A stretch of DNA of 64,000 bases from an uncultured Bacteroidia bacterium (GTDB taxonomy: Bacteria; Bacteroidota; Bacteroidia; Bacteroidales; F082), in NCBI GenBank assembly GCA_902801465.1, contig CADCIH010000015.1, forward strand, positions 29,566-93,565, in the 5' to 3' direction. Shown piece by piece: positions 1 through 64,000 of the stretch. Under the pieces are notes generated by a model. It worked only from the letters and a program-made list of their open reading frames with translations. It did no database searches and had not been told where the DNA came from. The translations under genes and the position numbers were made by a program. How positions within the stretch are numbered: the stretch's first letter is position 1; each line of letters starts with the position of its first letter.

Positions 1-1
1 T

Positions 2-700
2 TGTGATCCTGCCGATGCCGTCATGGTGGGTGACTCCAACACCGACATGCAGACAGCCATCAACGGCGGCATCGATGGCATCGCCGTCAGCTGGGGCAAT
101 CGCACCCGAGAGCAGCTGGCGGGAAACAAAATCGTTGACACCGTGGAGGAGCTGCGTAAGTGTTTATTGGCTGAGCCCAACTACTTGGAGACGCCACGTC
201 TTCGTTTCCGTCATTGGCGTGATGCCGATGCCGAAACCCTTTTCAAATACGCTTCTGATCCCGATGTGGGTCCCCGTGCCGGCTGGCCTCCGCATCAATC
301 TGTCGAAGATAGTCTTCAGACCATCCAGACCATCTTTTCAAGTGATCACGTCTGGGCTTTGGAGTTGAAAGAGACCGGCGAACCTATCGGTTGCATGGGC
401 TATTACGCCTACGGCGAGAGCAATATCGACATTGCTCCTGACGATGCCGAGCTAGGCTATTGGATAGCTAAACCTTATTGGAACCAAGGACTCTGCACGG
501 AAGCCCTGCAAGCCATGATTGTCCATTGCTTCAATGTGAAGCATTTCCAGACCCTTTGGGCCGACTTCTTTGTTGACAATCCCGCCTCAGGTCGGGTGAT
601 GGAGAAATGTGGCTTCCACGATACCGGCAAAATCAACTGGTGCAGCCATCTTTATCAAGGCGACGAAAGGCCGGTGAAGATCATGAGACTCAACCGTTAG
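2..700 (+). CDS. HAD-family phosphatase fused to GNAT acetyltransferase (5'-truncated by window edge)
   Basis: The frame is open from the first bases, so the start lies upstream of the window. The visible N-terminal part carries the last HAD hydrolase motif (DAVMVGDSNTDMQTA, then GIDGIAVSWG), as in phosphoglycolate-phosphatase-like enzymes, where the Asp residues bind Mg2+. After about 55 residues it runs without a stop into a complete GNAT N-acetyltransferase of the RimJ/RimL type: ETPRLRFRHWRDADAETLF, GEPIGCMGYYAY, ELGYWIAKPYWNQGLCTEALQAM (acetyl-CoA loop) and NPASGRVMEKCGF. The two halves share one frame with no linker stop, so this is a genuine fusion rather than adjacent genes. Substrates of both halves are unknown. 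A terminator hairpin follows at 709-761. Confidence 0.85.
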   Translation, partial: CDPADAVMVGDSNTDMQTAINGGIDGIAVSWGNRTREQLAGNKIVDTVEELRKCLLAEPNYLETPRLRFRHWRDADAETLFKYASDPDVGPRAGWPPHQSVEDSLQTIQTIFSSDHVWALELKETGEPIGCMGYYAYGESNIDIAPDDAELGYWIAKPYWNQGLCTEALQAMIVHCFNVKHFQTLWADFFVDNPASGRVMEKCGFHDTGKINWCSHLYQGDERPVKIMRLNR

Positions 701-708
701 TTTGGAAT

Positions 709-761
709 AACAATATTTCAATATGGAAAATTTAATAAAAAACCATATTTAGATATTGTTT
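709..761. terminator. AT-rich inverted repeat after the HAD-GNAT gene
   Basis: Left arm 709-726 (AACAATAT...AATATGG) pairs with right arm 743-761 (CCATATT...ATATTGTT) around an A/T-rich loop, and T-runs follow. It lies 9 bases after the stop at 700 and probably ends that transcript. The stem is A/T-rich, so strength is uncertain. Confidence 0.5.
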
Positions 762-773
762 TTAATACAAAAA

Positions 774-806
774 CCCGAACAGCCATAAAGGAATCTTGTT
801 TTCGGG
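774..806 (-). terminator. Hairpin after the 52-residue ORF
   Basis: CCCGAA (774-779) pairs with TTCGGG (801-806) and is followed on the minus strand by a T-run. It sits 11 bases past the stop codon of the minus-strand ORF 817-975. The loop is long (21 bases), so this is tentative. Confidence 0.4.
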
Positions 807-816
807 ACGGTCTTCT

Positions 817-975
817 CTAGTTGTAAAACTCTTGGAAAGCCTCGGTTCTTTCCTGGAAGGCTTTCATGTGGCCCTCCATGTCAAGCTCTTCGGCAATGCG
901 TTCCGATGCTTCGTTAAAGGCGTCGAAGTCGGGCGAGTCGGAGTCGTCGGTGAAGTCGACCGACCTGTCAATCAT
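817..975 (-). CDS. Small acidic protein, 52 aa, unknown function
   Basis: ATG at 973-975 (minus strand) and TAG at 817-819 give a 52-residue protein rich in Asp and Glu, starting MIDRSVDFTDDSDSPDFDAF and ending FQERTEAFQEFYN. Support for a real gene: codons favour G/C at third positions like neighbouring core genes, a consensus promoter (TTTG, 20 bases, TATCTTTG) lies directly upstream on the minus strand, and a candidate terminator follows. No family is recognised; there is no signal peptide or membrane segment. It is divergently transcribed from the nitroreductase gene and the two promoters overlap. The C-terminal half could form an amphipathic helix (ASERIAEELDMEGHMKAFQERTEAF). Confidence 0.6.
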   Translation of the reverse strand: MIDRSVDFTDDSDSPDFDAFNEASERIAEELDMEGHMKAFQERTEAFQEFYN

Positions 976-987
976 GAATAATAAATA

Positions 988-1024
988 TTTGACAAAGATA
1001 TTGTTTTCTTTTTATTTTTGCAAA
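988..1024. promoter_or_regulatory. Overlapping divergent promoters
   Basis: Plus strand: TTTG at 988-991, 21-base spacer, TATTTTTG at 1013-1020, driving the nitroreductase gene. Minus strand: TTTG at 1021-1024 (complement), 20-base spacer, TATCTTTG at 993-1000, driving the 52-residue ORF. Each promoter's -7 box lies inside the other's spacer, so simultaneous occupancy by RNA polymerase looks impossible. Confidence 0.65.
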
Positions 1025-1044
1025 AATTACTGATTGTGAACACT

Positions 1045-1689
1045 ATGAAAAAACTATCATTCCTATTAATGTTGGCCATTGCGGCCTCGTTCGTTTCTTG
1101 CTGTGGCAATAAAGCCGCCGACGAAAACGCTTGTGAAAACAAAAACGAAACTGCCATGAATACCACGATGAACGACCTGCTGACGCGCCGTAGCGTGCGC
1201 AGCTACACCGACGAAGTGCCTCCCATGGAGGTGATTGAAGAAATCTGCAAGGCAGGCACCTACGCCCCGACAGGCATGAACCGCCAGGCTCCCATCATCA
1301 TCGCCGTCACCAACCGTGAGGTGCGCGACCGTCTCAGCAAACTCAACGCCAGCGTCTTCGGCCCTGACAATGACAGCGATCCCTTCTACGGCGCTCCCGT
1401 GGTGCTTGTCGTGTTGGCCGACACTACCGCTGCTTTCACTTGGAAAGAGGACGGCTCCCTGGTGATGGGCAACCTGCTCAACGCCTGCCACGCCAAAGGC
1501 CTCGGCTCCTGCTGGATCCACCGTGCCAAGGAAGTGTTCGAGATGGAAGAGGGCAAGGCCATCCTGCGTGACCTAGGTATCGACGACACCAAGTACGTGG
1601 GCATCGGCAACTGCATCCTGGGCTACACCGCCGGCGATTATCCCGAGGCCAGACCTCGTAAGGAGAACTACGTGTATTGGATTAAATAA
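1045..1689 (+). CDS. Nitroreductase-family lipoprotein
   Basis: The 214-residue product starts at the ATG of 1045 (MKKLSFLLML), 25 bases after the -7 box. An upstream in-frame start at 1018 would overlap the promoter and lacks the Lys-rich signal start. Residues 1-20 are a lipoprotein signal peptide with lipobox SFVSC (Cys19 or Cys20 lipidated), so the enzyme is probably membrane-anchored and exported. The rest is a nitroreductase fold: LLTRRSVRSYTDEVP with the FMN-phosphate-binding Arg pair, APTGMNRQAP, then GLGSCWIHRA and a C-terminal GYPEARPR-like segment. Family members are FMN-dependent NAD(P)H oxidoreductases; the substrate cannot be told. Its stop overlaps the convergent dus stop by 8 bases. 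Confidence 0.85.
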   Translation: MKKLSFLLMLAIAASFVSCCGNKAADENACENKNETAMNTTMNDLLTRRSVRSYTDEVPPMEVIEEICKAGTYAPTGMNRQAPIIIAVTNREVRDRLSKLNASVFGPDNDSDPFYGAPVVLVVLADTTAAFTWKEDGSLVMGNLLNACHAKGLGSCWIHRAKEVFEMEEGKAILRDLGIDDTKYVGIGNCILGYTAGDYPEARPRKENYVYWIK

Positions 1690-2629
1690 GGGTGTGTTCC
1701 CTGAAAACGGTCTCCACCGCCTCCTCATACTCCCTAAGCGCATTAATCTTCTTGATCTTGCGCCAGATGTCCTGTGGCTCATCAAACGAGTTCATCAGAT
1801 AAGACCAGAGTTCCTTCATCCGACCCAATACCTTGGGACTGCCGCCGGCATGCCGCAAACGGTCTTCATATAGGTCAATCACATAGTTGTGAGGCTTGTC
1901 GATATCCTTGGTGTGGCAAGAACCTTTTATCTCTTCCGCCAGGAAAGGATTCGCCAGCAACCCTCTTCCCAACATGAACTCGTTGACGGGTTGAACCTGT
2001 TTGCGGATGCATTCAAAACTTTCCATCGAAACAATATCGCCATTATACACCAGAGGAGCCTTGATTAATGGCATTAATTCAGCAAAACGCTTCACGTCGG
2101 CTTCGCCTTTATAAAGCTGCTTGCCAATGCGTGGATGGATGATTAACTCGCTCAGAGGATATTTATTAAAGACCTCGAGGACGGAGTAAATCTCATCTGG
2201 ATTGACATACCCCAAACGGCACTTCACACTAAACCCGACCTCAATCTTTTCGAAAACCTGGCACAGCATGGTGTCAATCTTTTCGGGGTAGGGAAGAAGA
2301 CCGCTGCCGCGTTTCTTGTTGGCCACCCTTGGAAAAGGACAGCCCATATTTAAGTTGATTTCCTTGTAACCCAGTTCTTTGCATTGAGAGGCAAATCTCA
2401 AAATCTCCTCGGCATCGGTGCTCAAAATCTGAGGAGTCAGCGTCTCCACGTCGTTGAAACGGGGGTCGATCTCCTCCACTTGCATATTCTTGGCATGGTC
2501 CTTCTGGATGCCAGTGAAGAATGGGGTGTAGAACTTGTCGATGCCGCCAAAATGCTTCTTGAAGACGTTCCGGAAGGGGGCGTCGGTGATGCCTTGGAAA
2601 GGACCCAGGGATAGTTTAACGCTTGCCAT
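1682..2629 (-). CDS. dus: tRNA-dihydrouridine synthase
   Basis: The 315-residue protein is a TIM-barrel flavoenzyme that reduces uridine in the D-loop of tRNA. Motifs: LGPFQGITDAPFR at the N-terminus (FMN site), INLNMGCPFP with catalytic Cys97, KRGSGLLPYP, SVKCRLGY, LIIHPRIGKQLYKG and YNGDI...FMLGRGLLANPFL. I chose the ATG at 2629. A TTG five codons upstream is possible but lies deeper inside lnt. The start overlaps the 3' end of lnt by 14 bases, implying translational coupling in an lnt-dus operon. Which Dus subfamily it belongs to is not resolved. Confidence 0.92.
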   Translation of the reverse strand: MASVKLSLGPFQGITDAPFRNVFKKHFGGIDKFYTPFFTGIQKDHAKNMQVEEIDPRFNDVETLTPQILSTDAEEILRFASQCKELGYKEINLNMGCPFPRVANKKRGSGLLPYPEKIDTMLCQVFEKIEVGFSVKCRLGYVNPDEIYSVLEVFNKYPLSELIIHPRIGKQLYKGEADVKRFAELMPLIKAPLVYNGDIVSMESFECIRKQVQPVNEFMLGRGLLANPFLAEEIKGSCHTKDIDKPHNYVIDLYEDRLRHAGGSPKVLGRMKELWSYLMNSFDEPQDIWRKIKKINALREYEEAVETVFREHTLI

Positions 2630-4196
2630 GACGAAGTCTGCCAATAACCGTCAAAACCATGGTAACCAACAACAGCCCGTACGTCATCCACATCGCGATT
2701 CTGTAAAGGTAATCGCCGTGTTTGGAATAGAAGGTCTTCTCGGTGTTGGCTTTCAGCGTAGCCTTGATGACGTCTTCTTTCCAGTATTCGGTGGATTGCA
2801 GCACGTCGCCTTTTTGGTTGAAGAAGCCCGACCTGCCTGTGTTGGCCGAGCGGGCGACACAGCGGCGGTTCTCGATGGCGCGTAGCTTGGAGAACTCGAA
2901 GTGTTGTTTGTAGCCTGGCGTGTCGCCCCACCAGCCGTCGTTGGTGCTCACAAACAACAGGTCGGCGCCTTTGCGGACGAACTCGCTCACGTAGCCTCCG
3001 AAGGCGGATTCATAACAGATGGCCACACCCACCTTATGTTCGCCAAAGCTCATGTTATGTGGGTAGGGGTCGGTTTTCAAGGTGCCTCGGGCGATGCCCA
3101 CGGTTAGGCTGAAGTGTTTCAGGAATCCCATCCATTCGGGAATGGCCTCCACCGCTGGGGTCAGCTTCGACTTGTTGCGATGCTGCACGTTCAGGGTGTC
3201 GATAAGCCATGTGGAGTTGTAGGCATAGTAATAACGATCGCTGTCTCCGACTTGGCGCGCTGGGAAATCATCTTCCATTCCTTTGGGCACCCAGTCGTAG
3301 GAAAAACCGCCGATGACAAAACAGCAGTTGGGGTGCGCCTTGGTGAATTCACCGATGATGTCAAAAGCCCTGACTTCATCGATCCGGTCAAGCCAGATGC
3401 CCTCCTCGATAGCCGACTCGGAACTGACAACGAACCTTGTGTTTGGAGTAACCAGTTTTTCCGCCAAATCCACGTTTTTATGGATAACCTGATCATAAAA
3501 CTCCGAGTTGAACTGCTCGTTCCATGGGTCGCAATTCTGCTGAATTACTATGACTTCGGTGTCTTCGCCTTTTTCCTCGTAGCAGTTGTAGGCGATCTTG
3601 CTTCCAATCACAGGTAAAGCCATCAATGCAACGGCAATTCCGGTATACCACCAACGAGTTTTTTTGTCGGTTGCACTTAAAACATTGGCAATCAATATAT
3701 TGACAAGCAAAACCCACAACGTGCCTCCTGCCACACCAGTAATGGAATACCATTGAATCCAAGTAGTGCAAGTGGAGAATACATTACCTAAATGGAGCCA
3801 AGGCCACTTGGCCGCCCAATAGTAATGCAGGAACTCAAAGGCCATCCAGTAAGGGATGAGCAGGAGGTTGCCAATGAGGCTGTTGTGGAGTTTTATCTTG
3901 GTGAAATGGAAAGCCCAAAACACGGTCGACATAAACAGGGCATTCAAGATCCAAGCCAGTATGGCTGCGGGGGTGGCGTTCCACACCCACCAGGTGGTCA
4001 GCACGTTCCACACCAAAAAAGTCGTGAACGAGAGCCAGAACACATGGCCCTTCTCTCCTTTGCTGATGCGTTCTTCCAGATAGAGCAGTGGCACCAAGGC
4101 GATGAAAACCAATGGAGCCAGTCCATTCACAGGCCAAGCCGCCCAAAGTAGCAGTCCGCTGGCGACGGCCATCAATATCTTTTGGTATTTCTTCAT
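2616..4196 (-). CDS. lnt: Apolipoprotein N-acyltransferase
   Basis: A 526-residue inner-membrane enzyme that transfers an acyl chain to the N-terminal Cys of apolipoproteins, the last step of lipoprotein maturation. About six N-terminal hydrophobic segments (to roughly residue 200) precede a nitrilase-like domain. The catalytic triad is visible: Glu in VVSSESAIEEG, Lys in NKSKLTPAVEAIP and Cys in GVAICYESAFGG. SVFGR-like segments near the end (KLRAIENRRCVARSANTG) are also typical. ATG at 4196 is preferred over a TTG two codons earlier. It heads an operon with dus. The window encodes several lipoproteins (nitroreductase, LptC-like, 63.6 kb) that would be substrates. Confidence 0.95.
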   Translation of the reverse strand: MKKYQKILMAVASGLLLWAAWPVNGLAPLVFIALVPLLYLEERISKGEKGHVFWLSFTTFLVWNVLTTWWVWNATPAAILAWILNALFMSTVFWAFHFTKIKLHNSLIGNLLLIPYWMAFEFLHYYWAAKWPWLHLGNVFSTCTTWIQWYSITGVAGGTLWVLLVNILIANVLSATDKKTRWWYTGIAVALMALPVIGSKIAYNCYEEKGEDTEVIVIQQNCDPWNEQFNSEFYDQVIHKNVDLAEKLVTPNTRFVVSSESAIEEGIWLDRIDEVRAFDIIGEFTKAHPNCCFVIGGFSYDWVPKGMEDDFPARQVGDSDRYYYAYNSTWLIDTLNVQHRNKSKLTPAVEAIPEWMGFLKHFSLTVGIARGTLKTDPYPHNMSFGEHKVGVAICYESAFGGYVSEFVRKGADLLFVSTNDGWWGDTPGYKQHFEFSKLRAIENRRCVARSANTGRSGFFNQKGDVLQSTEYWKEDVIKATLKANTEKTFYSKHGDYLYRIAMWMTYGLLLVTMVLTVIGRLRHGKR

Positions 4197-4205
4197 TTTC
4201 AAATT

Positions 4206-4239
4206 TTTGGCAAAAATAACGAATAGTTAACTATCTTTG
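4206..4239 (+). promoter_or_regulatory. Promoter of the glycosyltransferase gene
   Basis: TTTG at 4206-4209 and TATCTTTG at 4232-4239 with a 22-base spacer match the Bacteroidota consensus. The start codon (TTG, 4258) lies 18 bases beyond the -7 box, implying a very short leader. Confidence 0.6.
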
Positions 4240-4257
4240 CCGAACAATTATTGCGTT

Positions 4258-5258
4258 TTGAAAAAAATCCTTCTCATACGTTTCAGCTCCATTGGCGACA
4301 TCGTGCTCACTACCCCGGTCGTGCGTTGCATCAAGCACCAGCTGCCTGATGTGGAGCTTCATGTGTTGACGAAGTCGTCCTATCGTTCCATCTATGGTGC
4401 GAATCCTTATATAAATAAGGTATATGAGTTGTCGGGGAACATGAAGGATCTGGTTCGTCGGCTTCGTGAAGAGCATTACGATTTTGTGGTTGACCTCCAT
4501 AAGAACTGGCGGTCGTTCAGGGTGCGGATGGCCCTGCACCGTCCCTCGGCCTCGTTCCCGAAACTTGACTTCCAAAAGTTTCTTTATACAAAGTTGAAAA
4601 TAGGCAGTCTTCCCGAAGTCCATATCGTTGACCGTTATTTCAAAGCGGTGGAGAAGCTGAACGTCCACAACGACGGTCAGGGCTTGGATTTCTTTTTCAA
4701 CGAAGGCGATGAGATGCATTATGAGGACTTGCCCGAGGCTTTTCGCGAGGGTTTTGTGGCCATCGTCATTGGGGGCCAGCATGCCACCAAGATTCTTCCG
4801 GAGGACAAGGTTGTCGAGGTGTGCAATGCCTTGGATTACCCCGTCATTTTGGTAGGAGGCCCCGAGGATACCGCTCGAGGCGAGCGCATCAAGGAGAAGG
4901 TAGGAAGCTATGTGGGTAACAGTTGCGGCAGCCTTACCGTAGGGCAGTCGGCATCGCTTCTCCAGTTGGCCGATGCAGTCATCACCAACGACACGGGCAT
5001 GATGCACATCGCCGCCGCTTTGCGTAAGCCCATCGTCTCGGTATGGGGCAATACGGTGCCTGAGTTCGGCATGTATCCTTATCTGCCTCAAGGCATGAGG
5101 CCTGCCGCCATTGTCGAGAACAAGAGTCTGAAGTGCCGTCCTTGTGACAAGCTGGGTTATGCCCAATGCCCGAAGGGACACTTCAAATGCATGAAAGACT
5201 TGGATGCCGTGGAGATCGCTGAAAAAACAAAAGCCGGACTTTCATCCGGCTCTTGCAG

Positions 5259-5277
<19 letters not shown>
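4258..5277 (+). CDS. Glycosyltransferase family 9 (heptosyltransferase-like)
   Basis: A 339-residue GT9 protein, the family of ADP-heptose:LPS heptosyltransferases acting on LPS core at the inner face of the inner membrane. Motifs: KKILLIRFSSIGDIVLTTPVVRCIK, DVELHVLTK, ...VDLHKNWRSF, ALDYPVILVGGPED and ADAVITNDTGMMHIAAALRKPIVSVWGNTVPEFG (nucleotide-sugar site). The only suitable start is a TTG at 4258, giving MKKILLIRFSSIG; no in-frame ATG lies nearby. A C-terminal Cys cluster (KCRPCDKLGYAQCPKGHFKC) recalls a metal-binding tail. The last residues (about AGLSSGSCSGTSGN) are encoded by the antisense tRNA terminator and by the antisense strand of the tRNA 3' end, so the natural C-terminus has probably been extended. 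Confidence 0.85.
5232..5251 (-). terminator. Rho-independent terminator of tRNA-Phe
   Basis: AGCCGGA (5232-5238) pairs with TCCGGCT (5245-5251). On the minus strand the stem is followed by TTTGTTTTTT. It ends the tRNA transcript while lying inside the 3' coding part of the convergent glycosyltransferase gene. Confidence 0.8.
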
Positions 5278-5331
<54 letters not shown>

Positions 5332-5436
5332 CCATTGTTTGCGGATGCAAAATTACAGCTTTTTTTGAAACCGACAATAATTTTTTATAAAAATTTCAGT
5401 TTTTTTTCGGATATTTGCACCCCGAAATTGAAGATA

Positions 5437-6738
5437 ATGAAAAAACATACACCTAAAGGACTGATTTTAACGGCGTTGATGATGTTTTTCTGCGTGATGT
5501 CATTCGCCCAGTCCAACGTGGACTCTCCTTATTCGATGTTTGGCCTTGGTCAGGTCCGTGACAAGACCATGAACACCCGTCTCAGAGGGATGGGTGGTGT
5601 GGCCAATGCCATGTGGGACAAATCCATGGTCAACCCAGGCAATCCTGCCTCATACGCGATGGTTGACACATTGGCGTTCCTGTTCGATGCGGGTATCTAT
5701 GCCAAGTCATCCACATTCAGCACTTCGACCCTTTCTGAGACGGCAGCTTGCGCGTCGCTCGATTATGTAACCATGGGATTTGCCCTTACCAACTGGTGGA
5801 AAATGGCCCTTGGCGCCCAACCTTACAGCAATGTGGGATACAATATCGTAACCACGTTCAACGACCCTCAGGTGGGCAACTGCGCTGAGCTCTTCCAGGG
5901 CGAAGGGGGCTTGAACCAGGCCTTCTGGGGCAATGCCTTCCGCATAGGAAAGCATTTCTCGGTGGGTGTCAACGCCAGCTATGTGTTTGGCGACAGTAAA
6001 TCCACCACCACCCTTGCCTTTCCTGACTCCACCTATATTATATGCTCTCGTCGGAGCCGTGACATCATGACACGTTCGTTCATGTTCGACTATGGCCTGA
6101 TGTATCAAGGCAACCTCAGCAAAGACATGGTCTTGACCGTGGGTGCTACCTATAATCAGAAGATCAATTTACATGGCATCCAGACCACCTTCATCCGTAC
6201 CATCGAAGCCGACGATATTGAGAGCCTATCCACCTCGACCGAGTATTTGATCGACACCATCGCCTTTAGCCGTGACAAGAACGCCAGCTATGCCATGCCT
6301 CATGCCTTTGGCTTTGGGGTGGCTTTGCAAAAGACCAACCATTGGAAGTTGGGCGCCGATTTCAACTGGTCGCAATGGAGCACCTTCGCTCGCAATGGCG
6401 TCAACGAAGGTCTTCAGGATGCCTGGAATGTCGCCGTCGGCGGTGAGTTCTTGCCTTCGTCAACTTCCATTTCGGGTTATTGGACCCGAGTCTCCTACCG
6501 TCTCGGCGGTTTCTATGGCCAGACCTGCCTTAACATTAACGGGAACTCTATCAACAAGATGGGTCTTACCGCAGGCATGAGTCTCCCCGTGCCGAGGTCG
6601 ATGTCGAAGGTGGAGCTGGGCATCGAGGTGGGAAATTGTGGCACGAAATCTGATAACCTCATCAAGGAAAGCTACGTCAACTTAACCGTTGGCTTATCCA
6701 TTTTTGAACGTTGGTTCGTGAAACGGAAGTACAAATAA
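5437..6738 (+). CDS. Outer-membrane beta-barrel protein (FadL/OmpP1-like hypothetical)
   Basis: A 433-residue protein with a signal peptide (MKKHTPKGLILTALMMFFCVMSFAQ, cleaved after AQ). The N-terminus SPYSMFGLGQVRDKTMNTRLRGMGGVANAM, with nearby NPGNPASYAMVDTLAFLFDAG, is characteristic of Bacteroidota outer-membrane transport-like barrels, which are related to FadL. The rest alternates aromatic and polar residues as expected for beta-strands and ends in a basic tail (FVKRKYK). ATG at 5437 is chosen because it opens a clean signal peptide. It starts a run with the TPR, LptC, CNNM and PpiD-like genes, a gene order I know from other Bacteroidales, which suggests an envelope biogenesis role. The substrate is unknown. 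Confidence 0.7.
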   Translation: MKKHTPKGLILTALMMFFCVMSFAQSNVDSPYSMFGLGQVRDKTMNTRLRGMGGVANAMWDKSMVNPGNPASYAMVDTLAFLFDAGIYAKSSTFSTSTLSETAACASLDYVTMGFALTNWWKMALGAQPYSNVGYNIVTTFNDPQVGNCAELFQGEGGLNQAFWGNAFRIGKHFSVGVNASYVFGDSKSTTTLAFPDSTYIICSRRSRDIMTRSFMFDYGLMYQGNLSKDMVLTVGATYNQKINLHGIQTTFIRTIEADDIESLSTSTEYLIDTIAFSRDKNASYAMPHAFGFGVALQKTNHWKLGADFNWSQWSTFARNGVNEGLQDAWNVAVGGEFLPSSTSISGYWTRVSYRLGGFYGQTCLNINGNSINKMGLTAGMSLPVPRSMSKVELGIEVGNCGTKSDNLIKESYVNLTVGLSIFERWFVKRKYK

Positions 6739-6767
6739 GAAAGTTAAACCATAAAAATACAAAAGCG

Positions 6768-8222
6768 ATGAAAACGAAGAAATTTGCAATCCTGGCCATT
6801 TTGATTGGAATGGCAGTCAGCGTTTCCGCACAGGACTTTATCGAACCGAAATATGGTGCCGACAGCGCCAACTGCGTCACCAAGCTTTCGATCTACCGTG
6901 AGTACTACAAACAGTGGGAAGCTGCCAAATTCTCCCCCGAGGCCGTTAACAACGAAATGATTTCCGCTTGGCGTGAAGTGTTCCTCACGGGTCCTCGTGC
7001 CAGTCAGTACACCTACACCAACGGTGAGAAGATCCTGGATTACCTGATTCGCAAGAACCCCAAGGATAAGGATGCATACATCGACACACTTTGCATGTTG
7101 ATGGACGCCCGCGCCAAATACTTCCCGACCGATCCCAAGACGGGCGGTTCACAGGTGGCCAACATCATGGGTCGCAAGGGCCTCTTGATCTACACCTATA
7201 ACAAAAACCGTTACGAAGAGGCTTACAACGTGCTGAAAGACGCTGTCGCCCTCGATCCTTCGCAGCTGCAAGGCGCCTATATCGATGCCTATTTCAAGGC
7301 TACCATCGACATGGTGAACAACGGCAAGGAAGAAAAGATGACCATCATCAATGTCTATCAGGAACTCTCCGAAGTGGTTGACGCCAACATCAAGGTCCTG
7401 GCCGAGAACGAGTCACAATTACAGGAAGCCAAGGCTACCGCTGAGGAATCGGGTGATACCGACGCCGTGGCAGGTTTCGACAAACAGATTGAGAAGAACG
7501 AGAAGTCGATCGACATCAACAAAGGTGTGAAGAACAACCTCGACAACCTCTTCCAACCTTATGCCTCCTGCGAAGACCTGATCAAGGTGTTCACCGCCAA
7601 GATGGCTGAGACTCCCGACGACGTGAACCTGCTGAAGCGCATCACCACCATCCTTGATAAGAAGGACTGCACCGATTCGAAGCTCTTCCTCGATGCCAGT
7701 AAGAATCTTTATGAACTGGAACCCAGCCCGGAAGCTGCTTATAACATCGGCGTGAAGCTCTTCAAGGAAGGAAAGAACGGTGAGGCTGCCAGGTATTTCG
7801 AGGAAGCCACTTCGGCCGACAACAACGACCGTGTGTTCAGAGCCTACAGAAACCTGGCTTACTGCTATCTGAACACCAACAGCTTCGGCAAGTGCCGCGA
7901 CGCTGCCCGTAGAGCCGCTACCGTCGACCCGACCTCCGGCGAGCCTTATATCATCATCGGACTGGCTTATGCCGCTTCGGCTAACTCACTCTCAGATTCA
8001 AAGTTCGGTGGCAAGGAAGTTTACTGGGTGGCCGTCGACAAGTTCGCCAAAGCCAAGCAACTGGATCCTTCGGTGGCTGGCCGTGCCAACGATCTGATCA
8101 GATCCTATTCGCAGCACTTCCCGTCAACCGAGACCATCTTCTTCAACGACTATGCCGAAGGTCAATCCTTTACCGTAGGCGGCTGGATCAATGAAACCAC
8201 GACCATCAGAGCCTCGAAGTAA
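6768..8222 (+). CDS. Secreted TPR-repeat protein
   Basis: A 484-residue protein with a signal peptide (MKTKKFAILAILIGMAVSVSAQ). Tetratricopeptide-like helical pairs are visible: YEEAYNVLKDAVALDPSQLQGAYIDAY, PEAAYNIGVKLFKEGKNGEAARYFEEAT, VFRAYRNLAYCYLNTNSFGKCRDAARRAATVDPTSGEPYIIIGLAYA. A central charged segment (about residues 200-260, rich in Glu, Lys, Asp) may be coiled coil. It is probably periplasmic and a scaffold for protein contacts. The start at 6768 is set by the signal peptide; the gene follows the barrel gene by 29 bases and its 3' end overlaps lptC by 32 bases, so it belongs to the envelope operon. No enzymatic motif is present. Confidence 0.7.
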   Translation: MKTKKFAILAILIGMAVSVSAQDFIEPKYGADSANCVTKLSIYREYYKQWEAAKFSPEAVNNEMISAWREVFLTGPRASQYTYTNGEKILDYLIRKNPKDKDAYIDTLCMLMDARAKYFPTDPKTGGSQVANIMGRKGLLIYTYNKNRYEEAYNVLKDAVALDPSQLQGAYIDAYFKATIDMVNNGKEEKMTIINVYQELSEVVDANIKVLAENESQLQEAKATAEESGDTDAVAGFDKQIEKNEKSIDINKGVKNNLDNLFQPYASCEDLIKVFTAKMAETPDDVNLLKRITTILDKKDCTDSKLFLDASKNLYELEPSPEAAYNIGVKLFKEGKNGEAARYFEEATSADNNDRVFRAYRNLAYCYLNTNSFGKCRDAARRAATVDPTSGEPYIIIGLAYAASANSLSDSKFGGKEVYWVAVDKFAKAKQLDPSVAGRANDLIRSYSQHFPSTETIFFNDYAEGQSFTVGGWINETTTIRASK

Positions 8223-8775
8223 TAAACCAGCCGGGTTTATCATCTGCAACATCACAGCCTTCTTGGCTGTGATGTTGTTTTCGTGTGGCAACCCCACCTC
8301 GGTGATCCAACAACTGGCCTCCGACGATACCCTGTCGGGCATCGTCGCGTATGATATTGTGTTTTATCGCAGCGACTCGGGCAGGGTACAGGTGGAAGTT
8401 ACCGCCCCGATGATGTCGCGGCAAGGAGACGACTCCAGCTTTCTGGAGTTTCCCCAGGGATTCCAAGCCCGCATCTTCGACAACAACCATCGCGTCACTT
8501 CCGAGATCAGCGCTGACTATGGCATCAACCACACCGATATCAAGATGGTGGAAGCCATAGGCAACGTCAAGGTTGAGAACCAACAGAACGGACAAAGCCT
8601 TTATTCCGATAAACTCTATTGGTATCAAGACACCAAGATGATCTATTCCCGTTCCAAAGTCAGGATTATCATGCCCGACAAGGACATTACAGGCGACAGC
8701 CTTGAGGCATACGAGAACTTTGACGCCTATACCATCTTCAACGGTAAGGCGACTTTTGAGGTGGAGGACAATTGA
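8191..8775 (+). CDS. lptC: LPS export component LptC
   Basis: A 194-residue lipoprotein. The start MKPRPSEPRSNKP is followed by a hydrophobic stretch and lipobox AVMLFSC (Cys32). The body has the LptC/LptA beta-jellyroll pattern: VAYDIVFYRSDSGRVQVEVTAPMM, GFQARIFDNNHRVTSEISADYGI, MVEAIGNVKVENQQNGQSLYSDKLYWYQDTKMIYSRSKVRII and ITGDSLEAYENFDAYTI. LptC passes lipopolysaccharide from LptBFG to LptA across the periplasm. The gene overlaps the TPR gene by 32 bases and ends two bases before the CNNM gene, indicating translational coupling. The lptA and lptD genes are not in the window. Confidence 0.88.
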   Translation: MKPRPSEPRSNKPAGFIICNITAFLAVMLFSCGNPTSVIQQLASDDTLSGIVAYDIVFYRSDSGRVQVEVTAPMMSRQGDDSSFLEFPQGFQARIFDNNHRVTSEISADYGINHTDIKMVEAIGNVKVENQQNGQSLYSDKLYWYQDTKMIYSRSKVRIIMPDKDITGDSLEAYENFDAYTIFNGKATFEVEDN

Positions 8776-8776
8776 G

Positions 8777-10057
8777 ATGGGAACGTGGATTGTAGTGGTG
8801 ATCACACTGTTTTTCTCTGCCATGTTCTCGGGGCTGGAGATTGCCTTCAACAGCACCAATAGGCTGCAACTTGAAGTCGATCTGAAGAAAAACCGTTTCT
8901 CGGCTAAGATCATCAGACTGTTTTTTCAAAACCAGTCCCGCTTCATCACTTCCTTGTTGATAGGGAACAACATTGCCAATGTCATTTATGGCATCGCCAT
9001 CGCGATATTGTTGCGTCCTTTTGTGCTTTGGATGCTCCCTGCGGCACTCGAGGTGGAGTTCGTCATCCTGCTCCTCCAATCGGTCTTCTCCACGTTGATT
9101 GTATTGGTCCTGGCCGAGTTCCTTCCCAAAGTGCTCTTCCGCCTTAATCCCAATGGCATCCTTTCGTTTTTTGCCTTGCCAACCTTCGTGTTGTATTGCT
9201 TGCTGTATCCGCTCACGCTACTTTACTCGGGCATCGCCAACCTGATTATCCGCATTGTGTTCGGCATGAAGGTTGACCAACAACAATATCGCATCAGCAC
9301 GGTCGACTTCGATGATTACATAACGGAGTATGCAGACCCTGACGAGGCCGATGAGGATGTGCAGCAGGAGATTCAACTGTTCCAGAACGCCATGGAGTTC
9401 CGTTCGGTGAAGTTACGCGAGTGTATGGGTCCCCGCAATGAGATCGAATCAGTGAAACTGACCGACGACCTCTATTTTGTGAAGGACCGTTTTGAGGAGA
9501 CGAAGCATTCCAAGCTAATCGTCTATTCCGACAGTATCGACAATATCGTGGGTTACATCCATCTTAATGATGTGGTCAACGCCATCGCCCATCATCACGA
9601 CAACACTATTTCGGATCTGGTCAGGCCGATCGACTTTTTCCCTGAAACCTATACCGCCGACCGATTGTTGCGTCATTTCATCCAGAAACACCAAGGCGTG
9701 GCGGTGGTGGTGGATGAGTTTGGCGGCACCTCGGGCATTGTCACCATGGAGGATGTGATGGAAGAGATCTTCGGTGAGATTGAAGATGAGTACGACGAGG
9801 AGGAAGAGACCGAAAAAGTGGTCAAGGACGATACCTATGTGTTCTCGGCCCGACTAGAGATAGACTACCTCAACGAGACCTATAAACTCGATCTGCCTGT
9901 GTCGGACGACTACGAGACATTGGCGGGGATGGTGCTTCACTATTACGAGAATATCCCTGAGACTGGTGAGGAATTGACCATCGGACACTACAGAATCAAG
10001 GTATTGAAGGCCACCGATATGAAGCTGGAAGAGCTTGAATTAAAGCGTGTTGAGTGA
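8777..10057 (+). CDS. CNNM/CorC-HlyC family membrane protein (DUF21-CBS-CBS-CorC)
   Basis: A 426-residue inner-membrane protein. Residues 1-180 are the DUF21 domain with four hydrophobic segments (TWIVVVITLFFSAMFSGLEIAFNSTN..., ...FITSLLIGNNIANVIYG, VLAEFLPKVLFRLNP). Then come two CBS domains (EIESVKLTDDLYFVKDRF; IVGYIHLNDVVNAI; DFFPETYTADRLLRHFIQKHQGVAVVVDEFGGTSGIVTMEDVMEEIFGEIEDEYD) and a C-terminal CorC_HlyC domain (YVFSARLEIDYLNETYKLDLP...DYETLAGMVLHY). Family members are linked to Mg2+/Co2+ efflux or homeostasis and are often mis-annotated as hemolysins. The ATG is two bases after the lptC stop. The gene is followed by about 100 bases before the ppiD-like gene. Confidence 0.88.
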   Translation: MGTWIVVVITLFFSAMFSGLEIAFNSTNRLQLEVDLKKNRFSAKIIRLFFQNQSRFITSLLIGNNIANVIYGIAIAILLRPFVLWMLPAALEVEFVILLLQSVFSTLIVLVLAEFLPKVLFRLNPNGILSFFALPTFVLYCLLYPLTLLYSGIANLIIRIVFGMKVDQQQYRISTVDFDDYITEYADPDEADEDVQQEIQLFQNAMEFRSVKLRECMGPRNEIESVKLTDDLYFVKDRFEETKHSKLIVYSDSIDNIVGYIHLNDVVNAIAHHHDNTISDLVRPIDFFPETYTADRLLRHFIQKHQGVAVVVDEFGGTSGIVTMEDVMEEIFGEIEDEYDEEEETEKVVKDDTYVFSARLEIDYLNETYKLDLPVSDDYETLAGMVLHYYENIPETGEELTIGHYRIKVLKATDMKLEELELKRVE

Positions 10058-10160
10058 TTTGTTAAAATAAAGTTTTTCAATTCTTACGTAGATTGAAAAC
10101 CTTTTACTAAATTTGCAGGCTCAAATTTTGGATAAATATTTTTAATTATAGATAAGCATT

Positions 10161-11948
10161 ATGGCAGCAATTGAAAAAATTAGAAAGCGTTCAGGATTGT
10201 TGATCGCAATCATCGGTCTTGCACTGTTGGCATTTGTCCTGCAGGACCTTTTCCAGAGCACTGGCAGACACCGCGAGTACAACGTGGCCGTCGTTGATGG
10301 AGAGAAGATCCCGTACAAAGACTTTGAGGATTTGAAAAACAGGAATCTGGAAAACATGAAAAGGAGCTATGGCACCAACCTCACCTCGTCACAGACCTAC
10401 AGCATTTATAACAGCACGCTTGAGCAGATGATCAAGGATCACATCATGACCAAGGAGTTTGATGCCGTCGGTATGACTGTGACCCCTGATGAGCTTTACG
10501 ATCAGTTCGTCGGTGATGAACCGCACGAATGGGTGGCTCAGAACTTCTCAGATCCCAACGGCAACTTCGACCGCGAGTACCTCCAGAGCTATATGCAGAA
10601 CCTCGAGAGCGCCCCGATCGAATATCGTAGCCAATGGGTCGATTTCGAGAATGCCGTCAAGCAGAACCGTCTCGAGACCAAATTCGACAACCTGGTGAAG
10701 GCCTCTTTCTTCCTTCCCACCCGTTTGGCTCAGAAGTATTATGAGAGCAAGAACGACAGAGCCTCAGCCGAGGTCGTTGCCTTGCGCTATTCATCCATCC
10801 CCGATTCAACGGTGGTCGTCACTGATCAGGACAACAAGAAATACTACGAGGAAAACAAATACCGCTTCGAGACCGACGAGACCCGCGGCATCGAGTATGT
10901 GGTGTTCGAAATCAATCCTTCGGCTGCTGATGAGCAAGATGCCATTCAGTACGTTGAAAGCATGAAGGAAGATTTCACCAACACCGAGAACCCGATCAAC
11001 TATGTGAACGCCAACTCTGATTTGCGTTACGACAGCACTTGGCTCGGCCGTCCCGATGTTCCCGCTGTTGTCGAGGACATGCTCTTCGCTTCAGAGAACG
11101 AGCCTGGCTTTGTCTATGGTCCTTATTTCGATGAGAATTCCTACAACATCATTCGTTTGATTGACCGCCAGGTGATCGAGGATTCACTGATGGTTCGCGT
11201 GGCCATCCTGCGCCATGAGCTCTCAGCTAGCACCAAGACTTATCAGGATGTGTTTGCTCAGGCTAACAAATTCGTCACCGAGAACCGTACCTACGACCAA
11301 TTCAACGCCGCCATCGAGGAACAAGGCATGACCAAGCGTAGCCAGCCGAGACTGACCGCTTCCACCTATCAGATTGCCGGTATCGACAACCCGCGCCAGA
11401 TTGTGCGCTGGGCCTTCGAAGACAAGACCAAGGTTGGTGATGTGTCATCGATCTTCGAGCTCGACAACATGTTTGTCGTGGCTGCTTTGACCGAGATCGT
11501 TCCTGAAGGATATGCTCCTATCGAGAAGATTGCTGAGCAGAGCAAGTATGCCATCATGAACATGAAGAAGGGTGAGGTTGCCGTTGACCGCATGAAGGCC
11601 TGTGGCACCGATTACGATCGCATGGTGAACGAGTTGGGTGCCGAGAGCACCATCGTGAGCGACATCACCATGGAAAGCCGTTCCGTTGGCAACTTCGGCA
11701 TTGAGTCGGATGTGATTGGTATCATCCTTGGCATGAAGGAAGGCCAGGTCGTCGGTCCCATCGCTGGCAACAGCAGCGCTTTCGTGATTAAGAACGTCAT
11801 GCACGAGGCTCCCGCCACTACCACCGATTTCAGCAACATTGTCAGGGAGAAGAAAGCCCAGTTCGACAATAAGGTGTTTGGCGGCGGCATCTACAATGCC
11901 CTCCGCAACAAAGCCGATATCGAGGACAACAGAGTGCTGTTCTATTAA
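10161..11948 (+). CDS. PpiD/SurA_N-type periplasmic chaperone lacking the parvulin domain
   Basis: A 595-residue protein with one N-terminal membrane anchor (RSGLLIAIIGLALLAFVLQDLF) and a SurA_N-like chaperone region (NVAVVDGEKIPYKDFEDL...YNSTLEQMIKDHIMTKEFDAVGMTVTPDELYDQFVG). In Bacteroides relatives as I remember them (about 710 residues), a rotamase-like segment sits between a GPY...LL element and a VAVVKR...KETY element. Here GPYFDENSYNIIRLIDRQVIEDSL runs straight into MVRVAILRHELSASTKTYQDVF, so roughly 100 residues are missing at a clean domain boundary. The downstream region (WAFEDKTKVGDVSSIFELDN, EIVPEGYAPIEKI) is intact. It is probably a holdase-type chaperone without prolyl isomerase activity. 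A plausible -7 box (TAAATTTG) lies near 10,111. Confidence 0.8.
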   Translation: MAAIEKIRKRSGLLIAIIGLALLAFVLQDLFQSTGRHREYNVAVVDGEKIPYKDFEDLKNRNLENMKRSYGTNLTSSQTYSIYNSTLEQMIKDHIMTKEFDAVGMTVTPDELYDQFVGDEPHEWVAQNFSDPNGNFDREYLQSYMQNLESAPIEYRSQWVDFENAVKQNRLETKFDNLVKASFFLPTRLAQKYYESKNDRASAEVVALRYSSIPDSTVVVTDQDNKKYYEENKYRFETDETRGIEYVVFEINPSAADEQDAIQYVESMKEDFTNTENPINYVNANSDLRYDSTWLGRPDVPAVVEDMLFASENEPGFVYGPYFDENSYNIIRLIDRQVIEDSLMVRVAILRHELSASTKTYQDVFAQANKFVTENRTYDQFNAAIEEQGMTKRSQPRLTASTYQIAGIDNPRQIVRWAFEDKTKVGDVSSIFELDNMFVVAALTEIVPEGYAPIEKIAEQSKYAIMNMKKGEVAVDRMKACGTDYDRMVNELGAESTIVSDITMESRSVGNFGIESDVIGIILGMKEGQVVGPIAGNSSAFVIKNVMHEAPATTTDFSNIVREKKAQFDNKVFGGGIYNALRNKADIEDNRVLFY

Positions 11949-12069
11949 ACGGAGAACGGAAAACGGAAAACGGAAAGTTTCCATTAATGCGAAAGGGCGC
12001 AGCTGGTTTTCAGTCGCGCCCTTTCGTTTAAAATGCAGTTTTCCGTTTTCCGTTCTCCGTTTTCCGTTC
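11949..12069. repeat. Heptamer-repeat inverted arms around a convergent terminator
   Basis: Left arm 11949-11980 is ACGGAGA plus three ACGGAAA units. Right arm 12036-12069 is the same heptamers on the other strand. Between them, GAAAGGGCGC (11991-12000) pairs with GCGCCCTTTC (12016-12025), a strong bidirectional terminator between the convergent ppiD-like and C69 peptidase genes. The same heptamers recur at 57,578 and 61,974. Confidence 0.8.
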
Positions 12070-12070
12070 C

Positions 12071-13675
12071 TCAGAATCCCATCCCGAACCAGTACCAGAA
12101 CTGGGTTTCCATCTCTTTCCAAGTCTGTCGGGCGGCTGCGGCGAAGTCCTTGGTGTATTGGTTGAGCACTTTAGTGGCTTCGTCTTTTTTGCCGTCGTTG
12201 AGCAAGGCTTGGGCTTTTTGTTCCACAGCGGGAATCTCTTCAAAGGCTTTGTCTTCGAGGCGCTTGGCGTTGCCCATCAAGACAGGTTTGGTGCGTCCCC
12301 ATTGGACCGTGGCGAGTTTGTTGGCTCTACGGTAATCCCAGAGCCATGACTCTTCGCGATAGCGGAGCTGGCCGCATTTGTCGAATCCTTCGGGCAGGGT
12401 GGTCGAGCCAGAGAAGATGGGGATGCGGGGGCTTTGTCCCGGGTTGTCGCAGGCCATCCAGCAGATGGCACCGATCTCGTCGGGCACCCAGCTACGGCAT
12501 TGGATGATGTGATGATAGCTGCTCCACGCCACGGCCACGGTACGTTGGAACTTCACGGTCTCAGGAGCGAGGAAGTTCAAGGTGTTTTGCATGGTGCCGT
12601 TCATCCAGGGGTTGGCGATGGGGCTGATGATGGTGTCGTTGACCACGGTGCCGTCGTCCTGGCGTTTGCGGGTCACCATCTTGATGTTGCGGGTCATGTC
12701 CATGTCGGTGCCTTCGTAGGTGCTGCGGAAGAGTTCCATCACCTTGCGGACGTCCACATTCTCATCGGGTTTCACTGAGAAAGGCAGTTCGGGCATGTCT
12801 TGGTTGAGGTTCAGAGAGGGAGCCAGTTGGCTGAGGATGAAGAATTCGCGGTCGCTGTAGTTCTTCCCGCCTCCGTAGTCGGAGCGGAAGGCTTTCCAGA
12901 AGACGAAATCGCCTTCGCCGTCCCAGAGGCCGTATTTCTTGGCCACCTGTTCGCAGTTGTCGGAGCAGTAGAAGTCCTTGCTCTTGCGTTCCAGCTTGCC
13001 GATGCGGGCGATGTTGGCGCTGACGCCCACCTCGTCGTCGGGGATGCGTTTGGCAGCCCACACGCCGCCGATCTTGTCGGGACCTTCGCCGAGGATCTCC
13101 ATCTGCCAGACCTCGTTCTTGTCAGCGATGGTGATGCACTCTCCACCGTCGCCGTAGCCGTATTCCTTCACGAGCTTGCCGATGAGCTGGATGGCGTCGC
13201 GGGCGTTGTCGCAGCGCATCAAGGCCACACGTTCCAGTTCCTCGATCAAGAACATTCCGTCTTCATTAACTAAGGTGTCTGGGCCTGAGAAGGTTGTCTC
13301 ACCAATGGCTAACTGTTTCTCGTTGAGGCAGGGATAGGCCGTGTTGAGGTAGGCGTAGGTGTGTTCCACTTGTGGAATCTCACCGGCGAGTTTCACCTTG
13401 CGGTTGTCGAAGGGGTCTTCGGTGTGCATGGTGCCTTTATACACCTTGTGCATCTCACCTTTCTCATGGTCGGCGGAGGCTTCCCAGCGCATCCAGGTGC
13501 GGTAGCGGCCGTCGCAGGTGTGTGAGGTGATGACGGAGCCGTCGGTGGAGGCTTTTTTGCCCACCATGATGCTGGTGCAGTTGGCTCCAACCAGTTGTTC
13601 TTGGTCTTCCTGGGCTTTTACATTGAAGCCTATCAACAGAAGACCTGCTAAGAGTAGTGATTTGAGTTTGAACAT
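12071..13675 (-). CDS. C69-family dipeptidase (PepD-like Ntn-hydrolase), secreted
   Basis: A 534-residue protein with a signal peptide (MFKLKSLLLAGLLLIGFNVKAQ). The peptidase C69 signature follows at once: GANCTSIMVGKKASTDGSVITSHTCD, with Cys33 as the likely N-terminal-nucleophile Cys after propeptide removal. Further family motifs are IGETTFSGP, EELERVALMRCDNARDAIQLIGKLVKEYGYGDGGECITIADKNEVWQMEI and the later RTVAVAWSSYHHIIQCRSWVPDEIGAICWMACDNP. C69 enzymes are dipeptidases of broad specificity; the signal peptide places this one outside the cytoplasm. It is monocistronic and convergent with the ppiD-like gene. A TATCTTTG box lies upstream at 13719-13726 (minus strand). Confidence 0.9.
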   Translation of the reverse strand: MFKLKSLLLAGLLLIGFNVKAQEDQEQLVGANCTSIMVGKKASTDGSVITSHTCDGRYRTWMRWEASADHEKGEMHKVYKGTMHTEDPFDNRKVKLAGEIPQVEHTYAYLNTAYPCLNEKQLAIGETTFSGPDTLVNEDGMFLIEELERVALMRCDNARDAIQLIGKLVKEYGYGDGGECITIADKNEVWQMEILGEGPDKIGGVWAAKRIPDDEVGVSANIARIGKLERKSKDFYCSDNCEQVAKKYGLWDGEGDFVFWKAFRSDYGGGKNYSDREFFILSQLAPSLNLNQDMPELPFSVKPDENVDVRKVMELFRSTYEGTDMDMTRNIKMVTRKRQDDGTVVNDTIISPIANPWMNGTMQNTLNFLAPETVKFQRTVAVAWSSYHHIIQCRSWVPDEIGAICWMACDNPGQSPRIPIFSGSTTLPEGFDKCGQLRYREESWLWDYRRANKLATVQWGRTKPVLMGNAKRLEDKAFEEIPAVEQKAQALLNDGKKDEATKVLNQYTKDFAAAARQTWKEMETQFWYWFGMGF

Positions 13676-13718
13676 TGTGATTTAATTAATGATATTTCAT
13701 ATTTTGGAATTGAGGTTT

Positions 13719-13767
13719 CAAAGATAAAAAGAAAATGCTTGTAGCATGATAAAATTTTGTATCTTTG
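13719..13767. promoter_or_regulatory. Divergent promoters between the C69 peptidase and tryptophanase genes
   Basis: Plus strand: CTTG ending at 13741, 18-base spacer, TATCTTTG at 13760-13767, for tnaA (start 13806). Minus strand: TATCTTTG at 13726-13719 for the peptidase; its -33 box is weak. I see no tnaC-like leader peptide with a Trp codon in the short tnaA leader. Confidence 0.55.
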
Positions 13768-13805
13768 TGAAAAATCTAACAAATAATTATTAATACAATA
13801 ATAAT

Positions 13806-15182
13806 ATGGAATTACCATTTGCAGAAGCGTGGAAAATCAAGATGGTTGAACCCATTAAGAAATCCACCCGCGAACAACGCGAAAAGTGGCTCAACGAAGC
13901 CCACCAAAATGTTTTCATGCTGAAGAGCGACTATGTTTACATCGACTTGCTGACCGACTCTGGCACCGGTGCCATGAGCGACCGTCAGTGGGCTGCCATG
14001 ATGCAGGGCGACGAGAGTTACGGTGGCGCCCGTTCTTTCTATCACATGAAGGACACCATCACTGAGATCACCGGTTTTGAATACGTCATCCCCACCCACC
14101 AAGGCCGTGCAGCCGAGAATGTGCTGTTCAGCTATCTCGTGAAACCTGGTATGGTTGTCCCGGGCAACGCCCATTTCGATACCACCAAGGGCCACATCGA
14201 GAGCCGTAAGGCCTTTGCCATCGACGTCACTGTGCCTGAGGCATACGACACCCAGCTGGAAGTGCCTTTCAAAGGCAATGTCAGCCTCGAGAAACTCGAA
14301 AAGGTGCTGCAAGAAAACAAGGGCAATGTGCCTTTCATGGTTCTTACCGTGACCAACAACACCGTCGGCGGTCAGCCCGTAAGCATGCAGAACATCCGCG
14401 AGACCTGCGAGCTTTGCCATAAATACGGTGTGCCGGTCAACATCGACAGCGCACGTTTCATTGAGAACGCCTACTTCATCAAGACCCGTGAGAAGGGCTA
14501 TGAGGACAAGACCCTCCGTGAGATCTGCAAGGAGATGTTCAGCTATGCCGATAGCATGACCATGAGCGCCAAGAAGGACGGTCTCGTCAACATGGGCGGC
14601 TTCATCGCCACCAACAAGAAGGACTGGTACGAAGGTGCCAAGCTGTTCTGCATCCCCTTCGAGGGCTTCCTCACCTACGGCGGCATGAACGGCCGTGACA
14701 TGGATGCTTTGGCTGTCGGTCTGCAGGAAAACATCGAGTTCGACATGGTCGAGACCCGTATCAAGCAGGTGCATTACCTTGCCAAGAAACTTGACGAGTA
14801 CGGCATTCCTTACCAACGTCCCGCTGGTGGACACGCCATCTTCGTCGATGCCGACAAGGTGTTGACCCAGATTCCCAAGGAAGAGTTCCCAGCCCAGACT
14901 CTGACATGCGAGCTTTATCTTGAAGCTGGCATCCGCGCTTGCGAAATCGGTTATGTGTTGGCCGACCGTGACCCGGTCACCCGTCAGAACCGTTTCGGTG
15001 GCAACGACTTCGTGCGTCTCTGCATCCCGCGCCGTGTGTATACCAACAACCACATGGATGTGATTGCCGCTGCCCTGAAGAACGTCTACGACCGTCGCAA
15101 CGAGATCAAGCGTGGTCTGGAGATCACTTGGGAAGCTGAATTGATGCGTCACTTCACTTGCCAGTTCAAGAGATTGGGCTAA
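13806..15182 (+). CDS. tnaA: Tryptophanase
   Basis: A 458-residue PLP-dependent beta-eliminating lyase that converts tryptophan to indole, pyruvate and ammonia. It belongs to the tryptophanase/tyrosine phenol-lyase family: IDLLTDSGTGAMSDRQWAAMM, IPTHQGRAAENV, NTVGGQPVSMQNI, SARFIENAYFIK and the PLP lysine in MSAKKDGLVNMGGF. Some stretches resemble tyrosine phenol-lyase (MFSYADSMTMS, RRVYTNNHMDV). The specificity positions point to tryptophanase: Asp in HFDTTKGH where TPL has Thr, Ile in RACEIG where TPL has the phenol-binding Arg, and His in MRHFTCQF where TPL has Phe. The MntP-like gene starts 3 bases later, so the two are co-transcribed. Confidence 0.88.
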   Translation: MELPFAEAWKIKMVEPIKKSTREQREKWLNEAHQNVFMLKSDYVYIDLLTDSGTGAMSDRQWAAMMQGDESYGGARSFYHMKDTITEITGFEYVIPTHQGRAAENVLFSYLVKPGMVVPGNAHFDTTKGHIESRKAFAIDVTVPEAYDTQLEVPFKGNVSLEKLEKVLQENKGNVPFMVLTVTNNTVGGQPVSMQNIRETCELCHKYGVPVNIDSARFIENAYFIKTREKGYEDKTLREICKEMFSYADSMTMSAKKDGLVNMGGFIATNKKDWYEGAKLFCIPFEGFLTYGGMNGRDMDALAVGLQENIEFDMVETRIKQVHYLAKKLDEYGIPYQRPAGGHAIFVDADKVLTQIPKEEFPAQTLTCELYLEAGIRACEIGYVLADRDPVTRQNRFGGNDFVRLCIPRRVYTNNHMDVIAAALKNVYDRRNEIKRGLEITWEAELMRHFTCQFKRLG

Positions 15183-15185
15183 TCT

Positions 15186-15764
15186 ATGACAACACCCGCC
15201 ATCATTATCGGAGTCATCTATATGTTGGCGCTGACCACCAGCATCGTGCCATGGGCTGTGGGGCTTGAGCCGAAAGGGGAGAGCACGGCCTCGAGGCAGG
15301 TGCTGGTGGCCTTGGTGTTTGCCGCCACACAGGCGCTGATGGCGTTCATCGGCTACCTGTTGGGCAAGATGGTCGGCTATCTTTTTGGCGACCTTTTAAG
15401 ATACTTGACCTTTGGGATGATGCTTATCGTGGCGGTGAAGATGATCATCGACTCGATGAAGGTGCTCAAGGGCAAGCGTCTCTACTCCTTTACCTCCAAC
15501 TGGGGATTCCTGTTGCTGGGGATACTGGGCGCAATGAATACCCTTCTGATGAGCATCTGCTGTGAAGGCTACATGCCCTTCGGCAACTGGTACTTTCTCG
15601 CCATCGCCGCAGCAGCCTTCCTCTGGGCTTGGCCCTCGGTGAGGAAACTCTATGGTCCGAAGATGCTCCGCAATACTAGCTTCATCGAGTTTTCGGGTGC
15701 GGTGTTCCTTGCTGTTGTTGCTGTTCTTTATTTGTTCACGGAGTTACCGATAGAGCACCCCTAG
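15186..15764 (+). CDS. Six-helix membrane protein, MntP/DUF204-like
   Basis: A 192-residue integral membrane protein with about six hydrophobic segments and few charged residues: TTPAIIIGVIYMLALTTSIVPWAVG, VLVALVFAATQALMAFIGYLLGKMVGYLFG, YLTFGMMLIVAVKMIIDSMKVL, WGFLLLGILGAMNTLLMSICCEG, WYFLAIAAAAFLWAWPSVRKL and EFSGAVFLAVVAVLYLFTE. The helix pattern and the TQALMAFIGYLLGK segment recall the MntP manganese-efflux family. The first-helix and fourth-helix Asp residues usual in that family are not obvious, so transport of Mn2+ is doubtful. It starts three bases after the tnaA stop, hence is probably made together with tryptophanase; a role in handling tryptophan or indole is conceivable but unproven. 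Its stop lies in the first copy of a 54-bp repeat. Confidence 0.5.
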   Translation: MTTPAIIIGVIYMLALTTSIVPWAVGLEPKGESTASRQVLVALVFAATQALMAFIGYLLGKMVGYLFGDLLRYLTFGMMLIVAVKMIIDSMKVLKGKRLYSFTSNWGFLLLGILGAMNTLLMSICCEGYMPFGNWYFLAIAAAAFLWAWPSVRKLYGPKMLRNTSFIEFSGAVFLAVVAVLYLFTELPIEHP

Positions 15765-15885
15765 CGGGGTGCGGAGGATAATGGGGATGAACTGTTCCTA
15801 CCGATAGAGCACCCCTAGCGGGGTGCGGAGGATAATGGGGATGAACTGTTCCTACCGATAGAGCACCCCTGGCGGGGTGCGGAGA
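15746..15885. repeat. 54-bp tandem repeat, about 2.6 copies, each with a hairpin
   Basis: Copies start at 15746, 15800 and 15854 (ACCGATAGAGCACCCC...). Each contains GCACCCC-TAGC-GGGGTGC, a perfect 7-bp stem; the third has TGGC in the loop. The first copy includes the stop codon of the MntP-like gene. The array sits between that gene and the endonuclease I gene and likely grew by slippage from one terminator. Confidence 0.95.
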
Positions 15886-15902
15886 GAGAAAAAATATAAA
15901 AT

Positions 15903-16913
15903 ATGAAAAGACTATTTCTGACATTAGTAACCGTATTTTTGATGGCCTTGGGCGCCGTGGCCCAGGCACCGGCCAATTATTATAACTCCGCCAACGGACT
16001 GACGGGTAACCAACTGAAAATAGCGCTGCATAACATCATCAAGGGGCATACCTCCATTACCTATGCCCAGATTTGGGATGCGTTCTGGAGCACCGACAAC
16101 AAAGGCAACGGCGTGGTGTGGGACATGTATTCCGACCGGCCCAACGGCAACCCGCCTTACGTCTATCATCTTGGCCAGGATCAGTGCGGCAGCTATAACA
16201 GTGAAGGCGACTGCTACAACCGTGAGCACTCATGGCCATCAAGTTGGTTCAACGACCAGAGTACGCCGCGCACCGACCTGCATCACATCTTCGCCACCGA
16301 CGGCTATGTCAACAACCGCCGTGGCAACTTGCCTTTCGGTGAGGTGAGAAATGCTACTTGGACCTCACAAAACGGATCCAAGTTGGGCAAATGCAAGACA
16401 CAAGGCTATTCGGAAACGGTGTTCGAGCCCATCGACGAATACAAAGGCGATTTTGCCCGTGCCATCATGTATATGAGCGTCCGCTATTATAGCGAGGATA
16501 GTGGCTGGGGTAGCAGCGGCATGACCAACAAGTCGGTCATCCAGTCCTGGGCCATCCCCATGTTGCTCCGTTGGAACGAACTCGATCCTGTGAGCCAGAA
16601 GGAGATCGACAGGAACAACGCCATCTATGAAGATTACCAGCATAACCGCAATCCCTTCGTGGATCATCCCGAATACGCCAACATGATTTGGGATCCCACA
16701 TGGAGTATCGCCGACCATCAAGAGCAAAACGAATTGTCGGTGACTCAGGTGGTGGTTTACGATTTAACAGGACGAAAAGTGTTGGAAATGAATGTCGATA
16801 ATGAAGATGATAATAATATTGTTTTAAATAATAAGTTAAAACAAGGTTGTTATCTTCTTCAATATACCGATGGAACCAGAGTGATTAAAAACAAGAAATT
16901 GTTGATTAATTAA
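15903..16913 (+). CDS. Secreted endonuclease I family nuclease with T9SS sorting domain
   Basis: A 336-residue protein with a signal peptide (MKRLFLTLVTVFLMALGAVAQ). The body is an EndA/NucM-type DNase with the His-Me finger motif CYNREHSWPSSWF (catalytic His109), preceded by NYYNSANGLTGNQLKIALHNII and followed by TDLHHIFATDGYVNNRRGNLPFGEV and NRNPFVDHPEYANMIW. The last 60 or so residues (VTQVVVYDLTGRKVLEMNV...LKQGCYLLQYTDGTRVIKNKKLLIN) form a type A T9SS C-terminal domain. The enzyme is therefore exported across the outer membrane and probably degrades extracellular nucleic acid for nutrition. The 3' end, from about 16,790, is AT-rich compared with the rest. Confidence 0.92.
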   Translation: MKRLFLTLVTVFLMALGAVAQAPANYYNSANGLTGNQLKIALHNIIKGHTSITYAQIWDAFWSTDNKGNGVVWDMYSDRPNGNPPYVYHLGQDQCGSYNSEGDCYNREHSWPSSWFNDQSTPRTDLHHIFATDGYVNNRRGNLPFGEVRNATWTSQNGSKLGKCKTQGYSETVFEPIDEYKGDFARAIMYMSVRYYSEDSGWGSSGMTNKSVIQSWAIPMLLRWNELDPVSQKEIDRNNAIYEDYQHNRNPFVDHPEYANMIWDPTWSIADHQEQNELSVTQVVVYDLTGRKVLEMNVDNEDDNNIVLNNKLKQGCYLLQYTDGTRVIKNKKLLIN

Positions 16914-16931
16914 AAATAATAATTAACTTTG
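16901..16931 (+). promoter_or_regulatory. purL promoter
   Basis: GTTG at 16901-16904, 19-base spacer, TAACTTTG at 16924-16931; the purL ATG follows at 16963. The -33 box overlaps the 3' end of the endonuclease gene. I see no PurR-like or riboswitch structure in the 31-base leader. Confidence 0.55.
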
Positions 16932-16962
16932 CGAGCATATTTAATTGCAAAATTCTGCTATT

Positions 16963-19900
16963 ATGATATGCTTCTTTCATTCTGGAAATCAACGAGTTAT
17001 AGCTGTTGATTCTGTATCGGAGCTTTCTTCGGAATATCTGTCACGCCTTTCATGGCTTTTTGGCAAGGCCACCATGGTCAAAGCCAAGTCGGTGAAAGGC
17101 TTTTTTGTTGGTCCTCGTCGTGAGATGATTACGCCTTGGAGCACCAATGCCGTGGAGATCACCCAAAACATGGGTATCGAGGGCATTGTCCGCATTGAGG
17201 AGTTCCATGAGGTGGAGTCGAAGGATGCTCCTTACGACCCCATGCTTCAGGCCATGTACCATAACCTCGACCAAAAGGTGTTTACCGTCAACCGGAAACC
17301 TGAGCCGCTGAAACATATCGATGATATTGCCGCTTACAACGCCCAGGAAGGATTGGCGTTGAGCGAAGAGGAGATAGCCTACCTCGAAGGCATTGCCAAG
17401 AAGATTGGTCGCAAGCTCACCGACAGTGAGGTGTATGGCTTCGCCCAGGTCAACTCGGAACACTGCCGCCACAAGATTTTCAACGGCACGTTCATCATCG
17501 ACGGGAAGAAGATGGGCAGCACCCTGTTTGCCTTGATTAAAAAGACCTCACAGGCCAATCCCAACAGGTTGGTCTCGGCCTATAAAGACAATGTCGCCTT
17601 TGTACTTGGTCCCCGTGTGGAGCAGTTCGCTCCCCTTGGACAATATGAGGCGAGCTATTTTCAGATCAAGGGTGTCGACACCATCATCTCGCTGAAGGCT
17701 GAGACGCATAACTTCCCGACTACCGTGGAGCCTTTCAATGGTGCTGCCACAGGCACCGGTGGTGAGATCCGCGACCGTCTGGCAGGCGGCCAGGCCAGTC
17801 TCCCGTTGGCAGGCACCGCCGTGTATATGACCTCCTATCCCCGGACCGCCGACGACCGCAGCTGGGAACAGGACGTGGAACCACGTGAATGGCTCTATCA
17901 AACCCCTGAGGAGATCCTGATCAAGGCCTCCAACGGAGCCTCCGACTTCGGAAACAAGTTCGGACAGCCCCTCATCAATGGCAGTGTGCTGACCTTTGAG
18001 CATCAGGAGAAGGAGACCATGGGCTACGACAAGGTGATCATGCTGGCTGGCGGTATCGGCTTTGCCAAGAAACAAGACGCCAAGAAGTTGGAGCCCGAAC
18101 CAGGTGACGTCATCGTGGTGCTGGGAGGTGACAACTACCGCATCGGAATGGGTGGTGGTGCCGTGTCGAGCGTCGATACGGGCCAATACAGCAACGCCAT
18201 CGAACTCAACGCCGTACAACGTGCCAACCCCGAGATGCAGAAACGTGTCAGCAACGTCATCCGCGCCATGGCCGAGAAAGACACCAACCCCATCCGTAGC
18301 ATCCACGACCACGGTGCTGGTGGCCATCTCAACTGCCTCTCCGAACTCATCGAAGACGCTGGAGGCGTGGTGTATGTCGACCGTCTTCCCGTGGGTGACC
18401 CGACCTTGTCCGACAAGGAGATCATCGGCAATGAGTCGCAAGAGCGTATGGGCCTGCTAGTGCGGAAGAAAGACCTGCCTCTGGTGCGTAAGACCGCTGA
18501 GCGTGAGCGCGCCCCTTACTACGAGGTGGGTGAGGTGACCGGCGATGAAAGGTTGCGTTTCGTCCGTGAGAAAGGCGAAGCCCCTATCGACTTGGCCATC
18601 TCCGACTTCTTCGGTAGCGCTCCCAAGACGGTGCTTACCGACAAGACCAAACCTGTCAACTTCAAGAAAATCAGCTATACCAAACGTGACTTCCACAAAT
18701 ATCTCGAAAAGGTCCTTCAACTGGAGGCTGTGGCCTGTAAGGACTGGCTCACCAACAAGGTCGACCGTTCGGTGACCGGCCGTGTGGCCCAGCAGCAGTG
18801 CGTGGGTGAGGTGCAGCTCCCGTTGGCCAACCTTGGCATCAGCGCTCTCGACTACACTGGTCGTCGCGGCGTGGCCACCGCATTGGGTCATGCCCCTATC
18901 CCAGGCCTTATCGACCCTGCTGCAGGCTCGCGTCTCTCGGTGTCGGAAGCTCTCACCAACCTCGTGTGGGCCCCCATCGAAGGCAACCTGCAAGGTGTCT
19001 CGCTGAGCGCCAACTGGATGTGGCCTGCCAAGCAGGAAGGCGAGACGGCACGACTCTATTCCGCTGTGAAAGCGTTGAGTGACTATGCCATCGCCCTCGG
19101 CATCAACGTGCCAACTGGCAAGGACTCGCTCTCCATGACCCAGAAATACCCCGATGGACAGAAGGTGGTGGCCCCTGGTACCGTCATCGTAAGTGCGGTC
19201 GGCGAGGTGAGCGACATCCGTCGCACGGTGAATCCCGTGATGAAAGGCCGTCTCGACAGCGAGTTGCTCTATATCGACTTCTCGAGCGACGGCTTCGAAC
19301 TTGGCGGCAGCAGCTTTGCCCAGGCGATCGGCGCCATCGGACAGAAGACGCCCGATGTGAAGAGTCCTGCATACTTCAAAAAGGCCTTCAACGCCGTCCA
19401 GAAACTCATTGAAGAGGGTCTGGTGATGGCTGGACACGACGTCTCGGCGGGCGGTCTGATCACAACCCTGTTGGAGATGAACTTCGCCAACACCGAGATG
19501 GGCATGGAGATCAACCTCAAGGATTTCGACAAGGAGGACTTCACCTCGGTGCTGTTCTGCGAGAAGCCTTCGGTGGTGATCCAGGTAGCTGCCGACGGAC
19601 AGGCGAAGAAACACCTGCGTGAGATGGGTGTCCGCTTCAAAGTCATCGGAAGCCCCTGCGTCAAACGCCAACTCACCATCCGTCATGCAGGTCACATGAG
19701 TCAGTTCGACATCGACGCCTTGCGTGATGTCTGGTTCCGTTCATCGTACCTGCTCGACCGCAAGCAAAGTGGCGAGCGCATGGCTTTGGAACGCTACGAG
19801 AACTACAAGAAACAATACCTCCATTATAGCCTTGGCCGTGGTTTCACCGGAAGAGCCAAGGACCTTGGCATCGTGATGAACCGCCGCAAGAAGAGCGGCA

Positions 19901-20652
19901 TCAAGGCTGCCATCATCCGAGAGAAAGGCTGCCAGTGCGATCGCGAGATGGCGTATGCCCTCTATCTGGCCGGCTTCGATGTGAAGGATGTCACCATGAC
20001 CGATCTCAGCAGTGGCCGTGAGGACCTCACCGACGTCAACATGATCGTGTTTGTGGGTGGCTTCTCCAATTCCGACGTGCTCGGCTCCGCCAAAGGCTGG
20101 GCCGGCGCCTTCCTTTACAACGAGAAGGCCAAGAAAGCCCTCGATGACTTCTATGCCCGTGAGGATACCCTGAGCCTCGGTGTGTGTAACGGCTGCCAGC
20201 TGATGATGGAACTTGGCCTGATCTATCCCGACCACGAGGAACATCCAGTGATGAAGCACAATAACTCGCACAAGTTCGAGTCGGCTTTCCTCAATGTGGA
20301 GATCTCACAAAACGAGAGCGTGATGCTCAAGTCGCTCTCAGGCCGTCGTCTGGGTGTTTGGGTGGCACATGGCGAGGGCAGGTTCTACTTCCCATACTAC
20401 CGTGACAAGTACAAGATTGTGATGACTTACGGTCAAGAGAAATATCCGGGCAACCCCAATGGCAGCGACTGGTCGGTGGCAGGCATCTGTTCCAACAACG
20501 GCCGTCATCTGGCCATGATGCCTCATCTGGAGCGTGCCTTCCTGCCTTGGCAGTGGGCCTACTATCCCGACAACCGTAAAGACGACGAGGTGAGCCCGTG
20601 GATTGAAGCTTTCGTGAATGCCCGCAAGTGGGTTGAGGAACACCAGAAATAA
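16963..20652 (+). CDS. purL: Phosphoribosylformylglycinamidine synthase (large, fused form)
   Basis: A 1229-residue protein catalysing the ATP- and glutamine-dependent conversion of FGAR to FGAM in purine synthesis. N-terminal domain: GFFVGPRREMITPWSTNAVEITQNMG. Synthetase core: FAQVNSEHCRHKIFNGTF, ISLKAETHNFPTTVEPFNGAATGTGGEIRD, and the second half with PTGKDSLSM and AGHDVSAGGLITTLLEM. C-terminal class-I glutaminase: FVGGFSNSDVLGSAKGWAG, GVCNGCQLMMELG (nucleophile Cys1075) and VAHGEGR. Its length fits the single-chain gammaproteobacterial/Bacteroidota type. The ATG at 16963 gives MICFFHSGNQRVIAV; an in-frame start 6 codons upstream is less likely. murG follows after 7 bases. Confidence 0.97.
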   Translation: MICFFHSGNQRVIAVDSVSELSSEYLSRLSWLFGKATMVKAKSVKGFFVGPRREMITPWSTNAVEITQNMGIEGIVRIEEFHEVESKDAPYDPMLQAMYHNLDQKVFTVNRKPEPLKHIDDIAAYNAQEGLALSEEEIAYLEGIAKKIGRKLTDSEVYGFAQVNSEHCRHKIFNGTFIIDGKKMGSTLFALIKKTSQANPNRLVSAYKDNVAFVLGPRVEQFAPLGQYEASYFQIKGVDTIISLKAETHNFPTTVEPFNGAATGTGGEIRDRLAGGQASLPLAGTAVYMTSYPRTADDRSWEQDVEPREWLYQTPEEILIKASNGASDFGNKFGQPLINGSVLTFEHQEKETMGYDKVIMLAGGIGFAKKQDAKKLEPEPGDVIVVLGGDNYRIGMGGGAVSSVDTGQYSNAIELNAVQRANPEMQKRVSNVIRAMAEKDTNPIRSIHDHGAGGHLNCLSELIEDAGGVVYVDRLPVGDPTLSDKEIIGNESQERMGLLVRKKDLPLVRKTAERERAPYYEVGEVTGDERLRFVREKGEAPIDLAISDFFGSAPKTVLTDKTKPVNFKKISYTKRDFHKYLEKVLQLEAVACKDWLTNKVDRSVTGRVAQQQCVGEVQLPLANLGISALDYTGRRGVATALGHAPIPGLIDPAAGSRLSVSEALTNLVWAPIEGNLQGVSLSANWMWPAKQEGETARLYSAVKALSDYAIALGINVPTGKDSLSMTQKYPDGQKVVAPGTVIVSAVGEVSDIRRTVNPVMKGRLDSELLYIDFSSDGFELGGSSFAQAIGAIGQKTPDVKSPAYFKKAFNAVQKLIEEGLVMAGHDVSAGGLITTLLEMNFANTEMGMEINLKDFDKEDFTSVLFCEKPSVVIQVAADGQAKKHLREMGVRFKVIGSPCVKRQLTIRHAGHMSQFDIDALRDVWFRSSYLLDRKQSGERMALERYENYKKQYLHYSLGRGFTGRAKDLGIVMNRRKKSGIKAAIIREKGCQCDREMAYALYLAGFDVKDVTMTDLSSGREDLTDVNMIVFVGGFSNSDVLGSAKGWAGAFLYNEKAKKALDDFYAREDTLSLGVCNGCQLMMELGLIYPDHEEHPVMKHNNSHKFESAFLNVEISQNESVMLKSLSGRRLGVWVAHGEGRFYFPYYRDKYKIVMTYGQEKYPGNPNGSDWSVAGICSNNGRHLAMMPHLERAFLPWQWAYYPDNRKDDEVSPWIEAFVNARKWVEEHQK

Positions 20653-20659
20653 CAATGCC

Positions 20660-21763
20660 ATGAAAGACAATCCGAAGTTTGTAATCAGCGGTGGTGGCAC
20701 GGGAGGGCATATCTTTCCCGCCATCGCCATTGCCGACGCCTTGAAACGGCGTTTTCCCGCCGCTGAGATTCTCTTTATTGGCGCCAAGGGCCGCATGGAG
20801 ATGCAAAGGGTGCCCCAGGCAGGTTATCCTATCGAGGGGCTGTGGATCAGCGGTCTCACCAAGGACTACCGTGCGCTGACTTTGCCTCTCAAGATCGTCA
20901 GCAGCCTTTGGAAGGCGCGCCGCATCTTGAAGCGCTTCCAGCCCGATTGCGTCATCGGCGTGGGTGGCTTCGCCAGCGGTCCCACGCTGAAAGCCGCCAA
21001 CTGGCTCGGCATCCCCACCGTGATTCAGGAGCAGAACTCCTATCCTGGCAAGACCAACCGCAATGTGGGTCGCAAGGCCAAGGCCATCTGTGTGGCTTAC
21101 GACCATCTCGACCAGTGGTTTCCCGCCGAGAAGATCCATTTCACTGGGAATCCGTTGAGAGCCAGCATCACTCTCGATTGCACACGTGAGGAAGCCGCCG
21201 CCTATTTCGGTCTCGATCCCGCCAAGCCGGTGGCATTGCTTGTAGGTGGAAGCCAAGGCGCGTTGGGCATCAACAAAGGCATCAGCGCCCAGCTGAAGGC
21301 TTTCTGCGACACTGATTTGCAGCTGATATGGCAGACGGGCAAGACCTATCTCAACCAAGCTCAGGAAGAGGTGAAAGCCCTTGGCTTGGAGCACAAGGTG
21401 AAACCCACGGTGTTTATCGACCGCATGGACCTCGCCTATTGTGTGGCCGACGTGGTGGTGTCGCGTGCCGGAGCCATGTCGATCTCTGAACTCGCCATCG
21501 TCCAGCGCCCTGTGATCTTCGTGCCGCTGCCTACCGCCGCCGAGGATCATCAGACCAAAAACGCACGTCAACTCGTCGAAGCCGATGCCGCCCTCATGGT
21601 GCGCAACGCCGACACCGAGCAAGAGCTTGTCCCTGCCTTGATCAAGTTGGCTGGCGACAAGGAACAGCAGGCACGACTCAGTGCCAACATAGGAAAGTTT
21701 GCACGGCCCAACGCCGCCAATGACATAGTTGAACAAATAATCAAAGCTTATGAAAGAGTTTAA
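20660..21763 (+). CDS. murG: UDP-GlcNAc:undecaprenyl-PP-MurNAc-pentapeptide transferase MurG
   Basis: A 367-residue GT28 glycosyltransferase that makes lipid II from lipid I at the cytoplasmic face of the inner membrane. Motifs: FVISGGGTGGHIFPAIAIADAL (first G-loop), GAKGRMEMQRVPQAGYPIEGLWISGL, DCVIGVGGFASGPTLKAANWLGIPTVIQEQNSYPGKTNR, LLVGGSQGALGINK, VVVSRAGAMSISELAIVQRPVIFVPLPTAAEDHQTKNA. ATG at 20660 follows the purL stop by 7 bases. The 3' end overlaps nadE by 14 bases. This is not inside a dcw cluster as in many bacteria; purL-murG-nadE-mrp-nifU form one dense unit. Confidence 0.96.
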   Translation: MKDNPKFVISGGGTGGHIFPAIAIADALKRRFPAAEILFIGAKGRMEMQRVPQAGYPIEGLWISGLTKDYRALTLPLKIVSSLWKARRILKRFQPDCVIGVGGFASGPTLKAANWLGIPTVIQEQNSYPGKTNRNVGRKAKAICVAYDHLDQWFPAEKIHFTGNPLRASITLDCTREEAAAYFGLDPAKPVALLVGGSQGALGINKGISAQLKAFCDTDLQLIWQTGKTYLNQAQEEVKALGLEHKVKPTVFIDRMDLAYCVADVVVSRAGAMSISELAIVQRPVIFVPLPTAAEDHQTKNARQLVEADAALMVRNADTEQELVPALIKLAGDKEQQARLSANIGKFARPNAANDIVEQIIKAYERV

Positions 21764-22505
21764 TCCCAAAGAAGTGAAAGACCAGGTCGTACAGTGGATA
21801 CGCGACTGGTTTGAGCAAAACGGTCCTGGATGCAATGCCGTCATCGGCATCTCGGGTGGTAAGGACAGCAGCATCGTGGCCGGTCTCTGCGTGGAAGCCC
21901 TTGGCAAGGATCGCGTCATCGGCATCACCATGCCCAACGGAGTGCAGAAAGACATCTCCGACAGCATGAAGCTCATCAACCATCTCGGCATCCGCTATTT
22001 CAACGTCAACATCGGAGAGACCTACAAGGCGCTGATGGGAGAGGTGGAAAAAGAATTGGGAATCCAAAATATAGAAGTCAGCAATCAGACTGTCATCAAC
22101 ATGCCGCCAAGACTTAGGATGACCACCCTCTATGCCGTCTCACAGTCGCTGAACGGCCGTGTGGCCAACACCTGCAACCTCTCGGAGGACTGGGTGGGCT
22201 ACAGCACCCGCTACGGCGATGCCGCCGGCGATTTCTCGCCATTGGGTGGACTCACCGTCCAGGAAGTCAAGGCCATAGGCAAGGAACTCGGATTGCCCAT
22301 CGATCTGGTGGAGAAGACTCCGTCGGACGGACTTTGCGGCAAGAGCGACGAGGACAACCTCGGCTTCACCTATGCCGTTTTGGACAAATACATCCGTACA
22401 GGTGTTTGCGAAGATCCTGTCATCAAGGCAAAGATCGACGACAAGCACGTGAAGAATCTTTTTAAATTGAAACCTATACCTCATTTTGAATATAATGCTG
22501 AATAA
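21750..22505 (+). CDS. nadE: NH3-dependent NAD+ synthetase
   Basis: A 251-residue N-type ATP pyrophosphatase that amidates deamido-NAD with ammonia. Motifs: AVIGISGGKDSSIVAGLCVEALG (PP-loop SGGKDS), ITMPNGVQKD, NMPPRLRMTTLYAVSQSLNGRVANTCNLSEDWVGYSTRYGDAAGDFSPLGGLTVQEVKAIGKELGLP and KTPSDGLCGKSDEDNLGFTY. No glutaminase (nitrilase) domain is attached, so it uses ammonia. The start lies inside the 3' end of murG and its last 11 bases overlap the mrp start, indicating coupled translation. Confidence 0.96.
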   Translation: MKEFNPKEVKDQVVQWIRDWFEQNGPGCNAVIGISGGKDSSIVAGLCVEALGKDRVIGITMPNGVQKDISDSMKLINHLGIRYFNVNIGETYKALMGEVEKELGIQNIEVSNQTVINMPPRLRMTTLYAVSQSLNGRVANTCNLSEDWVGYSTRYGDAAGDFSPLGGLTVQEVKAIGKELGLPIDLVEKTPSDGLCGKSDEDNLGFTYAVLDKYIRTGVCEDPVIKAKIDDKHVKNLFKLKPIPHFEYNAE

Positions 22506-23517
22506 AGAGAATGTTTTAGAAGTTTTGAAAGACGTCATTTACTTTCCCAAGGGTGACAACATCGTGGCTTTGAACATGGTGGAAAACCTGATGGTGAATG
22601 AGACAGGCGTCCGTTTTGATTTGATTGTTGAACACCTTGACGATCCGAAGAACGACATCATGGTCAACGCAGCCAAGCGCACCTTGACAGACGTTTTCGG
22701 TGAGATTAATGTCGATGTCAAGGTAAAAGAGCAGGAGACCTCTCTTTCCAAGGTGAAGCACATCATCGCTGTAGCCTCTGGTAAAGGTGGAGTGGGCAAG
22801 AGCACCGTTGCTGCCAATTTGGCAGTTGCCTTGGCCCGTGCCAACCAGCGTGTGGGCTTGATCGATGCCGACATTTACGGACCGTCGGTGCCGATGATGT
22901 TCGGTGCTGAAGACGAGCAGCCTGCCTGTTTTGAGAAGGATGGCAAGGCCGTGATGGTGCCGCTTGAGCGTTTTGGCATCAAACTGCTGAGCATCGGTTG
23001 CTTTGTCGACCCCGAGCGTCCTTTGATCTGGCGTGGACCCATGGCCACCAGCGCCCTTAACCAGCTGATGAACGACACCCTGTGGGGTGAGCTCGACTGG
23101 ATGGTGGTTGACATGCCTCCGGGGACGGGCGACATCCAGCTCACGCTGGCCCAACAGTATAAGGTGACGGGTGCCATCATCGTGACCACGCCCCAGAAGG
23201 TGGCCTTCGCCGATGTTCTGCGTGCCGCCAACATGTTCAAGGAAGAGGCGCTCCAGATCCCGATCTATGGTTTGGTGGAGAACATGGCCTATTTCACTCC
23301 TTCCGACATGCCTGACAAGAAATACTACATTTTTGGAAAGGAGACTGGGCAGCAGTTTGCCGACCAGCTCGGTGTCCCGTTGCTGGGACAGATTCCGATC
23401 GTGGAGAAAATCGCCGAGTGTGGCGACAATGGCACACCTCTTGCGCTTGATGCCGACTCGCCGGTGACCAAGGCTTTCGACAAGATTGCCCATTCAGTTT
23501 TAAACTCTAAACTTTAA
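22495..23517 (+). CDS. Mrp/ApbC/NBP35-type iron-sulfur carrier ATPase
   Basis: A 340-residue cytoplasmic P-loop protein. An N-terminal DUF59/MIP18-like domain (about residues 1-85: VLEVLKDVIYFPKGDNIVAL...FDLIVEHLDDPKNDI) precedes the deviant Walker A KHIIAVASGKGGVGKSTVAANLAVALA, followed by IDADIYGPSVPMMFG, LIWRGPMATSAL and DWMVVDMPPGTGDIQLTLAQ. Such proteins carry 4Fe-4S clusters to apo-enzymes. The CxxC pair near the C-terminus found in many homologues is not visible, which is worth noting. I prefer the ATG at 22495 (MLNKENVLEVLKD) over an upstream TTG. A NifU-type scaffold gene follows after three bases. Confidence 0.9.
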   Translation: MLNKENVLEVLKDVIYFPKGDNIVALNMVENLMVNETGVRFDLIVEHLDDPKNDIMVNAAKRTLTDVFGEINVDVKVKEQETSLSKVKHIIAVASGKGGVGKSTVAANLAVALARANQRVGLIDADIYGPSVPMMFGAEDEQPACFEKDGKAVMVPLERFGIKLLSIGCFVDPERPLIWRGPMATSALNQLMNDTLWGELDWMVVDMPPGTGDIQLTLAQQYKVTGAIIVTTPQKVAFADVLRAANMFKEEALQIPIYGLVENMAYFTPSDMPDKKYYIFGKETGQQFADQLGVPLLGQIPIVEKIAECGDNGTPLALDADSPVTKAFDKIAHSVLNSKL

Positions 23518-23520
23518 GTC

Positions 23521-23760
23521 ATGGAAAAGGAGCTATTGGAAAAACGGATAAAGAATGTCCTCGAGCAAGTTCGTCCCTATCTTCAGGCTGATGGTGGCGA
23601 TGTGAACTTCGTTGAACTCACCGATGACATGGTGGTGATGGTGGAGCTCACTGGAGCCTGCGGCGACTGTCCTCACAGCAAGATGACCCTTAAAAACGGC
23701 ATTGAAGCCGTGATGAAGAAGGTTATCCCAGAGATTAAAGCAGTTGAACAAATTCAATAA
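23521..23760 (+). CDS. NifU C-terminal domain (NfuA-like) Fe-S scaffold protein
   Basis: A 79-residue single-domain protein matching the NifU-like C-terminal family: RIKNVLEQVRPYLQADGGDVNFVELTDDMVVMVELTGACGDCPHSKMTLKNGIEAVMKK. The CxxC (CGDC) binds a 4Fe-4S cluster between two subunits. It lies three bases after the Mrp-type carrier gene, and the pair likely works in cluster assembly and delivery. Confidence 0.93.
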   Translation: MEKELLEKRIKNVLEQVRPYLQADGGDVNFVELTDDMVVMVELTGACGDCPHSKMTLKNGIEAVMKKVIPEIKAVEQIQ

Positions 23761-23784
23761 AATAATAATAAAAACTAAAACGCT

Positions 23785-25437
23785 ATGAAAAAAGGATTAC
23801 TATCAATCTTTGCTGTGGCTGTGCTGATGCTGGTTTCAGTGATCGGCTATGCCCAAACCACTTACACCAAGGTCAACACTGTTGCTGAGCTTGAGGCTGG
23901 TGAACAGTATATCTTGGTGGGTTATGACGCCGATGGCAATGCGTTTGTCATGGGTTATCAGAAGTCGAACAACCGTCACGCCATCGCTATTGACGACAAT
24001 GGTGGTGTCATCACTGCCACTGTGGCCACTGATCCTTCGCAGCAGGACGTTCCTTTCGAGTTCACTCTTGGTGGATCGGCTGATGCTTGGACCATTTACG
24101 ACCCGCTCAATGACGGTTATCTCTATGCTCCTGGTGGAGGCAACTACCTCCGTACCCAGTCCACCCTTGACGACAAGGGACAGTGGAGCATCACTGAAGG
24201 TGAAGGCGGCGGCTTTATCCCCGTCAGCAACGGCGGTGTTGAGCAGAACATCATGCGTTACAACATCACTTCGACCTTGTTCGGTTGCTACAAGGAGTCA
24301 TCGAACGTGTCCGCTTTGGTTTATTTCTTCAAGGCTGATGGCACTGTTGCTCCCTCACCCGAACCGACCAACTATCCCACCCAGTTCACCGCCACGGTGG
24401 ATGGCGTGGACGCCTATTGCGTGTGGGCTGATGCCACTGGCGCACAGCTGCCCACCAAGTATCTTGTCCTGGCTTCGACGGGCAACATCACCGTTCCTAC
24501 CGACGGCACTCCCGTCCCTGACGGCGAGTTGGCCAAGAATGTGGCTTACGGTACCGGCGCGGTCATTTTCGAGGGTTTGCAGCCCAACACGACCTATCAT
24601 TTCGCCATCTTCCCCTACACCAACAGTGGTGCTAACATCGATTACAAGACCGATGGCAACTATCCTACGGCAACTGCACATACCGAGGAGGTCTACTATC
24701 TGCTTGACGAGGACTTCGACGAAGACCTTGGCAGCTTTGTGGCCGTCAATGTCGTTGGTGAGCAGGAATGGCATCAGGCTTCCTATCAAGGCACGACCTA
24801 TGCCAACATGAACGGCTATGCCAACCAGGCGAACCATCAGAACGAAGACTGGCTGATTGGCTATGTTGAGATTCCCCAGGGTGTGGGTTATAACGAGATT
24901 TGGGTCAGCTTCCGTACGGCCATGAAGTTCGACGGCGACCCGCTGCGCGTGGCTGTCTCTACCAACTATGATGGTCTTGGAGACCCCAGCGCTGCTGATT
25001 GGGCAAACATCACCGATGGCTTTGATTTCTCGACTGGCAACTACGAATGGGTTGAATCCGGTTCGGTGGATGTCCACGGCTTTGTCGGCAACGAAAGCTT
25101 CTACCTTGCATTCATCTACACCTGCACGGATGAGGCTGCCTCTTCGTGGGAGATTGACTATGTGAAGGTGATTGGCCAGGATCTGACCGCTGTCAACGAG
25201 AGCGAAGTCGCCACGATTGGCCTGTATCCCAATCCTGCTCACGAGACGGTTTCGTTCAGCCTTGAGGGCGATGCACAGGTCAGCGTGTTCGATGTGACAG
25301 GCCGTATGGTCAGCACCATGAACATGGCTGCCGGTGAGGCTCAATATCAGGTGTCTGAGCTCGAAAGCGGCGTGTATTTCCTCAATGTCCGTTACGCTGA
25401 CGGCAAGACCGCTGTCACCAGATTCGTGAAGTTCTAA
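23785..25437 (+). CDS. Secreted T9SS-sorted protein with a choice-of-anchor-J-like domain
   Basis: A 550-residue protein with a signal peptide (MKKGLLSIFAVAVLMLVSVIGYAQ). Residues 25-195 form a domain with aromatic and Gly-rich strands (YILVGYDADGNAFVMGYQKSN, WTIYDPLNDGYLYAPGGGNYL). Residues 200-300 resemble a fibronectin/cleaved-adhesin linker (PNTTYHFAIFPYTNSG). Residues 305-470 (LLDEDFDEDLGSFVAVNVVGEQEWHQASYQGTTYANMNGYANQANHQNEDWLIG...SWEIDYVKV) match a choice-of-anchor J or cleaved-adhesin jelly roll. The C-terminus (IGLYPNPAHETVSFSLEGDAQVSVFDVTGRMVSTMNM...GVYFLNVRYADGKTAVTRFVKF) is a type A T9SS signal. It is likely surface-exposed and binds carbohydrate or protein; no catalytic motif is seen. 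Confidence 0.8.
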   Translation: MKKGLLSIFAVAVLMLVSVIGYAQTTYTKVNTVAELEAGEQYILVGYDADGNAFVMGYQKSNNRHAIAIDDNGGVITATVATDPSQQDVPFEFTLGGSADAWTIYDPLNDGYLYAPGGGNYLRTQSTLDDKGQWSITEGEGGGFIPVSNGGVEQNIMRYNITSTLFGCYKESSNVSALVYFFKADGTVAPSPEPTNYPTQFTATVDGVDAYCVWADATGAQLPTKYLVLASTGNITVPTDGTPVPDGELAKNVAYGTGAVIFEGLQPNTTYHFAIFPYTNSGANIDYKTDGNYPTATAHTEEVYYLLDEDFDEDLGSFVAVNVVGEQEWHQASYQGTTYANMNGYANQANHQNEDWLIGYVEIPQGVGYNEIWVSFRTAMKFDGDPLRVAVSTNYDGLGDPSAADWANITDGFDFSTGNYEWVESGSVDVHGFVGNESFYLAFIYTCTDEAASSWEIDYVKVIGQDLTAVNESEVATIGLYPNPAHETVSFSLEGDAQVSVFDVTGRMVSTMNMAAGEAQYQVSELESGVYFLNVRYADGKTAVTRFVKF

Positions 25438-26996
25438 TGCGTAAGATTTGTCTTATCGCTGTACTGCTTGTCTCCACCTGTTGGGTTTTTTCCCAGCAGG
25501 TGGAGACGGCTCGTTATGAGGTGCCGCGATGGGGCAAGAACCAGGGTTTCCACTTTGAGTCGTTTGGTGAACAAGGTGGGATGGCAGTGGTGGAGACCGA
25601 CCAGACCAACGAGGAGAAGCAACGTCTTTGGGATTTTGTTGCTTTGGACACCAGCCTTTATGAGCTGCGAAGCGACTTGGTCCCGTTGCCCGAGAGGATG
25701 ACGTTCTTCGATTCGAAGAGTTCCGACCGTTGGGCCGCTTTTGTGTTCCTTGACGGGCAGCAGCACCGATCCGATTCCGTTGGCTTCTGGGTGGTGACTT
25801 ACAATCGTGTCGAGCAAGAGTTCGGTACTTTTATTGGAAGGTTTCCCGAGCGTTCGGTCGTACAGTCGATCGCGCTGATTGACGGCACTTTGATGTTGGC
25901 GGTCAACAACAAAGGGGAAGGAGGTTTCCTCTCTCAATATGACTTGGACCATCATCGTCAGCGGACCATCACGCCCAATATCTCTAATGATTTCATCTTG
26001 TTCCAGTTCGAGGCCAAGCCTGATTCCAAGGAATTCATCCTTGCCGCCCGTGAGTTTGTCGACAAGCATTACAAGGCTACCAGTTTCTTCGTGTATTCGC
26101 GTGACGGACTGCTCTTGAAGACACATCGTTTCGAGAATGGCGATAACGCCGGGTTGGGACGGATGTGCTTTGCCTTCGACCGGCAGCACCAGCTTGTTGT
26201 TTATGCCACCTTGGAGCGCGAGAGTAACCGTAAGGTGACCGTGGAGGGCATGACTGAAGACTTCAGCAAGGAGGCGGTAGGGGTGACTTGGATCAAGTTT
26301 GCCACGGGTGGCGCCCAATCCAAGACCTATCTTTTCAAGAACCTTCCCGACATCGATCAGGCGCTCACCTCGGCCAACAGGCTTAAGGTGAAGGAGGAGT
26401 TGCTGAAGATGCAGCAAGGCAAGAAAAAGGAAAAGGGTGAGATCACCTTCCAGTTCTATGCTCCCCGTTTGATTGAGTTTGCTGGCAAACACGTGTTCGT
26501 GGCCGAGGCGTTTCAGCCCATCTATCACACAGAGACCCGCATGGATTATGGCTATTACGGCATATATCGGTCCTATCCGGTGACTTATACCATTTTCGAT
26601 GGTTACGACTTCTTCAGTGAGATTTTGCTCGCTTTTGATGAAGAGGGAGAGTTGCAATGGCATAATTCAGTGAAGTTCGAGAACGATTTGTGTGACGAGT
26701 TATGGGCGCATGGCCTTGAGTGGGTGTCCTATGACGAGTTGTTGGTGGTTTCGCCAGCTCAGCAGGTGTTGCGTTACGAGGTGTTCGATGCTGAGGGTGT
26801 TTCGCTGTTGAACCAGCAGATGATGCCTATGGATTATCTATACAGCACCGACTCTTTTGAGGAAGACTATTATTTTGGCATCAAGCCATGGTTTGGCAAT
26901 CGTTTTTATGTCGACGGTTGTCAGTTGGTGCAGAATCCGAGGTTGCGTAACACTCGGAGGACCGTGTTTTATGTTCAAAAACTGCAATACGAATGA
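25437..26996 (+). CDS. Secreted protein of unknown function (519 aa)
   Basis: The start overlaps the upstream stop by one base (TAATG) and the end overlaps the cobalamin adenosyltransferase start by four bases (ATGA), so the three are co-transcribed. A signal peptide is clear (MRKICLIAVLLVSTCWVFSQQ). The remainder is rich in aromatic residues and repeatedly shows strand-like units such as LSQYDLDHHRQRTITPNI, FILAAREFVDKHYKATSFFVYSRDGLLLKTHRF and LLAFDEEGELQWHNSVKFEN, suggesting a beta-propeller-like fold. Around residues 318-330 there is a short lysine-rich segment (MQQGKKKEKGEIT). No sorting domain or catalytic motif is recognised. It is probably periplasmic or outer-membrane associated. Confidence 0.65.
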   Translation: MRKICLIAVLLVSTCWVFSQQVETARYEVPRWGKNQGFHFESFGEQGGMAVVETDQTNEEKQRLWDFVALDTSLYELRSDLVPLPERMTFFDSKSSDRWAAFVFLDGQQHRSDSVGFWVVTYNRVEQEFGTFIGRFPERSVVQSIALIDGTLMLAVNNKGEGGFLSQYDLDHHRQRTITPNISNDFILFQFEAKPDSKEFILAAREFVDKHYKATSFFVYSRDGLLLKTHRFENGDNAGLGRMCFAFDRQHQLVVYATLERESNRKVTVEGMTEDFSKEAVGVTWIKFATGGAQSKTYLFKNLPDIDQALTSANRLKVKEELLKMQQGKKKEKGEITFQFYAPRLIEFAGKHVFVAEAFQPIYHTETRMDYGYYGIYRSYPVTYTIFDGYDFFSEILLAFDEEGELQWHNSVKFENDLCDELWAHGLEWVSYDELLVVSPAQQVLRYEVFDAEGVSLLNQQMMPMDYLYSTDSFEEDYYFGIKPWFGNRFYVDGCQLVQNPRLRNTRRTVFYVQKLQYE

Positions 26997-27553
26997 AAAA
27001 CATTACTTATACTAAGACCGGAGATGCTGGTCAGACCTCTTTGATAGGGGGCAAGCGAGTTCCCAAGTACGATGACCGTGTGGAGGCATACGGTTCCGTT
27101 GATGAGCTGAGTGCTGTGATTGGCGTGTTGAATGACTTGGAGGGGGTTCCTCAGGACATTTGTGAGACTTTGGGTGTGATTCAGAACAAGTTGTTCACCT
27201 TGGAGTCGCATTTTGCTTTGGACAAGGCCTCTGAGGTGAGCAAGATGATTCCTTTGTTGGAGGATGGTGATGTGAGTTTTCTGGAGGGGCATATTGACCG
27301 TATGAATGCTGAGTTGCCGGAGTTGAGGGCTTTTGTGATTCCAGGGGGTAACATGAAGGCTTCGGTGAGTCATGTATGTCGCACGGTATGTAGGCGTGCT
27401 GAGCGTCAGGGATGGCGTTTGGCTTCGCATGAGGAGGTGGATGCCATTGACCTAAGGTATTTGAATCGGTTGTCAGATTATTTTTTCGTTTTGGCCCGTT
27501 ATTTTGACTTTTTGGAAAAACGGAATGAAACTTGTTGGGAGTCAAACAAATAG
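26993..27553 (+). CDS. Cob(I)alamin adenosyltransferase, PduO type
   Basis: A 186-residue enzyme that transfers the adenosyl group of ATP to cob(I)alamin to form coenzyme B12. Motifs: ITYTKTGDAGQTSLIGGKRVPKYDDRVEAYGSVDELSAVIG (N-terminal ATP-binding segment), FVIPGGNMKASVSHVCRTVCRRAER (ATP-contacting Arg residues) and the C-terminal RYLNRLSDYFFVLARY. The Bacteroidota use adenosylcobalamin in methylmalonyl-CoA mutase. Its ATGA overlap with the unknown secreted protein gene looks incidental in function. Confidence 0.95.
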   Translation: MKNITYTKTGDAGQTSLIGGKRVPKYDDRVEAYGSVDELSAVIGVLNDLEGVPQDICETLGVIQNKLFTLESHFALDKASEVSKMIPLLEDGDVSFLEGHIDRMNAELPELRAFVIPGGNMKASVSHVCRTVCRRAERQGWRLASHEEVDAIDLRYLNRLSDYFFVLARYFDFLEKRNETCWESNK

Positions 27554-27581
27554 CTTCATAAATTTTTTTTAGAAAAAACAC

Positions 27582-27611
27582 TTGACAATTGTTTGATTTG
27601 GTGTATTTTTG
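27582..27611 (+). promoter_or_regulatory. Promoter of the DUF2795 gene
   Basis: TTG at 27582-27584, 19-base spacer, TATTTTTG at 27604-27611; the ATG follows at 27639. Confidence 0.6.
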
Positions 27612-27638
27612 CACCCTCAAATTCAAAACCGAAAAACT

Positions 27639-27860
27639 ATGTATTGGACACTGGAATTAGCATCGAAATTGGAAGACGCTCCGTGGCCTGCCACGAGAGA
27701 TGAGTTGCTTGAATGGGCCTTGCGCACGGGAGCCCCGCAGGAAGTGATAGAGAACCTTCAGGAGATCGAAGACGAAGGTGACATTTACGAACGTATTGAG
27801 GATTTGTGGCCTGACTATCCCACGAAGGATGACTTTTTCTTCCACGAAGACGAGTACTAA
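27639..27860 (+). CDS. DUF2795 domain small protein (73 aa)
   Basis: MYWTLELASKLEDAPWPATRDELLEWALRTGAPQEVIENLQEIEDEGDIYERIEDLWPDYPTKDD... is the DUF2795 type protein common in Bacteroidota, usually acidic and expressed strongly from its own promoter. The ATG at 27639 is 28 bases after the -7 box; an upstream in-frame ATG at 27609 would overlap the promoter. The C-terminus is FFFHEDEY. The function is unknown. The last 24 coding bases and the terminator are the sequence that recurs in degenerate form at both edges of the downstream island, so this gene's 3' end looks like the insertion site. Confidence 0.88.
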   Translation: MYWTLELASKLEDAPWPATRDELLEWALRTGAPQEVIENLQEIEDEGDIYERIEDLWPDYPTKDDFFFHEDEY

Positions 27861-27895
27861 ACAACTAAGTCACTGATTATCAGTAGAATAAAGAA

Positions 27896-27924
27896 GGCTG
27901 TTAGGTTAACTAACAGCCTTTTTT
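27896..27924 (+). terminator. Terminator of the DUF2795 gene
   Basis: GGCTGTTAG and CTAACAGCC form a 9-bp stem with GTTAA as loop, followed by TTTTTT. Homologous hairpins with different but compensating stem bases are found at 44,253 and 46,439. Confidence 0.9.
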
Positions 27925-28510
27925 GTGTTCAAATAAGTCATTATTTGACGTCATTTGATCCGAAAAGTTAACCTAAAGTTGTACATAATTACTCCTTTTT
28001 TTCTACGATGAAGTAATTGCACGGAAATTTTTGTAAGTCATTGGTAATGAATGTGTTTGATGCGAAAAGTTAGGTTAACTTACTTTTCGATGAAATTGCA
28101 TGATTTTGCATGGGTTTCTGTTGTTAATCCGTTGATTTTCGGTTATATACGTTTTACATTCTCTGCAAACAGTTTCTTGGTGGAAATACGAGGTTTTTTG
28201 TGGACAAATAACGAAATTTTGTCTATGTAAAAAAAGCGTGAAAATTCACTTGTTTTTACACGAATTTATGGAGTATTTTGTCGAAAATCGGGTTGGAACA
28301 CCTGGATGATTCCGCCTATTTTAACCTAAAAACGATGTTTATCATATTGAAAACCAAAACGTTGTAAACTAAAATTGCAAAACTTGGCCATTTAATACTC
28401 GCTTTTGTCATAAGAAGACGAATAGTAAGTGGTTCCGAGGGGATGTTTTGTTAGTGTGAAAATGCCGACCAGATACTTTTTTTCTCCACTGACTACCACG
28501 GTGCCGGGAT

Positions 28511-28592
28511 TACTGCTATCTTCGTGGAACAATAAGGTTCATTTATCTCGACCAACTAGGCGACTCCCTTGTGAAAGTCATTCGCCTTTTTT
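28511..28592. repeat. Dispersed hairpin element, copy 1 (partial)
   Basis: It begins TACTGCTATCTTCGTGGAAC, as does the element at 30,077. The inner hairpin AGGC-GACT...AGTC-att-CGCCT (28,558-28,587) is followed by a T-run. The loop CTTGTGAAAGTC is shared, in opposite orientation, with the larger palindrome at 30,077-30,195. It lacks the right outer arm. Confidence 0.7.
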
Positions 28593-28755
28593 CTTTTGTG
28601 CGGTTTCGTTGGTTTTGGCGAGGTTTTTTGGGCTGGTTGTAAGTTATAAGTTATAAGGTTTGGGTGCTATGATGCGATTGGGGTGACGAAATGGCTTTTA
28701 TTCCTTGTTTACTGATTATCTTTCGTATCTTTGACGGTTGTAGGTTTAACACGAC

Positions 28756-29906
28756 ATGGGCATCGTAAAGTACAAATACGCCTTAAACGGCAACGGCGAA
28801 AAAGTAGCGATTAGCGAAGTTACTCCTGAGATAAGGAAAGGGACCAAGTTCAAGTGTGTTTCTTGTGGAAATGAATTGTCTGCGTGTTTGGGCACCACAA
28901 ATCAACATCATTTCAGGCATAAAACACAAGTTGATTGCAACTTGGAGACTTACCTTCACAAAATGGGTAAGTATGTTTTCATAAAGACTTATGAAGATTG
29001 TCTAGCTCAAAGGAAACCTTTCAGTATTACTATAAATCGGAGAATTTCATGTATTAAGGATACGAATTGTCCAATTAAGCCTCTTTATGGTAATTCCAGG
29101 GGTAGCTGTTGGGATTGCAAGAGCGAAACTTTTGATTTGACTAAGTATTACGATTTAATTTATGAAGAGCAACAATTGGCCCTTTTGTCGCAGATGTCCT
29201 ATTAAAAAGCAGTGAAGGACATCAACCTATTCTAATTGAAATAAAGGTTTCTCATGCTTGTGAAGAGGCTAAGATACAATCTGGTTATCGTATCATTGAA
29301 ATATGTCTTAATAAAGAAGAAGACTTGGAGTTGATTGAGTCTGGGCATCTCTATGATACTGAAGGAACAAATGGAGAGTATTACAAGGAAAACTCGGGAA
29401 CATGGAGGAATAGCTTTGAAGAGCCCACTGTCAAATTCTACAATTTTCGAGAACCCCAAAAAGAGTTGTTGAATCTTTTCAAGATTCATCAGTTTGCAGT
29501 ATACCGAAACAACCCATCTCGTTTCAGTCTAAATGAAACAGTGCCTTGTGGCGAGAAAGATGAGCTAATAAAACGGCATAGAAGAGAGAACAACCTACTA
29601 TTTGAAATCTTGTTCTACAATGAAGGTCTATGGGGTGCGGGTAGGTTCGTTTTTGGTGTCTCAAAAGCTTTTGAGAGTGGAATAAAGATACGCAATTGCT
29701 TTCTATGTCGATATCATGCAATAAACGAAAACCGTCTCACACTGGATGACGACAAGCCTGTCTTTTGTAAGGCCTATAAACAATTACAAACCAATCCGCG
29801 ATGCCATTCTACACAAGCCATAAACTGTAAAGCTTTTTCTCCCGATAAGAAAGCTTATGAATACTATTTGTCGTATTTTGACGATTATGAAGTAATTTTT
29901 TATTAG
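28756..29906 (+). pseudogene. CoiA-like zinc-ribbon/PD-(D/E)XK nuclease gene with a frameshift
   Basis: The first frame (28756-29205) encodes YALNGNGEKVAISEV, a zinc-ribbon-like FKCVSCGNELSACLGTTNQHHFRH (as in competence protein CoiA family members) and further Cys pairs, then stops at TAA 29203. The second frame continues from about 29166 with GPFVADVLLKSSEGHQPILIEIKVSH, which carries a PD-(D/E)XK nuclease core (D in ADVLL, ExK in IEIK), and then SGYRIIEICLNKEEDLELI and Cys residues to the stop at 29906. Loss of one C from the run in TTGGCCCTTTTG (near 29177-29184) would explain the shift. The rest of both frames is undamaged, so the mutation is recent, or it is a sequencing error or a programmed -1 slip. 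Promoter at about 28,704-28,733. Confidence 0.75.
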
Positions 29907-30076
29907 AAATACTATTTATTCTCGTTCTGTTGGGGGATATAATTCAACCTTCATTAGATTTGATGTAATCCAAAATGGCCTTCTTTGTGTTGCGCAAGGT
30001 AAACAAATTCCTAGGTTTTCTTTTGGGATTTTTATTTCGTCATTTTGTCACTCGGCTGCAATAGTTTCGAAAAAAA

Positions 30077-30195
30077 CTGCTATCTTCGTGGAACATATTA
30101 ACATTTGTATCTCAACAAACCTAGGCGGCCGACTTTCACAAGCGGGCCGCCTAGTTGGTGAGATACAAATGATAATAAAGTACACGAAGATAGCG
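30077..30195. repeat. 118-bp imperfect palindrome (dispersed element, copy 2)
   Basis: Three nested arms match: TGCTATCTTCGTG (30078-30090) with CACGAAGATAGCG (30183-30195), CATTTGTATCTC (30102-30113) with GAGATACAAATG (30160-30171), and CTAGGCGGCC (30121-30130) with GGCCGCCTAG (30144-30153). The single-stranded form would be a long hairpin with two bulges. The left half aligns with 28,511-28,565. It could be a MITE-like element or recombination site; no coding capacity. Confidence 0.85.
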
Positions 30196-30373
30196 ATATT
30201 TTTTGAAGGTGCGCTATCATTTTCAAAAAACTATTTTGGGCTCATTACACCAATCCTGGTTGGCTTTCAGTTGGAAGGCTGGTAAGTTGCTGGCTGGGTT
30301 GTTAAGGTGTCCCGGTGGAGACGAAAGGGGTGATGAGGTTTGTTTTTTATTGAGATAATTGATTGTATTGGTT

Positions 30374-30411
30374 CTTGTGCATCAATCTGGCACAGCCCTT
30401 CTTTTTCTTTG
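30374..30411 (+). promoter_or_regulatory. Palindromic operator/promoter, copy 1 (RavA gene)
   Basis: CTTGTGC...GGCACAG, a degenerate form of the palindrome, followed by CTTCTTTTTCTTTGC. TTTCTTTG is the presumed -7 box. The RavA ATG is at 30432. Confidence 0.6.
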
Positions 30412-30431
30412 CGCCATCAAATCGATGATTT

Positions 30432-31970
30432 ATGGACGCAAAAGCACAAATATCAGCCTTGCTGAAGCAATTGTCAGAAGGCGTTTTCGAGAAGCAGCAT
30501 ATCCTTGCAGTGGCTCTATTGAGCACTGTGGCTGGCGAAAGCATTTTTCTTCTTGGGCCTCCTGGAACAGCCAAGAGCCTTGTGGCTCGAAGATTGAAAC
30601 TGGCATTCAAGGACGGCAAGTCATTTGAATACCTCATGTCGAGGTTCAGCACCCCGGACGAAATCTTCGGCCCCGTTTCCATTTCGCTCCTCAAAAATGA
30701 AGACCGCTATGAAAGGGTCGTAGAAGGCTTTTTGCCGACAGCGCATATCGTCTTCCTTGATGAGATCTGGAAAGCCAGCCCATCCATTCAAAACGCCTTG
30801 CTCTCCGCTATCAATGAGCGCATCTTCCAAAATGGCGACAAAACACTGCACCTACCCATGAAGGCTTTGATAGCGGCCAGCAATGAGCTGCCTGCCGAGG
30901 ATGAAGGCCTCGAAGCTTTGTGGGATAGGTTCCTCGTTCGTATGGTGTCGAACTGCATCCAGAGCGAAACCGAGTTTTTCAAGATGATTAAGCAAAAGGT
31001 TATTACCGAAGTCGCCATTCCCGACAATCTCCAGATTACCGATGCGCAGTACGAAGAATGGCAACACGAAATCGAAGCCGTGCAGATTACCGACGAAACC
31101 TGTGCTGCTGTGTCGCACATCCGCAAGCGGCTGAAAGAGGAGACCAAGGAGGAAGGCGTGAACGCCATGGATTATTACATCTCCGACCGCCGTTGGAAAA
31201 AATGTTTCCGCCTGCTTCAAGCATCGGCTTTTCTCAATGGCCGAAAAGCCGTTGACTTGACCGACATCCCGCTGCTGATTCATTGCCTTTGGAACAAGTC
31301 CGAAACCATACCCATTGCCATCGACTTGGTTTGCACCAGTCTTACTGCAAACATCGACAAACAGCTTGACAAGTTGGAAAAAGACATCGACAAGGCACTG
31401 AAAGATAAAGGCAAATCAGGGACTGGCCAGTCTTCAAATGGTAGCTTTTCCGTGTCAAGCTATTTCTATTACACACTCTTGAACTATCCCAAAGGTAGAT
31501 GCCTGTTTTATGTGGCCGACTATGAATATGTCGCTGAATATGAAACTGGCAACAGCACCAATGGCATCATCTATCCCGACAAGGATAAAAATGCTTGGAT
31601 TGTCCGGGCTTTGTACACAGGCGCACCATTCGCCTATAAGACCAGGGCAAACGCTAACGTGAAAAAGGTCACTCTGAAGAAATGCGCTGGCGGCATCATC
31701 ATCGATGGAATCCCATACGGCTTTGAAAAGATTCGTGGTGGTGGCGCCAGTCTGTTTGATAGCTACGAGAATGTGGCCACCATAGCACTGAACACATTGG
31801 CCACCACCATTCAACCCCAAATGCAAAAACTGAAAGAGTTGTTTGCAGGTACCGCCAACATCTTCCTTTCAGATGATGATTTGAAAATCACGAAAAAGCA
31901 ATTCTCCCTTTGTGAAAAACGCATTGAGGAGGTCAAGGCCAAAGCTCAAAACGCTCAACAACTGCTCTGA
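30432..31970 (+). CDS. ravA: RavA-type MoxR AAA+ ATPase
   Basis: A 512-residue protein (E. coli RavA is about 500). AAA+ core of the MoxR clade: KQHILAVALLSTVAGESIFLLGPPGTAKSLVARRL with Walker A GPPGTAKS at 42-49, SRFSTPDEIFGPVSI, HIVFLDEIWKASPSIQNALLSAINER (Walker B plus pre-sensor insert), ALIAASNELPAEDEGLEALWDRFLVRM (sensor 1 and Arg finger). The C-terminal half fits RavA's LARA region. RavA works as a hexamer with the VWA protein ViaA, which follows after 8 bases. In E. coli the pair affects respiratory complexes and aminoglycoside entry; here its neighbours suggest another task. Codon use is more AT-rich than in the core genes. Promoter with operator copy 1 lies upstream. Confidence 0.88.
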   Translation: MDAKAQISALLKQLSEGVFEKQHILAVALLSTVAGESIFLLGPPGTAKSLVARRLKLAFKDGKSFEYLMSRFSTPDEIFGPVSISLLKNEDRYERVVEGFLPTAHIVFLDEIWKASPSIQNALLSAINERIFQNGDKTLHLPMKALIAASNELPAEDEGLEALWDRFLVRMVSNCIQSETEFFKMIKQKVITEVAIPDNLQITDAQYEEWQHEIEAVQITDETCAAVSHIRKRLKEETKEEGVNAMDYYISDRRWKKCFRLLQASAFLNGRKAVDLTDIPLLIHCLWNKSETIPIAIDLVCTSLTANIDKQLDKLEKDIDKALKDKGKSGTGQSSNGSFSVSSYFYYTLLNYPKGRCLFYVADYEYVAEYETGNSTNGIIYPDKDKNAWIVRALYTGAPFAYKTRANANVKKVTLKKCAGGIIIDGIPYGFEKIRGGGASLFDSYENVATIALNTLATTIQPQMQKLKELFAGTANIFLSDDDLKITKKQFSLCEKRIEEVKAKAQNAQQLL

Positions 31971-31978
31971 TTCTCGCC

Positions 31979-33319
31979 ATGGACATCGAAAAGAAATTAC
32001 AGGAATACGACGAAGCCTTTGATTTATATTTGGATCAAGGCCGAATGCCTGACACCATTCCGCCCGGCGACCCACTTGGCAGCTTCATGGGGCAGGCCTT
32101 AAACAACAATCCTCAGTTGGTAGGCCAAGACCCGCTTTGGGCTGAAATCCTGAAAGACGAGATGATGAAATTCATCGAAGCCATGCTGAAACTGTTTCAG
32201 CCTATCGAGCAAGCCTACCTTCGTGAAAAGCGAATGATCAAGGTTGTTATGGGTGGCTCCATTGGCCAAATTAGAACAGGTTGGAAAGAAACCTATCATT
32301 ACATAAAAACGAACTACACCACCTCCGAAGTCAATATTGACGGTTATGTTGATCAAATGAAAGGCCAAGACCCGGAGCCAATCATGAAATCCTTGGCCAA
32401 AGACTGGGATAAAGCCTGTGAGGAAAAATACTTGAAGACCAGGCATGACCTCATCGAGCAGAACAGACAGAAATGGGAAACACATCTGTGGTACCATGGT
32501 AATGACGACTTCAAGGAGCGTAGGAAGATAGAAAGCCTTTTCTATTCCTACCCTCAGTTGGTCGACATCGTTCGCATCATAGGACGCGAGCAACCCGAGC
32601 GCAAGGATGAGCTGGACGATACCGTCAGACGCTATCTGCCCATCCTTCCATCACCTCCAAAACCAGCCGCCGAAATAGAACAGATTGAGCTGGGTAACGA
32701 CCTGCAGCACCTGCTACCCATCGAAACGGCCATCATGTCAGAGAAGCAGACCGAAAGCCTGTTCTACCTCAAATATGCTACGCGCAAGCTCCAGCTTTTT
32801 GCCAACAAACCGAAAAACGAAAGCCAGGCAAAGATGGAACAGCAGCACAACGCCAAACCAAGGCTGGAGAAAGGCCCTATCATTGTGAGCGTCGATACCA
32901 GCGGCTCCATGATGGGTCGTCCCGAACAAATAGCCATGTGCTTGCTGACCCAACTGTTGAGGATGGCAAAGAAGCAGAAGCGCCATTGCTTCCTAATCCA
33001 GTTCTCCGTCCGGGCAAAGTACCTTGATTTGAGCCGTCCCAACGCTTGGGCAAAGCTGAATTCATTCCTTGAAGACCGTTTTTCTGGTGGTACAGACGGA
33101 GAGGAAATGCTTCGTTCAGCCTTAAATATGCTGTCGTCTGCCAATTTCTCAATGGCAGATGTCCTAATCATCAGCGATTTTATGTTCCCTGTTCCAAGAC
33201 CTGCCACCAACGAATGGATGCGTAAGGAACACGATAAAGGGACGCGGTTTTATGGCCTCCAAATCGGCAAAGCCCACAACCCTTACAACGATATTTTGGA
33301 TAAGATATGGAAAGCGTAG
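31979..33319 (+). CDS. viaA: ViaA-like VWA-domain protein, partner of RavA
   Basis: A 446-residue protein whose C-terminal third is a von Willebrand A domain with an intact MIDAS: IIVSVDTSGSMMGRPEQIAMCLLTQLLRMA, RFSGGTDGEEMLRSAL and VLIISDFMFPVP. The N-terminal part is helical, as in ViaA, which stimulates RavA ATPase activity and connects it to targets. It lies 8 bases after ravA and its last 13 bases overlap the metallopeptidase gene, so all three are one translation-coupled unit. Confidence 0.85.
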   Translation: MDIEKKLQEYDEAFDLYLDQGRMPDTIPPGDPLGSFMGQALNNNPQLVGQDPLWAEILKDEMMKFIEAMLKLFQPIEQAYLREKRMIKVVMGGSIGQIRTGWKETYHYIKTNYTTSEVNIDGYVDQMKGQDPEPIMKSLAKDWDKACEEKYLKTRHDLIEQNRQKWETHLWYHGNDDFKERRKIESLFYSYPQLVDIVRIIGREQPERKDELDDTVRRYLPILPSPPKPAAEIEQIELGNDLQHLLPIETAIMSEKQTESLFYLKYATRKLQLFANKPKNESQAKMEQQHNAKPRLEKGPIIVSVDTSGSMMGRPEQIAMCLLTQLLRMAKKQKRHCFLIQFSVRAKYLDLSRPNAWAKLNSFLEDRFSGGTDGEEMLRSALNMLSSANFSMADVLIISDFMFPVPRPATNEWMRKEHDKGTRFYGLQIGKAHNPYNDILDKIWKA

Positions 33320-33936
33320 AAAAAAGACAGCCCCGATATTGGATCAATCCCAATTCACGGATTCGGTTCACTTACTTCAGCATTGAATGGCACCTTTGCG
33401 ACCATCAGGATTTAATGCAAGACCACAGGCCTGACAACGACTACAGGAAGTCGTACCGCACCAAAAACACCTGTGTGATTGTCCTCGTCATCAAAGACCA
33501 TTCAAAAACCGACATTCTGTATTCTGAAGAAGTCGATTTCAACAACTTGAAGTTGCAGAAATGGCTAAGGGAAAACATTAAAGACCAGGTTGTCCAACGC
33601 GCATCCCTTGTGTTGCCCCAAAGAATGCACGAGCTTGAAAACAAGCACCAATTATTCGCACAAGGCGTAAAGGTGAAGCCGCTGCGCAAAGGTGTTCTGG
33701 GGCAATGCACCCACACCAATTACATCACGCTTTCTCCCATCATCGTCATATTTCCCCAAGAGCTGATGGATGATGTCATCCTTCACGAAATGGCGCACCT
33801 AAAACATCACCATCACCGCAAGTCATTTTGGAAATTCCTTTCGGAACTCATCGGGGAAGATGCCAAACAGCAGAAACTCGCACAAGACATCGCACTCTCC
33901 AAATACTGGGGCTTCTACACATTTTTGATGAAATGA
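33307..33936 (+). CDS. YgjP/DUF45-type M48-superfamily metallopeptidase
   Basis: A 209-residue protein with HEMAHLKHHHHRKSFW at 160-175, matching the zinc motif HExxHLxxxxHxxxFW of the YgjP-like domain (DUF45). His160, His164 and His170 would bind zinc and Glu161 acts as base. The N-terminal 100 residues (RFTYFSIEWHLCDHQDLMQDH...) are not recognised. YgjP-like domains also occur at the end of some restriction-associated proteins. Overlap with viaA by 13 bases makes it the third part of a RavA-ViaA-peptidase set, in which the ATPase pair could present a target to, or activate, the protease; that is inference. Confidence 0.8.
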   Translation: MESVEKRQPRYWINPNSRIRFTYFSIEWHLCDHQDLMQDHRPDNDYRKSYRTKNTCVIVLVIKDHSKTDILYSEEVDFNNLKLQKWLRENIKDQVVQRASLVLPQRMHELENKHQLFAQGVKVKPLRKGVLGQCTHTNYITLSPIIVIFPQELMDDVILHEMAHLKHHHHRKSFWKFLSELIGEDAKQQKLAQDIALSKYWGFYTFLMK

Positions 33937-33952
33937 TTCTTTACTATTTTTG
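33924..33952 (+). promoter_or_regulatory. Promoter of the PLD gene
   Basis: TTTG at 33924-33927, 17-base spacer, TATTTTTG at 33945-33952; ATG at 33974. The -33 box is within the 3' end of the metallopeptidase gene. Unlike the neighbouring promoters it lacks the GCCTGTGC palindrome. Confidence 0.55.
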
Positions 33953-33973
33953 CACACATAAAATACCACAGCC

Positions 33974-34486
33974 ATGTTGAAATACATCAGTGATAAAACC
34001 CATTATGCCGAAGTCCTTGCCCGTGTCCCCAAAGTGAAAAGAAGCATTTGGATTGGCACCGCCGACATCAAAGACCTCTATGTCAAAGTCGGCTCTCAGA
34101 TGAAGCCTTTCCTTGCTGTCTTGGCGCAACTTATCAAAAAAGGTGTCGAAGTTCGGCTCATTCATGCCAAGGAACCTGGCCCAGCCTTCCGCGAAGACTT
34201 CGACAAATACCCGGCTTTGTTCGATGGTCTTGAAAGGGCGCTCTGTCCGAGGGTACACTTCAAGATCTTGGTCTTCGACGGCCAGATGGCCTACATCGGC
34301 AGCGCAAACCTCACTGGGGCTGGCATCGGAATGAAAGGAGAAGGCACCCGCAACTTCGAGGCGGGCATCCTTACCGACAACCCCGAATTGGTTGAGCAAG
34401 CCATGAACCAATTCGATGCCGTATGGATAGGCAAACATTGCGCCCGCTGCAAACGGAAAGCCTTTTGCGGTGACCCGATTGCATGA
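33974..34486 (+). CDS. Phospholipase D-superfamily nuclease (single HKD motif)
   Basis: A 170-residue protein. One HKD motif, VHFKILVFDGQMAYIGSANLTGAG with His95, Lys97 and Asp102, and a following GEGTRNFEAGIL typical of Nuc/BfiI-like PLD nucleases, which act as dimers to build the active site. The N-terminal half (KRSIWIGTADIKDLYV, LIKKGVEVRLIHA) is the usual beta-alpha part. The tail CARCKRKAFC has CxxC...C, a possible zinc site. A DNA- or RNA-cleaving role is likely; with the RavA-ViaA set upstream it is a candidate effector. It has its own promoter and no signal peptide. Confidence 0.8.
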   Translation: MLKYISDKTHYAEVLARVPKVKRSIWIGTADIKDLYVKVGSQMKPFLAVLAQLIKKGVEVRLIHAKEPGPAFREDFDKYPALFDGLERALCPRVHFKILVFDGQMAYIGSANLTGAGIGMKGEGTRNFEAGILTDNPELVEQAMNQFDAVWIGKHCARCKRKAFCGDPIA

Positions 34487-34515
34487 TTTTTTGAAAAAAA
34501 CACACAATCCTTTTG

Positions 34516-34554
34516 GCCTGTGCAACTAATTGGCACAGGCTTCATTTTTCTTTG
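34516..34554 (+). promoter_or_regulatory. Palindromic operator/promoter, copy 2 (AAA gene)
   Basis: GCCTGTGC (34516-34523) and GCACAGGC (34533-34540), then 14 bases ending in TTTCTTTG (34547-34554). The AAA gene starts at 34596. The same sequence could also terminate the PLD transcript. Confidence 0.7.
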
Positions 34555-34595
34555 CAGCATCAAAGCAAAAAAAATCATTTAAAAAAAGGATTGCC

Positions 34596-36254
34596 ATGGA
34601 AACCAAGAAAAAAACGACCCCAAAAATGGACTTATTATCTGCTGTGGAAAAAGTAGTAGAACTTTCAAAAGGCTCTCACCTTGATACTGACTTCTTCAAA
34701 AAAGCAGCACGACCCATAAAATTCATCGCTGATAAGCTTGAACTTACCAAGGAACAAAGCGTGATGATGGCTCTTTTCATTGACAATAGCAGCGATACGA
34801 GTATCAGAATTAGCGATTTCGCCGAAAAGCTCGAATGTAGCACCACTCGTATCTTACGTTTTATGAAAGATGTCGATGAGCTGGCAAATAGAGGGTTGGT
34901 TTATTCCTGCCGTGAACGAAAGGGTATAACCTATCGGGTACCATTGGAAGTAATCGAGGCTTTCAAACAAAACGAAAAATACACACCGAGCATGCACACT
35001 GGATTGTCTTGTTCAGACTTATTCAGCGTAATTTCAGAAATCATGGATATGCGTGATGACAATGAATTAAGCACAGAAACAGCAACAACAATGCTACAAT
35101 CTTTGCTTGAAAACAACAAACAATTGCTCTTCGTACAAAAGTTGAAGAGTTTCAAGTTTTGGGAAGAAGACGAATTGCTGCTGCTTATTTTTTCGCATCT
35201 GTTTGTCAATAACAATGACGACAATATCGGCTTTCACGACCTTAGCTTCTTTTACGACCGCAGACACAGATGGAATTCAATCAAAAGTTCCCTTGCCAAC
35301 AATACAAACAACTTATTGGAAACAAAGATGATCGAATACAACAACGACAACGGCTTTGTAAACAATGAGTCGTTTAGAATGACCTGGCAGGCTAAAGAGC
35401 AACTGTTTTCCGAACTCAACCTTGCTTCAATGAACCAAGAAAACGACAGAAAGAACGTCATCAAGTATGAAGGGATTGTTGAGAAACAGCTCTTCTATGA
35501 TAAAGAAGTGGAGTCACAGGTTAAGGATTTATGCCAATTGTTAGAAGAGTCGCATTATCGTGATATTTGCAGTCGTTTAGAAGCTAAAGGTCAACGGACA
35601 GGATTCACTTGTTTGTTCTACGGTGCTCCTGGAACAGGCAAAACCGAAACCGTGCTGCAATTAGCGCGTCAGACGGGTCGCGATATCATGCAGGTCAACA
35701 TTTCGGAAGTCAAGAGTATGTGGGTTGGCGAAAGCGAAAAGAACATCAAAGAGATCTTCGACAAGTACCGTACAAAGGTTGAGAAATCTACCGTTGCGCC
35801 CATTTTGCTTTTCAACGAAGCTGATGGTATCATAGGCAAACGTCAGGAAGGAGCGGAGCGTGCCGTTGACAAGATGGAAAACTCCATCCAGAACATCATA
35901 CTTCAGGAGATGGAAAACCTTAAAGGCATTCTCATAGCCACCACCAACCTTGCTCAAAATATGGACAAAGCCTTTGAGCGTCGCTTCCTTTACAAAATCA
36001 AGTTCGTCAAACCTTCTTTGGAAGCTCGAATGCAAATCTGGCGTGCCATGCTCCCCGAGCTTCAAGACAGCGTCATCAAAGCTTTGGCCGAGAAATACAA
36101 TTTCAGCGGAGGCCAAATCGAAAATGTTTCCCGGCATTACGCCATCGACACAGTCTTACATGGTGAAAGTGCGGATTCTTTGGAAAATCTTTTAGCACAT
36201 TGCGACGGCGAACGCATAGAGCAGGCTGAATGTCGCAAAATTGGCTTTAGATAA
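34596..36254 (+). CDS. AAA+ ATPase with N-terminal winged-helix-like region
   Basis: A 552-residue protein starting at the ATG of 34596 after a purine-rich RBS. Residues 40-120 look like a winged helix (DTSIRISDFAEKLECSTTRILRFMKDVDELANRGLVYSCRERKGITYRV). A helical middle follows. The AAA+ core has Walker A GAPGTGKT (343-350), NISEVKSMWVGESEKNIKEIFDKY, Walker B ILLFNEADGII with Asn407 where Asp is usual, NIILQEMENLKGILIATTN (sensor 1) and AFERRFLYKIKF (Arg finger). This layout is known from Bacteroidota AAA proteins of unknown role. The Walker B change keeps the Glu and occurs in other members I recall, so activity is still plausible. Confidence 0.85.
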   Translation: METKKKTTPKMDLLSAVEKVVELSKGSHLDTDFFKKAARPIKFIADKLELTKEQSVMMALFIDNSSDTSIRISDFAEKLECSTTRILRFMKDVDELANRGLVYSCRERKGITYRVPLEVIEAFKQNEKYTPSMHTGLSCSDLFSVISEIMDMRDDNELSTETATTMLQSLLENNKQLLFVQKLKSFKFWEEDELLLLIFSHLFVNNNDDNIGFHDLSFFYDRRHRWNSIKSSLANNTNNLLETKMIEYNNDNGFVNNESFRMTWQAKEQLFSELNLASMNQENDRKNVIKYEGIVEKQLFYDKEVESQVKDLCQLLEESHYRDICSRLEAKGQRTGFTCLFYGAPGTGKTETVLQLARQTGRDIMQVNISEVKSMWVGESEKNIKEIFDKYRTKVEKSTVAPILLFNEADGIIGKRQEGAERAVDKMENSIQNIILQEMENLKGILIATTNLAQNMDKAFERRFLYKIKFVKPSLEARMQIWRAMLPELQDSVIKALAEKYNFSGGQIENVSRHYAIDTVLHGESADSLENLLAHCDGERIEQAECRKIGFR

Positions 36255-36284
36255 TACCACAGAAACAATATAGAGATTTTTCAA

Positions 36285-36323
36285 GCCTGTGCTTCATATC
36301 GGCGCAGGCTTCCTTTTTCTTTG
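36285..36323 (+). promoter_or_regulatory. Palindromic operator/promoter, copy 3
   Basis: GCCTGTGC (36285-36292) and GCGCAGGC (36302-36309), one mismatch, then 14 bases ending TTTCTTTG (36316-36323). A second, plain -7 box (TATTTTTG, about 36,353) lies nearer the ATG at 36409. Confidence 0.65.
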
Positions 36324-36408
36324 CTTCAAAATAAAACAGAATGTTTTTTGACTATTTTTGCAGCAAGTACTGAGATACAAGATTAAAGTTCAACAAAAAC
36401 ATAATATT

Positions 36409-36750
36409 ATGCCACAGCTAATTAACTACGGTAAAGAGATGCTTAGAATCTCTCCAAAAGGAATTGAGTACTCCACCAATAGTGGACGCTCATGGATTTC
36501 ACGTTACACTGGTTCCTCATGCGGAACATTCATTGACCTTTTGCCATACGGCAGCGAGCTACTTGCCATAACCTCAAAAGGCATTTACTATTCCACCAAT
36601 GAAGGCCGTTCGTGGATTTCACGATACACAGGATCTTCATGCGGAGTGTTTCAAAACCTCGCCGATGGAGGAAAAGAACTCCTTGCCAACACCAACAAGG
36701 GCTTGTACTATTCTACCAATAGCGGAAGGTCGTGGATTAAGAGAAGATAA
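36409..36750 (+). CDS. Mini-protein of three Asp-box/BNR-like repeats (113 aa)
   Basis: The 113 residues are almost entirely three copies of a unit of about 38 residues with YSTNSGRSWISRYTGSSCG as core: (I/L)LxISxKGIEYSTNSGRSWISRYTGSSCG, then ITSKGIYYSTNEGRSWISRYTGSSCG, then NTNKGLYYSTNSGRSWIKRR. StNxGrSW is an Asp-box-like (BNR) beta-hairpin found in propellers of sialidases and VPS10. Three blades are too few for a closed propeller, so it would need to oligomerise. No signal peptide. It is followed after 21 bases by the membrane protein gene, so the pair may be one operon. Function unknown. Confidence 0.7.
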   Translation: MPQLINYGKEMLRISPKGIEYSTNSGRSWISRYTGSSCGTFIDLLPYGSELLAITSKGIYYSTNEGRSWISRYTGSSCGVFQNLADGGKELLANTNKGLYYSTNSGRSWIKRR

Positions 36751-36771
36751 ACCTCAAAAACAGTTACAATC

Positions 36772-38184
36772 ATGAGTAAATTCAAATCTTTTTACGGCGA
36801 AAACAAGACCTTTGTTCGTTTGCTTATCGGCTGCTTACTCCTACTGGCTTTGTTTGTTGGTGTGGCAACACTATCCGGGTCATGGCCCGGGTCTGATGCT
36901 TCTGCACAAATACTCTCTGCTTTGGCTGGAGCTGTTGTGGCTGCCATCATCACACTATTCCTCCTTCTTGGTCAGACATCAAGCGAAGAAAAAAAGGAAC
37001 GCAACACAAAGGTTTTTGAGGAAAAACTTCAAATCTACCAAGATTTTTTGCATTGTCTCTATGATGTCATCAAAGATGGCAAAGTTACCAAAGAGGAAGC
37101 AATTCAATTGGAATTTCAGACATCATATATCACCATGCATACCGATAGTGATAGGATTAAGGAAATTGCTAAACAAGTAAAAACCATTGTGGACAGTTTA
37201 AATGATGAGGGTATTCCTTCAGATACAGCAAGTGCTGCTGAAAAAGAGGCAAGAAAAAATGATGTTTTGATGGAAAATCTGTTTGGGATTGTCAATGAAT
37301 TTAAGAAAGAGCTCTACCAAACAGTTCCTACTGAAAAAGACGACCTTAACAGAAAGGAGTCTATTAAATGCTTTAGCTCAATAATCGAAGCAGTAGAAGT
37401 GGAAAAAACCGAAAAAGAGTCTAATATCTCTGCAACTGAAACCCCTTCCGACTTGAAACAAAACCTCGTTGATTTTACTGCTGAACTGCTTAAACGTTTA
37501 TCGTTAAATGAAGAGATTTGGAAAATTGATACAGGTGACATGGATGGTGGAATTTATCTCAATATTGCTAAAAAGGGTAATGAAGAAGGCACTAGGATTA
37601 TCTTCAGCCATGAAGATAATGGAGAGCATTATTTCCAAATCCATTTGGAGTCTGGTGACACCCATGAAATATACAAGCACATGAAATGGCGTTTTGGCGG
37701 TCGTCAAAACAAATGGAGTTGGTGGAAGTATTTGGATGTTTACATGAGGAACCTTACATCATTAGAAGAAATAAAAAGCCGAAATTGGGATTCTATTATG
37801 GCCAACATTTCCAAAAATCTGAAAGATTTAGTTGTCTATGTGGAAACTTTAGAGAAAATCCAAAATGAGATTTATCAGCCAGCACCAAAGGGAAAGGCTA
37901 ATGTATGGCTTTATTACGAAAAATGCGTTGCTTTTGATTACGAGAAGACACTGAATGAGGATAGATTGTTCATGGATGTTGAACTCAATGAAAAGGGCTA
38001 TTCGATCACTTTAGGTAACCGCGACAATGACAAACAAAAACTGCTTTCTAGGCTGAATGGCATAAATGTTTTTGGCAATTTGACAGAGTCCTTTTTACAG
38101 GATGGCCGTTATGCCGCCTACACCGAACTATCAGCCTCAGAAGCCGTTGCAAAGATAAATGAGATAGACAGCAAAATCTCATAG
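36772..38184 (+). CDS. Two-helix membrane protein of unknown function
   Basis: A 470-residue protein. Two hydrophobic segments close to the N-terminus (about 15-35, FVRLLIGCLLLLALFVGVATL, and about 43-66, AQILSALAGAVVAAIITLFLLLG) would leave the long C-terminal part in the cytoplasm. That part is charged and largely helical up to residue 240, with repeated Lys/Glu (coiled-coil-like). The last 200 residues alternate Trp-rich strands (HMKWRFGGRQNKWSWWKYLDVYMRNL). No family is recognised. The arrangement of paired membrane helices followed by a large soluble domain is common for membrane-tethered conflict proteins, which is inference from context only. Confidence 0.65.
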   Translation: MSKFKSFYGENKTFVRLLIGCLLLLALFVGVATLSGSWPGSDASAQILSALAGAVVAAIITLFLLLGQTSSEEKKERNTKVFEEKLQIYQDFLHCLYDVIKDGKVTKEEAIQLEFQTSYITMHTDSDRIKEIAKQVKTIVDSLNDEGIPSDTASAAEKEARKNDVLMENLFGIVNEFKKELYQTVPTEKDDLNRKESIKCFSSIIEAVEVEKTEKESNISATETPSDLKQNLVDFTAELLKRLSLNEEIWKIDTGDMDGGIYLNIAKKGNEEGTRIIFSHEDNGEHYFQIHLESGDTHEIYKHMKWRFGGRQNKWSWWKYLDVYMRNLTSLEEIKSRNWDSIMANISKNLKDLVVYVETLEKIQNEIYQPAPKGKANVWLYYEKCVAFDYEKTLNEDRLFMDVELNEKGYSITLGNRDNDKQKLLSRLNGINVFGNLTESFLQDGRYAAYTELSASEAVAKINEIDSKIS

Positions 38185-38217
38185 GCTTCGCTCGGATTTA
38201 TATATCGTTTTTTTTCA

Positions 38218-38256
38218 GCCTGTGCTCTCATTCGGCACAGGCTTTCTTTTTCTTTG
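38218..38256 (+). promoter_or_regulatory. Palindromic operator/promoter, copy 4
   Basis: GCCTGTGC (38218-38225) and GCACAGGC (38235-38242), then 14 bases ending TTTCTTTG (38249-38256). The next start codon is 38282. Confidence 0.7.
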
Positions 38257-38281
38257 CGCTCTAATCCTAAATCAAAGCATT

Positions 38282-38497
38282 ATGAGTAAAGTATTTAAAG
38301 TATGGCCCAAAAGGGTCAAAAGAGCAAACGGCACGGTTCTTACACCAGAAATGGTTATCGTTGTCACTACCAAAATCCATGTTTCCAACCCCTTCAGCAA
38401 TGGTGCCCAGGAAATCAAGGACACCTACATGCGAATCTACCAGTTCGACTACAAGAAAGCCAACTGCTATCAGTCTGATTTCAATTATGAGGCGTAA
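38282..38497 (+). CDS. Small basic protein, 71 aa, unknown
   Basis: ATG at 38282 lies 26 bases after the -7 box of operator copy 4. The product MSKVFKVWPKRVKRANGTVLTPEMVIVVTT... is basic at the N-terminus and Tyr-rich at the C-terminus (DTYMRIYQFDYKKANCYQSDFNYEA). No family is recognised, but the placement directly behind a shared promoter suggests a real gene. It could be a small regulator or an antitoxin-like partner of the DUF262 genes that follow; that is a guess. Confidence 0.55.
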   Translation: MSKVFKVWPKRVKRANGTVLTPEMVIVVTTKIHVSNPFSNGAQEIKDTYMRIYQFDYKKANCYQSDFNYEA

Positions 38498-38509
38498 GAC
38501 TGATTTGTT

Positions 38510-38540
38510 TTTGTCATCATGTAGAAAACTCGTAGTTTTG
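38510..38540 (+). promoter_or_regulatory. Promoter of the DUF262 gene pair
   Basis: TTTG at 38510-38513, 19-base spacer, TAGTTTTG at 38533-38540; ATG at 38572. A perfect consensus promoter without the palindrome, so the DUF262 pair can also be expressed independently. Confidence 0.7.
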
Positions 38541-38571
38541 CAAAATTATAATCATATATAAACAAAGCAAA

Positions 38572-40245
38572 ATGAATGAAAACGCCACAATCACTTTAAG
38601 GCAGTTTTTAGCAAAAGGAAAAACTTTCGTAATTCCTAACTACCAGAGAGGCTATGTGTGGGGCAAATCAAGAGGCTCTGAGAAGGATTCCGTTAAATAT
38701 CTGCTTGAAAGCATTGAGAATAGTATAGTTAATAACACAGAATTATTTCTGCAAGGTGTAACAGTCACCGAAATGGATGATAGTATCATCCTAATTGACG
38801 GTCAGCAAAGAACTACGTTTTTTTATCTACTGCTGACATGCTTAAACTATCAAAATCCCTTTGATCTGAATTATCCCATCAGAAAAGAATCAGACACTTT
38901 CCTTAAATCTCTAAAAGGCTTAAACCAAACAGAGTTACGTGAAATATGCAAAGAAAACCAAGAAGAGGAGTATCAGGATATTTTTTATTTCAAAAAGACT
39001 ATTAGAGAAATCCTTGACAAAGCATCAAGCTGGAATATGAACAAAATTCTTGATCAAGTTAAGTTTCTCTACATTGATATTGCAGCCGAAAAAGCAACTT
39101 TGGTCTTCTCAATGATGAATGGTAGTAAGGCCGACATGAAAACAGAAGAAATCATCAAAGCCGAAATGCTTAGGTTGGTATCTTCCGATAAAGAAACGGC
39201 AAACAGCCAACAAGAGTCCGAAGCCATACATTGGGAACAAAATCTGTTAAGGAGCAAATATGCACGAGAATGGGATAAATGGCTTTATTGGTGGAATCGT
39301 GAAGAGGTCACCGAGTTTTATCACACCGGAAAAAGCATTATGGGTCTTCTGGTTAAAACCTACTTAAAATCAAAAGGCGGTTCGATTCCCAAAGAAGGAA
39401 GATATTTTGAACAATTCAGAGATAAGCTTTTGCGCGGTGAAAACAACGAAATACTATCTAAAAATGTATTTTACGACCTGCGCCATTTACAGAAAAAATT
39501 CGAGGATGTGTTCAATGACAGCCGTCTTTATAATACGATAGGCGCAATACTCACTCTACACAACAGCGAAGACAGGGAACGTTTTGTTCAATGGTACTTT
39601 ACAACCGATGATCCAAAAGACTTAGACAGATATTACAAGCTAATCTTTTTAGGTTTGACGCACACCGTTATTCTCGCGAAGGACACCGAAGAACAAGTTG
39701 AAACCGCCAAAGAACAGATGTTGCAAGCCATCAGCAGTGACAATCTTTATAATGAAAATTCCATCTATGCCTTTATGCAACTTTTAAGACGTAACATTGA
39801 GGAAGACACCAAATTGCATAGAAAGTTCATTTTCAATATTTGGCAAGAAAAGTCACTTGAACATATTTACCCAAAGTCGAAGTTTTACAAGGTTGTAAAA
39901 GGCACAGGGGAAACACCAAGATATATTAGGGGAGATGGCAACGAAATTTCAGAAAACGAAATTAGTGACCTAATAAACGAATCAGCTTTTCAAGGACAAG
40001 GCAATGAACATTGTATTGGAAACCTTGTGTTGCTCTACAAAAATGAAAATTCAGGATTCGGCGCGAAATCCTTTGATGACAAAAAATCCATCTATTTTAA
40101 TGTTGATGTAGAAAAGCCTTTCAAAAGCCGTCATCTGTTACATACGATTTCCGTTTTTGCAAATAAAGAGTGGGGAGTTAAGCAGATTGTAGAGAACAAA
40201 AAACAATTCATAACCGAAATCAAAAACTACTATGGAATACAATAG
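38572..40245 (+). CDS. DUF262 + DUF1524 (GmrSD-type) protein
   Basis: A 557-residue protein. The N-terminal DUF262 domain shows VIPNYQRGYVWG (20-31) and LIDGQQRTTFFYLL (74-87), the ParB/sulfiredoxin-like NTPase motif of GmrS. The C-terminal DUF1524 domain shows an HNH-type nuclease: SLEHIYPKSK (His431), HCIGNLVLLYKNEN (Asn483, Asn491) and FGAKSFDDKK. GmrSD and relatives (BrxU, SspE) cut modified phage DNA in an NTP-dependent way. The full motif set suggests an active nuclease. Its last 14 bases overlap the second DUF262 gene. It is the most likely nucleic-acid-cleaving effector of the island besides PLD. Confidence 0.88.
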   Translation: MNENATITLRQFLAKGKTFVIPNYQRGYVWGKSRGSEKDSVKYLLESIENSIVNNTELFLQGVTVTEMDDSIILIDGQQRTTFFYLLLTCLNYQNPFDLNYPIRKESDTFLKSLKGLNQTELREICKENQEEEYQDIFYFKKTIREILDKASSWNMNKILDQVKFLYIDIAAEKATLVFSMMNGSKADMKTEEIIKAEMLRLVSSDKETANSQQESEAIHWEQNLLRSKYAREWDKWLYWWNREEVTEFYHTGKSIMGLLVKTYLKSKGGSIPKEGRYFEQFRDKLLRGENNEILSKNVFYDLRHLQKKFEDVFNDSRLYNTIGAILTLHNSEDRERFVQWYFTTDDPKDLDRYYKLIFLGLTHTVILAKDTEEQVETAKEQMLQAISSDNLYNENSIYAFMQLLRRNIEEDTKLHRKFIFNIWQEKSLEHIYPKSKFYKVVKGTGETPRYIRGDGNEISENEISDLINESAFQGQGNEHCIGNLVLLYKNENSGFGAKSFDDKKSIYFNVDVEKPFKSRHLLHTISVFANKEWGVKQIVENKKQFITEIKNYYGIQ

Positions 40246-42400
40246 CTTAATTACTGGCAAGTCATACAAATTGACAGATTTGTTCTCAAAAGACAACAAG
40301 ATTATCATTCCCGACTTGCAGCGTGACTACTGCTGGGGAACTACTAATGACAAAGACGGGAATAATCTAGTTGCTAAATTCTTTGATAGCCTGTATGAAA
40401 ACAAAGATAAGGAACTGAATTTGGGTCTTCTTTACGGCTACGAGGCTCCGCTTGGCCATATACAACTTTGTGACGGCCAGCAACGAATTACCACATTATT
40501 TCTTCTACTTGGAATGCTCAACAAGAATACTGATGACTTATTTAGGCGTTTATTGATTTCGGAATCTGAAGAAAATGATGACTGGGAACCTTATTTGCAA
40601 TATGCTATTCGTGAAAGCTCTTTGTATTTCTTAAGCGATTTGACGCGATTCTTTTTCATCGAGAATAAAGCAATGAAAGTTGATGAAATCAAAACTCAGC
40701 CATGGTATTTCAAAGATTATGATCTCGATCCAAGCATCCAAAGCATGATTATGGCGATGAAAACCATTGAGCAAAAGACTGTTGGGATTGATTGTAAGAG
40801 TTTTGGTATCCATATTGCTGAACAGTTAAACTTCCTATACTATAACATGGGCAACCGCAGCAAGGGAGAAGAGACCTTTGTGGTCATCAACACCACTGGA
40901 GAGCCGTTGTCATCGACCGAAAATTTAAAGCCTCTACTAATAAGTAAGCAACCAATCGAAAAACAAAAAGAATGCGCTCAAAAATGGGAACGGTGGGAAC
41001 ATTTCTTCTGGAAGAACAGAGGTAAAAACGACACCGCTGACAATGGTTTGAAAGAGTTCTTTAGATGGGTAATGCTTCTACAACAACCTTCAAACACCGA
41101 AGACTTCAAACGCATTCAAAGCGACGGTAACTATAAGTTTGATGTCAATATTCCATTCGATGTTATTGATACCTATTTTCAAATTGTATCAGAAAAACTC
41201 TTTTCTCGTGATAGTGCCATCTTTCCTAACAATAAGCAATGGCTTGCACCTGACATCGATGGTAACACTCAAATCGTTTGGTTCAGACTTGTACCTATGA
41301 TAGAATATCTTTACCGTTTTAAAGATGCTTCTGCAAGAGAAGTTTGGCGTGTTAGAATGTTTTTCAGAAATCTTTCAAAAGTACCAAGAGTAGAAAGCGA
41401 TTTGTACAACAGAGACATCAAAAGACTTGGTAAGGTTTTGCCCGATGCAATCCGAATCGCAAAAGAAATGCCTTCCAAAGACATTTGTTCCATTCTACAG
41501 ATGGAAAATGTTTCAACTACAATAATTTCTGAAGAGGTGAAATTAAAGTTGGAGATTTATTCTCATGCCTCCAATAGAGATGCTATAGAAGAGTCCTTCT
41601 GGAAAGAAGAGGAATCTAATATCTGGAGTGGTGAAATTATGCCAATGATTTCTTGGGCATCCGAGGACAATTCTTTTGATTACAACTTCTTTGAATCATA
41701 CCGGGCCAAGTTTAACAAAGTGTTCCATGATGTTTTGGAATACAATGAACTTGATATTACCCGTCGCGCTTTATTAACATGTGGATTGAAAGATTACCCT
41801 CGTATTTTCAATGGTTACACAAATTATTCTTTCGCTTGGGAGTATACAGATTGGAAGGCTCTGATAAACGACAATGTTGCCAAATTCAAATCCTTTCTTG
41901 ATGCATTGGATATAGATAACATCTACAAAGCTCAAGAGGAAATGATTGCAGTTAATCCTTCAAGCAAAGACTACGATGAATTTGTAAAAATACCTGAATT
42001 ATTACGGTATTGCACCAAAAAGAATATCCAATGGTGGGGCGATGAATTAGGCTGGGTGCTTATTAGCCAAGGTACAGCGAGAACTTTCGTTAATCTTAAA
42101 ACTTATCGCCTATATCTTGACTTAAAAGAGAAAAGCAACATGGTGCATGTTTGGGAGAAAGATCAATCATGCGTATTTGTGCAGCCAAAATCCGACGATT
42201 GGACAATTGATGCATGGCATCAAGGTAATGATAAATATGCCGTCAATCTTTTCCGTAGACATAATAAAACAGAGAATACCTTTGAAGAAATTCCTGGTGA
42301 ATTTAGTTTGTTGTGGAACGGTGAACGATATGAGAAAAAAGACATGACGAAAGACCATGCCATTGAATTGGTTTTAGCATTGATTGCAAAACTATCTTGA
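40232..42400 (+). CDS. Second DUF262 protein, longer and without HNH motif
   Basis: A 722-residue protein starting 14 bases inside the preceding gene. DUF262 motifs are present: IIIPDLQRDYCWG (25-36) and LCDGQQRITTLFLLLG (79-94), then NMGNRSKGEETFVVINTTGEPLSSTENLKPLLI (the conserved N-terminal helix/Asn segment). The C-terminal 450 residues show no DUF1524 HxxP...GN motif; they are Trp-rich (WWGDELGWVLI, FAWEYTDWKALI) and unassigned. As the two DUF262 proteins are translationally coupled, the second may sense or regulate the first. The C-terminal region may recognise DNA or a phage product. Confidence 0.8.
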   Translation: MEYNSLITGKSYKLTDLFSKDNKIIIPDLQRDYCWGTTNDKDGNNLVAKFFDSLYENKDKELNLGLLYGYEAPLGHIQLCDGQQRITTLFLLLGMLNKNTDDLFRRLLISESEENDDWEPYLQYAIRESSLYFLSDLTRFFFIENKAMKVDEIKTQPWYFKDYDLDPSIQSMIMAMKTIEQKTVGIDCKSFGIHIAEQLNFLYYNMGNRSKGEETFVVINTTGEPLSSTENLKPLLISKQPIEKQKECAQKWERWEHFFWKNRGKNDTADNGLKEFFRWVMLLQQPSNTEDFKRIQSDGNYKFDVNIPFDVIDTYFQIVSEKLFSRDSAIFPNNKQWLAPDIDGNTQIVWFRLVPMIEYLYRFKDASAREVWRVRMFFRNLSKVPRVESDLYNRDIKRLGKVLPDAIRIAKEMPSKDICSILQMENVSTTIISEEVKLKLEIYSHASNRDAIEESFWKEEESNIWSGEIMPMISWASEDNSFDYNFFESYRAKFNKVFHDVLEYNELDITRRALLTCGLKDYPRIFNGYTNYSFAWEYTDWKALINDNVAKFKSFLDALDIDNIYKAQEEMIAVNPSSKDYDEFVKIPELLRYCTKKNIQWWGDELGWVLISQGTARTFVNLKTYRLYLDLKEKSNMVHVWEKDQSCVFVQPKSDDWTIDAWHQGNDKYAVNLFRRHNKTENTFEEIPGEFSLLWNGERYEKKDMTKDHAIELVLALIAKLS

Positions 42401-42419
42401 TTTATTACTTAACAATCAA

Positions 42420-42458
42420 GCCTGTGCCTCAATTCGGCACAGGCTTTTTGTATCTTTG
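42420..42458 (+). promoter_or_regulatory. Palindromic operator/promoter, copy 5 (WYL gene)
   Basis: GCCTGTGC (42420-42427) and GCACAGGC (42437-42444), then 14 bases ending in a perfect TATCTTTG (42451-42458). WYL ATG at 42480. This copy has the best -7 box and places the palindrome over the -33 to -7 spacer, as expected of an autorepressor site. Confidence 0.75.
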
Positions 42459-42479
42459 CCACATCAAAACGCAATTGCC

Positions 42480-43394
42480 ATGTCAAAAAACCAAATCAAC
42501 AAGTACGTCTGGCTCGTCGAAACTCTCTACAAAGCCAAGAAAATCACCTTGAAGGAAATCAATCAGAGATGGTTGGAAACAGATTTGAGCGAAGGATTGG
42601 AAATTCCGCGCCGCACTTTTGATAACTGGAAGAATGCGGCTGAAGAAATGTTCGGTCTTGTTATCCTATGCGACAAGCGCGATGGCGACCGCTACTACAT
42701 TGAGAATCGAGAAGTGCTTGAAGACGATGGGCTTCAACGGTGGCTTCTCAATACTATGTCGGTCAATAACACCTTGCTCGAAAACAAGTCTCTCAGTGAC
42801 CGCATCCTGTTAGAGAACATTCCTTCTGGTCAAGATTTCCTTGCTTTAGTCATGGAAGCCATGAAGAAAAGCAAGGTGATTAAAATCACCTATAAAGGCT
42901 ATTGGAGCGAACACGAACATACATTCCCCGTCGCTCCATATTGTATTAAGCTTTTCCGTCAACGATGGTACCTTGTGGGCAACAGCGTTTACGAGGATAA
43001 AATTCGCATTTATGCTCTTGACCGTGTTCAGAATATTGGCTTAACAAGTGAGCCATATAAATATCCTAACGATTTTAGCCCTGAGGTGTACTTTGAGGGC
43101 TATTTCGGAATCATTCATGATGATGACTGCTCCTTGGAGACAGTGAAGTTGAAAGTCTGTTCAGACCAAGCCAATTACATGCGTTCTTTGCCTATGCACC
43201 CCTCTCAGGAGGAGATGGAGCGCAACGACAATTATAGTGTCTTTGCTCTATATCTTCGTCCAACCTTTGATTTCCAGCAAGAACTCCTTTGGAACGCCGA
43301 TGCTCTTGAAGTCTTAGAGCCGATATGGCTCCGTAAAGAAATAGCTGGTAAAATCAAACGTATGTGGAACATGTATAAAGGCGACAAGAAATGA
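42480..43394 (+). CDS. WYL-domain transcriptional regulator
   Basis: A 304-residue protein of the type common in Bacteroidota. The N-terminal 90 residues form a winged helix (YVWLVETLYKAKKITLKEINQRWLETDLSEGLEIPRRTFDNWKNAAEEMFGLVILCDKRDGDRYYI). A WYL domain (about 120-220: SKVIKITYKGYWSEHEHTFPVAPYCIKLFRQRWYLVGNSVYEDKIRIYALDRVQNI) is expected to bind a ligand such as nucleic acid, and a WCX C-terminal part follows. WYL proteins (CapW, BrxR) repress anti-phage operons from inverted repeats in promoters. The gene's own promoter carries the GCCTGTGC palindrome found at four other promoters of this island. It overlaps the exonuclease gene by four bases. Confidence 0.9.
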   Translation: MSKNQINKYVWLVETLYKAKKITLKEINQRWLETDLSEGLEIPRRTFDNWKNAAEEMFGLVILCDKRDGDRYYIENREVLEDDGLQRWLLNTMSVNNTLLENKSLSDRILLENIPSGQDFLALVMEAMKKSKVIKITYKGYWSEHEHTFPVAPYCIKLFRQRWYLVGNSVYEDKIRIYALDRVQNIGLTSEPYKYPNDFSPEVYFEGYFGIIHDDDCSLETVKLKVCSDQANYMRSLPMHPSQEEMERNDNYSVFALYLRPTFDFQQELLWNADALEVLEPIWLRKEIAGKIKRMWNMYKGDKK

Positions 43395-43882
43395 AAGACT
43401 TTGCCGCTATCGATTTTGAGACCGCCAACTATCAGCGTTCTTCCGTTTGCTCTGTGGGAATTATCATCGTTCGTAATGGCGAATTTGTTGATTCGTATTA
43501 CTCCCTCATACAACCGGAACCTAACTACTACAACTATTGGTGTACTGAAGTTCATGGTCTCTGTCGTCAAGACACCGAAGACGCACCTGTGTTTCCCGTT
43601 GTGTGGAAACAAATCGAGCCTCTTATCAATGGCTTACCGTTGGTGGCTCACAACAGCCCTTTCGATGAAGGATGTTTGAAAGCCGTATTTCAGGTGTATC
43701 AGATGGATTATCCCGACTATGATTTCTTCGACACGTTGTGTGTATCTCGCCGTAAGCTTCCAGAGTTGGAAAACCATCAGTTGCAAACCGTAGCTGCGGC
43801 TTGTGGCTACAATCTTGAAAATCATCATCACGCATTGGCCGATGCTGAAGCTTGTGCTTGGATTGCAAGAGAACTACTATAA
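43391..43882 (+). CDS. DnaQ-like DEDDh 3'-5' exonuclease
   Basis: A 163-residue single-domain protein. Exo I: FAAIDFETAN (Asp8, Glu10); Exo II: PLVAHNSPFDEGCLKAVF (Asp); Exo III: LENHHHALADAEACAWIA with HxxxxD. It resembles the exonuclease epsilon subunit fold. The ATG overlaps the WYL stop (ATGA), so the two are co-translated. Pairing of a WYL regulator with such an exonuclease is frequent in Bacteroidota, which suggests the exonuclease may generate or clear the ligand of the WYL domain; that is inference. Confidence 0.9.
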   Translation: MKDFAAIDFETANYQRSSVCSVGIIIVRNGEFVDSYYSLIQPEPNYYNYWCTEVHGLCRQDTEDAPVFPVVWKQIEPLINGLPLVAHNSPFDEGCLKAVFQVYQMDYPDYDFFDTLCVSRRKLPELENHQLQTVAAACGYNLENHHHALADAEACAWIARELL

Positions 43883-43990
43883 GGTTCTTGGTGAAAGCCT
43901 CATCGGTTTCAAATAATAATTGAAAAGTATACCACCGTAATAATCGAGTGGTCCATCTCTAATACTCATCCTCCCCAAGGAAGAAGGTGG

Positions 43991-44041
43991 TCAACTTTCA
44001 AAGGTGAAATATTCGTCTTCCTCGAAGAAGAAATCATCCTG
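43991..44041 (-). repeat. Inverted remnant of the DUF2795 C-terminus
   Basis: The minus strand reads QDDFFFEEDEYFTFES-stop, against KDDFFFHEDEY-stop in the intact gene. The frame upstream is closed by a stop, so this is a fragment. Confidence 0.6.
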
Positions 44042-44194
44042 CTTTGAACATTAAGTGACACTTAAATAATTGAAACTACCTAGGTTAACTTATTTTGCTG
44101 TTTGATTAAAATACATCGAAATGAATGCAGTTATAAGCTACCCATTATTTAAACGTGGCCTTTGTAATTTATTGGTTTCCAGCTACTATCTCCA

Positions 44195-44283
44195 ATCTTC
44201 CACGAAGATGAGTACTAATTAGCAACTAACTGAAAATCAGTTAAATAAAGAAGATCCTTAGGTTAACTAAGGGTCTTTTTTTA
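44195..44283 (+). repeat. DUF2795 3'-end remnant with terminator (copy B)
   Basis: Reads IFHEDEY-stop (ending 44218), a small AACTGA...TCAGTT hairpin and the terminator GATCCTTAG-GTTAA-CTAAGGGTC plus T-run, in the same order and spacing as after the intact gene. Confidence 0.8.
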
Positions 44284-44417
44284 TTCCATTTTTGGCCGAT
44301 TTCGGGCCTCTTTTCGCGAAAAGTTAACCTAAATTGTACCTAATTATTCCTTTTTTTCTAAGAAGATGAATAGTAAAATAGCGGAGTTAGAAAGTGAAAA
44401 ACACAACAAAGACTTGT

Positions 44418-44819
44418 TCAGGCAACAATCAGTTCCTTGCCAAGTTTGTGAATGAAGTCCATGATTTCCTTCTCACGTGCTTTGGAGGGTTTCTTGAAGC
44501 CGTTGATGTAGTTGCGAAGAAGGGTCGGGTTCAATCCCATCAGCCGTGCGAATTCGGCAACGTTGATTTCCTTGTGCGTTAAGAAAAAGCGTTGCATGGC
44601 ACTTGGTTCAGCGTCATCGTATTCAAAGCTTTCAAAGCTGATGTCCTCGTCCAATCCACGCCAATGAATTCCGCCCATGCCAAATGTATATTGATTGCGT
44701 TCTTCATAGCTGGCTTCCTTTAGCCTTGGATACCAAAGCAGTGATTGCTTGTATTCTTTTCCGGTCTCGTCTTTACCATAAATGAAATCACTGTCAAACC
44801 AAATCTCTATGATCTTCAT
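44418..44819 (-). CDS. DUF2442 protein with C-terminal helix-turn-helix
   Basis: A 133-residue protein. Residues 1-80 (MKIIEIWFDSDFIYGKDETGKEYKQSLLWYPRLKEASYEERNQY) match the DUF2442 fold; residues 90-130 (LTHKEINVAEFARLMGLNPTLLRNYINGFKKPSKAREKEIMDFIHKLG) form an XRE-like HTH. Such proteins are usually antitoxins following a DUF4160 toxin gene; no DUF4160 gene is adjacent here, so it is an orphan. A promoter (GTTG, 20 bases, TATCTTTG at 44855-44848) and a GGAAGAAG RBS lie upstream. Confidence 0.8.
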   Translation of the reverse strand: MKIIEIWFDSDFIYGKDETGKEYKQSLLWYPRLKEASYEERNQYTFGMGGIHWRGLDEDISFESFEYDDAEPSAMQRFFLTHKEINVAEFARLMGLNPTLLRNYINGFKKPSKAREKEIMDFIHKLGKELIVA

Positions 44820-44847
44820 ATCACTTCTTCCTGATTATACTATGCTG

Positions 44848-44879
44848 CAAAGATAGGTATTATTTTCGATACCTGCAAC
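44848..44879 (-). promoter_or_regulatory. Promoter of the DUF2442 gene
   Basis: On the minus strand GTTG, a 20-base spacer and TATCTTTG (44855-44848) precede the ATG at 44819. Confidence 0.6.
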
Positions 44880-44974
44880 CGTTGGTGTTTTTACGATTAT
44901 GTCCGCAAATACGATGGTGACAATGTGTTAAGCAAAAAATATCTAATTTTGCAAATTGATAATCAACATTCGAC

Positions 44975-46185
44975 ATGAGACTACCAATCAACATAGAAGA
45001 ACTACTCAGTGGTCGTGCTGTGGAAGGCGACCGGATTGAATACAAGATAGGATGGAATCCTGATGCCATCTATCGTACCATCTGTGCCTTTGCCAACGAC
45101 TTTGATGAGACGGGTGGCGGCTATATTGTCGTAGGCGTGAAGGAGGAAAATGGCCGTGCCATACGGCCAGTAATAGGCGTTGATTCCAATAAGATAGAGC
45201 CTATCGAGAAGGAAATGGTGGGCTATAACAATCTGATTCGCCCTTATTATCAGCCTCGACTTTATATTGAGGAAGTGGATGGCAAGACCATCCTCGTTAT
45301 CAAGGTGTCGCCTGGCGAGCGCCGGCCTTACAAAGTACCGGATTTTATTACTGCCAAGCAAAAGACGTACAACTATTATATTCGGTACAATAGTAGTAGC
45401 ATTGTACCTAAGGGAGAATATGAACGTGAGCTGATTAACTTGGCAAACCGTGTGCCTTTCGATGACAGGGGCAATGACCAGATTAAGCTTACTGACATTT
45501 CGCCTTTGCTTTTGCATGACTATTTGGTAAAGGTGAAAAGCAGTCTTGCCGATGTGTCGTTGACCGACAAGATGGAGTTGGTTTTGGAGCAGATGGACTT
45601 GTTGGAACCTGTGCCTGAAGGTTGGCGCATCAAAAACGTGGCAGCGATGATGTTCTGTGAACGCCCTGACCGATTCTTCCGTCAATCGCAGGTGGACATT
45701 GTGTTGTTCCCTGAAGGTAGAGAGAAAAACCCCAACAATCTGATTGAGGTGGAACCAATCAGAGGGAGTGTGCCGATGATGATTGAAAAGACTTTGAGCT
45801 ACCTGCGCACCAATGTCATCAAAAAGCAGATCTTGAAGGGTCACCTCAAGCGACTATTGAGACGGATGAAGAACGGACATACTTTTTGATCGACATTCCA
45901 TGTCATCCCAAGTTCATTGCTGAACGAGTTGTTTTGAATGAGGATTTCATAAAAGATTTCATAAAAGATTTCATAAAAGAAAACAGAAAACAAATAACTG
46001 AACGTCAAGAAGATATATTGTTTATGATTGCCGAAGATGGCACGATGACTTCACAAAAGATTTCACAAAAGACAGGCGTGACGCAACGTACTATATTGAA
46101 TGATTTGAACAAATTACAATCCATGGGTATTATTGCCCGTGAAGGTGGACGCAAGACAGGATATTGGGTGGTAGTTACTCAATAA
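44975..46185 (+). pseudogene. AlbA_2 (Schlafen-like) ATP-binding protein gene with internal deletion and frameshift
   Basis: The first frame (44975-45889) encodes an AlbA_2 domain: RAVEGDRIEYKIGWNPDAIYRTICAFANDFDETGGGYIVVGVKEENG, PDFITAKQKTYNYYIRYNSSSIVPKGEYERELINLA and RIKNVAAMMFCERPDRFF. After NVIKKQI the family normally has about 110-130 residues of the AAA_4/GHKL-like part (an NA.HRDY motif and RNR..L...G); here these are absent. The frame instead meets the region that encodes SPQATIETDEERTYFLIDIPCHP, shifted by one base. The second frame (to 46185) has a triple FIKDFIKDFIKE repeat and a winged helix (RQEDILFMIAEDGTMTSQKISQKTGVTQRTILNDLNKLQSMG). It is almost certainly non-functional as a whole. 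Confidence 0.78.
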
Positions 46186-46688
46186 CGATCAAGATTACAA
46201 CTCGATAAACTCTTTTTCCCTGGGAAGATGAACATTAAGTGAAATTTGAATCAACCTCGATATCAGAATTGAATCACAATTAAGATATGTGATGCAAAAA
46301 AATGTAATTTGATGTAAATTAAAGCTAACCTAAAGTTGTACATAGCACCCGTAACTTATTGGTTTTCAAGGTTCTTCCTTTTCTTCCACGAGGACGAGTA
46401 TTGATCTGATAATCAACTGATTATCAATAAATTAAAGAGGTCGTTAGGTTAACTAACGGCCTTTTTTGTGTTCAAATAAGTAAAAACGTGTTAGTAAGTG
46501 GGACAGATTGTTAAAATAAGAAATGATGATTTTGCTTTATCATAGATTGACCTTGCATTTTACACGTTTTATACTCGAATTACACACGAATTACACTCAC
46601 TTTACACACGCTTTCTTTGTATAAATAATAGATACTCAGTTTGTTGTGATTCGATAAGCTGTTTTTCCACACACGAATTATACTCGAA
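46186..46688. other. Gene-free right edge of the island
   Basis: 503 bases without a gene. It holds a degenerate DUF2795 end (46,212-46,238, LFPWEDEH-stop), an AACCTAAAGTTGTACATA motif (46,325), the copy C remnant with terminator (46,381-46,468) and a decamer-rich stretch (46,556-46,690). Confidence 0.75.
46381..46468 (+). repeat. DUF2795 3'-end remnant with terminator (copy C, right boundary)
   Basis: Reads FFHEDEY-stop (46381-46404), then ACTGATTATCAA and the terminator GGTCGTTAG-GTTAA-CTAACGGCC plus TTTTTTG. The following bases (TGTTCAAATAAGT) also equal those after the intact gene's terminator, so homology extends over about 95 bases. Confidence 0.85.
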
Positions 46689-46690
46689 TT
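46556..46690. repeat. Decamer-rich segment ACWCGAATTA
   Basis: Repeated ACTCGAATTA, ACACGAATTA, ACTCACTTTA and ACACACG units occur twice: 46,572-46,612 and again at 46,670-46,700, the latter running into the last codons of the minus-strand AlbA_2 gene. Confidence 0.6.
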
Positions 46691-48371
46691 ACGCACGAAA
46701 TTCTGCCTTTCCTTTCTCTGTGAGATACCATTTCCGGTTAATCAACAAAAGACAACCATCCTTTGCCAATTTTGCCAAAACTCTTCCTAAATAGTCGTTT
46801 TTGGCTTTAGTGGTTTTTCCTGCGGGAAGAGTCTGTTCCAACGCTTCGTATGCGTCGGCTCGTTTAAAACCCACTTCTCCGGCATTGTGAGCCAGTTGCA
46901 GGATTAACTTGCGCAGAGCATCGAATGCTAGTCCCTTGTTGCGGGTGTATTGGGGAATTTGACGAGTGAGTTTTGCCACACCCAATGAAATAGTGAAATG
47001 TCCGCTCCGTCCTTCTATGAGCTTGCGTTCTCTCAAATGTTCAACAGCTTCTTTGGTGATGGGGCGACCTTTCTGAACGGCATCGAGCCAGATGCACTCT
47101 CTAAGAGTTAATTTGTCACTGCTTTTAAGCAATGCGGTATATTTCTCGTCCAGCATCTTTCCGTATATTGTCACCCCAACTGTGCGATTCTCATTGTCGA
47201 TGTCATAGTCTGGCATGGGGAAATAACGCTTGCGTTGTTCGGTGTAAATTTTCTTGATGCCTCTTCCGACGGTGTCAATCATGTTGAAATGAACCATGCC
47301 CTTACAAAGGCAGTCGTTTCGGTAGTGGAGTTGCGGGCCTTTATGTTCGAGAGCGTTCTCAATAGTTCCAGGGATGAATGAACCTCCATTGCCATAATAC
47401 AGACGGTCGGGACTTTCCACAAAAACGATTCTTTCCTGTAGAGTATAGTCTTGGTGGGCTATGGCGTTGTGCAGGACCTCGCGGATGGTGTAGTCGTCAT
47501 ATTGCTTCATGGTGTCGGGAAATAGCGTCCCTCCAGGCAGTTCGCGCATGGTTTTGTTCCTGATTTTCGCCAACACTTTATCCACGGTAAGCAGGAATGG
47601 GATAGTGAAATGCTCGTAGTCCTCTACGATGTCTTCTTCATCTTGTAGGGTCCAGGTAATCTGTGCCACGGCTGGGTGTATCTGGTCGAGAGCCTTGGGC
47701 TTGCCAAGCAGTAATATGGCTGCACGTGTAATCTGACCGTCGCGCATCATGTTGCTGTTGCTCAAAAATTCTTCCATGCTCCAACTATCGACTTCTTCGC
47801 CGGAGATATTTGAACCATGTACTTTCTTGTACATTACCCTGGCAGTGGCAAGCGCAAGATCATCCAAATCGTTGATGGAAGCACTGGGGACCAGTTGTGC
47901 GGACCAATCGGGAATGGGAGCTTGGTTTCGTATTTCGTCTCGTTTTGTTTGATTCAGAGGTTTCAGGCTTTCACCATCGCGAGCCCAGGCAATGCCTTTC
48001 CAGTGCATCACTGTGTTGCGAGGTGATGCGGGTACTTTAAACATCAACACCCTTTTGCCCTCAACCATTATCGGTTCGATTTCTCGGAAAATCAGATTGT
48101 CGGTGGTGTGTTGCGACATGTCATGTTTTAGTTTGTTCAATGACTGTTCACTGTCCTTAAAGCTGGTCCCGACTATCTCATGCGTTTTGTTTTCCACGCC
48201 AAACACAATCCATGCAAATTCTCGTTCACGCAGGTTTGCCTCGTTGCTAAGGGCCGAAAAGTATTTTCCCAACTCGTCAATGTCGTAGTTATTATGAGCT
48301 GCTTTAAACTCAACGATTTCGTTTTCCGAGTGCTCAAGTAGCTGCTTTAGTATTCCATGGTATGTCATCAT
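46689..48371 (-). CDS. AlbA_2/Schlafen-type protein with AAA_4 ATP-binding region
   Basis: A 560-residue protein (or 559 from the second Met). AlbA_2 domain at the N-terminus: ENEIVEFKAAHNNYDIDELGKYFSALSNEANLREREFAWIVFGVENKTHEIVGT. The AAA_4/GHKL-like part: YDDYTIREVLHNAIAHQDYTLQERIVFVESPDRLYYGNGGSFIPG and MVHFNMIDTVGRGIKKIY. The C-terminal 150 residues contain winged helices. It is intact, in contrast to the paralogue at 44,975. Such proteins are putative nucleic-acid-binding transcription regulators or anti-phage factors; the function here is unknown. It follows the TIR gene by about 50 bases on the same strand and may be co-transcribed. Confidence 0.82.
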   Translation of the reverse strand: MMTYHGILKQLLEHSENEIVEFKAAHNNYDIDELGKYFSALSNEANLREREFAWIVFGVENKTHEIVGTSFKDSEQSLNKLKHDMSQHTTDNLIFREIEPIMVEGKRVLMFKVPASPRNTVMHWKGIAWARDGESLKPLNQTKRDEIRNQAPIPDWSAQLVPSASINDLDDLALATARVMYKKVHGSNISGEEVDSWSMEEFLSNSNMMRDGQITRAAILLLGKPKALDQIHPAVAQITWTLQDEEDIVEDYEHFTIPFLLTVDKVLAKIRNKTMRELPGGTLFPDTMKQYDDYTIREVLHNAIAHQDYTLQERIVFVESPDRLYYGNGGSFIPGTIENALEHKGPQLHYRNDCLCKGMVHFNMIDTVGRGIKKIYTEQRKRYFPMPDYDIDNENRTVGVTIYGKMLDEKYTALLKSSDKLTLRECIWLDAVQKGRPITKEAVEHLRERKLIEGRSGHFTISLGVAKLTRQIPQYTRNKGLAFDALRKLILQLAHNAGEVGFKRADAYEALEQTLPAGKTTKAKNDYLGRVLAKLAKDGCLLLINRKWYLTEKGKAEFRA

Positions 48372-48420
48372 GTCGCCTTGGGTGTTTATTAGCTTGGTTT
48401 AATATGCCGGAAAGGTCGTG

Positions 48421-49206
48421 TTATTGGTTCTCATTAACCGTTTTGAAAAAATCAGTAGTTCTTTGGTTAAAACTAATCCATTCTTGCTTTATGTTGTAAA
48501 ACTCACAGAGTTCTTTGTACAATTCATCTAACTTGGCTTTGTCTGTTATATCAGCGGCTTGTTTTACAACATTAAGAAAGCCTATTTCATTAAATGACAA
48601 GTTTGGGAATTTAAAGGGTATCACTCGTTTTCCCTCCAAAGACCATGCGGCTCCCATTTCATTCTGACAAACTTCGCTTTTCCTATAGTTTTCTGAAATG
48701 AAGCATAGAATGAAATCGCAGCATTTCATGTTTGCTATAATTTCATTTCTGAAATCATCTCCTGTTCGAATAGCAGTGTGGTCCAAAGTGCAGAATATGT
48801 CATTTGGTTTGAAGCCACATCCAAGCATTAGTATTTCTTTTACAAAAGCATTGACAATGGTTGAATCGTTAGATGAATGGCTGATAAAGATTTTTTTTAC
48901 CCCGGTGCTTTGAGCGCTTGGCGTTTCAATGGCTATTAAGCAATCCAGAGTAGCGTCAATAGCACCTTGATGTAATAATCTGTTCGAATCATATTCATCC
49001 ATGTGCTTTTTTAAGTCTGAATGGATGGTAGGGTATTTTTCTCTGATTGCTTCACATAGTTCTTCCAATGCCTTTTCAAACAAAGATATATTACCGGTTA
49101 CAAGTCGAGAAATGCTGGTTGAATTAATGAACTTTGTTATCTTTATTTCGCTATCAGAGATATTTTTGCAATTTGTTGCTAAATTATAAATAGTATCTTT
49201 TTTCAT
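48421..49206 (-). CDS. TIR-domain protein
   Basis: A 261-residue protein. Residues 1-100 are helical and unassigned. Residues 103-235 are a bacterial TIR domain: KKIFISHSSNDSTIVNAFVKEILMLGCGFKPNDIFCTLDHTAIRTGDDFRNEIIANMKCCDFILCFISENYRKSEVCQNEMGAAWSLEGKRVIPFKFP. Glu183 in CQNEMGAAW is the likely NADase catalytic residue. TIR domains in bacteria often deplete or modify NAD+ on infection (Thoeris ThsB, SIR2/TIR effectors). No partner such as ThsA or a cyclase is adjacent; the AlbA_2 gene downstream is the only candidate. No signal peptide. Confidence 0.85.
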   Translation of the reverse strand: MKKDTIYNLATNCKNISDSEIKITKFINSTSISRLVTGNISLFEKALEELCEAIREKYPTIHSDLKKHMDEYDSNRLLHQGAIDATLDCLIAIETPSAQSTGVKKIFISHSSNDSTIVNAFVKEILMLGCGFKPNDIFCTLDHTAIRTGDDFRNEIIANMKCCDFILCFISENYRKSEVCQNEMGAAWSLEGKRVIPFKFPNLSFNEIGFLNVVKQAADITDKAKLDELYKELCEFYNIKQEWISFNQRTTDFFKTVNENQ

Positions 49207-49223
49207 TTTCGAATCCCCTCGTA

Positions 49224-49520
49224 TTAGTGTTGCAAAGATACGAAGTTACTTTGAATGTGAGGTTTAACCTTTTCTTTATCTTTTAGTTTGCAATATTTGT
49301 TAGTAATAATGAGTATATCGGGCTGAAACTTGAATTTTATTAAAGTTTCTCCCAGTTTTTTCTGTTCTCCAAAAAACAGAAGGATTATTGGATTCGGTTT
49401 GTGGAATGCGGATGCCAAAGCTAAGGGCATGTCACCTTGGTAATCCCCACGGGCACGCGAACCATATAGCAACAAGTGCGCGTCCTGTTCCAAATGGAAT
49501 CTTTGTTGATGGTAAAAGTG
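49224..49520 (-). pseudogene. Interrupted MNT nucleotidyltransferase remnant
   Basis: The minus strand reads RFHLEQDAHLLLYGSRARGDYQGD, the start of a minimal nucleotidyltransferase (GSRARGD). In intact members an SD(I/Y)DILI segment follows directly. Here an in-frame stretch of 37 residues (about 111 bases, MPLALASAFH...KFQP) intervenes before DILIITNKYCKLKDKEKVK, and the ORF ends soon after (stop at 49224). The N-terminus is missing too. MNT proteins are antitoxins of HEPN toxins; no HEPN gene remains. Confidence 0.55.
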
Positions 49521-49523
49521 TGA

Positions 49524-50288
49524 TTAGATTTCAAATACTTTTCCTGTGTCAAAAGATAAGTGCTCTCCGAGCGAAACATAGCCCAGTTGGTTTGAAAGGC
49601 ACCTCGTGTGGCCGATGATGCCGTCGATGTTACGGTGGGAATGACCGTAAATCCAATAATCTATCGGGCTGTTGGCAATAAAGTCGAATAACTCTACAGT
49701 GAAGGCCCCATTGATGGTGCTGCCTTTAAATACGGGATCTGTCAGCAACTCGGATGGAACATGATGGGTGGCAACGACGATGTGTTTGGCCTTGCTTTCT
49801 GAAACCGCCTTCTTTAGGAAGTTAAAGCAACGTTCATGCTCCTCGTTGAATCGGATGAAATCCAATCGCTTTCCGCTTGCCATGATGCGGTAGAAGTCGG
49901 AAACGGAGCGTTCTGTCATGTAAGCATTCTGAATTGGTATTTTCGACCATAAAGTTGTGGCTATCAGGTCTATTTCATCAGATAGAGGAACGACAGCGTT
50001 GTAGCGGCAATGTACATTTTGTCTAATTGCCAAATCCCAACCATCGGTCATTGTGTCGATGTCGAAGTACTTGTAAAACTCATGGTTCCCGGGAACTGCG
50101 ATGACTTGTCGATAATTCTTTGATGCCCAGTCCCAGAACGGGTGTTTCGAATAATTGTCATCGCTGAGGTAGCCGACGTCTCCCGCTAACACCAACACAT
50201 CGCCTGTCACTTGCAAAGGATGGGCTTTCAACCACGAGCTGTTGTTGTGGAATTCCAAATGTAAATCGGATGCATACTGTATTTTCAT
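49524..50288 (-). CDS. Calcineurin-like metallophosphoesterase
   Basis: A 254-residue protein starting at the ATG of 50288 (MKIQYASDLHLEFH) behind an AGAAGAAACC RBS. Metal-binding motifs are in the usual order: DLHLE, GDV (ALAGDVGYL), GNHEFYK, THHVPSELL and GHSHRNIDG. The active site is dinuclear. The specific substrate (nucleic acid, nucleotide or protein phosphate) is unknown. It lies 36 bases after another metallophosphoesterase gene, probably in one transcript. Confidence 0.85.
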   Translation of the reverse strand: MKIQYASDLHLEFHNNSSWLKAHPLQVTGDVLVLAGDVGYLSDDNYSKHPFWDWASKNYRQVIAVPGNHEFYKYFDIDTMTDGWDLAIRQNVHCRYNAVVPLSDEIDLIATTLWSKIPIQNAYMTERSVSDFYRIMASGKRLDFIRFNEEHERCFNFLKKAVSESKAKHIVVATHHVPSELLTDPVFKGSTINGAFTVELFDFIANSPIDYWIYGHSHRNIDGIIGHTRCLSNQLGYVSLGEHLSFDTGKVFEI

Positions 50289-50324
50289 GGTTTCTTCTCT
50301 TTTACAAACGTTTCTTATCATGCT

Positions 50325-51221
50325 TCATAATAGTTTTATTGCCGATATTATATCCGACATTGTAACAGGTGTTCCTGACTCAATATGGACATAACGGAAA
50401 TCATCCAACAGTCTTGAGCCGATATAGACATAGCGAATATTTCCGGTTAAGAGACTGATGTGTTGTGCGATAGTCTCTTTGATAGGAGAGGGATTCTCAA
50501 TGTCTAGGTCGATGATGTCGGTAGCGGACTTATTAAGGTGTTCTAACTCTTTGGTCCCTATTAAACACCCTTTGTCAATGAATATGATTTTTCGTTCGTC
50601 ACATTCGTTGCTGTCGGTGCGGATTCCTGCGGCGGCGCGGGCCATGCTAATTTGAGCCTCGATTTTGGATTTGACCTCTGCAAATGAAATGGGTCGGAAG
50701 TTGTTGTTGTCCACGCCCACGTCATACTGTAACGGGAATAGCATTTTCAATCTGGGATGGTCCAATCCCGTATGAGATAAGGGACCGCTATGGACATGAC
50801 CAAAGAGCTGCCAGATATCACGGTAGGAGCCTCCGTAACAGAGGAATGGGTTGTGGTTTAGGACGATATGTTGTCCGCCAACACGAATGGTCATCTGTTG
50901 GGTAACAAGTTCAAAGCGGTTCATAAAACCCTGTCGTAGATTTTTGATGTCGTGGTTTCCCAGAATGAGGTATTTACGGCCAGTGAGGGCGCAAATCATG
51001 TCATTCCAAAGACGCGATCCGCCATGGGCGAAATCACCCAAATGGAAGATAATGCCATCATCAGGCACGGTTTCCCTCCATCGACGGATGAGTTCGGCAT
51101 TCATCTCCTCTACATCTCTGAAAGGCCGGCCGCAGAAACGGATAATGTTCTCATGTCCGAAGTGGGTGTCAGAGGTGAACCAGACTTGATCTGGGTCGAA
51201 TTTGTAGATCTGTTTGGTCAT
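50325..51221 (-). CDS. Metallophosphoesterase with unassigned C-terminal domain
   Basis: A 298-residue protein (MTKQIYKFDPDQVWFTSDTHFGHENIIRFCGRPF). Residues 1-185 are a compact phosphoesterase: SDTHFGHENII, FHLGDFAHGG, LILGNHDIKN, VLNHNPFLCYGG, FGHVHSGPL. Such DTHFGHxNII enzymes are often phage- or plasmid-associated. The C-terminal 110 residues (KIIFIDKGCLIGTKELEHLNKSATDIIDLDIENPSPIKETIAQHISLLTGNIRYVYIGSRLLDDFRYVHIES) form an extra domain I cannot assign. The ATG at 51221 is preferred; an upstream Met is less likely. Promoter not clear. Confidence 0.8.
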   Translation of the reverse strand: MTKQIYKFDPDQVWFTSDTHFGHENIIRFCGRPFRDVEEMNAELIRRWRETVPDDGIIFHLGDFAHGGSRLWNDMICALTGRKYLILGNHDIKNLRQGFMNRFELVTQQMTIRVGGQHIVLNHNPFLCYGGSYRDIWQLFGHVHSGPLSHTGLDHPRLKMLFPLQYDVGVDNNNFRPISFAEVKSKIEAQISMARAAAGIRTDSNECDERKIIFIDKGCLIGTKELEHLNKSATDIIDLDIENPSPIKETIAQHISLLTGNIRYVYIGSRLLDDFRYVHIESGTPVTMSDIISAIKLL

Positions 51222-51270
51222 TGTTGCTTGTTTTGAATGTTTGTCACCAGTAAGTACCAAGAAAAAGCCA

Positions 51271-51312
51271 AATGTTTCACTTTGAATTATTTTTTCTCAA
51301 AAATGAAACATT
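51271..51312. repeat. Inverted repeat upstream of the 520-residue ORF
   Basis: AATGTTTCA (51271-51279) and TGAAACATT (51304-51312), a 9-bp perfect inverted repeat with a 24-base A/T-rich spacer. It lies between the divergent metallophosphoesterase and 520-residue genes and could be an operator or weak hairpin. Confidence 0.5.
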
Positions 51313-51355
51313 CCTACTTGAAATGCTACTTATAGGGTGAAGTTAAACCCAAACA

Positions 51356-52918
51356 ATGATCACTATGAATAGGATTACACAACCAATTATCAACAGTGTG
51401 CTTCATAGAACACTTGAAAACGACCGATGTGTTGATGACCAATCATTCGCTCTTTTGTTGGAAATACAGAAAACGCTTTCTGTTTTCGAGCCCATTGAGG
51501 ACGACGAAGCGCGAAAAATATGGCTGGAGATACCACGAGGTACGGCGGAAGAGTGGAAGGCTTTTGATGATGAACGCAGTGGATGCTACGATGACGAGGA
51601 TGACGACCTAGCCAGTTATCAGGAGGCGCTGGAAGAAGAATTCCCTCGTGAAACACAATGGCTGTTTCTTGTCACTTCAACCTATCGTGAAAATACCTTT
51701 CTGAAAATTTCGGACAGAGTCCATCGTTATGTCGTTTTCAGCAATAGGGCTCTTGACGAAAAGGCGTATCCGATGAATATGACATGGCTTTTTGAGCCGT
51801 TGCTTAAGTTGGTTAAGGATCGAGTGGCTCAAATTGCAAAAGCCCCCGAAGCCTATAACCGATATATAGAAGAAAATGTGCCTTATCGGCAACGTTCGGG
51901 TCGGATCAAAAGCAAGGAATTGAACAGGATCATTCCAGAAAGAAAGATGCAGGTCGAGAATCGAGAGCGATGCATTCAAGTCATGAGGGAATTGATAAAA
52001 AGAGAAAAAATATATGAATCAGTCAAAAGCAAAACCTCCATTGATTGGGATAGTTTAGGAGTCCCTGTTCCCTTCGAAACGATGTCTATCCGCAGATTTT
52101 GCAAATATTATCGTATTGCCGATACCCTATTCTGGTCAAAGTCCGATTATTTACGGGCAAAAAAGGCTGTCAATATTGAGGATGACGTTGAATATTACAC
52201 TAATCACGGTCTTCACGATAAATTGGAAGGGTGTGATTTGGATAGTGAGAAGGAATTTGAACAGTTTGCACAGGATCATTACGGAGAACTGGGTCTTTCA
52301 AGAATGAACGTGGGTGCGACCAACTATTATGCTGGCGGCAAGTGGATTATTACTTTCGGCATCAGTTATTCGGCATACGCTGATGAAGGATTGAGGATAG
52401 CGATGGCACTATACGAAACCGGCGCGCCATTTGTTTTCTACGATGCTGAGAATCTGCTGCATATCCTTGAGGAATCGGGAACGGTTCGCATTTCTCCGTT
52501 TATCTTTCATGACTATCTAAAGGGTGGCGATGATGAGGGCGTAATAAGACTGCCGTATGAGGAAGACTGTGACAAGGAGGAGGAGTTAACGCGTGGACAA
52601 TATGATGAAATCGTGAGACTGGCCGATTGGGAGCCGGATGTGCAACTGAAGTTGGATAAACCAATTCCGCTTGACGATGCTGTTTATGACTTGATTCGTG
52701 ATATGGCAGATAAGCCCATGACACTCAGTGAAATTAGGTTTCGTATTGAGAATAAGTATGACACTTATCTAGCGGTAGCGAGAAGAGATGGTTATGAAGG
52801 TTACTACTACATGGCTCCATTTAGGAACGAACATCTGTCGGCGGATAAATGTGAGCGTTTTTTTCCGACCTTCAACGAGGCGATGAGGGCGCTGATATTG
52901 AATATTGAAGTGAGATAG
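51356..52918 (+). CDS. Protein of unknown function (520 aa)
   Basis: A 520-residue soluble protein; the start could be 51356 or 51365 (MNRITQP). It is acidic near the N-terminus (DDERSGCYDDEDDDLASYQEALEEEF) and has WLFLVTSTYRENTFLKISDRVHRYVVFSNR in the first third. The central part is basic (RSGRIKSKELNRIIPERKMQVENRERCIQVMRELIKREKIYESVK). A C-terminal part (FGISYSAYADEGLRIAMALYETGAPFVFYDAENLLHILEESG) suggests an alpha/beta fold. I recognise no family. Base composition is like the island and unlike the core genes that follow. It is transcribed divergently from the phosphoesterases. Confidence 0.65.
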   Translation: MITMNRITQPIINSVLHRTLENDRCVDDQSFALLLEIQKTLSVFEPIEDDEARKIWLEIPRGTAEEWKAFDDERSGCYDDEDDDLASYQEALEEEFPRETQWLFLVTSTYRENTFLKISDRVHRYVVFSNRALDEKAYPMNMTWLFEPLLKLVKDRVAQIAKAPEAYNRYIEENVPYRQRSGRIKSKELNRIIPERKMQVENRERCIQVMRELIKREKIYESVKSKTSIDWDSLGVPVPFETMSIRRFCKYYRIADTLFWSKSDYLRAKKAVNIEDDVEYYTNHGLHDKLEGCDLDSEKEFEQFAQDHYGELGLSRMNVGATNYYAGGKWIITFGISYSAYADEGLRIAMALYETGAPFVFYDAENLLHILEESGTVRISPFIFHDYLKGGDDEGVIRLPYEEDCDKEEELTRGQYDEIVRLADWEPDVQLKLDKPIPLDDAVYDLIRDMADKPMTLSEIRFRIENKYDTYLAVARRDGYEGYYYMAPFRNEHLSADKCERFFPTFNEAMRALILNIEVR

Positions 52919-53179
52919 GTTAATGAACACATTGTTGCTCTCAAAAAGGAATAAATGGTTATTTTATGTATAGAATTCAGGTAATAAGTGGTTATTTTTA
53001 TGATGATATTTTTGGAATAAGTGGTTTTTTTTCTTGGATATAATGCGTCCCGAAGGTTGAACCACAGATAGGTGAGGTTAAGGTGGACTAAACCAAAACG
53101 GGTCTCGACCGTAAATTCGTAGACAAAGCTTTTGTAAGTGGGAGCCTGCCAAATAATCGGTTCGGCTAAGGAAAAAAAA
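52919..53179. other. Intergenic zone with a 33-bp period
   Basis: Three copies of AATAArTGGTTwTTTT start at 52,950, 52,983 and 53,016, exactly 33 bases apart. The intervening bases are not conserved. Beyond 53,045 nothing is recognised until the promoter at 53,180. Confidence 0.65.
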
Positions 53180-53211
53180 TTTGGAGGTCTTTAGGAAAAA
53201 CACTACTTTTG
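53180..53211 (+). promoter_or_regulatory. Promoter of the C10 peptidase gene
   Basis: TTTG at 53180-53183, 20-base spacer, TACTTTTG at 53204-53211; ATG at 53238. A textbook Bacteroidota promoter. Confidence 0.75.
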
Positions 53212-53237
53212 TGGCATTATTGCAAAACTGCCCATAC

Positions 53238-55781
53238 ATGAAACGTGTTTTTCTTTTCTTGGCTTTGGCGCTTTTCGGGGCGATGACCCTGAGAGCCAAC
53301 CCCGTAGACCCATCACTGGCTCAGAGGGCAGCTTCAAAACTCTTTGAGACACAATTCGCTGTGGAGCTCCGTGGACCGCTCAATATGGCTTATGCCGAGC
53401 CTCATGGCGCCTACTATGTGTTCACCACAGGTGAAAAAGGATTCGTCATCATCGCGGGCGACGACGCCTACCGTCCCGTGATCGGATACTCGACGGAATC
53501 CACGTTCGACCCAAACGACATCCCGCCAGCGCTGACCGATTATCTCGACGGCATCGCGCAAAGCATCCTTGGCTTGCAGGCACACGGTCAAGCCGTGGCA
53601 GTGCCGCAGGTGGCAGCCGAATGGGAGTCGGTGCTTAATCACGGACGCCTAGTATCACGTTTCGGCGGACGCGAAAGAACCTACTTCTGCCAGACCCAAT
53701 GGAATCAGGATTACCCTTATAACTATTGTTGCCCCGACGACCCCAACGGCTCAGGCGGCCATGCCATCGTGGGCTGTTTGGCCACCGCCATGTCGCAACT
53801 GATGCGCTTCTGGGAGTCACCCATCCAAGGCATCGGAAGCCATTGCTATGTCCATGAGGATTATGGCGAGATATGCGCCGACTTCGGCAATACCACATAC
53901 GATTGGGATCACATGCCCAATAAGCTTAACAGCAATGCCTCCGAAGAGGAAAAGCTGGCCGTAGGCACCCTGTGCTTCCATTGCGGTGTGACCATCGACA
54001 TGGGCTACGGCCCCGACGGTAGTGGCGGCGCCTCTGGCCCCATCCCCGGTGTGATGCACCAGTATTTCGACTATAGCGAAGCCAATGTGCAACGCAGCCG
54101 CAACGACTATGAGACCGAGACTTGGAAACGTATGGTGCGTGAGCAGTTCGACATGGGTTGGCCGATGTACTACGGCGGCTGCCAGGACGGCGGCTGCCAT
54201 GCTTTCGTGTGCGACGGCTACGACGATGCCGACATGTTCCACTTCAACCTCGGCTGGGGCGGCGGCTCCGACGGATGGTACCTCATCGACGAGGCTCCCT
54301 ATACCCATCCCGCCGACGCCATGTTCAACTTCGTTCCGTCCGCAGTCTATGACATCACGCCAAGCGCCCCGACGGATTTTTCAGTTGACGTACCTGTTAA
54401 TACAGAATTGCATACTATTCTTCACTGGACCAATCCGACTACCTCGCTCGACAACTCCCCCTTGGCTTCCATCGAGGAAGTGGTGGTGATGCGTAACAAT
54501 CAGGTCATCCAAGTGCTTACGGGCATGACTCCGGGCCAGACCGTCGAGATTGAAGACGATGACGTACCCTACTACGATACTTACGAGTATGCGGTTTACG
54601 CCAAGGCCAACGGCCGCTACGGCAAACATGCCTATGCGCTCGATGTGAAGATAGGTCCCTCGTGTCAGTGGAAAGTGGTGATGACCTCTTCCGACTATCA
54701 TGGGTGGAATGGCGGCTATTTGTCGTTCTACAACAATGCCGGGCATAAGGTGGCACAGTGCACCATGAGCTCTTCATCTCCTGCCATAGAAAGGCCGGAG
54801 CTGCCCTTGGGTCGGGTAAGTTTCGGGTGGACGCCTTCGGAGGACACCATCAGCTCCATGGGCTTTGTCATCAGGGACGCTGACAACCAAGAGGTGTTCT
54901 CTTTCAGCGGCTCGTCGGCCGATCTGGGACAAGGTATCTTCTTGGAAGTCAACAACAGCTGTGGTGGCGACCAATCGTGCGGCGCGCCGGAGAACCTGAC
55001 ATGCGTCGCCGAAGACGAAGGCGTGGTGCTTTCATGGGAACCTGTTGCCAATGAAGGCTACGGGTATAACATCTATCGCGACGGACAACTCATCAGGCTC
55101 ATCCCTGCCGGCACGACGACTTCCTATCTGGATGAGCAAGCCACTCTGGGCGGCTATTGTTATAAGGTCACAGTGCTTTGCGATGGAGGCGAAAACGGTG
55201 AGTCGAACGAGTCGTGCGCCTCGATGGGTCCTTGCTGGGCGCCAAGCAATTTCGATTTCGAGATCACTCCTGATCTTAAAGTCAGATTGAGTTGGGATAC
55301 CCCGGAGCCTGGCGAAGGTCTTACCGGCTATTATCTTTACCGGAAGCGGGGAGACGGCGAATACAAGCGCATCAAGTTGCTGGGCCCCAACTATACCACG
55401 TATACCGATATTGGCCTTCAAGAGGAGGACCACTATTATTACCGCCTCTATGCCTATTACAGGGTGCCCGACTGCTATTCGGCACCGGCCAGCCTGAAAT
55501 ACAACCCCAATTCGTTTGAGCTTCATGCTTATTATTCGCCGACTGGATTGGATGATGAAGACACGGAAGTGAAGGTCTATCCGAATCCCACCAACGGCAT
55601 GGTGAGGGTGGAGGCTCAAGGGATGACCCATGTCACCATGTTCAACACTTTGGGACAGTGCGTGCTCGACCAAGCCCTCACGGGCAATGTCTTCGAGTGG
55701 CACGACATGGCAAAGGGACTGTTCCTGATACGAATCGACACCGATAACGGAGTGTATTACACTAAAATCGTTGTGCTATGA
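53238..55781 (+). CDS. C10 (streptopain-like) cysteine peptidase with T9SS sorting domain
   Basis: An 847-residue secreted protein. Signal peptide MKRVFLFLALALFGAMTLRA, then a SpeB-type propeptide (residues 21-140: VFTTGEKGFVIIAGDDAYRPVIGYSTESTFDP). The peptidase domain has catalytic Cys180 in GGHAIVGCLATAMSQLMRFW and His321 in GGCHAFVCDGYDD, followed by FHFNLGWGGGSDGWYLID. Then come two or more fibronectin-III-like domains (about 375-760) and a type A T9SS C-terminal domain (VKVYPNPTNGMVRVEAQGMTHVTMFNTLGQCVLDQALTG...LFLIRIDTDNGVYYTKIVVL). This is the layout of Porphyromonas PrtT-like and interpain-like proteases, implying extracellular proteolysis. The acyltransferase gene overlaps its stop by four bases. 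Confidence 0.92.
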   Translation: MKRVFLFLALALFGAMTLRANPVDPSLAQRAASKLFETQFAVELRGPLNMAYAEPHGAYYVFTTGEKGFVIIAGDDAYRPVIGYSTESTFDPNDIPPALTDYLDGIAQSILGLQAHGQAVAVPQVAAEWESVLNHGRLVSRFGGRERTYFCQTQWNQDYPYNYCCPDDPNGSGGHAIVGCLATAMSQLMRFWESPIQGIGSHCYVHEDYGEICADFGNTTYDWDHMPNKLNSNASEEEKLAVGTLCFHCGVTIDMGYGPDGSGGASGPIPGVMHQYFDYSEANVQRSRNDYETETWKRMVREQFDMGWPMYYGGCQDGGCHAFVCDGYDDADMFHFNLGWGGGSDGWYLIDEAPYTHPADAMFNFVPSAVYDITPSAPTDFSVDVPVNTELHTILHWTNPTTSLDNSPLASIEEVVVMRNNQVIQVLTGMTPGQTVEIEDDDVPYYDTYEYAVYAKANGRYGKHAYALDVKIGPSCQWKVVMTSSDYHGWNGGYLSFYNNAGHKVAQCTMSSSSPAIERPELPLGRVSFGWTPSEDTISSMGFVIRDADNQEVFSFSGSSADLGQGIFLEVNNSCGGDQSCGAPENLTCVAEDEGVVLSWEPVANEGYGYNIYRDGQLIRLIPAGTTTSYLDEQATLGGYCYKVTVLCDGGENGESNESCASMGPCWAPSNFDFEITPDLKVRLSWDTPEPGEGLTGYYLYRKRGDGEYKRIKLLGPNYTTYTDIGLQEEDHYYYRLYAYYRVPDCYSAPASLKYNPNSFELHAYYSPTGLDDEDTEVKVYPNPTNGMVRVEAQGMTHVTMFNTLGQCVLDQALTGNVFEWHDMAKGLFLIRIDTDNGVYYTKIVVL

Positions 55782-57577
55782 AAAAACCTGCAAGGCAAGT
55801 CGTAACTAAAACAGACCTCAAGAACGCCCTCGGGATGAAGGGTGTCTGGGGCGACTGTGTGGCGGGATTGGCGTATGGCTTTTGTGGATTGGGCGAGATC
55901 AACCGACTGTTCGACGGTGCCGCCGACTACCAAGGCAGAGAATTTGCCGATCACTTGCTCGAGAATATGAATATCACCATCGACGTGAATCCTGATCAGC
56001 TGGCCAGCATCCCCAAGCAAGGCGGCTTTATCGTGGTGAGCAACCACCCGTTCGGAGGCATCGAAGGCGTGATGCTCCTGAGCGTCATTGCCAAGGTGAG
56101 ACCTGACTTCAAGCTGATGGCCAACTTCATCCTTTCCCATATACCGAACCTCAAGGACTGTTTCTTCTCGGTGAATCCTTTTGAGAAGAATCCCGAATGG
56201 AAGAGCAGCGTGGGCGGCATCAAAGGTGCCATCAAACATATTGCCGACGGTTACGGTCTGGGTATTTTCCCCGCCGGAGAGGTGTCGCGCTACCATGGCC
56301 ACGACTTTCCCGAGGACCTGCCCTGGAGCAACTCCATCGCCCGTATCATCAAGAGTGCCGGCGTGCCGGTGATCCCCGTGTATTGGGATGGGTGCAACTC
56401 CAAGCGTTTTTATCGTTGGGATAAGATACACAACATGCTGGGCACTGCCCGTCTCACCCGCGAGCTTGCCAACAAACACGATACTAAGTTCAATCTTCAA
56501 ATCGGCAAACCTATCGCGCCCGAAGAGGTAGGCCTCTACAACACGCCCAAAGAACTCTCAGCCTATCTCCGTAGCCGCTCCTATGCGCTCGAAGCCAACG
56601 TGAAGAAGGAACAGGCCCCTGTGGTCAATGAGAACTGGGCTCCTGTGGAACAGCCCAGGGACCGTCAGCTGCTGATACAAGAACTCGATGCCATACGCGA
56701 AAAAGGGCTGCTGTTCACGGCTTCTACTTATGAGTGTTTCCTGGCCGACTACAACGAAATCCCCAATCTAATGCACGAGTTGGGCCGGCTTCGTGAGGAG
56801 GCTTTCCGCTTCATCGGCGAAGGCACCGGAAAGAGTCTCGACACCGATGAGTTCGACTGCCATTACAAGCATCTGATTCTTTGGGACCAGAAGAAACAAC
56901 AGGTGGCAGGAGCCTATCGCCTCGGATTGGGTAATGAGATTATGAAGAACAAGGGCATCAAAGGCTTCTATGTAAGCACCTTGTTCCGCTTTGAAGAGTC
57001 GTTTGGAGCCACATTGGAGAAGACCATAGAGTTGGGACGTTCGTTTGTCACCGTCGAATACCAGCGTGAGGTGCTACCCTTGGTGCTGCTGCTGCGCGGC
57101 TTGGCCGTGGTGGTGATCAAGCATCCGGAGATTGAGCATTTCATTGGCCCGGTCAGCATCAGCTCGTGGTACCCGAAGTTCTACCAAAGCATGATCGTCC
57201 GTTATGTCACAGAGAAGCATCCGGTGAATGCCGAACTGGCCAACGTGGCGCATCCCACCACACCTTTCCATGAGGACTTCCTCAAGGTTGAACCCGAGGT
57301 GCTGATGAACTACCACATGGAGAGTATTGACAAGTTCGACAAGTACATGTTCCGCCTGAGCAACGGCGAATACCGTCTGCCTACCTTATTTAAGAAGTAC
57401 CTGAAGTTGAATGCCAAGTTCCTGTGCTTCAACGTTGATCCCGACTTCAACGACACACTTGACGCACTCCTGTTCCTTACCTTTACCGATTTTCCGGAAG
57501 ACGAGGTGATGCCGCTCTTCAGGGATGGCAGCGAGGAAGAGATTCAGGCAGTGAGGAAAAGGTTTGGATACCTTTAA
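55778..57577 (+). CDS. OlsF-like bifunctional acyltransferase (PlsC-like domain plus GNAT/OlsB-like domain)
   Basis: A 599-residue protein. The N-terminal half is a lysophospholipid-acyltransferase-like domain with GGFIVVSNHPFGGIEGVMLLS (His of HX4-type motif) and GLGIFPAGEVSRY. The C-terminal half (about 310-540) resembles N-acyltransferases of the OlsB/GlsB type: LADYNEIPNLMHELGRLREEAFRFIGEGTGKSLDTDEFDCHYKHLILWDQKKQQVAGAYRLG, FYVSTLFRFEESF and LELGRSFV-type IELGRSFVTVEYQ. Such fusions (OlsF) make ornithine or glycine lipids in two acylation steps. The start overlaps the C10 peptidase stop (ATGA). Confidence 0.82.
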   Translation: MKKPARQVVTKTDLKNALGMKGVWGDCVAGLAYGFCGLGEINRLFDGAADYQGREFADHLLENMNITIDVNPDQLASIPKQGGFIVVSNHPFGGIEGVMLLSVIAKVRPDFKLMANFILSHIPNLKDCFFSVNPFEKNPEWKSSVGGIKGAIKHIADGYGLGIFPAGEVSRYHGHDFPEDLPWSNSIARIIKSAGVPVIPVYWDGCNSKRFYRWDKIHNMLGTARLTRELANKHDTKFNLQIGKPIAPEEVGLYNTPKELSAYLRSRSYALEANVKKEQAPVVNENWAPVEQPRDRQLLIQELDAIREKGLLFTASTYECFLADYNEIPNLMHELGRLREEAFRFIGEGTGKSLDTDEFDCHYKHLILWDQKKQQVAGAYRLGLGNEIMKNKGIKGFYVSTLFRFEESFGATLEKTIELGRSFVTVEYQREVLPLVLLLRGLAVVVIKHPEIEHFIGPVSISSWYPKFYQSMIVRYVTEKHPVNAELANVAHPTTPFHEDFLKVEPEVLMNYHMESIDKFDKYMFRLSNGEYRLPTLFKKYLKLNAKFLCFNVDPDFNDTLDALLFLTFTDFPEDEVMPLFRDGSEEEIQAVRKRFGYL

Positions 57578-57637
57578 AAACGGAAAGTTGAAAACGGAAA
57601 ACGGAAAGTTTAGTTTTCCGTTTTCCGTTCTCCGTTT
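57578..57637. repeat. Heptamer-repeat inverted arms (locus 2)
   Basis: Left arm 57578-57611 holds ACGGAAA heptamers, right arm 57612-57637 the same heptamers inverted, between the convergent acyltransferase and rsmD genes. The right arm touches the rsmD stop. Same pattern as at 11,949 but without an inner GC hairpin. Confidence 0.8.
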
Positions 57638-58178
57638 AATTAAACGTTTGTGCGAAGAAGCTGAAATTCACCTTACCGTAATGGCGTTGTTCCATGAAAT
57701 GGGGGTGTTCCTCAAAGTGGACGTATTTGCTGTGTTCCAGCACAAAAATGCCGTCGTCGGTGAGCAGGTGGTTGTCGAAGATCAGGCTCACCAGCTCGTC
57801 GTAGCGCTGGCTTTCGTAAGGCGGGTCGGCAAACACCAAATCGTATTGCATCTTGTTGTTCCCAAGGAAACGGAACACGTCAGAGCGGACGGGGATGAGC
57901 TCCTTCATGTCGAGTCTCAAGGCCGTCTCCCGGATGAACTTGACACAGCCGAAGTCGAGATCGACGGCGGTCACCTTGGGGCAGCCGCGTGAGACGAGTT
58001 CGTAGGAGATGTTGCCGGTACCGGCAAAAAGATCAAGGGCTGTGACCTCCTCGAAGTCCATGTAGTTCTCAAGGATGTTGAACAGGCTCTCTTTGGCCAT
58101 GTCGGTGGTGGGACGTACGGGTAGGTTGTTGGGGGCGACGATTTGTCGGCGTTGGTAACGGCCTCTGATGATTCTCAT
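57636..58178 (-). CDS. rsmD: 16S rRNA (guanine(966)-N2)-methyltransferase RsmD
   Basis: A 180-residue SAM-dependent methyltransferase: MRIIRGRYQRRQIVAPNNLPVRPTTDMAKESLFNILENYMDFEEVTALDLFAGTGNISYELVSRGCPKVTAVD and the catalytic LVFADPPYES. It methylates G966 of 16S rRNA. The ATG at 58178 lies within the end of the upstream DUF3822 gene (four-base overlap). The 3' end meets the heptamer repeat. Confidence 0.93.
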   Translation of the reverse strand: MRIIRGRYQRRQIVAPNNLPVRPTTDMAKESLFNILENYMDFEEVTALDLFAGTGNISYELVSRGCPKVTAVDLDFGCVKFIRETALRLDMKELIPVRSDVFRFLGNNKMQYDLVFADPPYESQRYDELVSLIFDNHLLTDDGIFVLEHSKYVHFEEHPHFMEQRHYGKVNFSFFAQTFN

Positions 58179-58969
58179 TTCAGGATCAGATAATGGTTGT
58201 AATAATAATGGAAAGGCACCTCGCACAAGGTCTCCTTGACGTTGAAACTGTCCGGCCTTGACACGAACCTGATGTCTCTCAAGTAACGTTTGCAGAGGTC
58301 GATGATCTCCGACGATGGCTGGATGAGTCCTGAGAACTTGACGGTGGTCTGGAGTCCCGATAGTTCGTGTTGTTGCATGGCGAAGAGCAGGTAGTAGCAG
58401 AAATCGACCTTGGTTTGGAACTTGAAGTTGTTGAAAAACAATAGCTTATCTTTCATGATGGCCATGTCGAAATCGCGGTTGCGCACGTTGACATGGACCA
58501 CGGGGGCTGGACTTTGTGGAAGGTTTTTCAGAAACACCGAAGTGGAGTGAATGATCTCGGCTTGGGGCCATTTGTACAAGATACGGTCGCGAAGGGATTT
58601 CGGATAGCCGTAAAGGTTGTAGGCGTTCAAGCTATCGATGGGGTCGGTGGCGGTGAAGTAGCCGTTAGGTACGTCGAAGCTGAAGTCCAGGAACTTCTCG
58701 GTCGCTTCGGGATGGTACAGTTCTTTGGGAACGAGGGTATGGGTGCGTCCGTCGATGAGACAAGTGACGGACTGAAGCGAGGCCAAGTCTCTTGAACCGA
58801 GGTCTTTTTCGAGGACACGGAAGAGCTCGTCGCTGTTGCTGAGGCTGTCGGACTGGTGCAGTTCCATGTCGGCCACCCGCTTGGCGCCGGTGTCGAAAAG
58901 GACAAAAGAAAGACCACCCAATGAAAATTGGATGGTCAGTCTGTAATCAGGATTCAACGGTGTTGGCAT
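58175..58969 (-). CDS. DUF3822 family protein
   Basis: A 264-residue protein matching the DUF3822 type found in Bacteroidota next to rsmD: LTIQFSLGGLSFVLFDTG at the N-terminus, then FDFSFDVPNGYFTATDPIDSLNAYNLYGYPKSLRD-like text and NNFKFQTKVDFCYYLLFAMQQHEL. The fold resembles an actin/ASKHA ATPase-like protein, as suggested for the family. The function is unknown. It overlaps rsmD by four bases. Confidence 0.8.
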   Translation of the reverse strand: MPTPLNPDYRLTIQFSLGGLSFVLFDTGAKRVADMELHQSDSLSNSDELFRVLEKDLGSRDLASLQSVTCLIDGRTHTLVPKELYHPEATEKFLDFSFDVPNGYFTATDPIDSLNAYNLYGYPKSLRDRILYKWPQAEIIHSTSVFLKNLPQSPAPVVHVNVRNRDFDMAIMKDKLLFFNNFKFQTKVDFCYYLLFAMQQHELSGLQTTVKFSGLIQPSSEIIDLCKRYLRDIRFVSRPDSFNVKETLCEVPFHYYYNHYLILK

Positions 58970-58980
58970 GTCCGTTGGGA

Positions 58981-59625
58981 TTATAGCTTCTCCCAGTTGC
59001 CGTCGGTGGAGGCTTCCTCGAGTGAACCGACCTTCAAGCCGGCGTATTTGTCGATTTGTTCCATCTCAGCCTTGACGTTCTGGACGCGGGTGTTCCATTC
59101 CTTTTCGGTGAACTTATCGCCGGGGGTGTTCAGATAGACCTCGTAAGGAGTCTTGACCTCGAACACGGGCACCGAGATACCGCCACGCTTGATGATGCTG
59201 TCGTGAATCTCGAACTGGGTGGTGGGGTTGCTGAAAGGAACGATACCCAACTCGTTGATGTTGAATTGGTTGCGATTTCCAAACAGGGAGTCAATCACCT
59301 TAATGTAACCCAAGGTGTCGTTGATGGTCTTGGTGAAGGTGGTGTCTTCAGGATCGGGGACCATCATGATAATCGGGATTTCGTAGTTTTTGCAGAAATC
59401 AATCAGCGAGTCGAAATCGGAGGTGTACTTGCTGTTAGCTTGCTTGAACTGGATTTCGGCGTCACGGATGTCCTTCAGACGTTGGACGACTTGAGCTTCA
59501 CGGTGGCTCTTTTCATTGTTGAAATTAATAGGAGCTTGGATGCTTTGGATCACCTTGATGGCTAAGAACACAACAACGGCAAACAACACGATGTTGATGA
59601 TGATACTTTTGAGTTTTGAATTCAT
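58981..59625 (-). CDS. Membrane-anchored protein of unknown function
   Basis: A 214-residue protein with one N-terminal transmembrane helix (IIINIVLFAVVVFLAIKVIQSI) and a periplasmic domain: VVQRLKDIRDAEIQFKQANSKYTSDFDSLIDFCKNYEIPIIMMVPDPED. The RDAEIQFKQANSKYTSDFDSLIDF segment recalls the pilin-like region of type II secretion pseudopilins. It is 11 bases upstream of the DUF3822 gene on the same strand, so part of an operon with rsmD. A -7 box TACCTTTG lies at 59678-59671 (minus strand). Confidence 0.65.
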   Translation of the reverse strand: MNSKLKSIIINIVLFAVVVFLAIKVIQSIQAPINFNNEKSHREAQVVQRLKDIRDAEIQFKQANSKYTSDFDSLIDFCKNYEIPIIMMVPDPEDTTFTKTINDTLGYIKVIDSLFGNRNQFNINELGIVPFSNPTTQFEIHDSIIKRGGISVPVFEVKTPYEVYLNTPGDKFTEKEWNTRVQNVKAEMEQIDKYAGLKVGSLEEASTDGNWEKL

Positions 59626-59752
59626 TGTTGAATATTTTACTGATAATTATTGCTATTTTTAGACGTGCTGCAAAGGTATAGATTTTTTCGTTTCATTTGG
59701 AAATTTTTTTCTTGATTTATTTTTGTACCTTTGCAAAAAAAGGAAAAACATC

Positions 59753-60523
59753 ATGAAAACGAAGAAAGAAATAGTGGATAACTGGCTGCCGCGCTACACA
59801 GGTTTGCCAGTGGAAAAGTTCGGTAAGTACATCCTTTTGACCAACTTCCAGAATTATGTGGATCGTTTTGCCGCCTGGCAGGGCGTTGAGGTGGTGGGGC
59901 GTGACCGCTCGATGCCTTGCGCCACCGACGGTGAGATCACCATTATCAATTTCAGCATGGGCAGCGCCAACGCGGCCACCATCATGGACCTGTTGAGCGC
60001 CGTCAAGCCCAAGGCGGTTCTGTTTCTCGGAAAGTGCGGCGCAGTTCGGAAGAACCATGTCGGCGACTTCATCCTTCCGATAGCCGCCATCAGGGGTGAG
60101 GGTACATCGAACGACTACTTCCCGCCCGAGGTGCCTGCCCTTCCGGCATTCAGCCTCGAAAAGGCCATCTCCACCACCATCCGCGACTACGGACGCGACT
60201 ATTGGACGGGGACCGTCTATACCACCAACCGCCGCGTGTGGGAACACGATGAGGAGTTCAAGGCCTATCTTCGCAAGATACGCTGCCACGCCGTCGACAT
60301 GGAGACGGCCACCCTTTTCAGCGTGGGATTCTACAACGAGATTCCTACCGGAGCCCTGCTGCTGGTGTCGGACGAGCCCATGACCCCCGAAGGCGTGAAA
60401 ACCGCGGAAAGCGACAAAAAAGTGAGTAGCAACTTTGTGGGCGACCACCTGCGCATCGGCGTCGACTCGCTTCGCCAGCTCATCAACAACGGCATCACAG
60501 TGAAACACCTCAGATGGGAATGA
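59753..60523 (+). CDS. amn: AMP nucleosidase
   Basis: A 256-residue protein of the short Bacteroidota AMP nucleosidase type: VVGRDRSMPCATDGEITIINFSMGSANAATIMDLLSAVKPKAVLFLGKCGAVRKNHVGDFILPIAAIRGEGTSNDYFPPEVPALPAF and CHAVDMETATLFSVGFYNEIPTGALLLVSDEPM. It hydrolyses AMP to adenine and ribose-5-phosphate. The ATG at 59753 is preceded by an AAGGAAAA RBS and a TACCTTTG box at 59726-59733. Confidence 0.93.
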   Translation: MKTKKEIVDNWLPRYTGLPVEKFGKYILLTNFQNYVDRFAAWQGVEVVGRDRSMPCATDGEITIINFSMGSANAATIMDLLSAVKPKAVLFLGKCGAVRKNHVGDFILPIAAIRGEGTSNDYFPPEVPALPAFSLEKAISTTIRDYGRDYWTGTVYTTNRRVWEHDEEFKAYLRKIRCHAVDMETATLFSVGFYNEIPTGALLLVSDEPMTPEGVKTAESDKKVSSNFVGDHLRIGVDSLRQLINNGITVKHLRWE

Positions 60524-60524
60524 C

Positions 60525-61520
60525 ATGACCTTCGAACAGATTCTTTCTGACATCCACAACAAGAAATACGCTCCCGTCTATTTCCTGATGGGAGAGGAGC
60601 CCTATTTCATCGATGTCATCTCCGACACCATTGAGGAGGAGGTGCTCGACGAGACCGAGAAGGCTTTCAACCAGATCGTGGTCTATGGCCGCGATGTGGA
60701 TATCGACACCGTGGCGAACCATGCCAAAAGCTTCTCGATGATGGGGGGCTATATGGTGGTCATCGTCAAAGAAGCCCAGGACCTGAAAAACATCGAGGAC
60801 TTCGAGAAATACCTCGACGTGATCCCTAAGACTACCATCCTGGTGTTTGACTACAAGTACAAGAAACTCGACAAACGCCGCGCGTTGGCCAAAAAAATCG
60901 ACAAGATGGGCGTGCTGTTCGAGTCGAAGAAACTTTACGACCGCGACATCCCTGGGTGGATCCAGAACTATCTGGCCGGGAAAGGCTATGCCATCACCCC
61001 CAAGGCTACCCAGATGCTCACCGACTTCCTCGGCACCGACCTTCATAAGGTGCGCAACGAGCTCGACAAACTCATCGTCGCGCTTCCCAAACAAAGGAAG
61101 ATCGACGACGTGGATGTGGAACGCAACATCGGCATCTCGAAGGACTTCAACGTGTTTGAGCTGCAAAACGCCCTTGGCCGCCGCGATGTGGTCAAAGCCA
61201 TGCAGATCGTGCAGCACTTCGGCGAAAGCAAGGACAACCCGCTGTTTCTGACCGCCATCAGCCTCTTTGGCTACTTCACCAAGATCCTCAAGGTGCATTA
61301 TGCCACCGACCAGTCGCAAAACGCCTTAGCCACCACCATCGGGGTGAGCCCCTATTTTGTCCGTGACTACCAAGTCGCCGCGAAGAATTTCAGCATCGGC
61401 GACTGTGTGAGAGCAATCGCCGTGTTGCGTGAGTTCGACCTTAAGTCGAAAGGCTATAACGTGGGCGAGACGTCGGAAAAAGACCTCTATCGTGAAATGA
61501 TCTTTAAACTGCTTCACTGA
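60525..61520 (+). CDS. holA: DNA polymerase III subunit delta
   Basis: A 331-residue clamp-loader delta subunit: APVYFLMGEEPYFIDVISDTI (N-terminal AAA-like start), VVIVKEAQDLKNIEDFEKYL, YDRDIPGWIQNYLAGKGYAITPKATQMLTDFLGTDLHKVRNELDKLIVAL, FNVFELQNALGRRD. Delta opens the beta sliding clamp. It starts one base after the amn stop and its stop overlaps dtd by one base. Confidence 0.95.
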   Translation: MTFEQILSDIHNKKYAPVYFLMGEEPYFIDVISDTIEEEVLDETEKAFNQIVVYGRDVDIDTVANHAKSFSMMGGYMVVIVKEAQDLKNIEDFEKYLDVIPKTTILVFDYKYKKLDKRRALAKKIDKMGVLFESKKLYDRDIPGWIQNYLAGKGYAITPKATQMLTDFLGTDLHKVRNELDKLIVALPKQRKIDDVDVERNIGISKDFNVFELQNALGRRDVVKAMQIVQHFGESKDNPLFLTAISLFGYFTKILKVHYATDQSQNALATTIGVSPYFVRDYQVAAKNFSIGDCVRAIAVLREFDLKSKGYNVGETSEKDLYREMIFKLLH

Positions 61521-61972
61521 TGAGAGTTGTGGCACAAAGGGTTTCGAGAGCGTCAGTCACTATCGACGGCAAGGTGAAGTCGGCCATCGGTCTGGGCATG
61601 ATGGTCCTGCTGGGCATCGAGGAGGCTGACACGACGGAAGATGTGGAGTGGCTCTGCACCAAACTCAGCAAGATGCGGATCTTCGCCGACGAGAACGATG
61701 CCATGAACCTCGATATCAACCAAGTGGGGGGCTCTTTTTTGGTGGTGAGCCAGTTTACGCTTCATGCCATGACCAAAAAAGGCAACCGCCCCAGTTTCAT
61801 CCGTGCCGCCCGGCCCGAAAAGGCCATCCCGCTCTATGAACTGTTTGTGAAACGCCTCCACGAAGTCTCTGGCCGTGAGGTGCTGACGGGCGAGTTCGGA
61901 GCGATGATGGAGGTGGAGCTGATTAATGATGGACCGGTGACGATTGTGATGGATAGTAGACGGAGGGAGTGA
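61520..61972 (+). CDS. dtd: D-aminoacyl-tRNA deacylase
   Basis: A 150-residue protein with all DTD motifs: MRVVAQRVSRASVTIDGKVKSAIGLGMMVLLGIEEAD, VVSQFTLHA, KGNRPSF and the cross-subunit NDGPVTIVMDS. It removes D-amino acids mischarged on tRNA, and glycine from tRNA-Ala. TGATG junction with holA. A heptamer repeat follows the stop. Confidence 0.96.
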   Translation: MRVVAQRVSRASVTIDGKVKSAIGLGMMVLLGIEEADTTEDVEWLCTKLSKMRIFADENDAMNLDINQVGGSFLVVSQFTLHAMTKKGNRPSFIRAARPEKAIPLYELFVKRLHEVSGREVLTGEFGAMMEVELINDGPVTIVMDSRRRE

Positions 61973-61973
61973 G

Positions 61974-62016
61974 GGGAAAGTGGAAAACGGAGAACGGAAA
62001 ACGGAGAACGGAAAAC
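61974..62016. repeat. Heptamer repeat (locus 3), direct only
   Basis: GGAAAACGGAGAACGGAAAA... with four heptamers of the ACGGAAA/ACGGAGA type in one orientation, between dtd and rbfA. No inverted partner is present here. Confidence 0.85.
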
Positions 62017-62037
62017 TAATTAATTGAAATTAATATT

Positions 62038-62376
62038 ATGGATAGTAAACGTTTGGATAAAGTTAATAAGCTGATACTTAAAGAGTTAGGTGAGATTTTT
62101 CAAAAAGAGCTGAAACCGGCGGTGCCTTCGTTGATGATTACGGTGACTCACGTGAAGGTGACTTCCGATTTGAGTTATGCCAATGTGTATCTGAGCATCT
62201 TCGGAGTGGACGACAAGCAGAAGGTGGTCGATGAGGTGAGTCAGAACACACGTGCCATCCGTGGTCTGTTGGGCAATCGCATCCGTCATCAGTTGCGTGT
62301 TGTTCCGGAGTTACGTTTCTTTGAGGACGACTCGTTGGATTACATTGAGAACATCGACAAACTGCTGCATTCCTGA
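62038..62376 (+). CDS. rbfA: Ribosome-binding factor A
   Basis: A 112-residue KH-domain-like protein: KRLDKVNKLILKELGEIFQKEL, LMITVTHVKVTSDLSYANVYLSIFG, VDEVSQNTRAIRGLLGNRIRHQLRVVPELRFFEDDSLDYIENIDKLL. It binds the 30S subunit during 16S maturation. The permease gene starts two bases after its stop. Confidence 0.95.
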   Translation: MDSKRLDKVNKLILKELGEIFQKELKPAVPSLMITVTHVKVTSDLSYANVYLSIFGVDDKQKVVDEVSQNTRAIRGLLGNRIRHQLRVVPELRFFEDDSLDYIENIDKLLHS

Positions 62377-62378
62377 CC

Positions 62379-63584
62379 GTGCGACTCCCGCTGTTCATAG
62401 CAAACCGTTACCTGCTGGCCAAGAAGAGCCACAACCTCATTAATATCATCACGTGGATTTCCATCATTGGTATTAGTGTGGCCTCTTTTGCACTTATCGT
62501 GGTGTTGTCGGCTTTTAACGGTCTGGAGCAGGTGATTGCTTCGCTGAACAACCGGCTCACCCCCGACCTTCAGATTACGCCTACGATGGGCAAGACCATT
62601 GACCTGACCGCATTTCCTTTGGGACAACTAAAAGATGTTCAAGGTGTTGAGTGTGTGGTGCCTACCATCACCGACGACGCCCTGTTTAGGTCTGACGAGA
62701 AGCAGCATATCGGTCAGGTGAAGGGCGTGGGGTTGGAGTACCAGCAGATAGAGCGTCTTGACGAGGTGATGTTTGGCGATGGAGTCATGACATTGTCCGA
62801 TGGGGTTCACGATTTTGCCATTCCGGGTTCGGGTGTGGCTTGGCGGTTGGGCATCAACCCTTACAGTCCCTACGCTACGGTGTGCATCTATGTGCCCAAG
62901 CGCGGCAACGCCTCGCAGATGAGTCTGGAGAGCAGTTTCAACTCGGGGGTGTTGAATGTGCAGAGCACATTTGCCACAGAGCAGGAGGTCGACGAGAAGA
63001 TGGTGTTGGTGCCTTTTGAGTGGCTGGCCGACCTGTTGGAGTATGACGACAAAGCCAGTGCCGTTGAGCTGTTTCTGTCGCCAAAGGCCGATGCGGGCAA
63101 GGTGAAGAAGGAGGTGAAAGCGCAGGTGGGCGATGGCTTCGTGGTGAAGGACCAGCAGGAGCAGATGGCCACCTTATATAAGATCATGCGCTCCGAAAAG
63201 TGGGCGGTGTATGTCATTCTCACCTTCATTTTGGTTTTGGCCACCTTCAACGTGGTAGGCTCCCTCTCGATGCTGATGATTGAGAAGCGCAAGGATACCG
63301 AGGTCCTGAAGGCCTTGGGCACCGATAAGCGATTGATTCAGCGCATCTTCTTGAACGAAGGCTTGTTGATTGCAGTGGCGGGTGGCATCATTGGCCTGTT
63401 GCTGGGCATCGTGTTGGTGTTGTTGCAACAATGGTTCGGATTTGTGAAATTCGGCACAGGTGGAAATTATGTGGTCGATGCCTATCCTGTCCTTTTGAAA
63501 CTCAAGGATATCCTGTTGATTTTCGTCACCATTGTGGTGGTGGGCGGCAGTTCCGCCTGGTTGACGGTTAGGAAATATTTTTAG
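62379..63584 (+). CDS. LolE/FtsX-family ABC transporter permease
   Basis: A 401-residue permease starting at GTG 62379 (MRLPLFIANRYLLAKKSHNLINIITWISIIGISVASFALIVVLSAFNGLEQ). Four transmembrane segments: one near residue 25, then three in the last 150 residues (WAVYVILTFILVLATFNVVGSLSMLMIEKRKDTEVLKALGTDKR, LLIAVAGGIIGLLLGIVLVLLQQ, DILLIFVTIVVVGGSSAWL), with a large periplasmic domain between. It is the type that moves lipoproteins to the outer membrane (LolC/E). The ATP-binding LolD gene is not in the window. Confidence 0.88.
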   Translation: MRLPLFIANRYLLAKKSHNLINIITWISIIGISVASFALIVVLSAFNGLEQVIASLNNRLTPDLQITPTMGKTIDLTAFPLGQLKDVQGVECVVPTITDDALFRSDEKQHIGQVKGVGLEYQQIERLDEVMFGDGVMTLSDGVHDFAIPGSGVAWRLGINPYSPYATVCIYVPKRGNASQMSLESSFNSGVLNVQSTFATEQEVDEKMVLVPFEWLADLLEYDDKASAVELFLSPKADAGKVKKEVKAQVGDGFVVKDQQEQMATLYKIMRSEKWAVYVILTFILVLATFNVVGSLSMLMIEKRKDTEVLKALGTDKRLIQRIFLNEGLLIAVAGGIIGLLLGIVLVLLQQWFGFVKFGTGGNYVVDAYPVLLKLKDILLIFVTIVVVGGSSAWLTVRKYF

Positions 63585-63587
63585 GAG

Positions 63588-63887
63588 ATGCGAATGCGTT
63601 TGGGTGTCATAGGATTGCTGGTACTGATGGTGGCGTCATGCGTAAGGGAGGTAGAGCCGTCTGTAAGGCCTAGCCGTGCGCTGGTGGAGATTGACAGCCT
63701 GATGTGGAGCAGGCCCGACAGTGCCTTTGCCATGCTGTTGGAGTTTGCGGGCAGTCCCGAGGCGGACAGTCTTGATGCGTTCAACGGGCATTACTGCCAG
63801 CTGCTGGTTTCGGAGCTGTTGTACAAGACACAACTTGCTATTAGACAATTTGGCATTCAAGTCTCTCCTATAATAATAGGCATTTAA
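63588..63887 (+). pseudogene. Lipoprotein gene, apparently interrupted after residue 81
   Basis: MRMRLGVIGLLVLMVASC (lipobox VASC, Cys18) is followed by VEIDSLMWSRPDSAFAMLLEFAGSPEADSLDAFNGHYCQLLVSELLYK, the start of a Bacteroidota TPR-like lipoprotein family that normally runs several hundred residues further. After about 63,830 the composition becomes AT-rich and the reading becomes TQLAIRQFGIQVSPIIIGI-stop, with no family resemblance. The gene was therefore probably interrupted by an insertion whose other end lies beyond the window. Confidence 0.55.
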
Positions 63888-64000
63888 GAAAAAAAGAATA
63901 TATCCTCAAATCCGCAACCTATAGGGTTTAGTGGGATTTTGCTTGCAAAGCGACAAAATTCATTTTATTGTACATATTTCTTGCACAACAGAAATGTCGC
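63831..64000. mobile_element. Possible left end of an insertion element
   Basis: AT-rich sequence following an abrupt break in the lipoprotein gene; no ORF or transposase is visible before the window ends. Terminal inverted repeats cannot be checked without the far end. Confidence 0.3.

Follow-up and report, generated by a model that had tools for sequence, protein, structure and literature searches.

Introduction

In the accounts cited here, the WYL regulators of defence described so far serve one system each. In Caulobacter crescentus the WYL protein DriD activates a damage response that does not depend on SOS, and its sites overlap the -35 element of poor promoters at a constant distance from -10 (PMC12340889, in the part available). 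PafBC of mycobacteria is likewise a WYL activator; it is triggered by single-stranded DNA (ssDNA), and a promoter element replaces the -35 contact (PMC11804915, also in part). RptR, a single regulator, governs a whole defence island through a site kept across genomes (PMC12255303, in part).

Here we analyse a window of 64,000 nucleotides from an uncultured Bacteroidia bacterium, in which five transcription units of one island begin with the same palindrome at a fixed distance from a -7 box. Comparison with other genomes shows, at the level of sequence, the site, its geometry, its association with a WYL gene and its travel with the downstream gene. From this comparison, the WYL regulator encoded in the island is the most likely owner of the landing site, and the arrangement suggests one switch over a swappable gene set.

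The island and its operators

By domain resemblance, the island genes appear to be defence- and repair-like:

30432..31970, + strand, bpMoxR-type AAA ATPase (ravA-like; Pfam PF20030, E 1.7e-53)
31979..33319, + strand, VWA protein (viaA-like; Pfam VWA_CoxE, E 3.7e-06)
33307..33936, + strand, YgjP-like metallopeptidase (Pfam)
33974..34486, + strand, PLD-like protein (DrmC-like; domain matches), probably in the bpMoxR-VWA-YgjP transcription unit
34596..36254, + strand, AAA ATPase resembling IetA (domain and defence-profile matches, ORF)
36409..36750, + strand, small protein with three 40-aa repeats (120-nt spaced repeat, ORF), previously read as an Asp-box gene
36772..38184, + strand, 470-aa protein without a Pfam match; two further arrays have a related family (c36)
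38282..38497, + strand, 71-aa protein of family c10 (ORF), whose representative matches DUF6140
38572..40245, + strand, GmrSD-type protein, N and C domains (domain match)
40232..42400, + strand, second GmrSD-type protein, N domain (domain match)
42480..43394, + strand, WYL-WCX transcription regulator (Pfam WYL and WCX; structure model, Foldseek)
43391..43882, + strand, 3'-5' exonuclease of RNase_T/DEDDh type (ORF overlapping the WYL stop codon; orthologue matches RNase_T)

PADLOC detected no CBASS cyclase among the ten island proteins, and the AAA gene matches TRIP13 weakly, less well than it matches IetA.

A 25-bp palindrome, with 8-bp arms and a 9-nt spacer every time, stands at five promoters:

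30373..30397, + strand, operator 1, three arm mismatches, the weakest match; precedes bpMoxR-VWA-YgjP-PLD
34516..34540, + strand, operator 2, no arm mismatches (motif search, matrix scan)
36285..36309, + strand, operator 3, one arm mismatch (motif search, matrix scan)
38218..38242, + strand, operator 4, no arm mismatches (motif search, matrix scan)
42420..42444, + strand, operator 5, that of the WYL gene itself, no arm mismatches (motif search, matrix scan)
30404..30411, + strand, -7 box TTTCTTTG of operator 1 (direct reading)
34547..34554, + strand, -7 box TTTCTTTG of operator 2 (direct reading)
36316..36323, + strand, -7 box TTTCTTTG of operator 3 (direct reading)
38249..38256, + strand, -7 box TTTCTTTG of operator 4 (direct reading)
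42451..42458, + strand, -7 box TATCTTTG of operator 5 (direct reading)

At up to three mismatches the palindrome matches six times in the window, whereas 100 dinucleotide shuffles gave 0.20 matches on average and never more than 1; the five promoter palindromes claimed by an earlier, sequence-only reading are thereby borne out. The sixth match, at 31098, has three mismatches and was excluded from the set because it lies inside the bpMoxR gene and lacks a -7 box. The spacer had been given as N9/10; it is 9 nt at all five sites and the 10-nt form, at the same tolerance, has 0 matches in the window, so that N9 is to be read. Four of the positions first reported stand, while the first site, aligned with the other four, starts at 30373 and not 30374. 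At 5/5 sites exactly 14 nt, the last four of them TTTG, come after the right arm, as had been stated (10 nt from the end of the palindrome to TTTG), and the first ATG of the called ORFs comes 20-85 nt after TTTG in the five units, in close agreement with the 22-90 bases noted before. A repeat search groups all five sites into one 48-nt family. A 40-column matrix run over the whole window scores them at 44-55 bits, a scan that is partly circular because the same-genus training sites included these five; the only other scores above 10 bits are two of these palindromes on the opposite strand. Rfam at the gathering threshold reported only a tRNA in the window.

The regulator encoded behind operator 5 has WYL and WCX domains (PF13280, E 8.9e-14; PF25583, E 1.2e-07), and its residues R162-W163-Y164 are invariant in ten relatives. 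Its N-terminus has no Pfam HTH match; the structure model shows helices 2-19, 24-31 and 44-58 and two strands.

Distribution of the operator

In related genomes the palindrome stands at the front of exchangeable gene blocks, next to orthologues of the window's WYL gene. Within the genus, 30 of the 38 genomes with a close WYL gene and 5 of the 61 without one carry at least three promoter-type sites, TGTGC-N9-GCACA-N8-16-TTTGC (Fisher 4e-13; p values are optimistic because the loci are related to one another); at least two of these 30 genomes (G033, G104) reach three only via matches of another type, among the matches listed. None of the 40 other-genus genomes searched contained the exact 25-mers. 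Site clusters co-occur with this WYL gene, as had been anticipated, and the finding that the sequence-only reading had named as refuting it, the palindrome at many gene ends in genomes lacking the WYL gene, did not come up: three or more promoter-type sites are uncommon in such genomes of the genus. Comparison likewise supports the single regulon of five promoters, WYL's own included, that had been proposed, and it shows the same geometry before WYL orthologues in other Bacteroidales. In clades B-D (A-D are names for identity bands) 28 sites have spacer 9, and any other spacer occurs at most once per clade. A full-length WYL gene was not seen in 9 of 21 same-genus array stretches, some of them at contig ends. 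Families c11, c18, Fic (c26) and c45 occur in arrays or near them, and at the head of their gene runs the site is absent (present in 0/7, 0/5, 0/4 and 0/3 cases, respectively).

Further loci were picked by their WYL protein and not by the motif (best 80 of 563); one stretch of 100 bases (L218) was left out of the analyses. In these 80 loci, spacer 9 gave 57 sites in 29 loci, against 0-4 for each of the spacers 4-8 and 10-15; the BrxR-type spacing of 5 gave one site, the conserved core being TGTGC-N9-GCACA. Because their contigs match same-genus ones, three loci (L243, L249, L251) were removed from the outside-genus sets, and 63 loci were taken as outside, of which all but two with too little upstream DNA entered the matrix test. 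A matrix built from same-genus sites only separated these 61 WYL promoters from 696 other starts with an AUC of 0.916, against a mean of 0.444 and a maximum of 0.606 for 20 column-shuffled matrices; its -7 part alone gave 0.760. Of these promoters, 45/61 scored above the 95th percentile of the other starts, 16/61 above the 99th and 9/61 under the 90th.

The 916 kb of these loci hold 84 sites, of which 46 precede WYL and 38 lie elsewhere, where one shuffle of the sequence gave 0; for 27 of the 34 ORFs behind the non-WYL sites, homologues exist within same-genus arrays or next to them. Where other-genus genomes had a pattern match, a WYL gene lay in the stretch fetched in only 6 of 21 (all 21 are counted; the places in 11 were first chosen by eye and the other 10 added), and several of the remaining matches look like chance. 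In the culturable relative Prevotella sp. E2-28 sites are predicted for four units (WYL, the ZapA operon, an ATP-binding protein and dnaE); the bpMoxR unit lacks a site of its own. A phage search returned nine unannotated faecal records, the best at 53% identity.

Function of the operator

The best overall explanation, which we hold to be somewhat probable, is a five-unit regulon operated by the WYL protein as an activator. A WYL-WCX dimer would bind each 25-bp palindrome, which covers the -33 position and always lies equally far from the -7 box, and the five transcription units, wyl-exonuclease included, would form one regulon. That the window's WYL protein is the binder seems very likely. 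By analogy with DriD, it probably acts as an activator that binds ssDNA, from phage replication or damage, and then anchors RNA polymerase on promoters without a -33 element. The adjacent 3'-5' exonuclease could destroy the ssDNA and so reset the switch, a step about which we are less confident.

Bacteroidales promoters follow a -33/-7 consensus, whose -33 spacing was measured anew here. TTTG lies 10 nt past the site in 65 cases outside the genus (2 at 9) and 133 inside it (19 at 11), and a -33 element (TTG at gap 18-22) occurs at 5/91 operator promoters against 237/858 other promoters, the latter count being worked back from a fraction. The DriD-like feature is therefore present: a site over -33, at a constant -7 distance, with a poor -33. 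In a Foldseek search with the WYL model, DriD and PafBC were the nearest solved folds, above CapW and BrxR, all of them distant. Because the -7 distance is invariant, the -33 is missing and these activators are the nearest folds, the WYL protein is more likely an activator. The sequence-only reading had assumed repression by analogy with CapW and BrxR, which is not supported as stated.

The same operator and regulon could also serve a repressor that occupies -33, keeps RNA polymerase off and is released from the DNA on binding a nucleic-acid ligand, an alternative that we consider possible but doubtful. CapW and BrxR repress from palindromes of their own promoters and the Acinetobacter BrxR site likewise overlaps -35, in the parts of those accounts available; repressors usually regulate themselves. 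However, a steric block needs no invariant -7 distance and should leave a usable -33, and the Foldseek ranking, with its distant matches, also goes against it.

It is very unlikely that the site is bound by another regulator, for example a further WYL protein or a repressor of the LexA type. The source genome does have four WYL-domain genes, and other WYL subfamilies occur near a related TGTGCA-N7-TGCACA site; yet the site clusters track this WYL clade, whose own promoter bears the site in other Bacteroidales, and the half-sites co-vary. The half-site distance between WYL's own and the other sites of a locus is 3.87 against 5.22 permuted (0/20000, 38 loci) and, outside the genus, 4.64 against 5.04 (440/20000, 23 loci); in L241, L242 and L275 the half-site of WYL's own site is unlike that of the target. 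A LexA box was rejected, the motifs in the published portions available being different.

The spacer is kept where the downstream gene is shared and not where the upstream flank alone is shared. The site thus goes with the gene behind it, which makes it chiefly an operator-promoter and not a terminator. The opposite view is very improbable: that the stems serve above all as intrinsic terminators for the genes upstream and resemble one another through descent or recombination. The 8-bp G+C-rich stem with its T-rich tail would suit it, 4/5 window sites lie 20-34 nt past a stop codon and, of 125 distinct sites in the genus, 63% look like terminators; the dual role suggested earlier may thus amount to no more than a secondary function within this genus. 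Elsewhere only 17% of 75 sites are terminator-like, yet the -7 geometry is kept, and in 46 cases it is the WYL gene that lies behind the site. The constant spacer of 9, the downstream linkage and this low share elsewhere speak against a terminator-only function.

Equally improbable is a reading in which the palindromes serve recombination in an integron-like cassette array and their promoter position is secondary: site pairs often share one flank only and blocks have been exchanged between arrays on one strand, but none of the six PF00589 (tyrosine recombinase) matches in the source genome lies on its array contigs C11 or C15, the element reaches into the -7 box, and WYL genes outside arrays also carry the site. 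The pairs that share the upstream flank alone were too few (7) to place a crossover inside the palindrome, and in at least one of them (L116/L124) the downstream flank is in fact shared as well, offset by a single base. Homology-driven exchange at a shared promoter would give the same picture as a recombination site.

In the WYL-operated regulon, each gene block would carry the operator-promoter as its portable 5' end and could therefore swap between islands with the same kind of switch retained. A promoter travelling with each block would explain exchange without loss of control. We tentatively suggest a Bacteroidales-wide, LexA-independent alarm, in which WYL-exonuclease might sense ssDNA and activate its own operon and swappable defence and repair blocks through a portable promoter element replacing -33, the exonuclease then clearing the inducer and so ending the response. 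In some genomes the activated set would further include division genes (FtsZ- or ZapA-like) and a DnaE polymerase. A single operator that can be read from sequence would mark the island genes under a common switch in several gut and rumen Bacteroidales groups, and it therefore names candidate defence or repair genes, including families c8, c25 and c29, FtsZ/tubulin-like proteins and HAD_SAK_2 proteins. It also raises the question of mechanism, whether defence-linked WYL proteins activate on ssDNA like damage regulators.

Comparison with known systems

The comparisons below rest on the parts of the cited accounts available. RptR resembles the proposed switch in its command of a defence island; it differs in its alpha-helical fold, in the repeated 6-bp palindromes within one promoter and in being a repressor. 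CapW of CBASS shares with the window's WYL protein a promoter palindrome in an immune operon, bound by CapW as a homodimer (PMC9122588), but it is a repressor with sites over -10 in one operon, and, by PADLOC over the ten island proteins, the WYL gene does not stand beside CBASS genes. BrxR resembles the WYL protein in being a dimer with an inverted repeat before its own gene and a second site in the island (PMC9122601, PMC9122589), operator 5 being such a repeat before the WYL gene; unlike the operators described here, its 10-11-bp repeats have a 5-bp spacer and differing places, and it represses BREX genes. PafBC shares the activating, ssDNA-triggered mode of our proposal, but is a heterodimer using a -26 motif, and its account reports no palindrome of this kind.

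DriD and the WYL protein are distant, with 18-20% identity in Foldseek alignments. DriD does not activate its own gene (PMC12340889), whereas the WYL gene carries its own operator; no cassette arrays are described for DriD, and ssDNA sensing, a DriD trait, is predicted here. The two share the WYL fold, several target promoters and a site over -35 (here -33) at a constant distance from -10 (here -7) (PMC12340889), and the DriD regulon includes the exonuclease gene recJ, just as the island pairs its WYL gene with an exonuclease.

The palindromes of the window

The five palindromes that the sequence-only reading had placed at promoters are present, each 25 bp long, at 30373, 34516, 36285, 38218 and 42420, and a palindrome search of the window with at most three mismatches gave six matches versus 0.20 expected. 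All five sites are comprised in one 48-nt repeat family. Their spacer, previously described as 9 or 10 nt, is 9 nt at every one of the five and 10 nt at none, and the claimed constant distance to the -7 box holds, 14 nt ending in TTTG coming after each palindrome. The genes and repeats concerned are:

42480..43394 (+), WYL-WCX regulator gene
43391..43882 (+), 3'-5' exonuclease gene
27639-27860, 73-aa gene
27835-28011, 44196-44366 and 46379-46481, copies of the 3' end of the 73-aa gene with the terminator-like stem after it, 75-84% identical
L055 (another array locus) 5398-5627, a further copy, near the exonuclease of that array

The repeat around the end of the 73-aa gene is found on either side of the island and is possibly an insertion hotspot or an island boundary repeat.

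Among 74 same-genus sites, 47 pairs share the downstream flank only and have spacers 0.85 identical; seven pairs share the upstream flank only, with spacers 0.63 identical, close to unrelated pairs (0.60). As the spacer is kept with a shared downstream flank and not with an upstream one, the site belongs to the gene that follows it. That the stems double as terminators, as had been proposed, is possible for 63% of 125 sites in the genus versus only 17% of 75 elsewhere.

Regulator and site in the genus

A WYL protein at least 75% identical to that of the window occurs in 38 of 99 same-genus genomes, in four as a partial match. The co-occurrence of motif and WYL gene in related genomes, which the sequence-only reading had proposed to check, was found: three or more copies of TGTGC-N9-GCACA-N8-16-TTTGC are present in 30 of these 38 genomes versus five of the 61 others, and one or more in 35 versus 21. 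The counts take in either strand as well as further TGTGC-N9-GCACA types, to which, among the matches listed, G033 and G104 owe their total of three, and many of the genomes are fragmentary MAGs. The five exceptions comprise two genomes (G016, G059) with TGTGCA-N7-TGCACA-type sites near a distant WYL gene, one (G121) with a WYL gene 54% identical, one (G057) whose contig ends shortly past the last site and one (G056) that is 78% complete. More distant same-genus WYL clades have variants of equal geometry (ACATGTGC-N9-GCACATGT, AGGTATGC-N9-GCATACCT, ACCTATGC-N9-GCACATAT), and some distant genes are without a recognisable site (five sites in the nine loci of clade B, one of the WYL identity bands). 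Regulator and site go together.

Gene arrays around the sites

The source genome (2.46 Mb) carries, besides the window on contig C15, a second site cluster on C11, likewise adjoining a WYL gene. A search of 100 genomes found exact palindrome copies in 18, all among the 60 of the same genus (the source genome included) and none among the 40 from other genera, with a spacer of 9 in all exact copies among the matches listed, 7 to 12 being permitted. In 21 stretches around such copies, exchangeable gene blocks form arrays that lie mainly on a single strand and are flanked by conserved chromosomal genes. Twelve include a WYL orthologue of full length, in most cases at the array end; of the nine without one, some lie at contig ends and two have a partial copy beside the array:

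L041 9106-9351, C-terminal part only
L056 14962-15201, C-terminal part only, with an internal stop

The genome of L056 has an additional full-length WYL copy.

Block representatives match bpMoxR, VWA, YgjP, PLD, AAA, GmrSD, DUF6140, tubulin/FtsZ, RhuM-Fic, HAD_SAK_2, PDDEXK_4, SMC-like AAA, FtsK, Nmad2, Nmad3 and, weakly, UDG; several families had no match in this domain search. PADLOC resemblances include IetA, DrmC, HEC-06/Orf5/SspE, SspH, mad3/mad8 and PDC-S26, and domain resemblance would suggest a role in defence. In 22 loci, a site heads the gene run of block families such as AAA (8/8), DUF6140 (7/7), FtsZ-like (6/6), c8 (7/8) and GmrSD a (7/8); for PDDEXK_4 this holds in just one of four, and no site heads the runs of c11, c18, Fic c26 and c45 or of five flanking families (GH20, PsuG, PfkB, ABC and adenylosuccinate lyase; 30 members).

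Sites beyond the genus

Across the order, the pattern occurs in 21 of 291 other genomes, one to three times each; a WYL gene lies within the fetched stretch for six of the 21, one (G385) with nine sites. The best 80 of 563 WYL relatives, largely from Prevotella and further Bacteroidales of the rumen or gut, were taken as named loci; 29 of them hold 57 sites with a spacer of 9, other spacers accounting for 0-4 each. In front of many WYL orthologues, the fixed place is taken by a related element, such as ACCTCTGCC-N7-GGCGTACCC in a Prevotella group. A second promoter palindrome of equal outer geometry, TGTGCA-N7-TGCACA, lies near more distant WYL genes of the same and other genera (L187, L188, L189, L190, L197, L200, L201).

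A scoring matrix built from same-genus sites alone reached an AUC of 0.916 when 61 outside WYL promoters were compared with 696 other starts (shuffled matrices, at most 0.606; -7 part alone, 0.760); 45 of the 61 lay above the 95th percentile of other starts, 16 above the 99th and nine under the 90th. When the -7 part was scored as well, 916 kb gave 84 sites of at least 16 versus none in one shuffle, 46 of them at most 160 bp before a WYL gene and 38 elsewhere (one of these 38 belongs to the WYL gene itself, at -207, and another is a site read in reverse). Homologues in same-genus stretches exist for 27 of the 34 ORFs behind these 38 sites, a set in which one ORF is counted twice, the 27 include that WYL gene and a few matches are short; among them are bpMoxR, AAA, c8, c29, FtsZ-like, FtsK-like, HAD_SAK_2 and DnaE, the last adjoining same-genus arrays rather than lying inside them. 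Half-sites of the WYL gene's own and other sites are more alike within a locus than across loci (none of 20000 permutations was as extreme; outside the genus, 440 of 20000 were), with L241, L242 and L275 to the contrary and p values optimistic as the loci are related.

The locus of Prevotella sp. E2-28 holds much of the window's gene set, in the order WYL, 3'-5' exonuclease, two DUF262 proteins, ZapA operon, ATP-binding protein, AAA ATPase together with a hypothetical protein and an M48 protein, and dnaE. A site precedes WYL by 57 bp, the ZapA operon by 64 bp, the ATP-binding protein by 67 bp and dnaE by 99 bp, one weaker match being the ZapA site in reverse. We read the AAA ATPase-hypothetical-M48 unit, by order and size, as bpMoxR-VWA-YgjP; the matrix scan of the locus gave no site for it. 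In two Segatella records (WYL 45% identical), sites are weaker and altered, and several matches have no gene nearby.

In Segatella copri DSM 18205 (L308 808-3788), two annotated WYL pieces stand either side of an IS607/TnpB pair, as if the gene had been split by the insertion. In L038 (1621-6249), WYL-exonuclease is followed on the same strand by a gene for DNA polymerase III alpha; in Prevotella loci (L307 26825-28909; L250, L287, L288), dnaE carries an operator of its own, and on C12 of the source genome there is another, shorter match to this polymerase family.

Mode of regulation

When sites were located by a matrix that leaves out the -7 box, the distance from the 25-mer to the start of TTTG was 10 nt in 65 outside cases, 9 nt in two and 11-12 nt in none (106 matches in total); inside the genus, it was 10 nt in 133 and 11 nt in 19 (328 matches in total), and T-rich tails gave a further peak at 1-2 nt (68). 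Both totals count palindromes on both strands. Other promoters are enriched in TTG at gaps 19-20 before TAnnTTTG (8.0% and 10.7%; about 2-4% elsewhere) and operator promoters are not (3.3% and 1.1%); 46% of the latter have TTG at gap 14, within the operator. Any TTG at gap 18-22 occurs in 5/91 operator promoters versus 237/858 others (p 4e-7, optimistic as loci are related). Given the fixed TTTG distance and the missing TTG at 18-22, the site thus takes the place of the -33 element, and we lean towards the WYL protein being an activator.

An exonuclease homologue (48-86% identical) is present in 63 of the 80 named loci (best 80 of 563 WYL relatives), in 50 of the 80 starting no more than 160 nt past the point where the WYL match ends. 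In the PafBC assays described in PMC11804915, added exonuclease I sharply reduced transcription; as a guess, the exonuclease here might reset the switch.

Among the matches listed from the open-licence PMC literature, a scope that leaves most subscription papers and bioRxiv outside, no paper dealt with the motif or a multi-promoter Bacteroidales WYL regulon. Foldseek with a middling model of the WYL protein (pLDDT 75.5, pTM 0.51) gave DriD and PafBC as best matches, followed by CapW and BrxR, all with low TM-scores. BrxR (PMC9122601, PMC9122589) and CapW (PMC9122588) are described there as repressing from sites at varying places, unlike the fixed distance to the -7 box seen here. The likeness is rather to DriD, which according to PMC12340889 replaces a promoter element in the same way, at -35.
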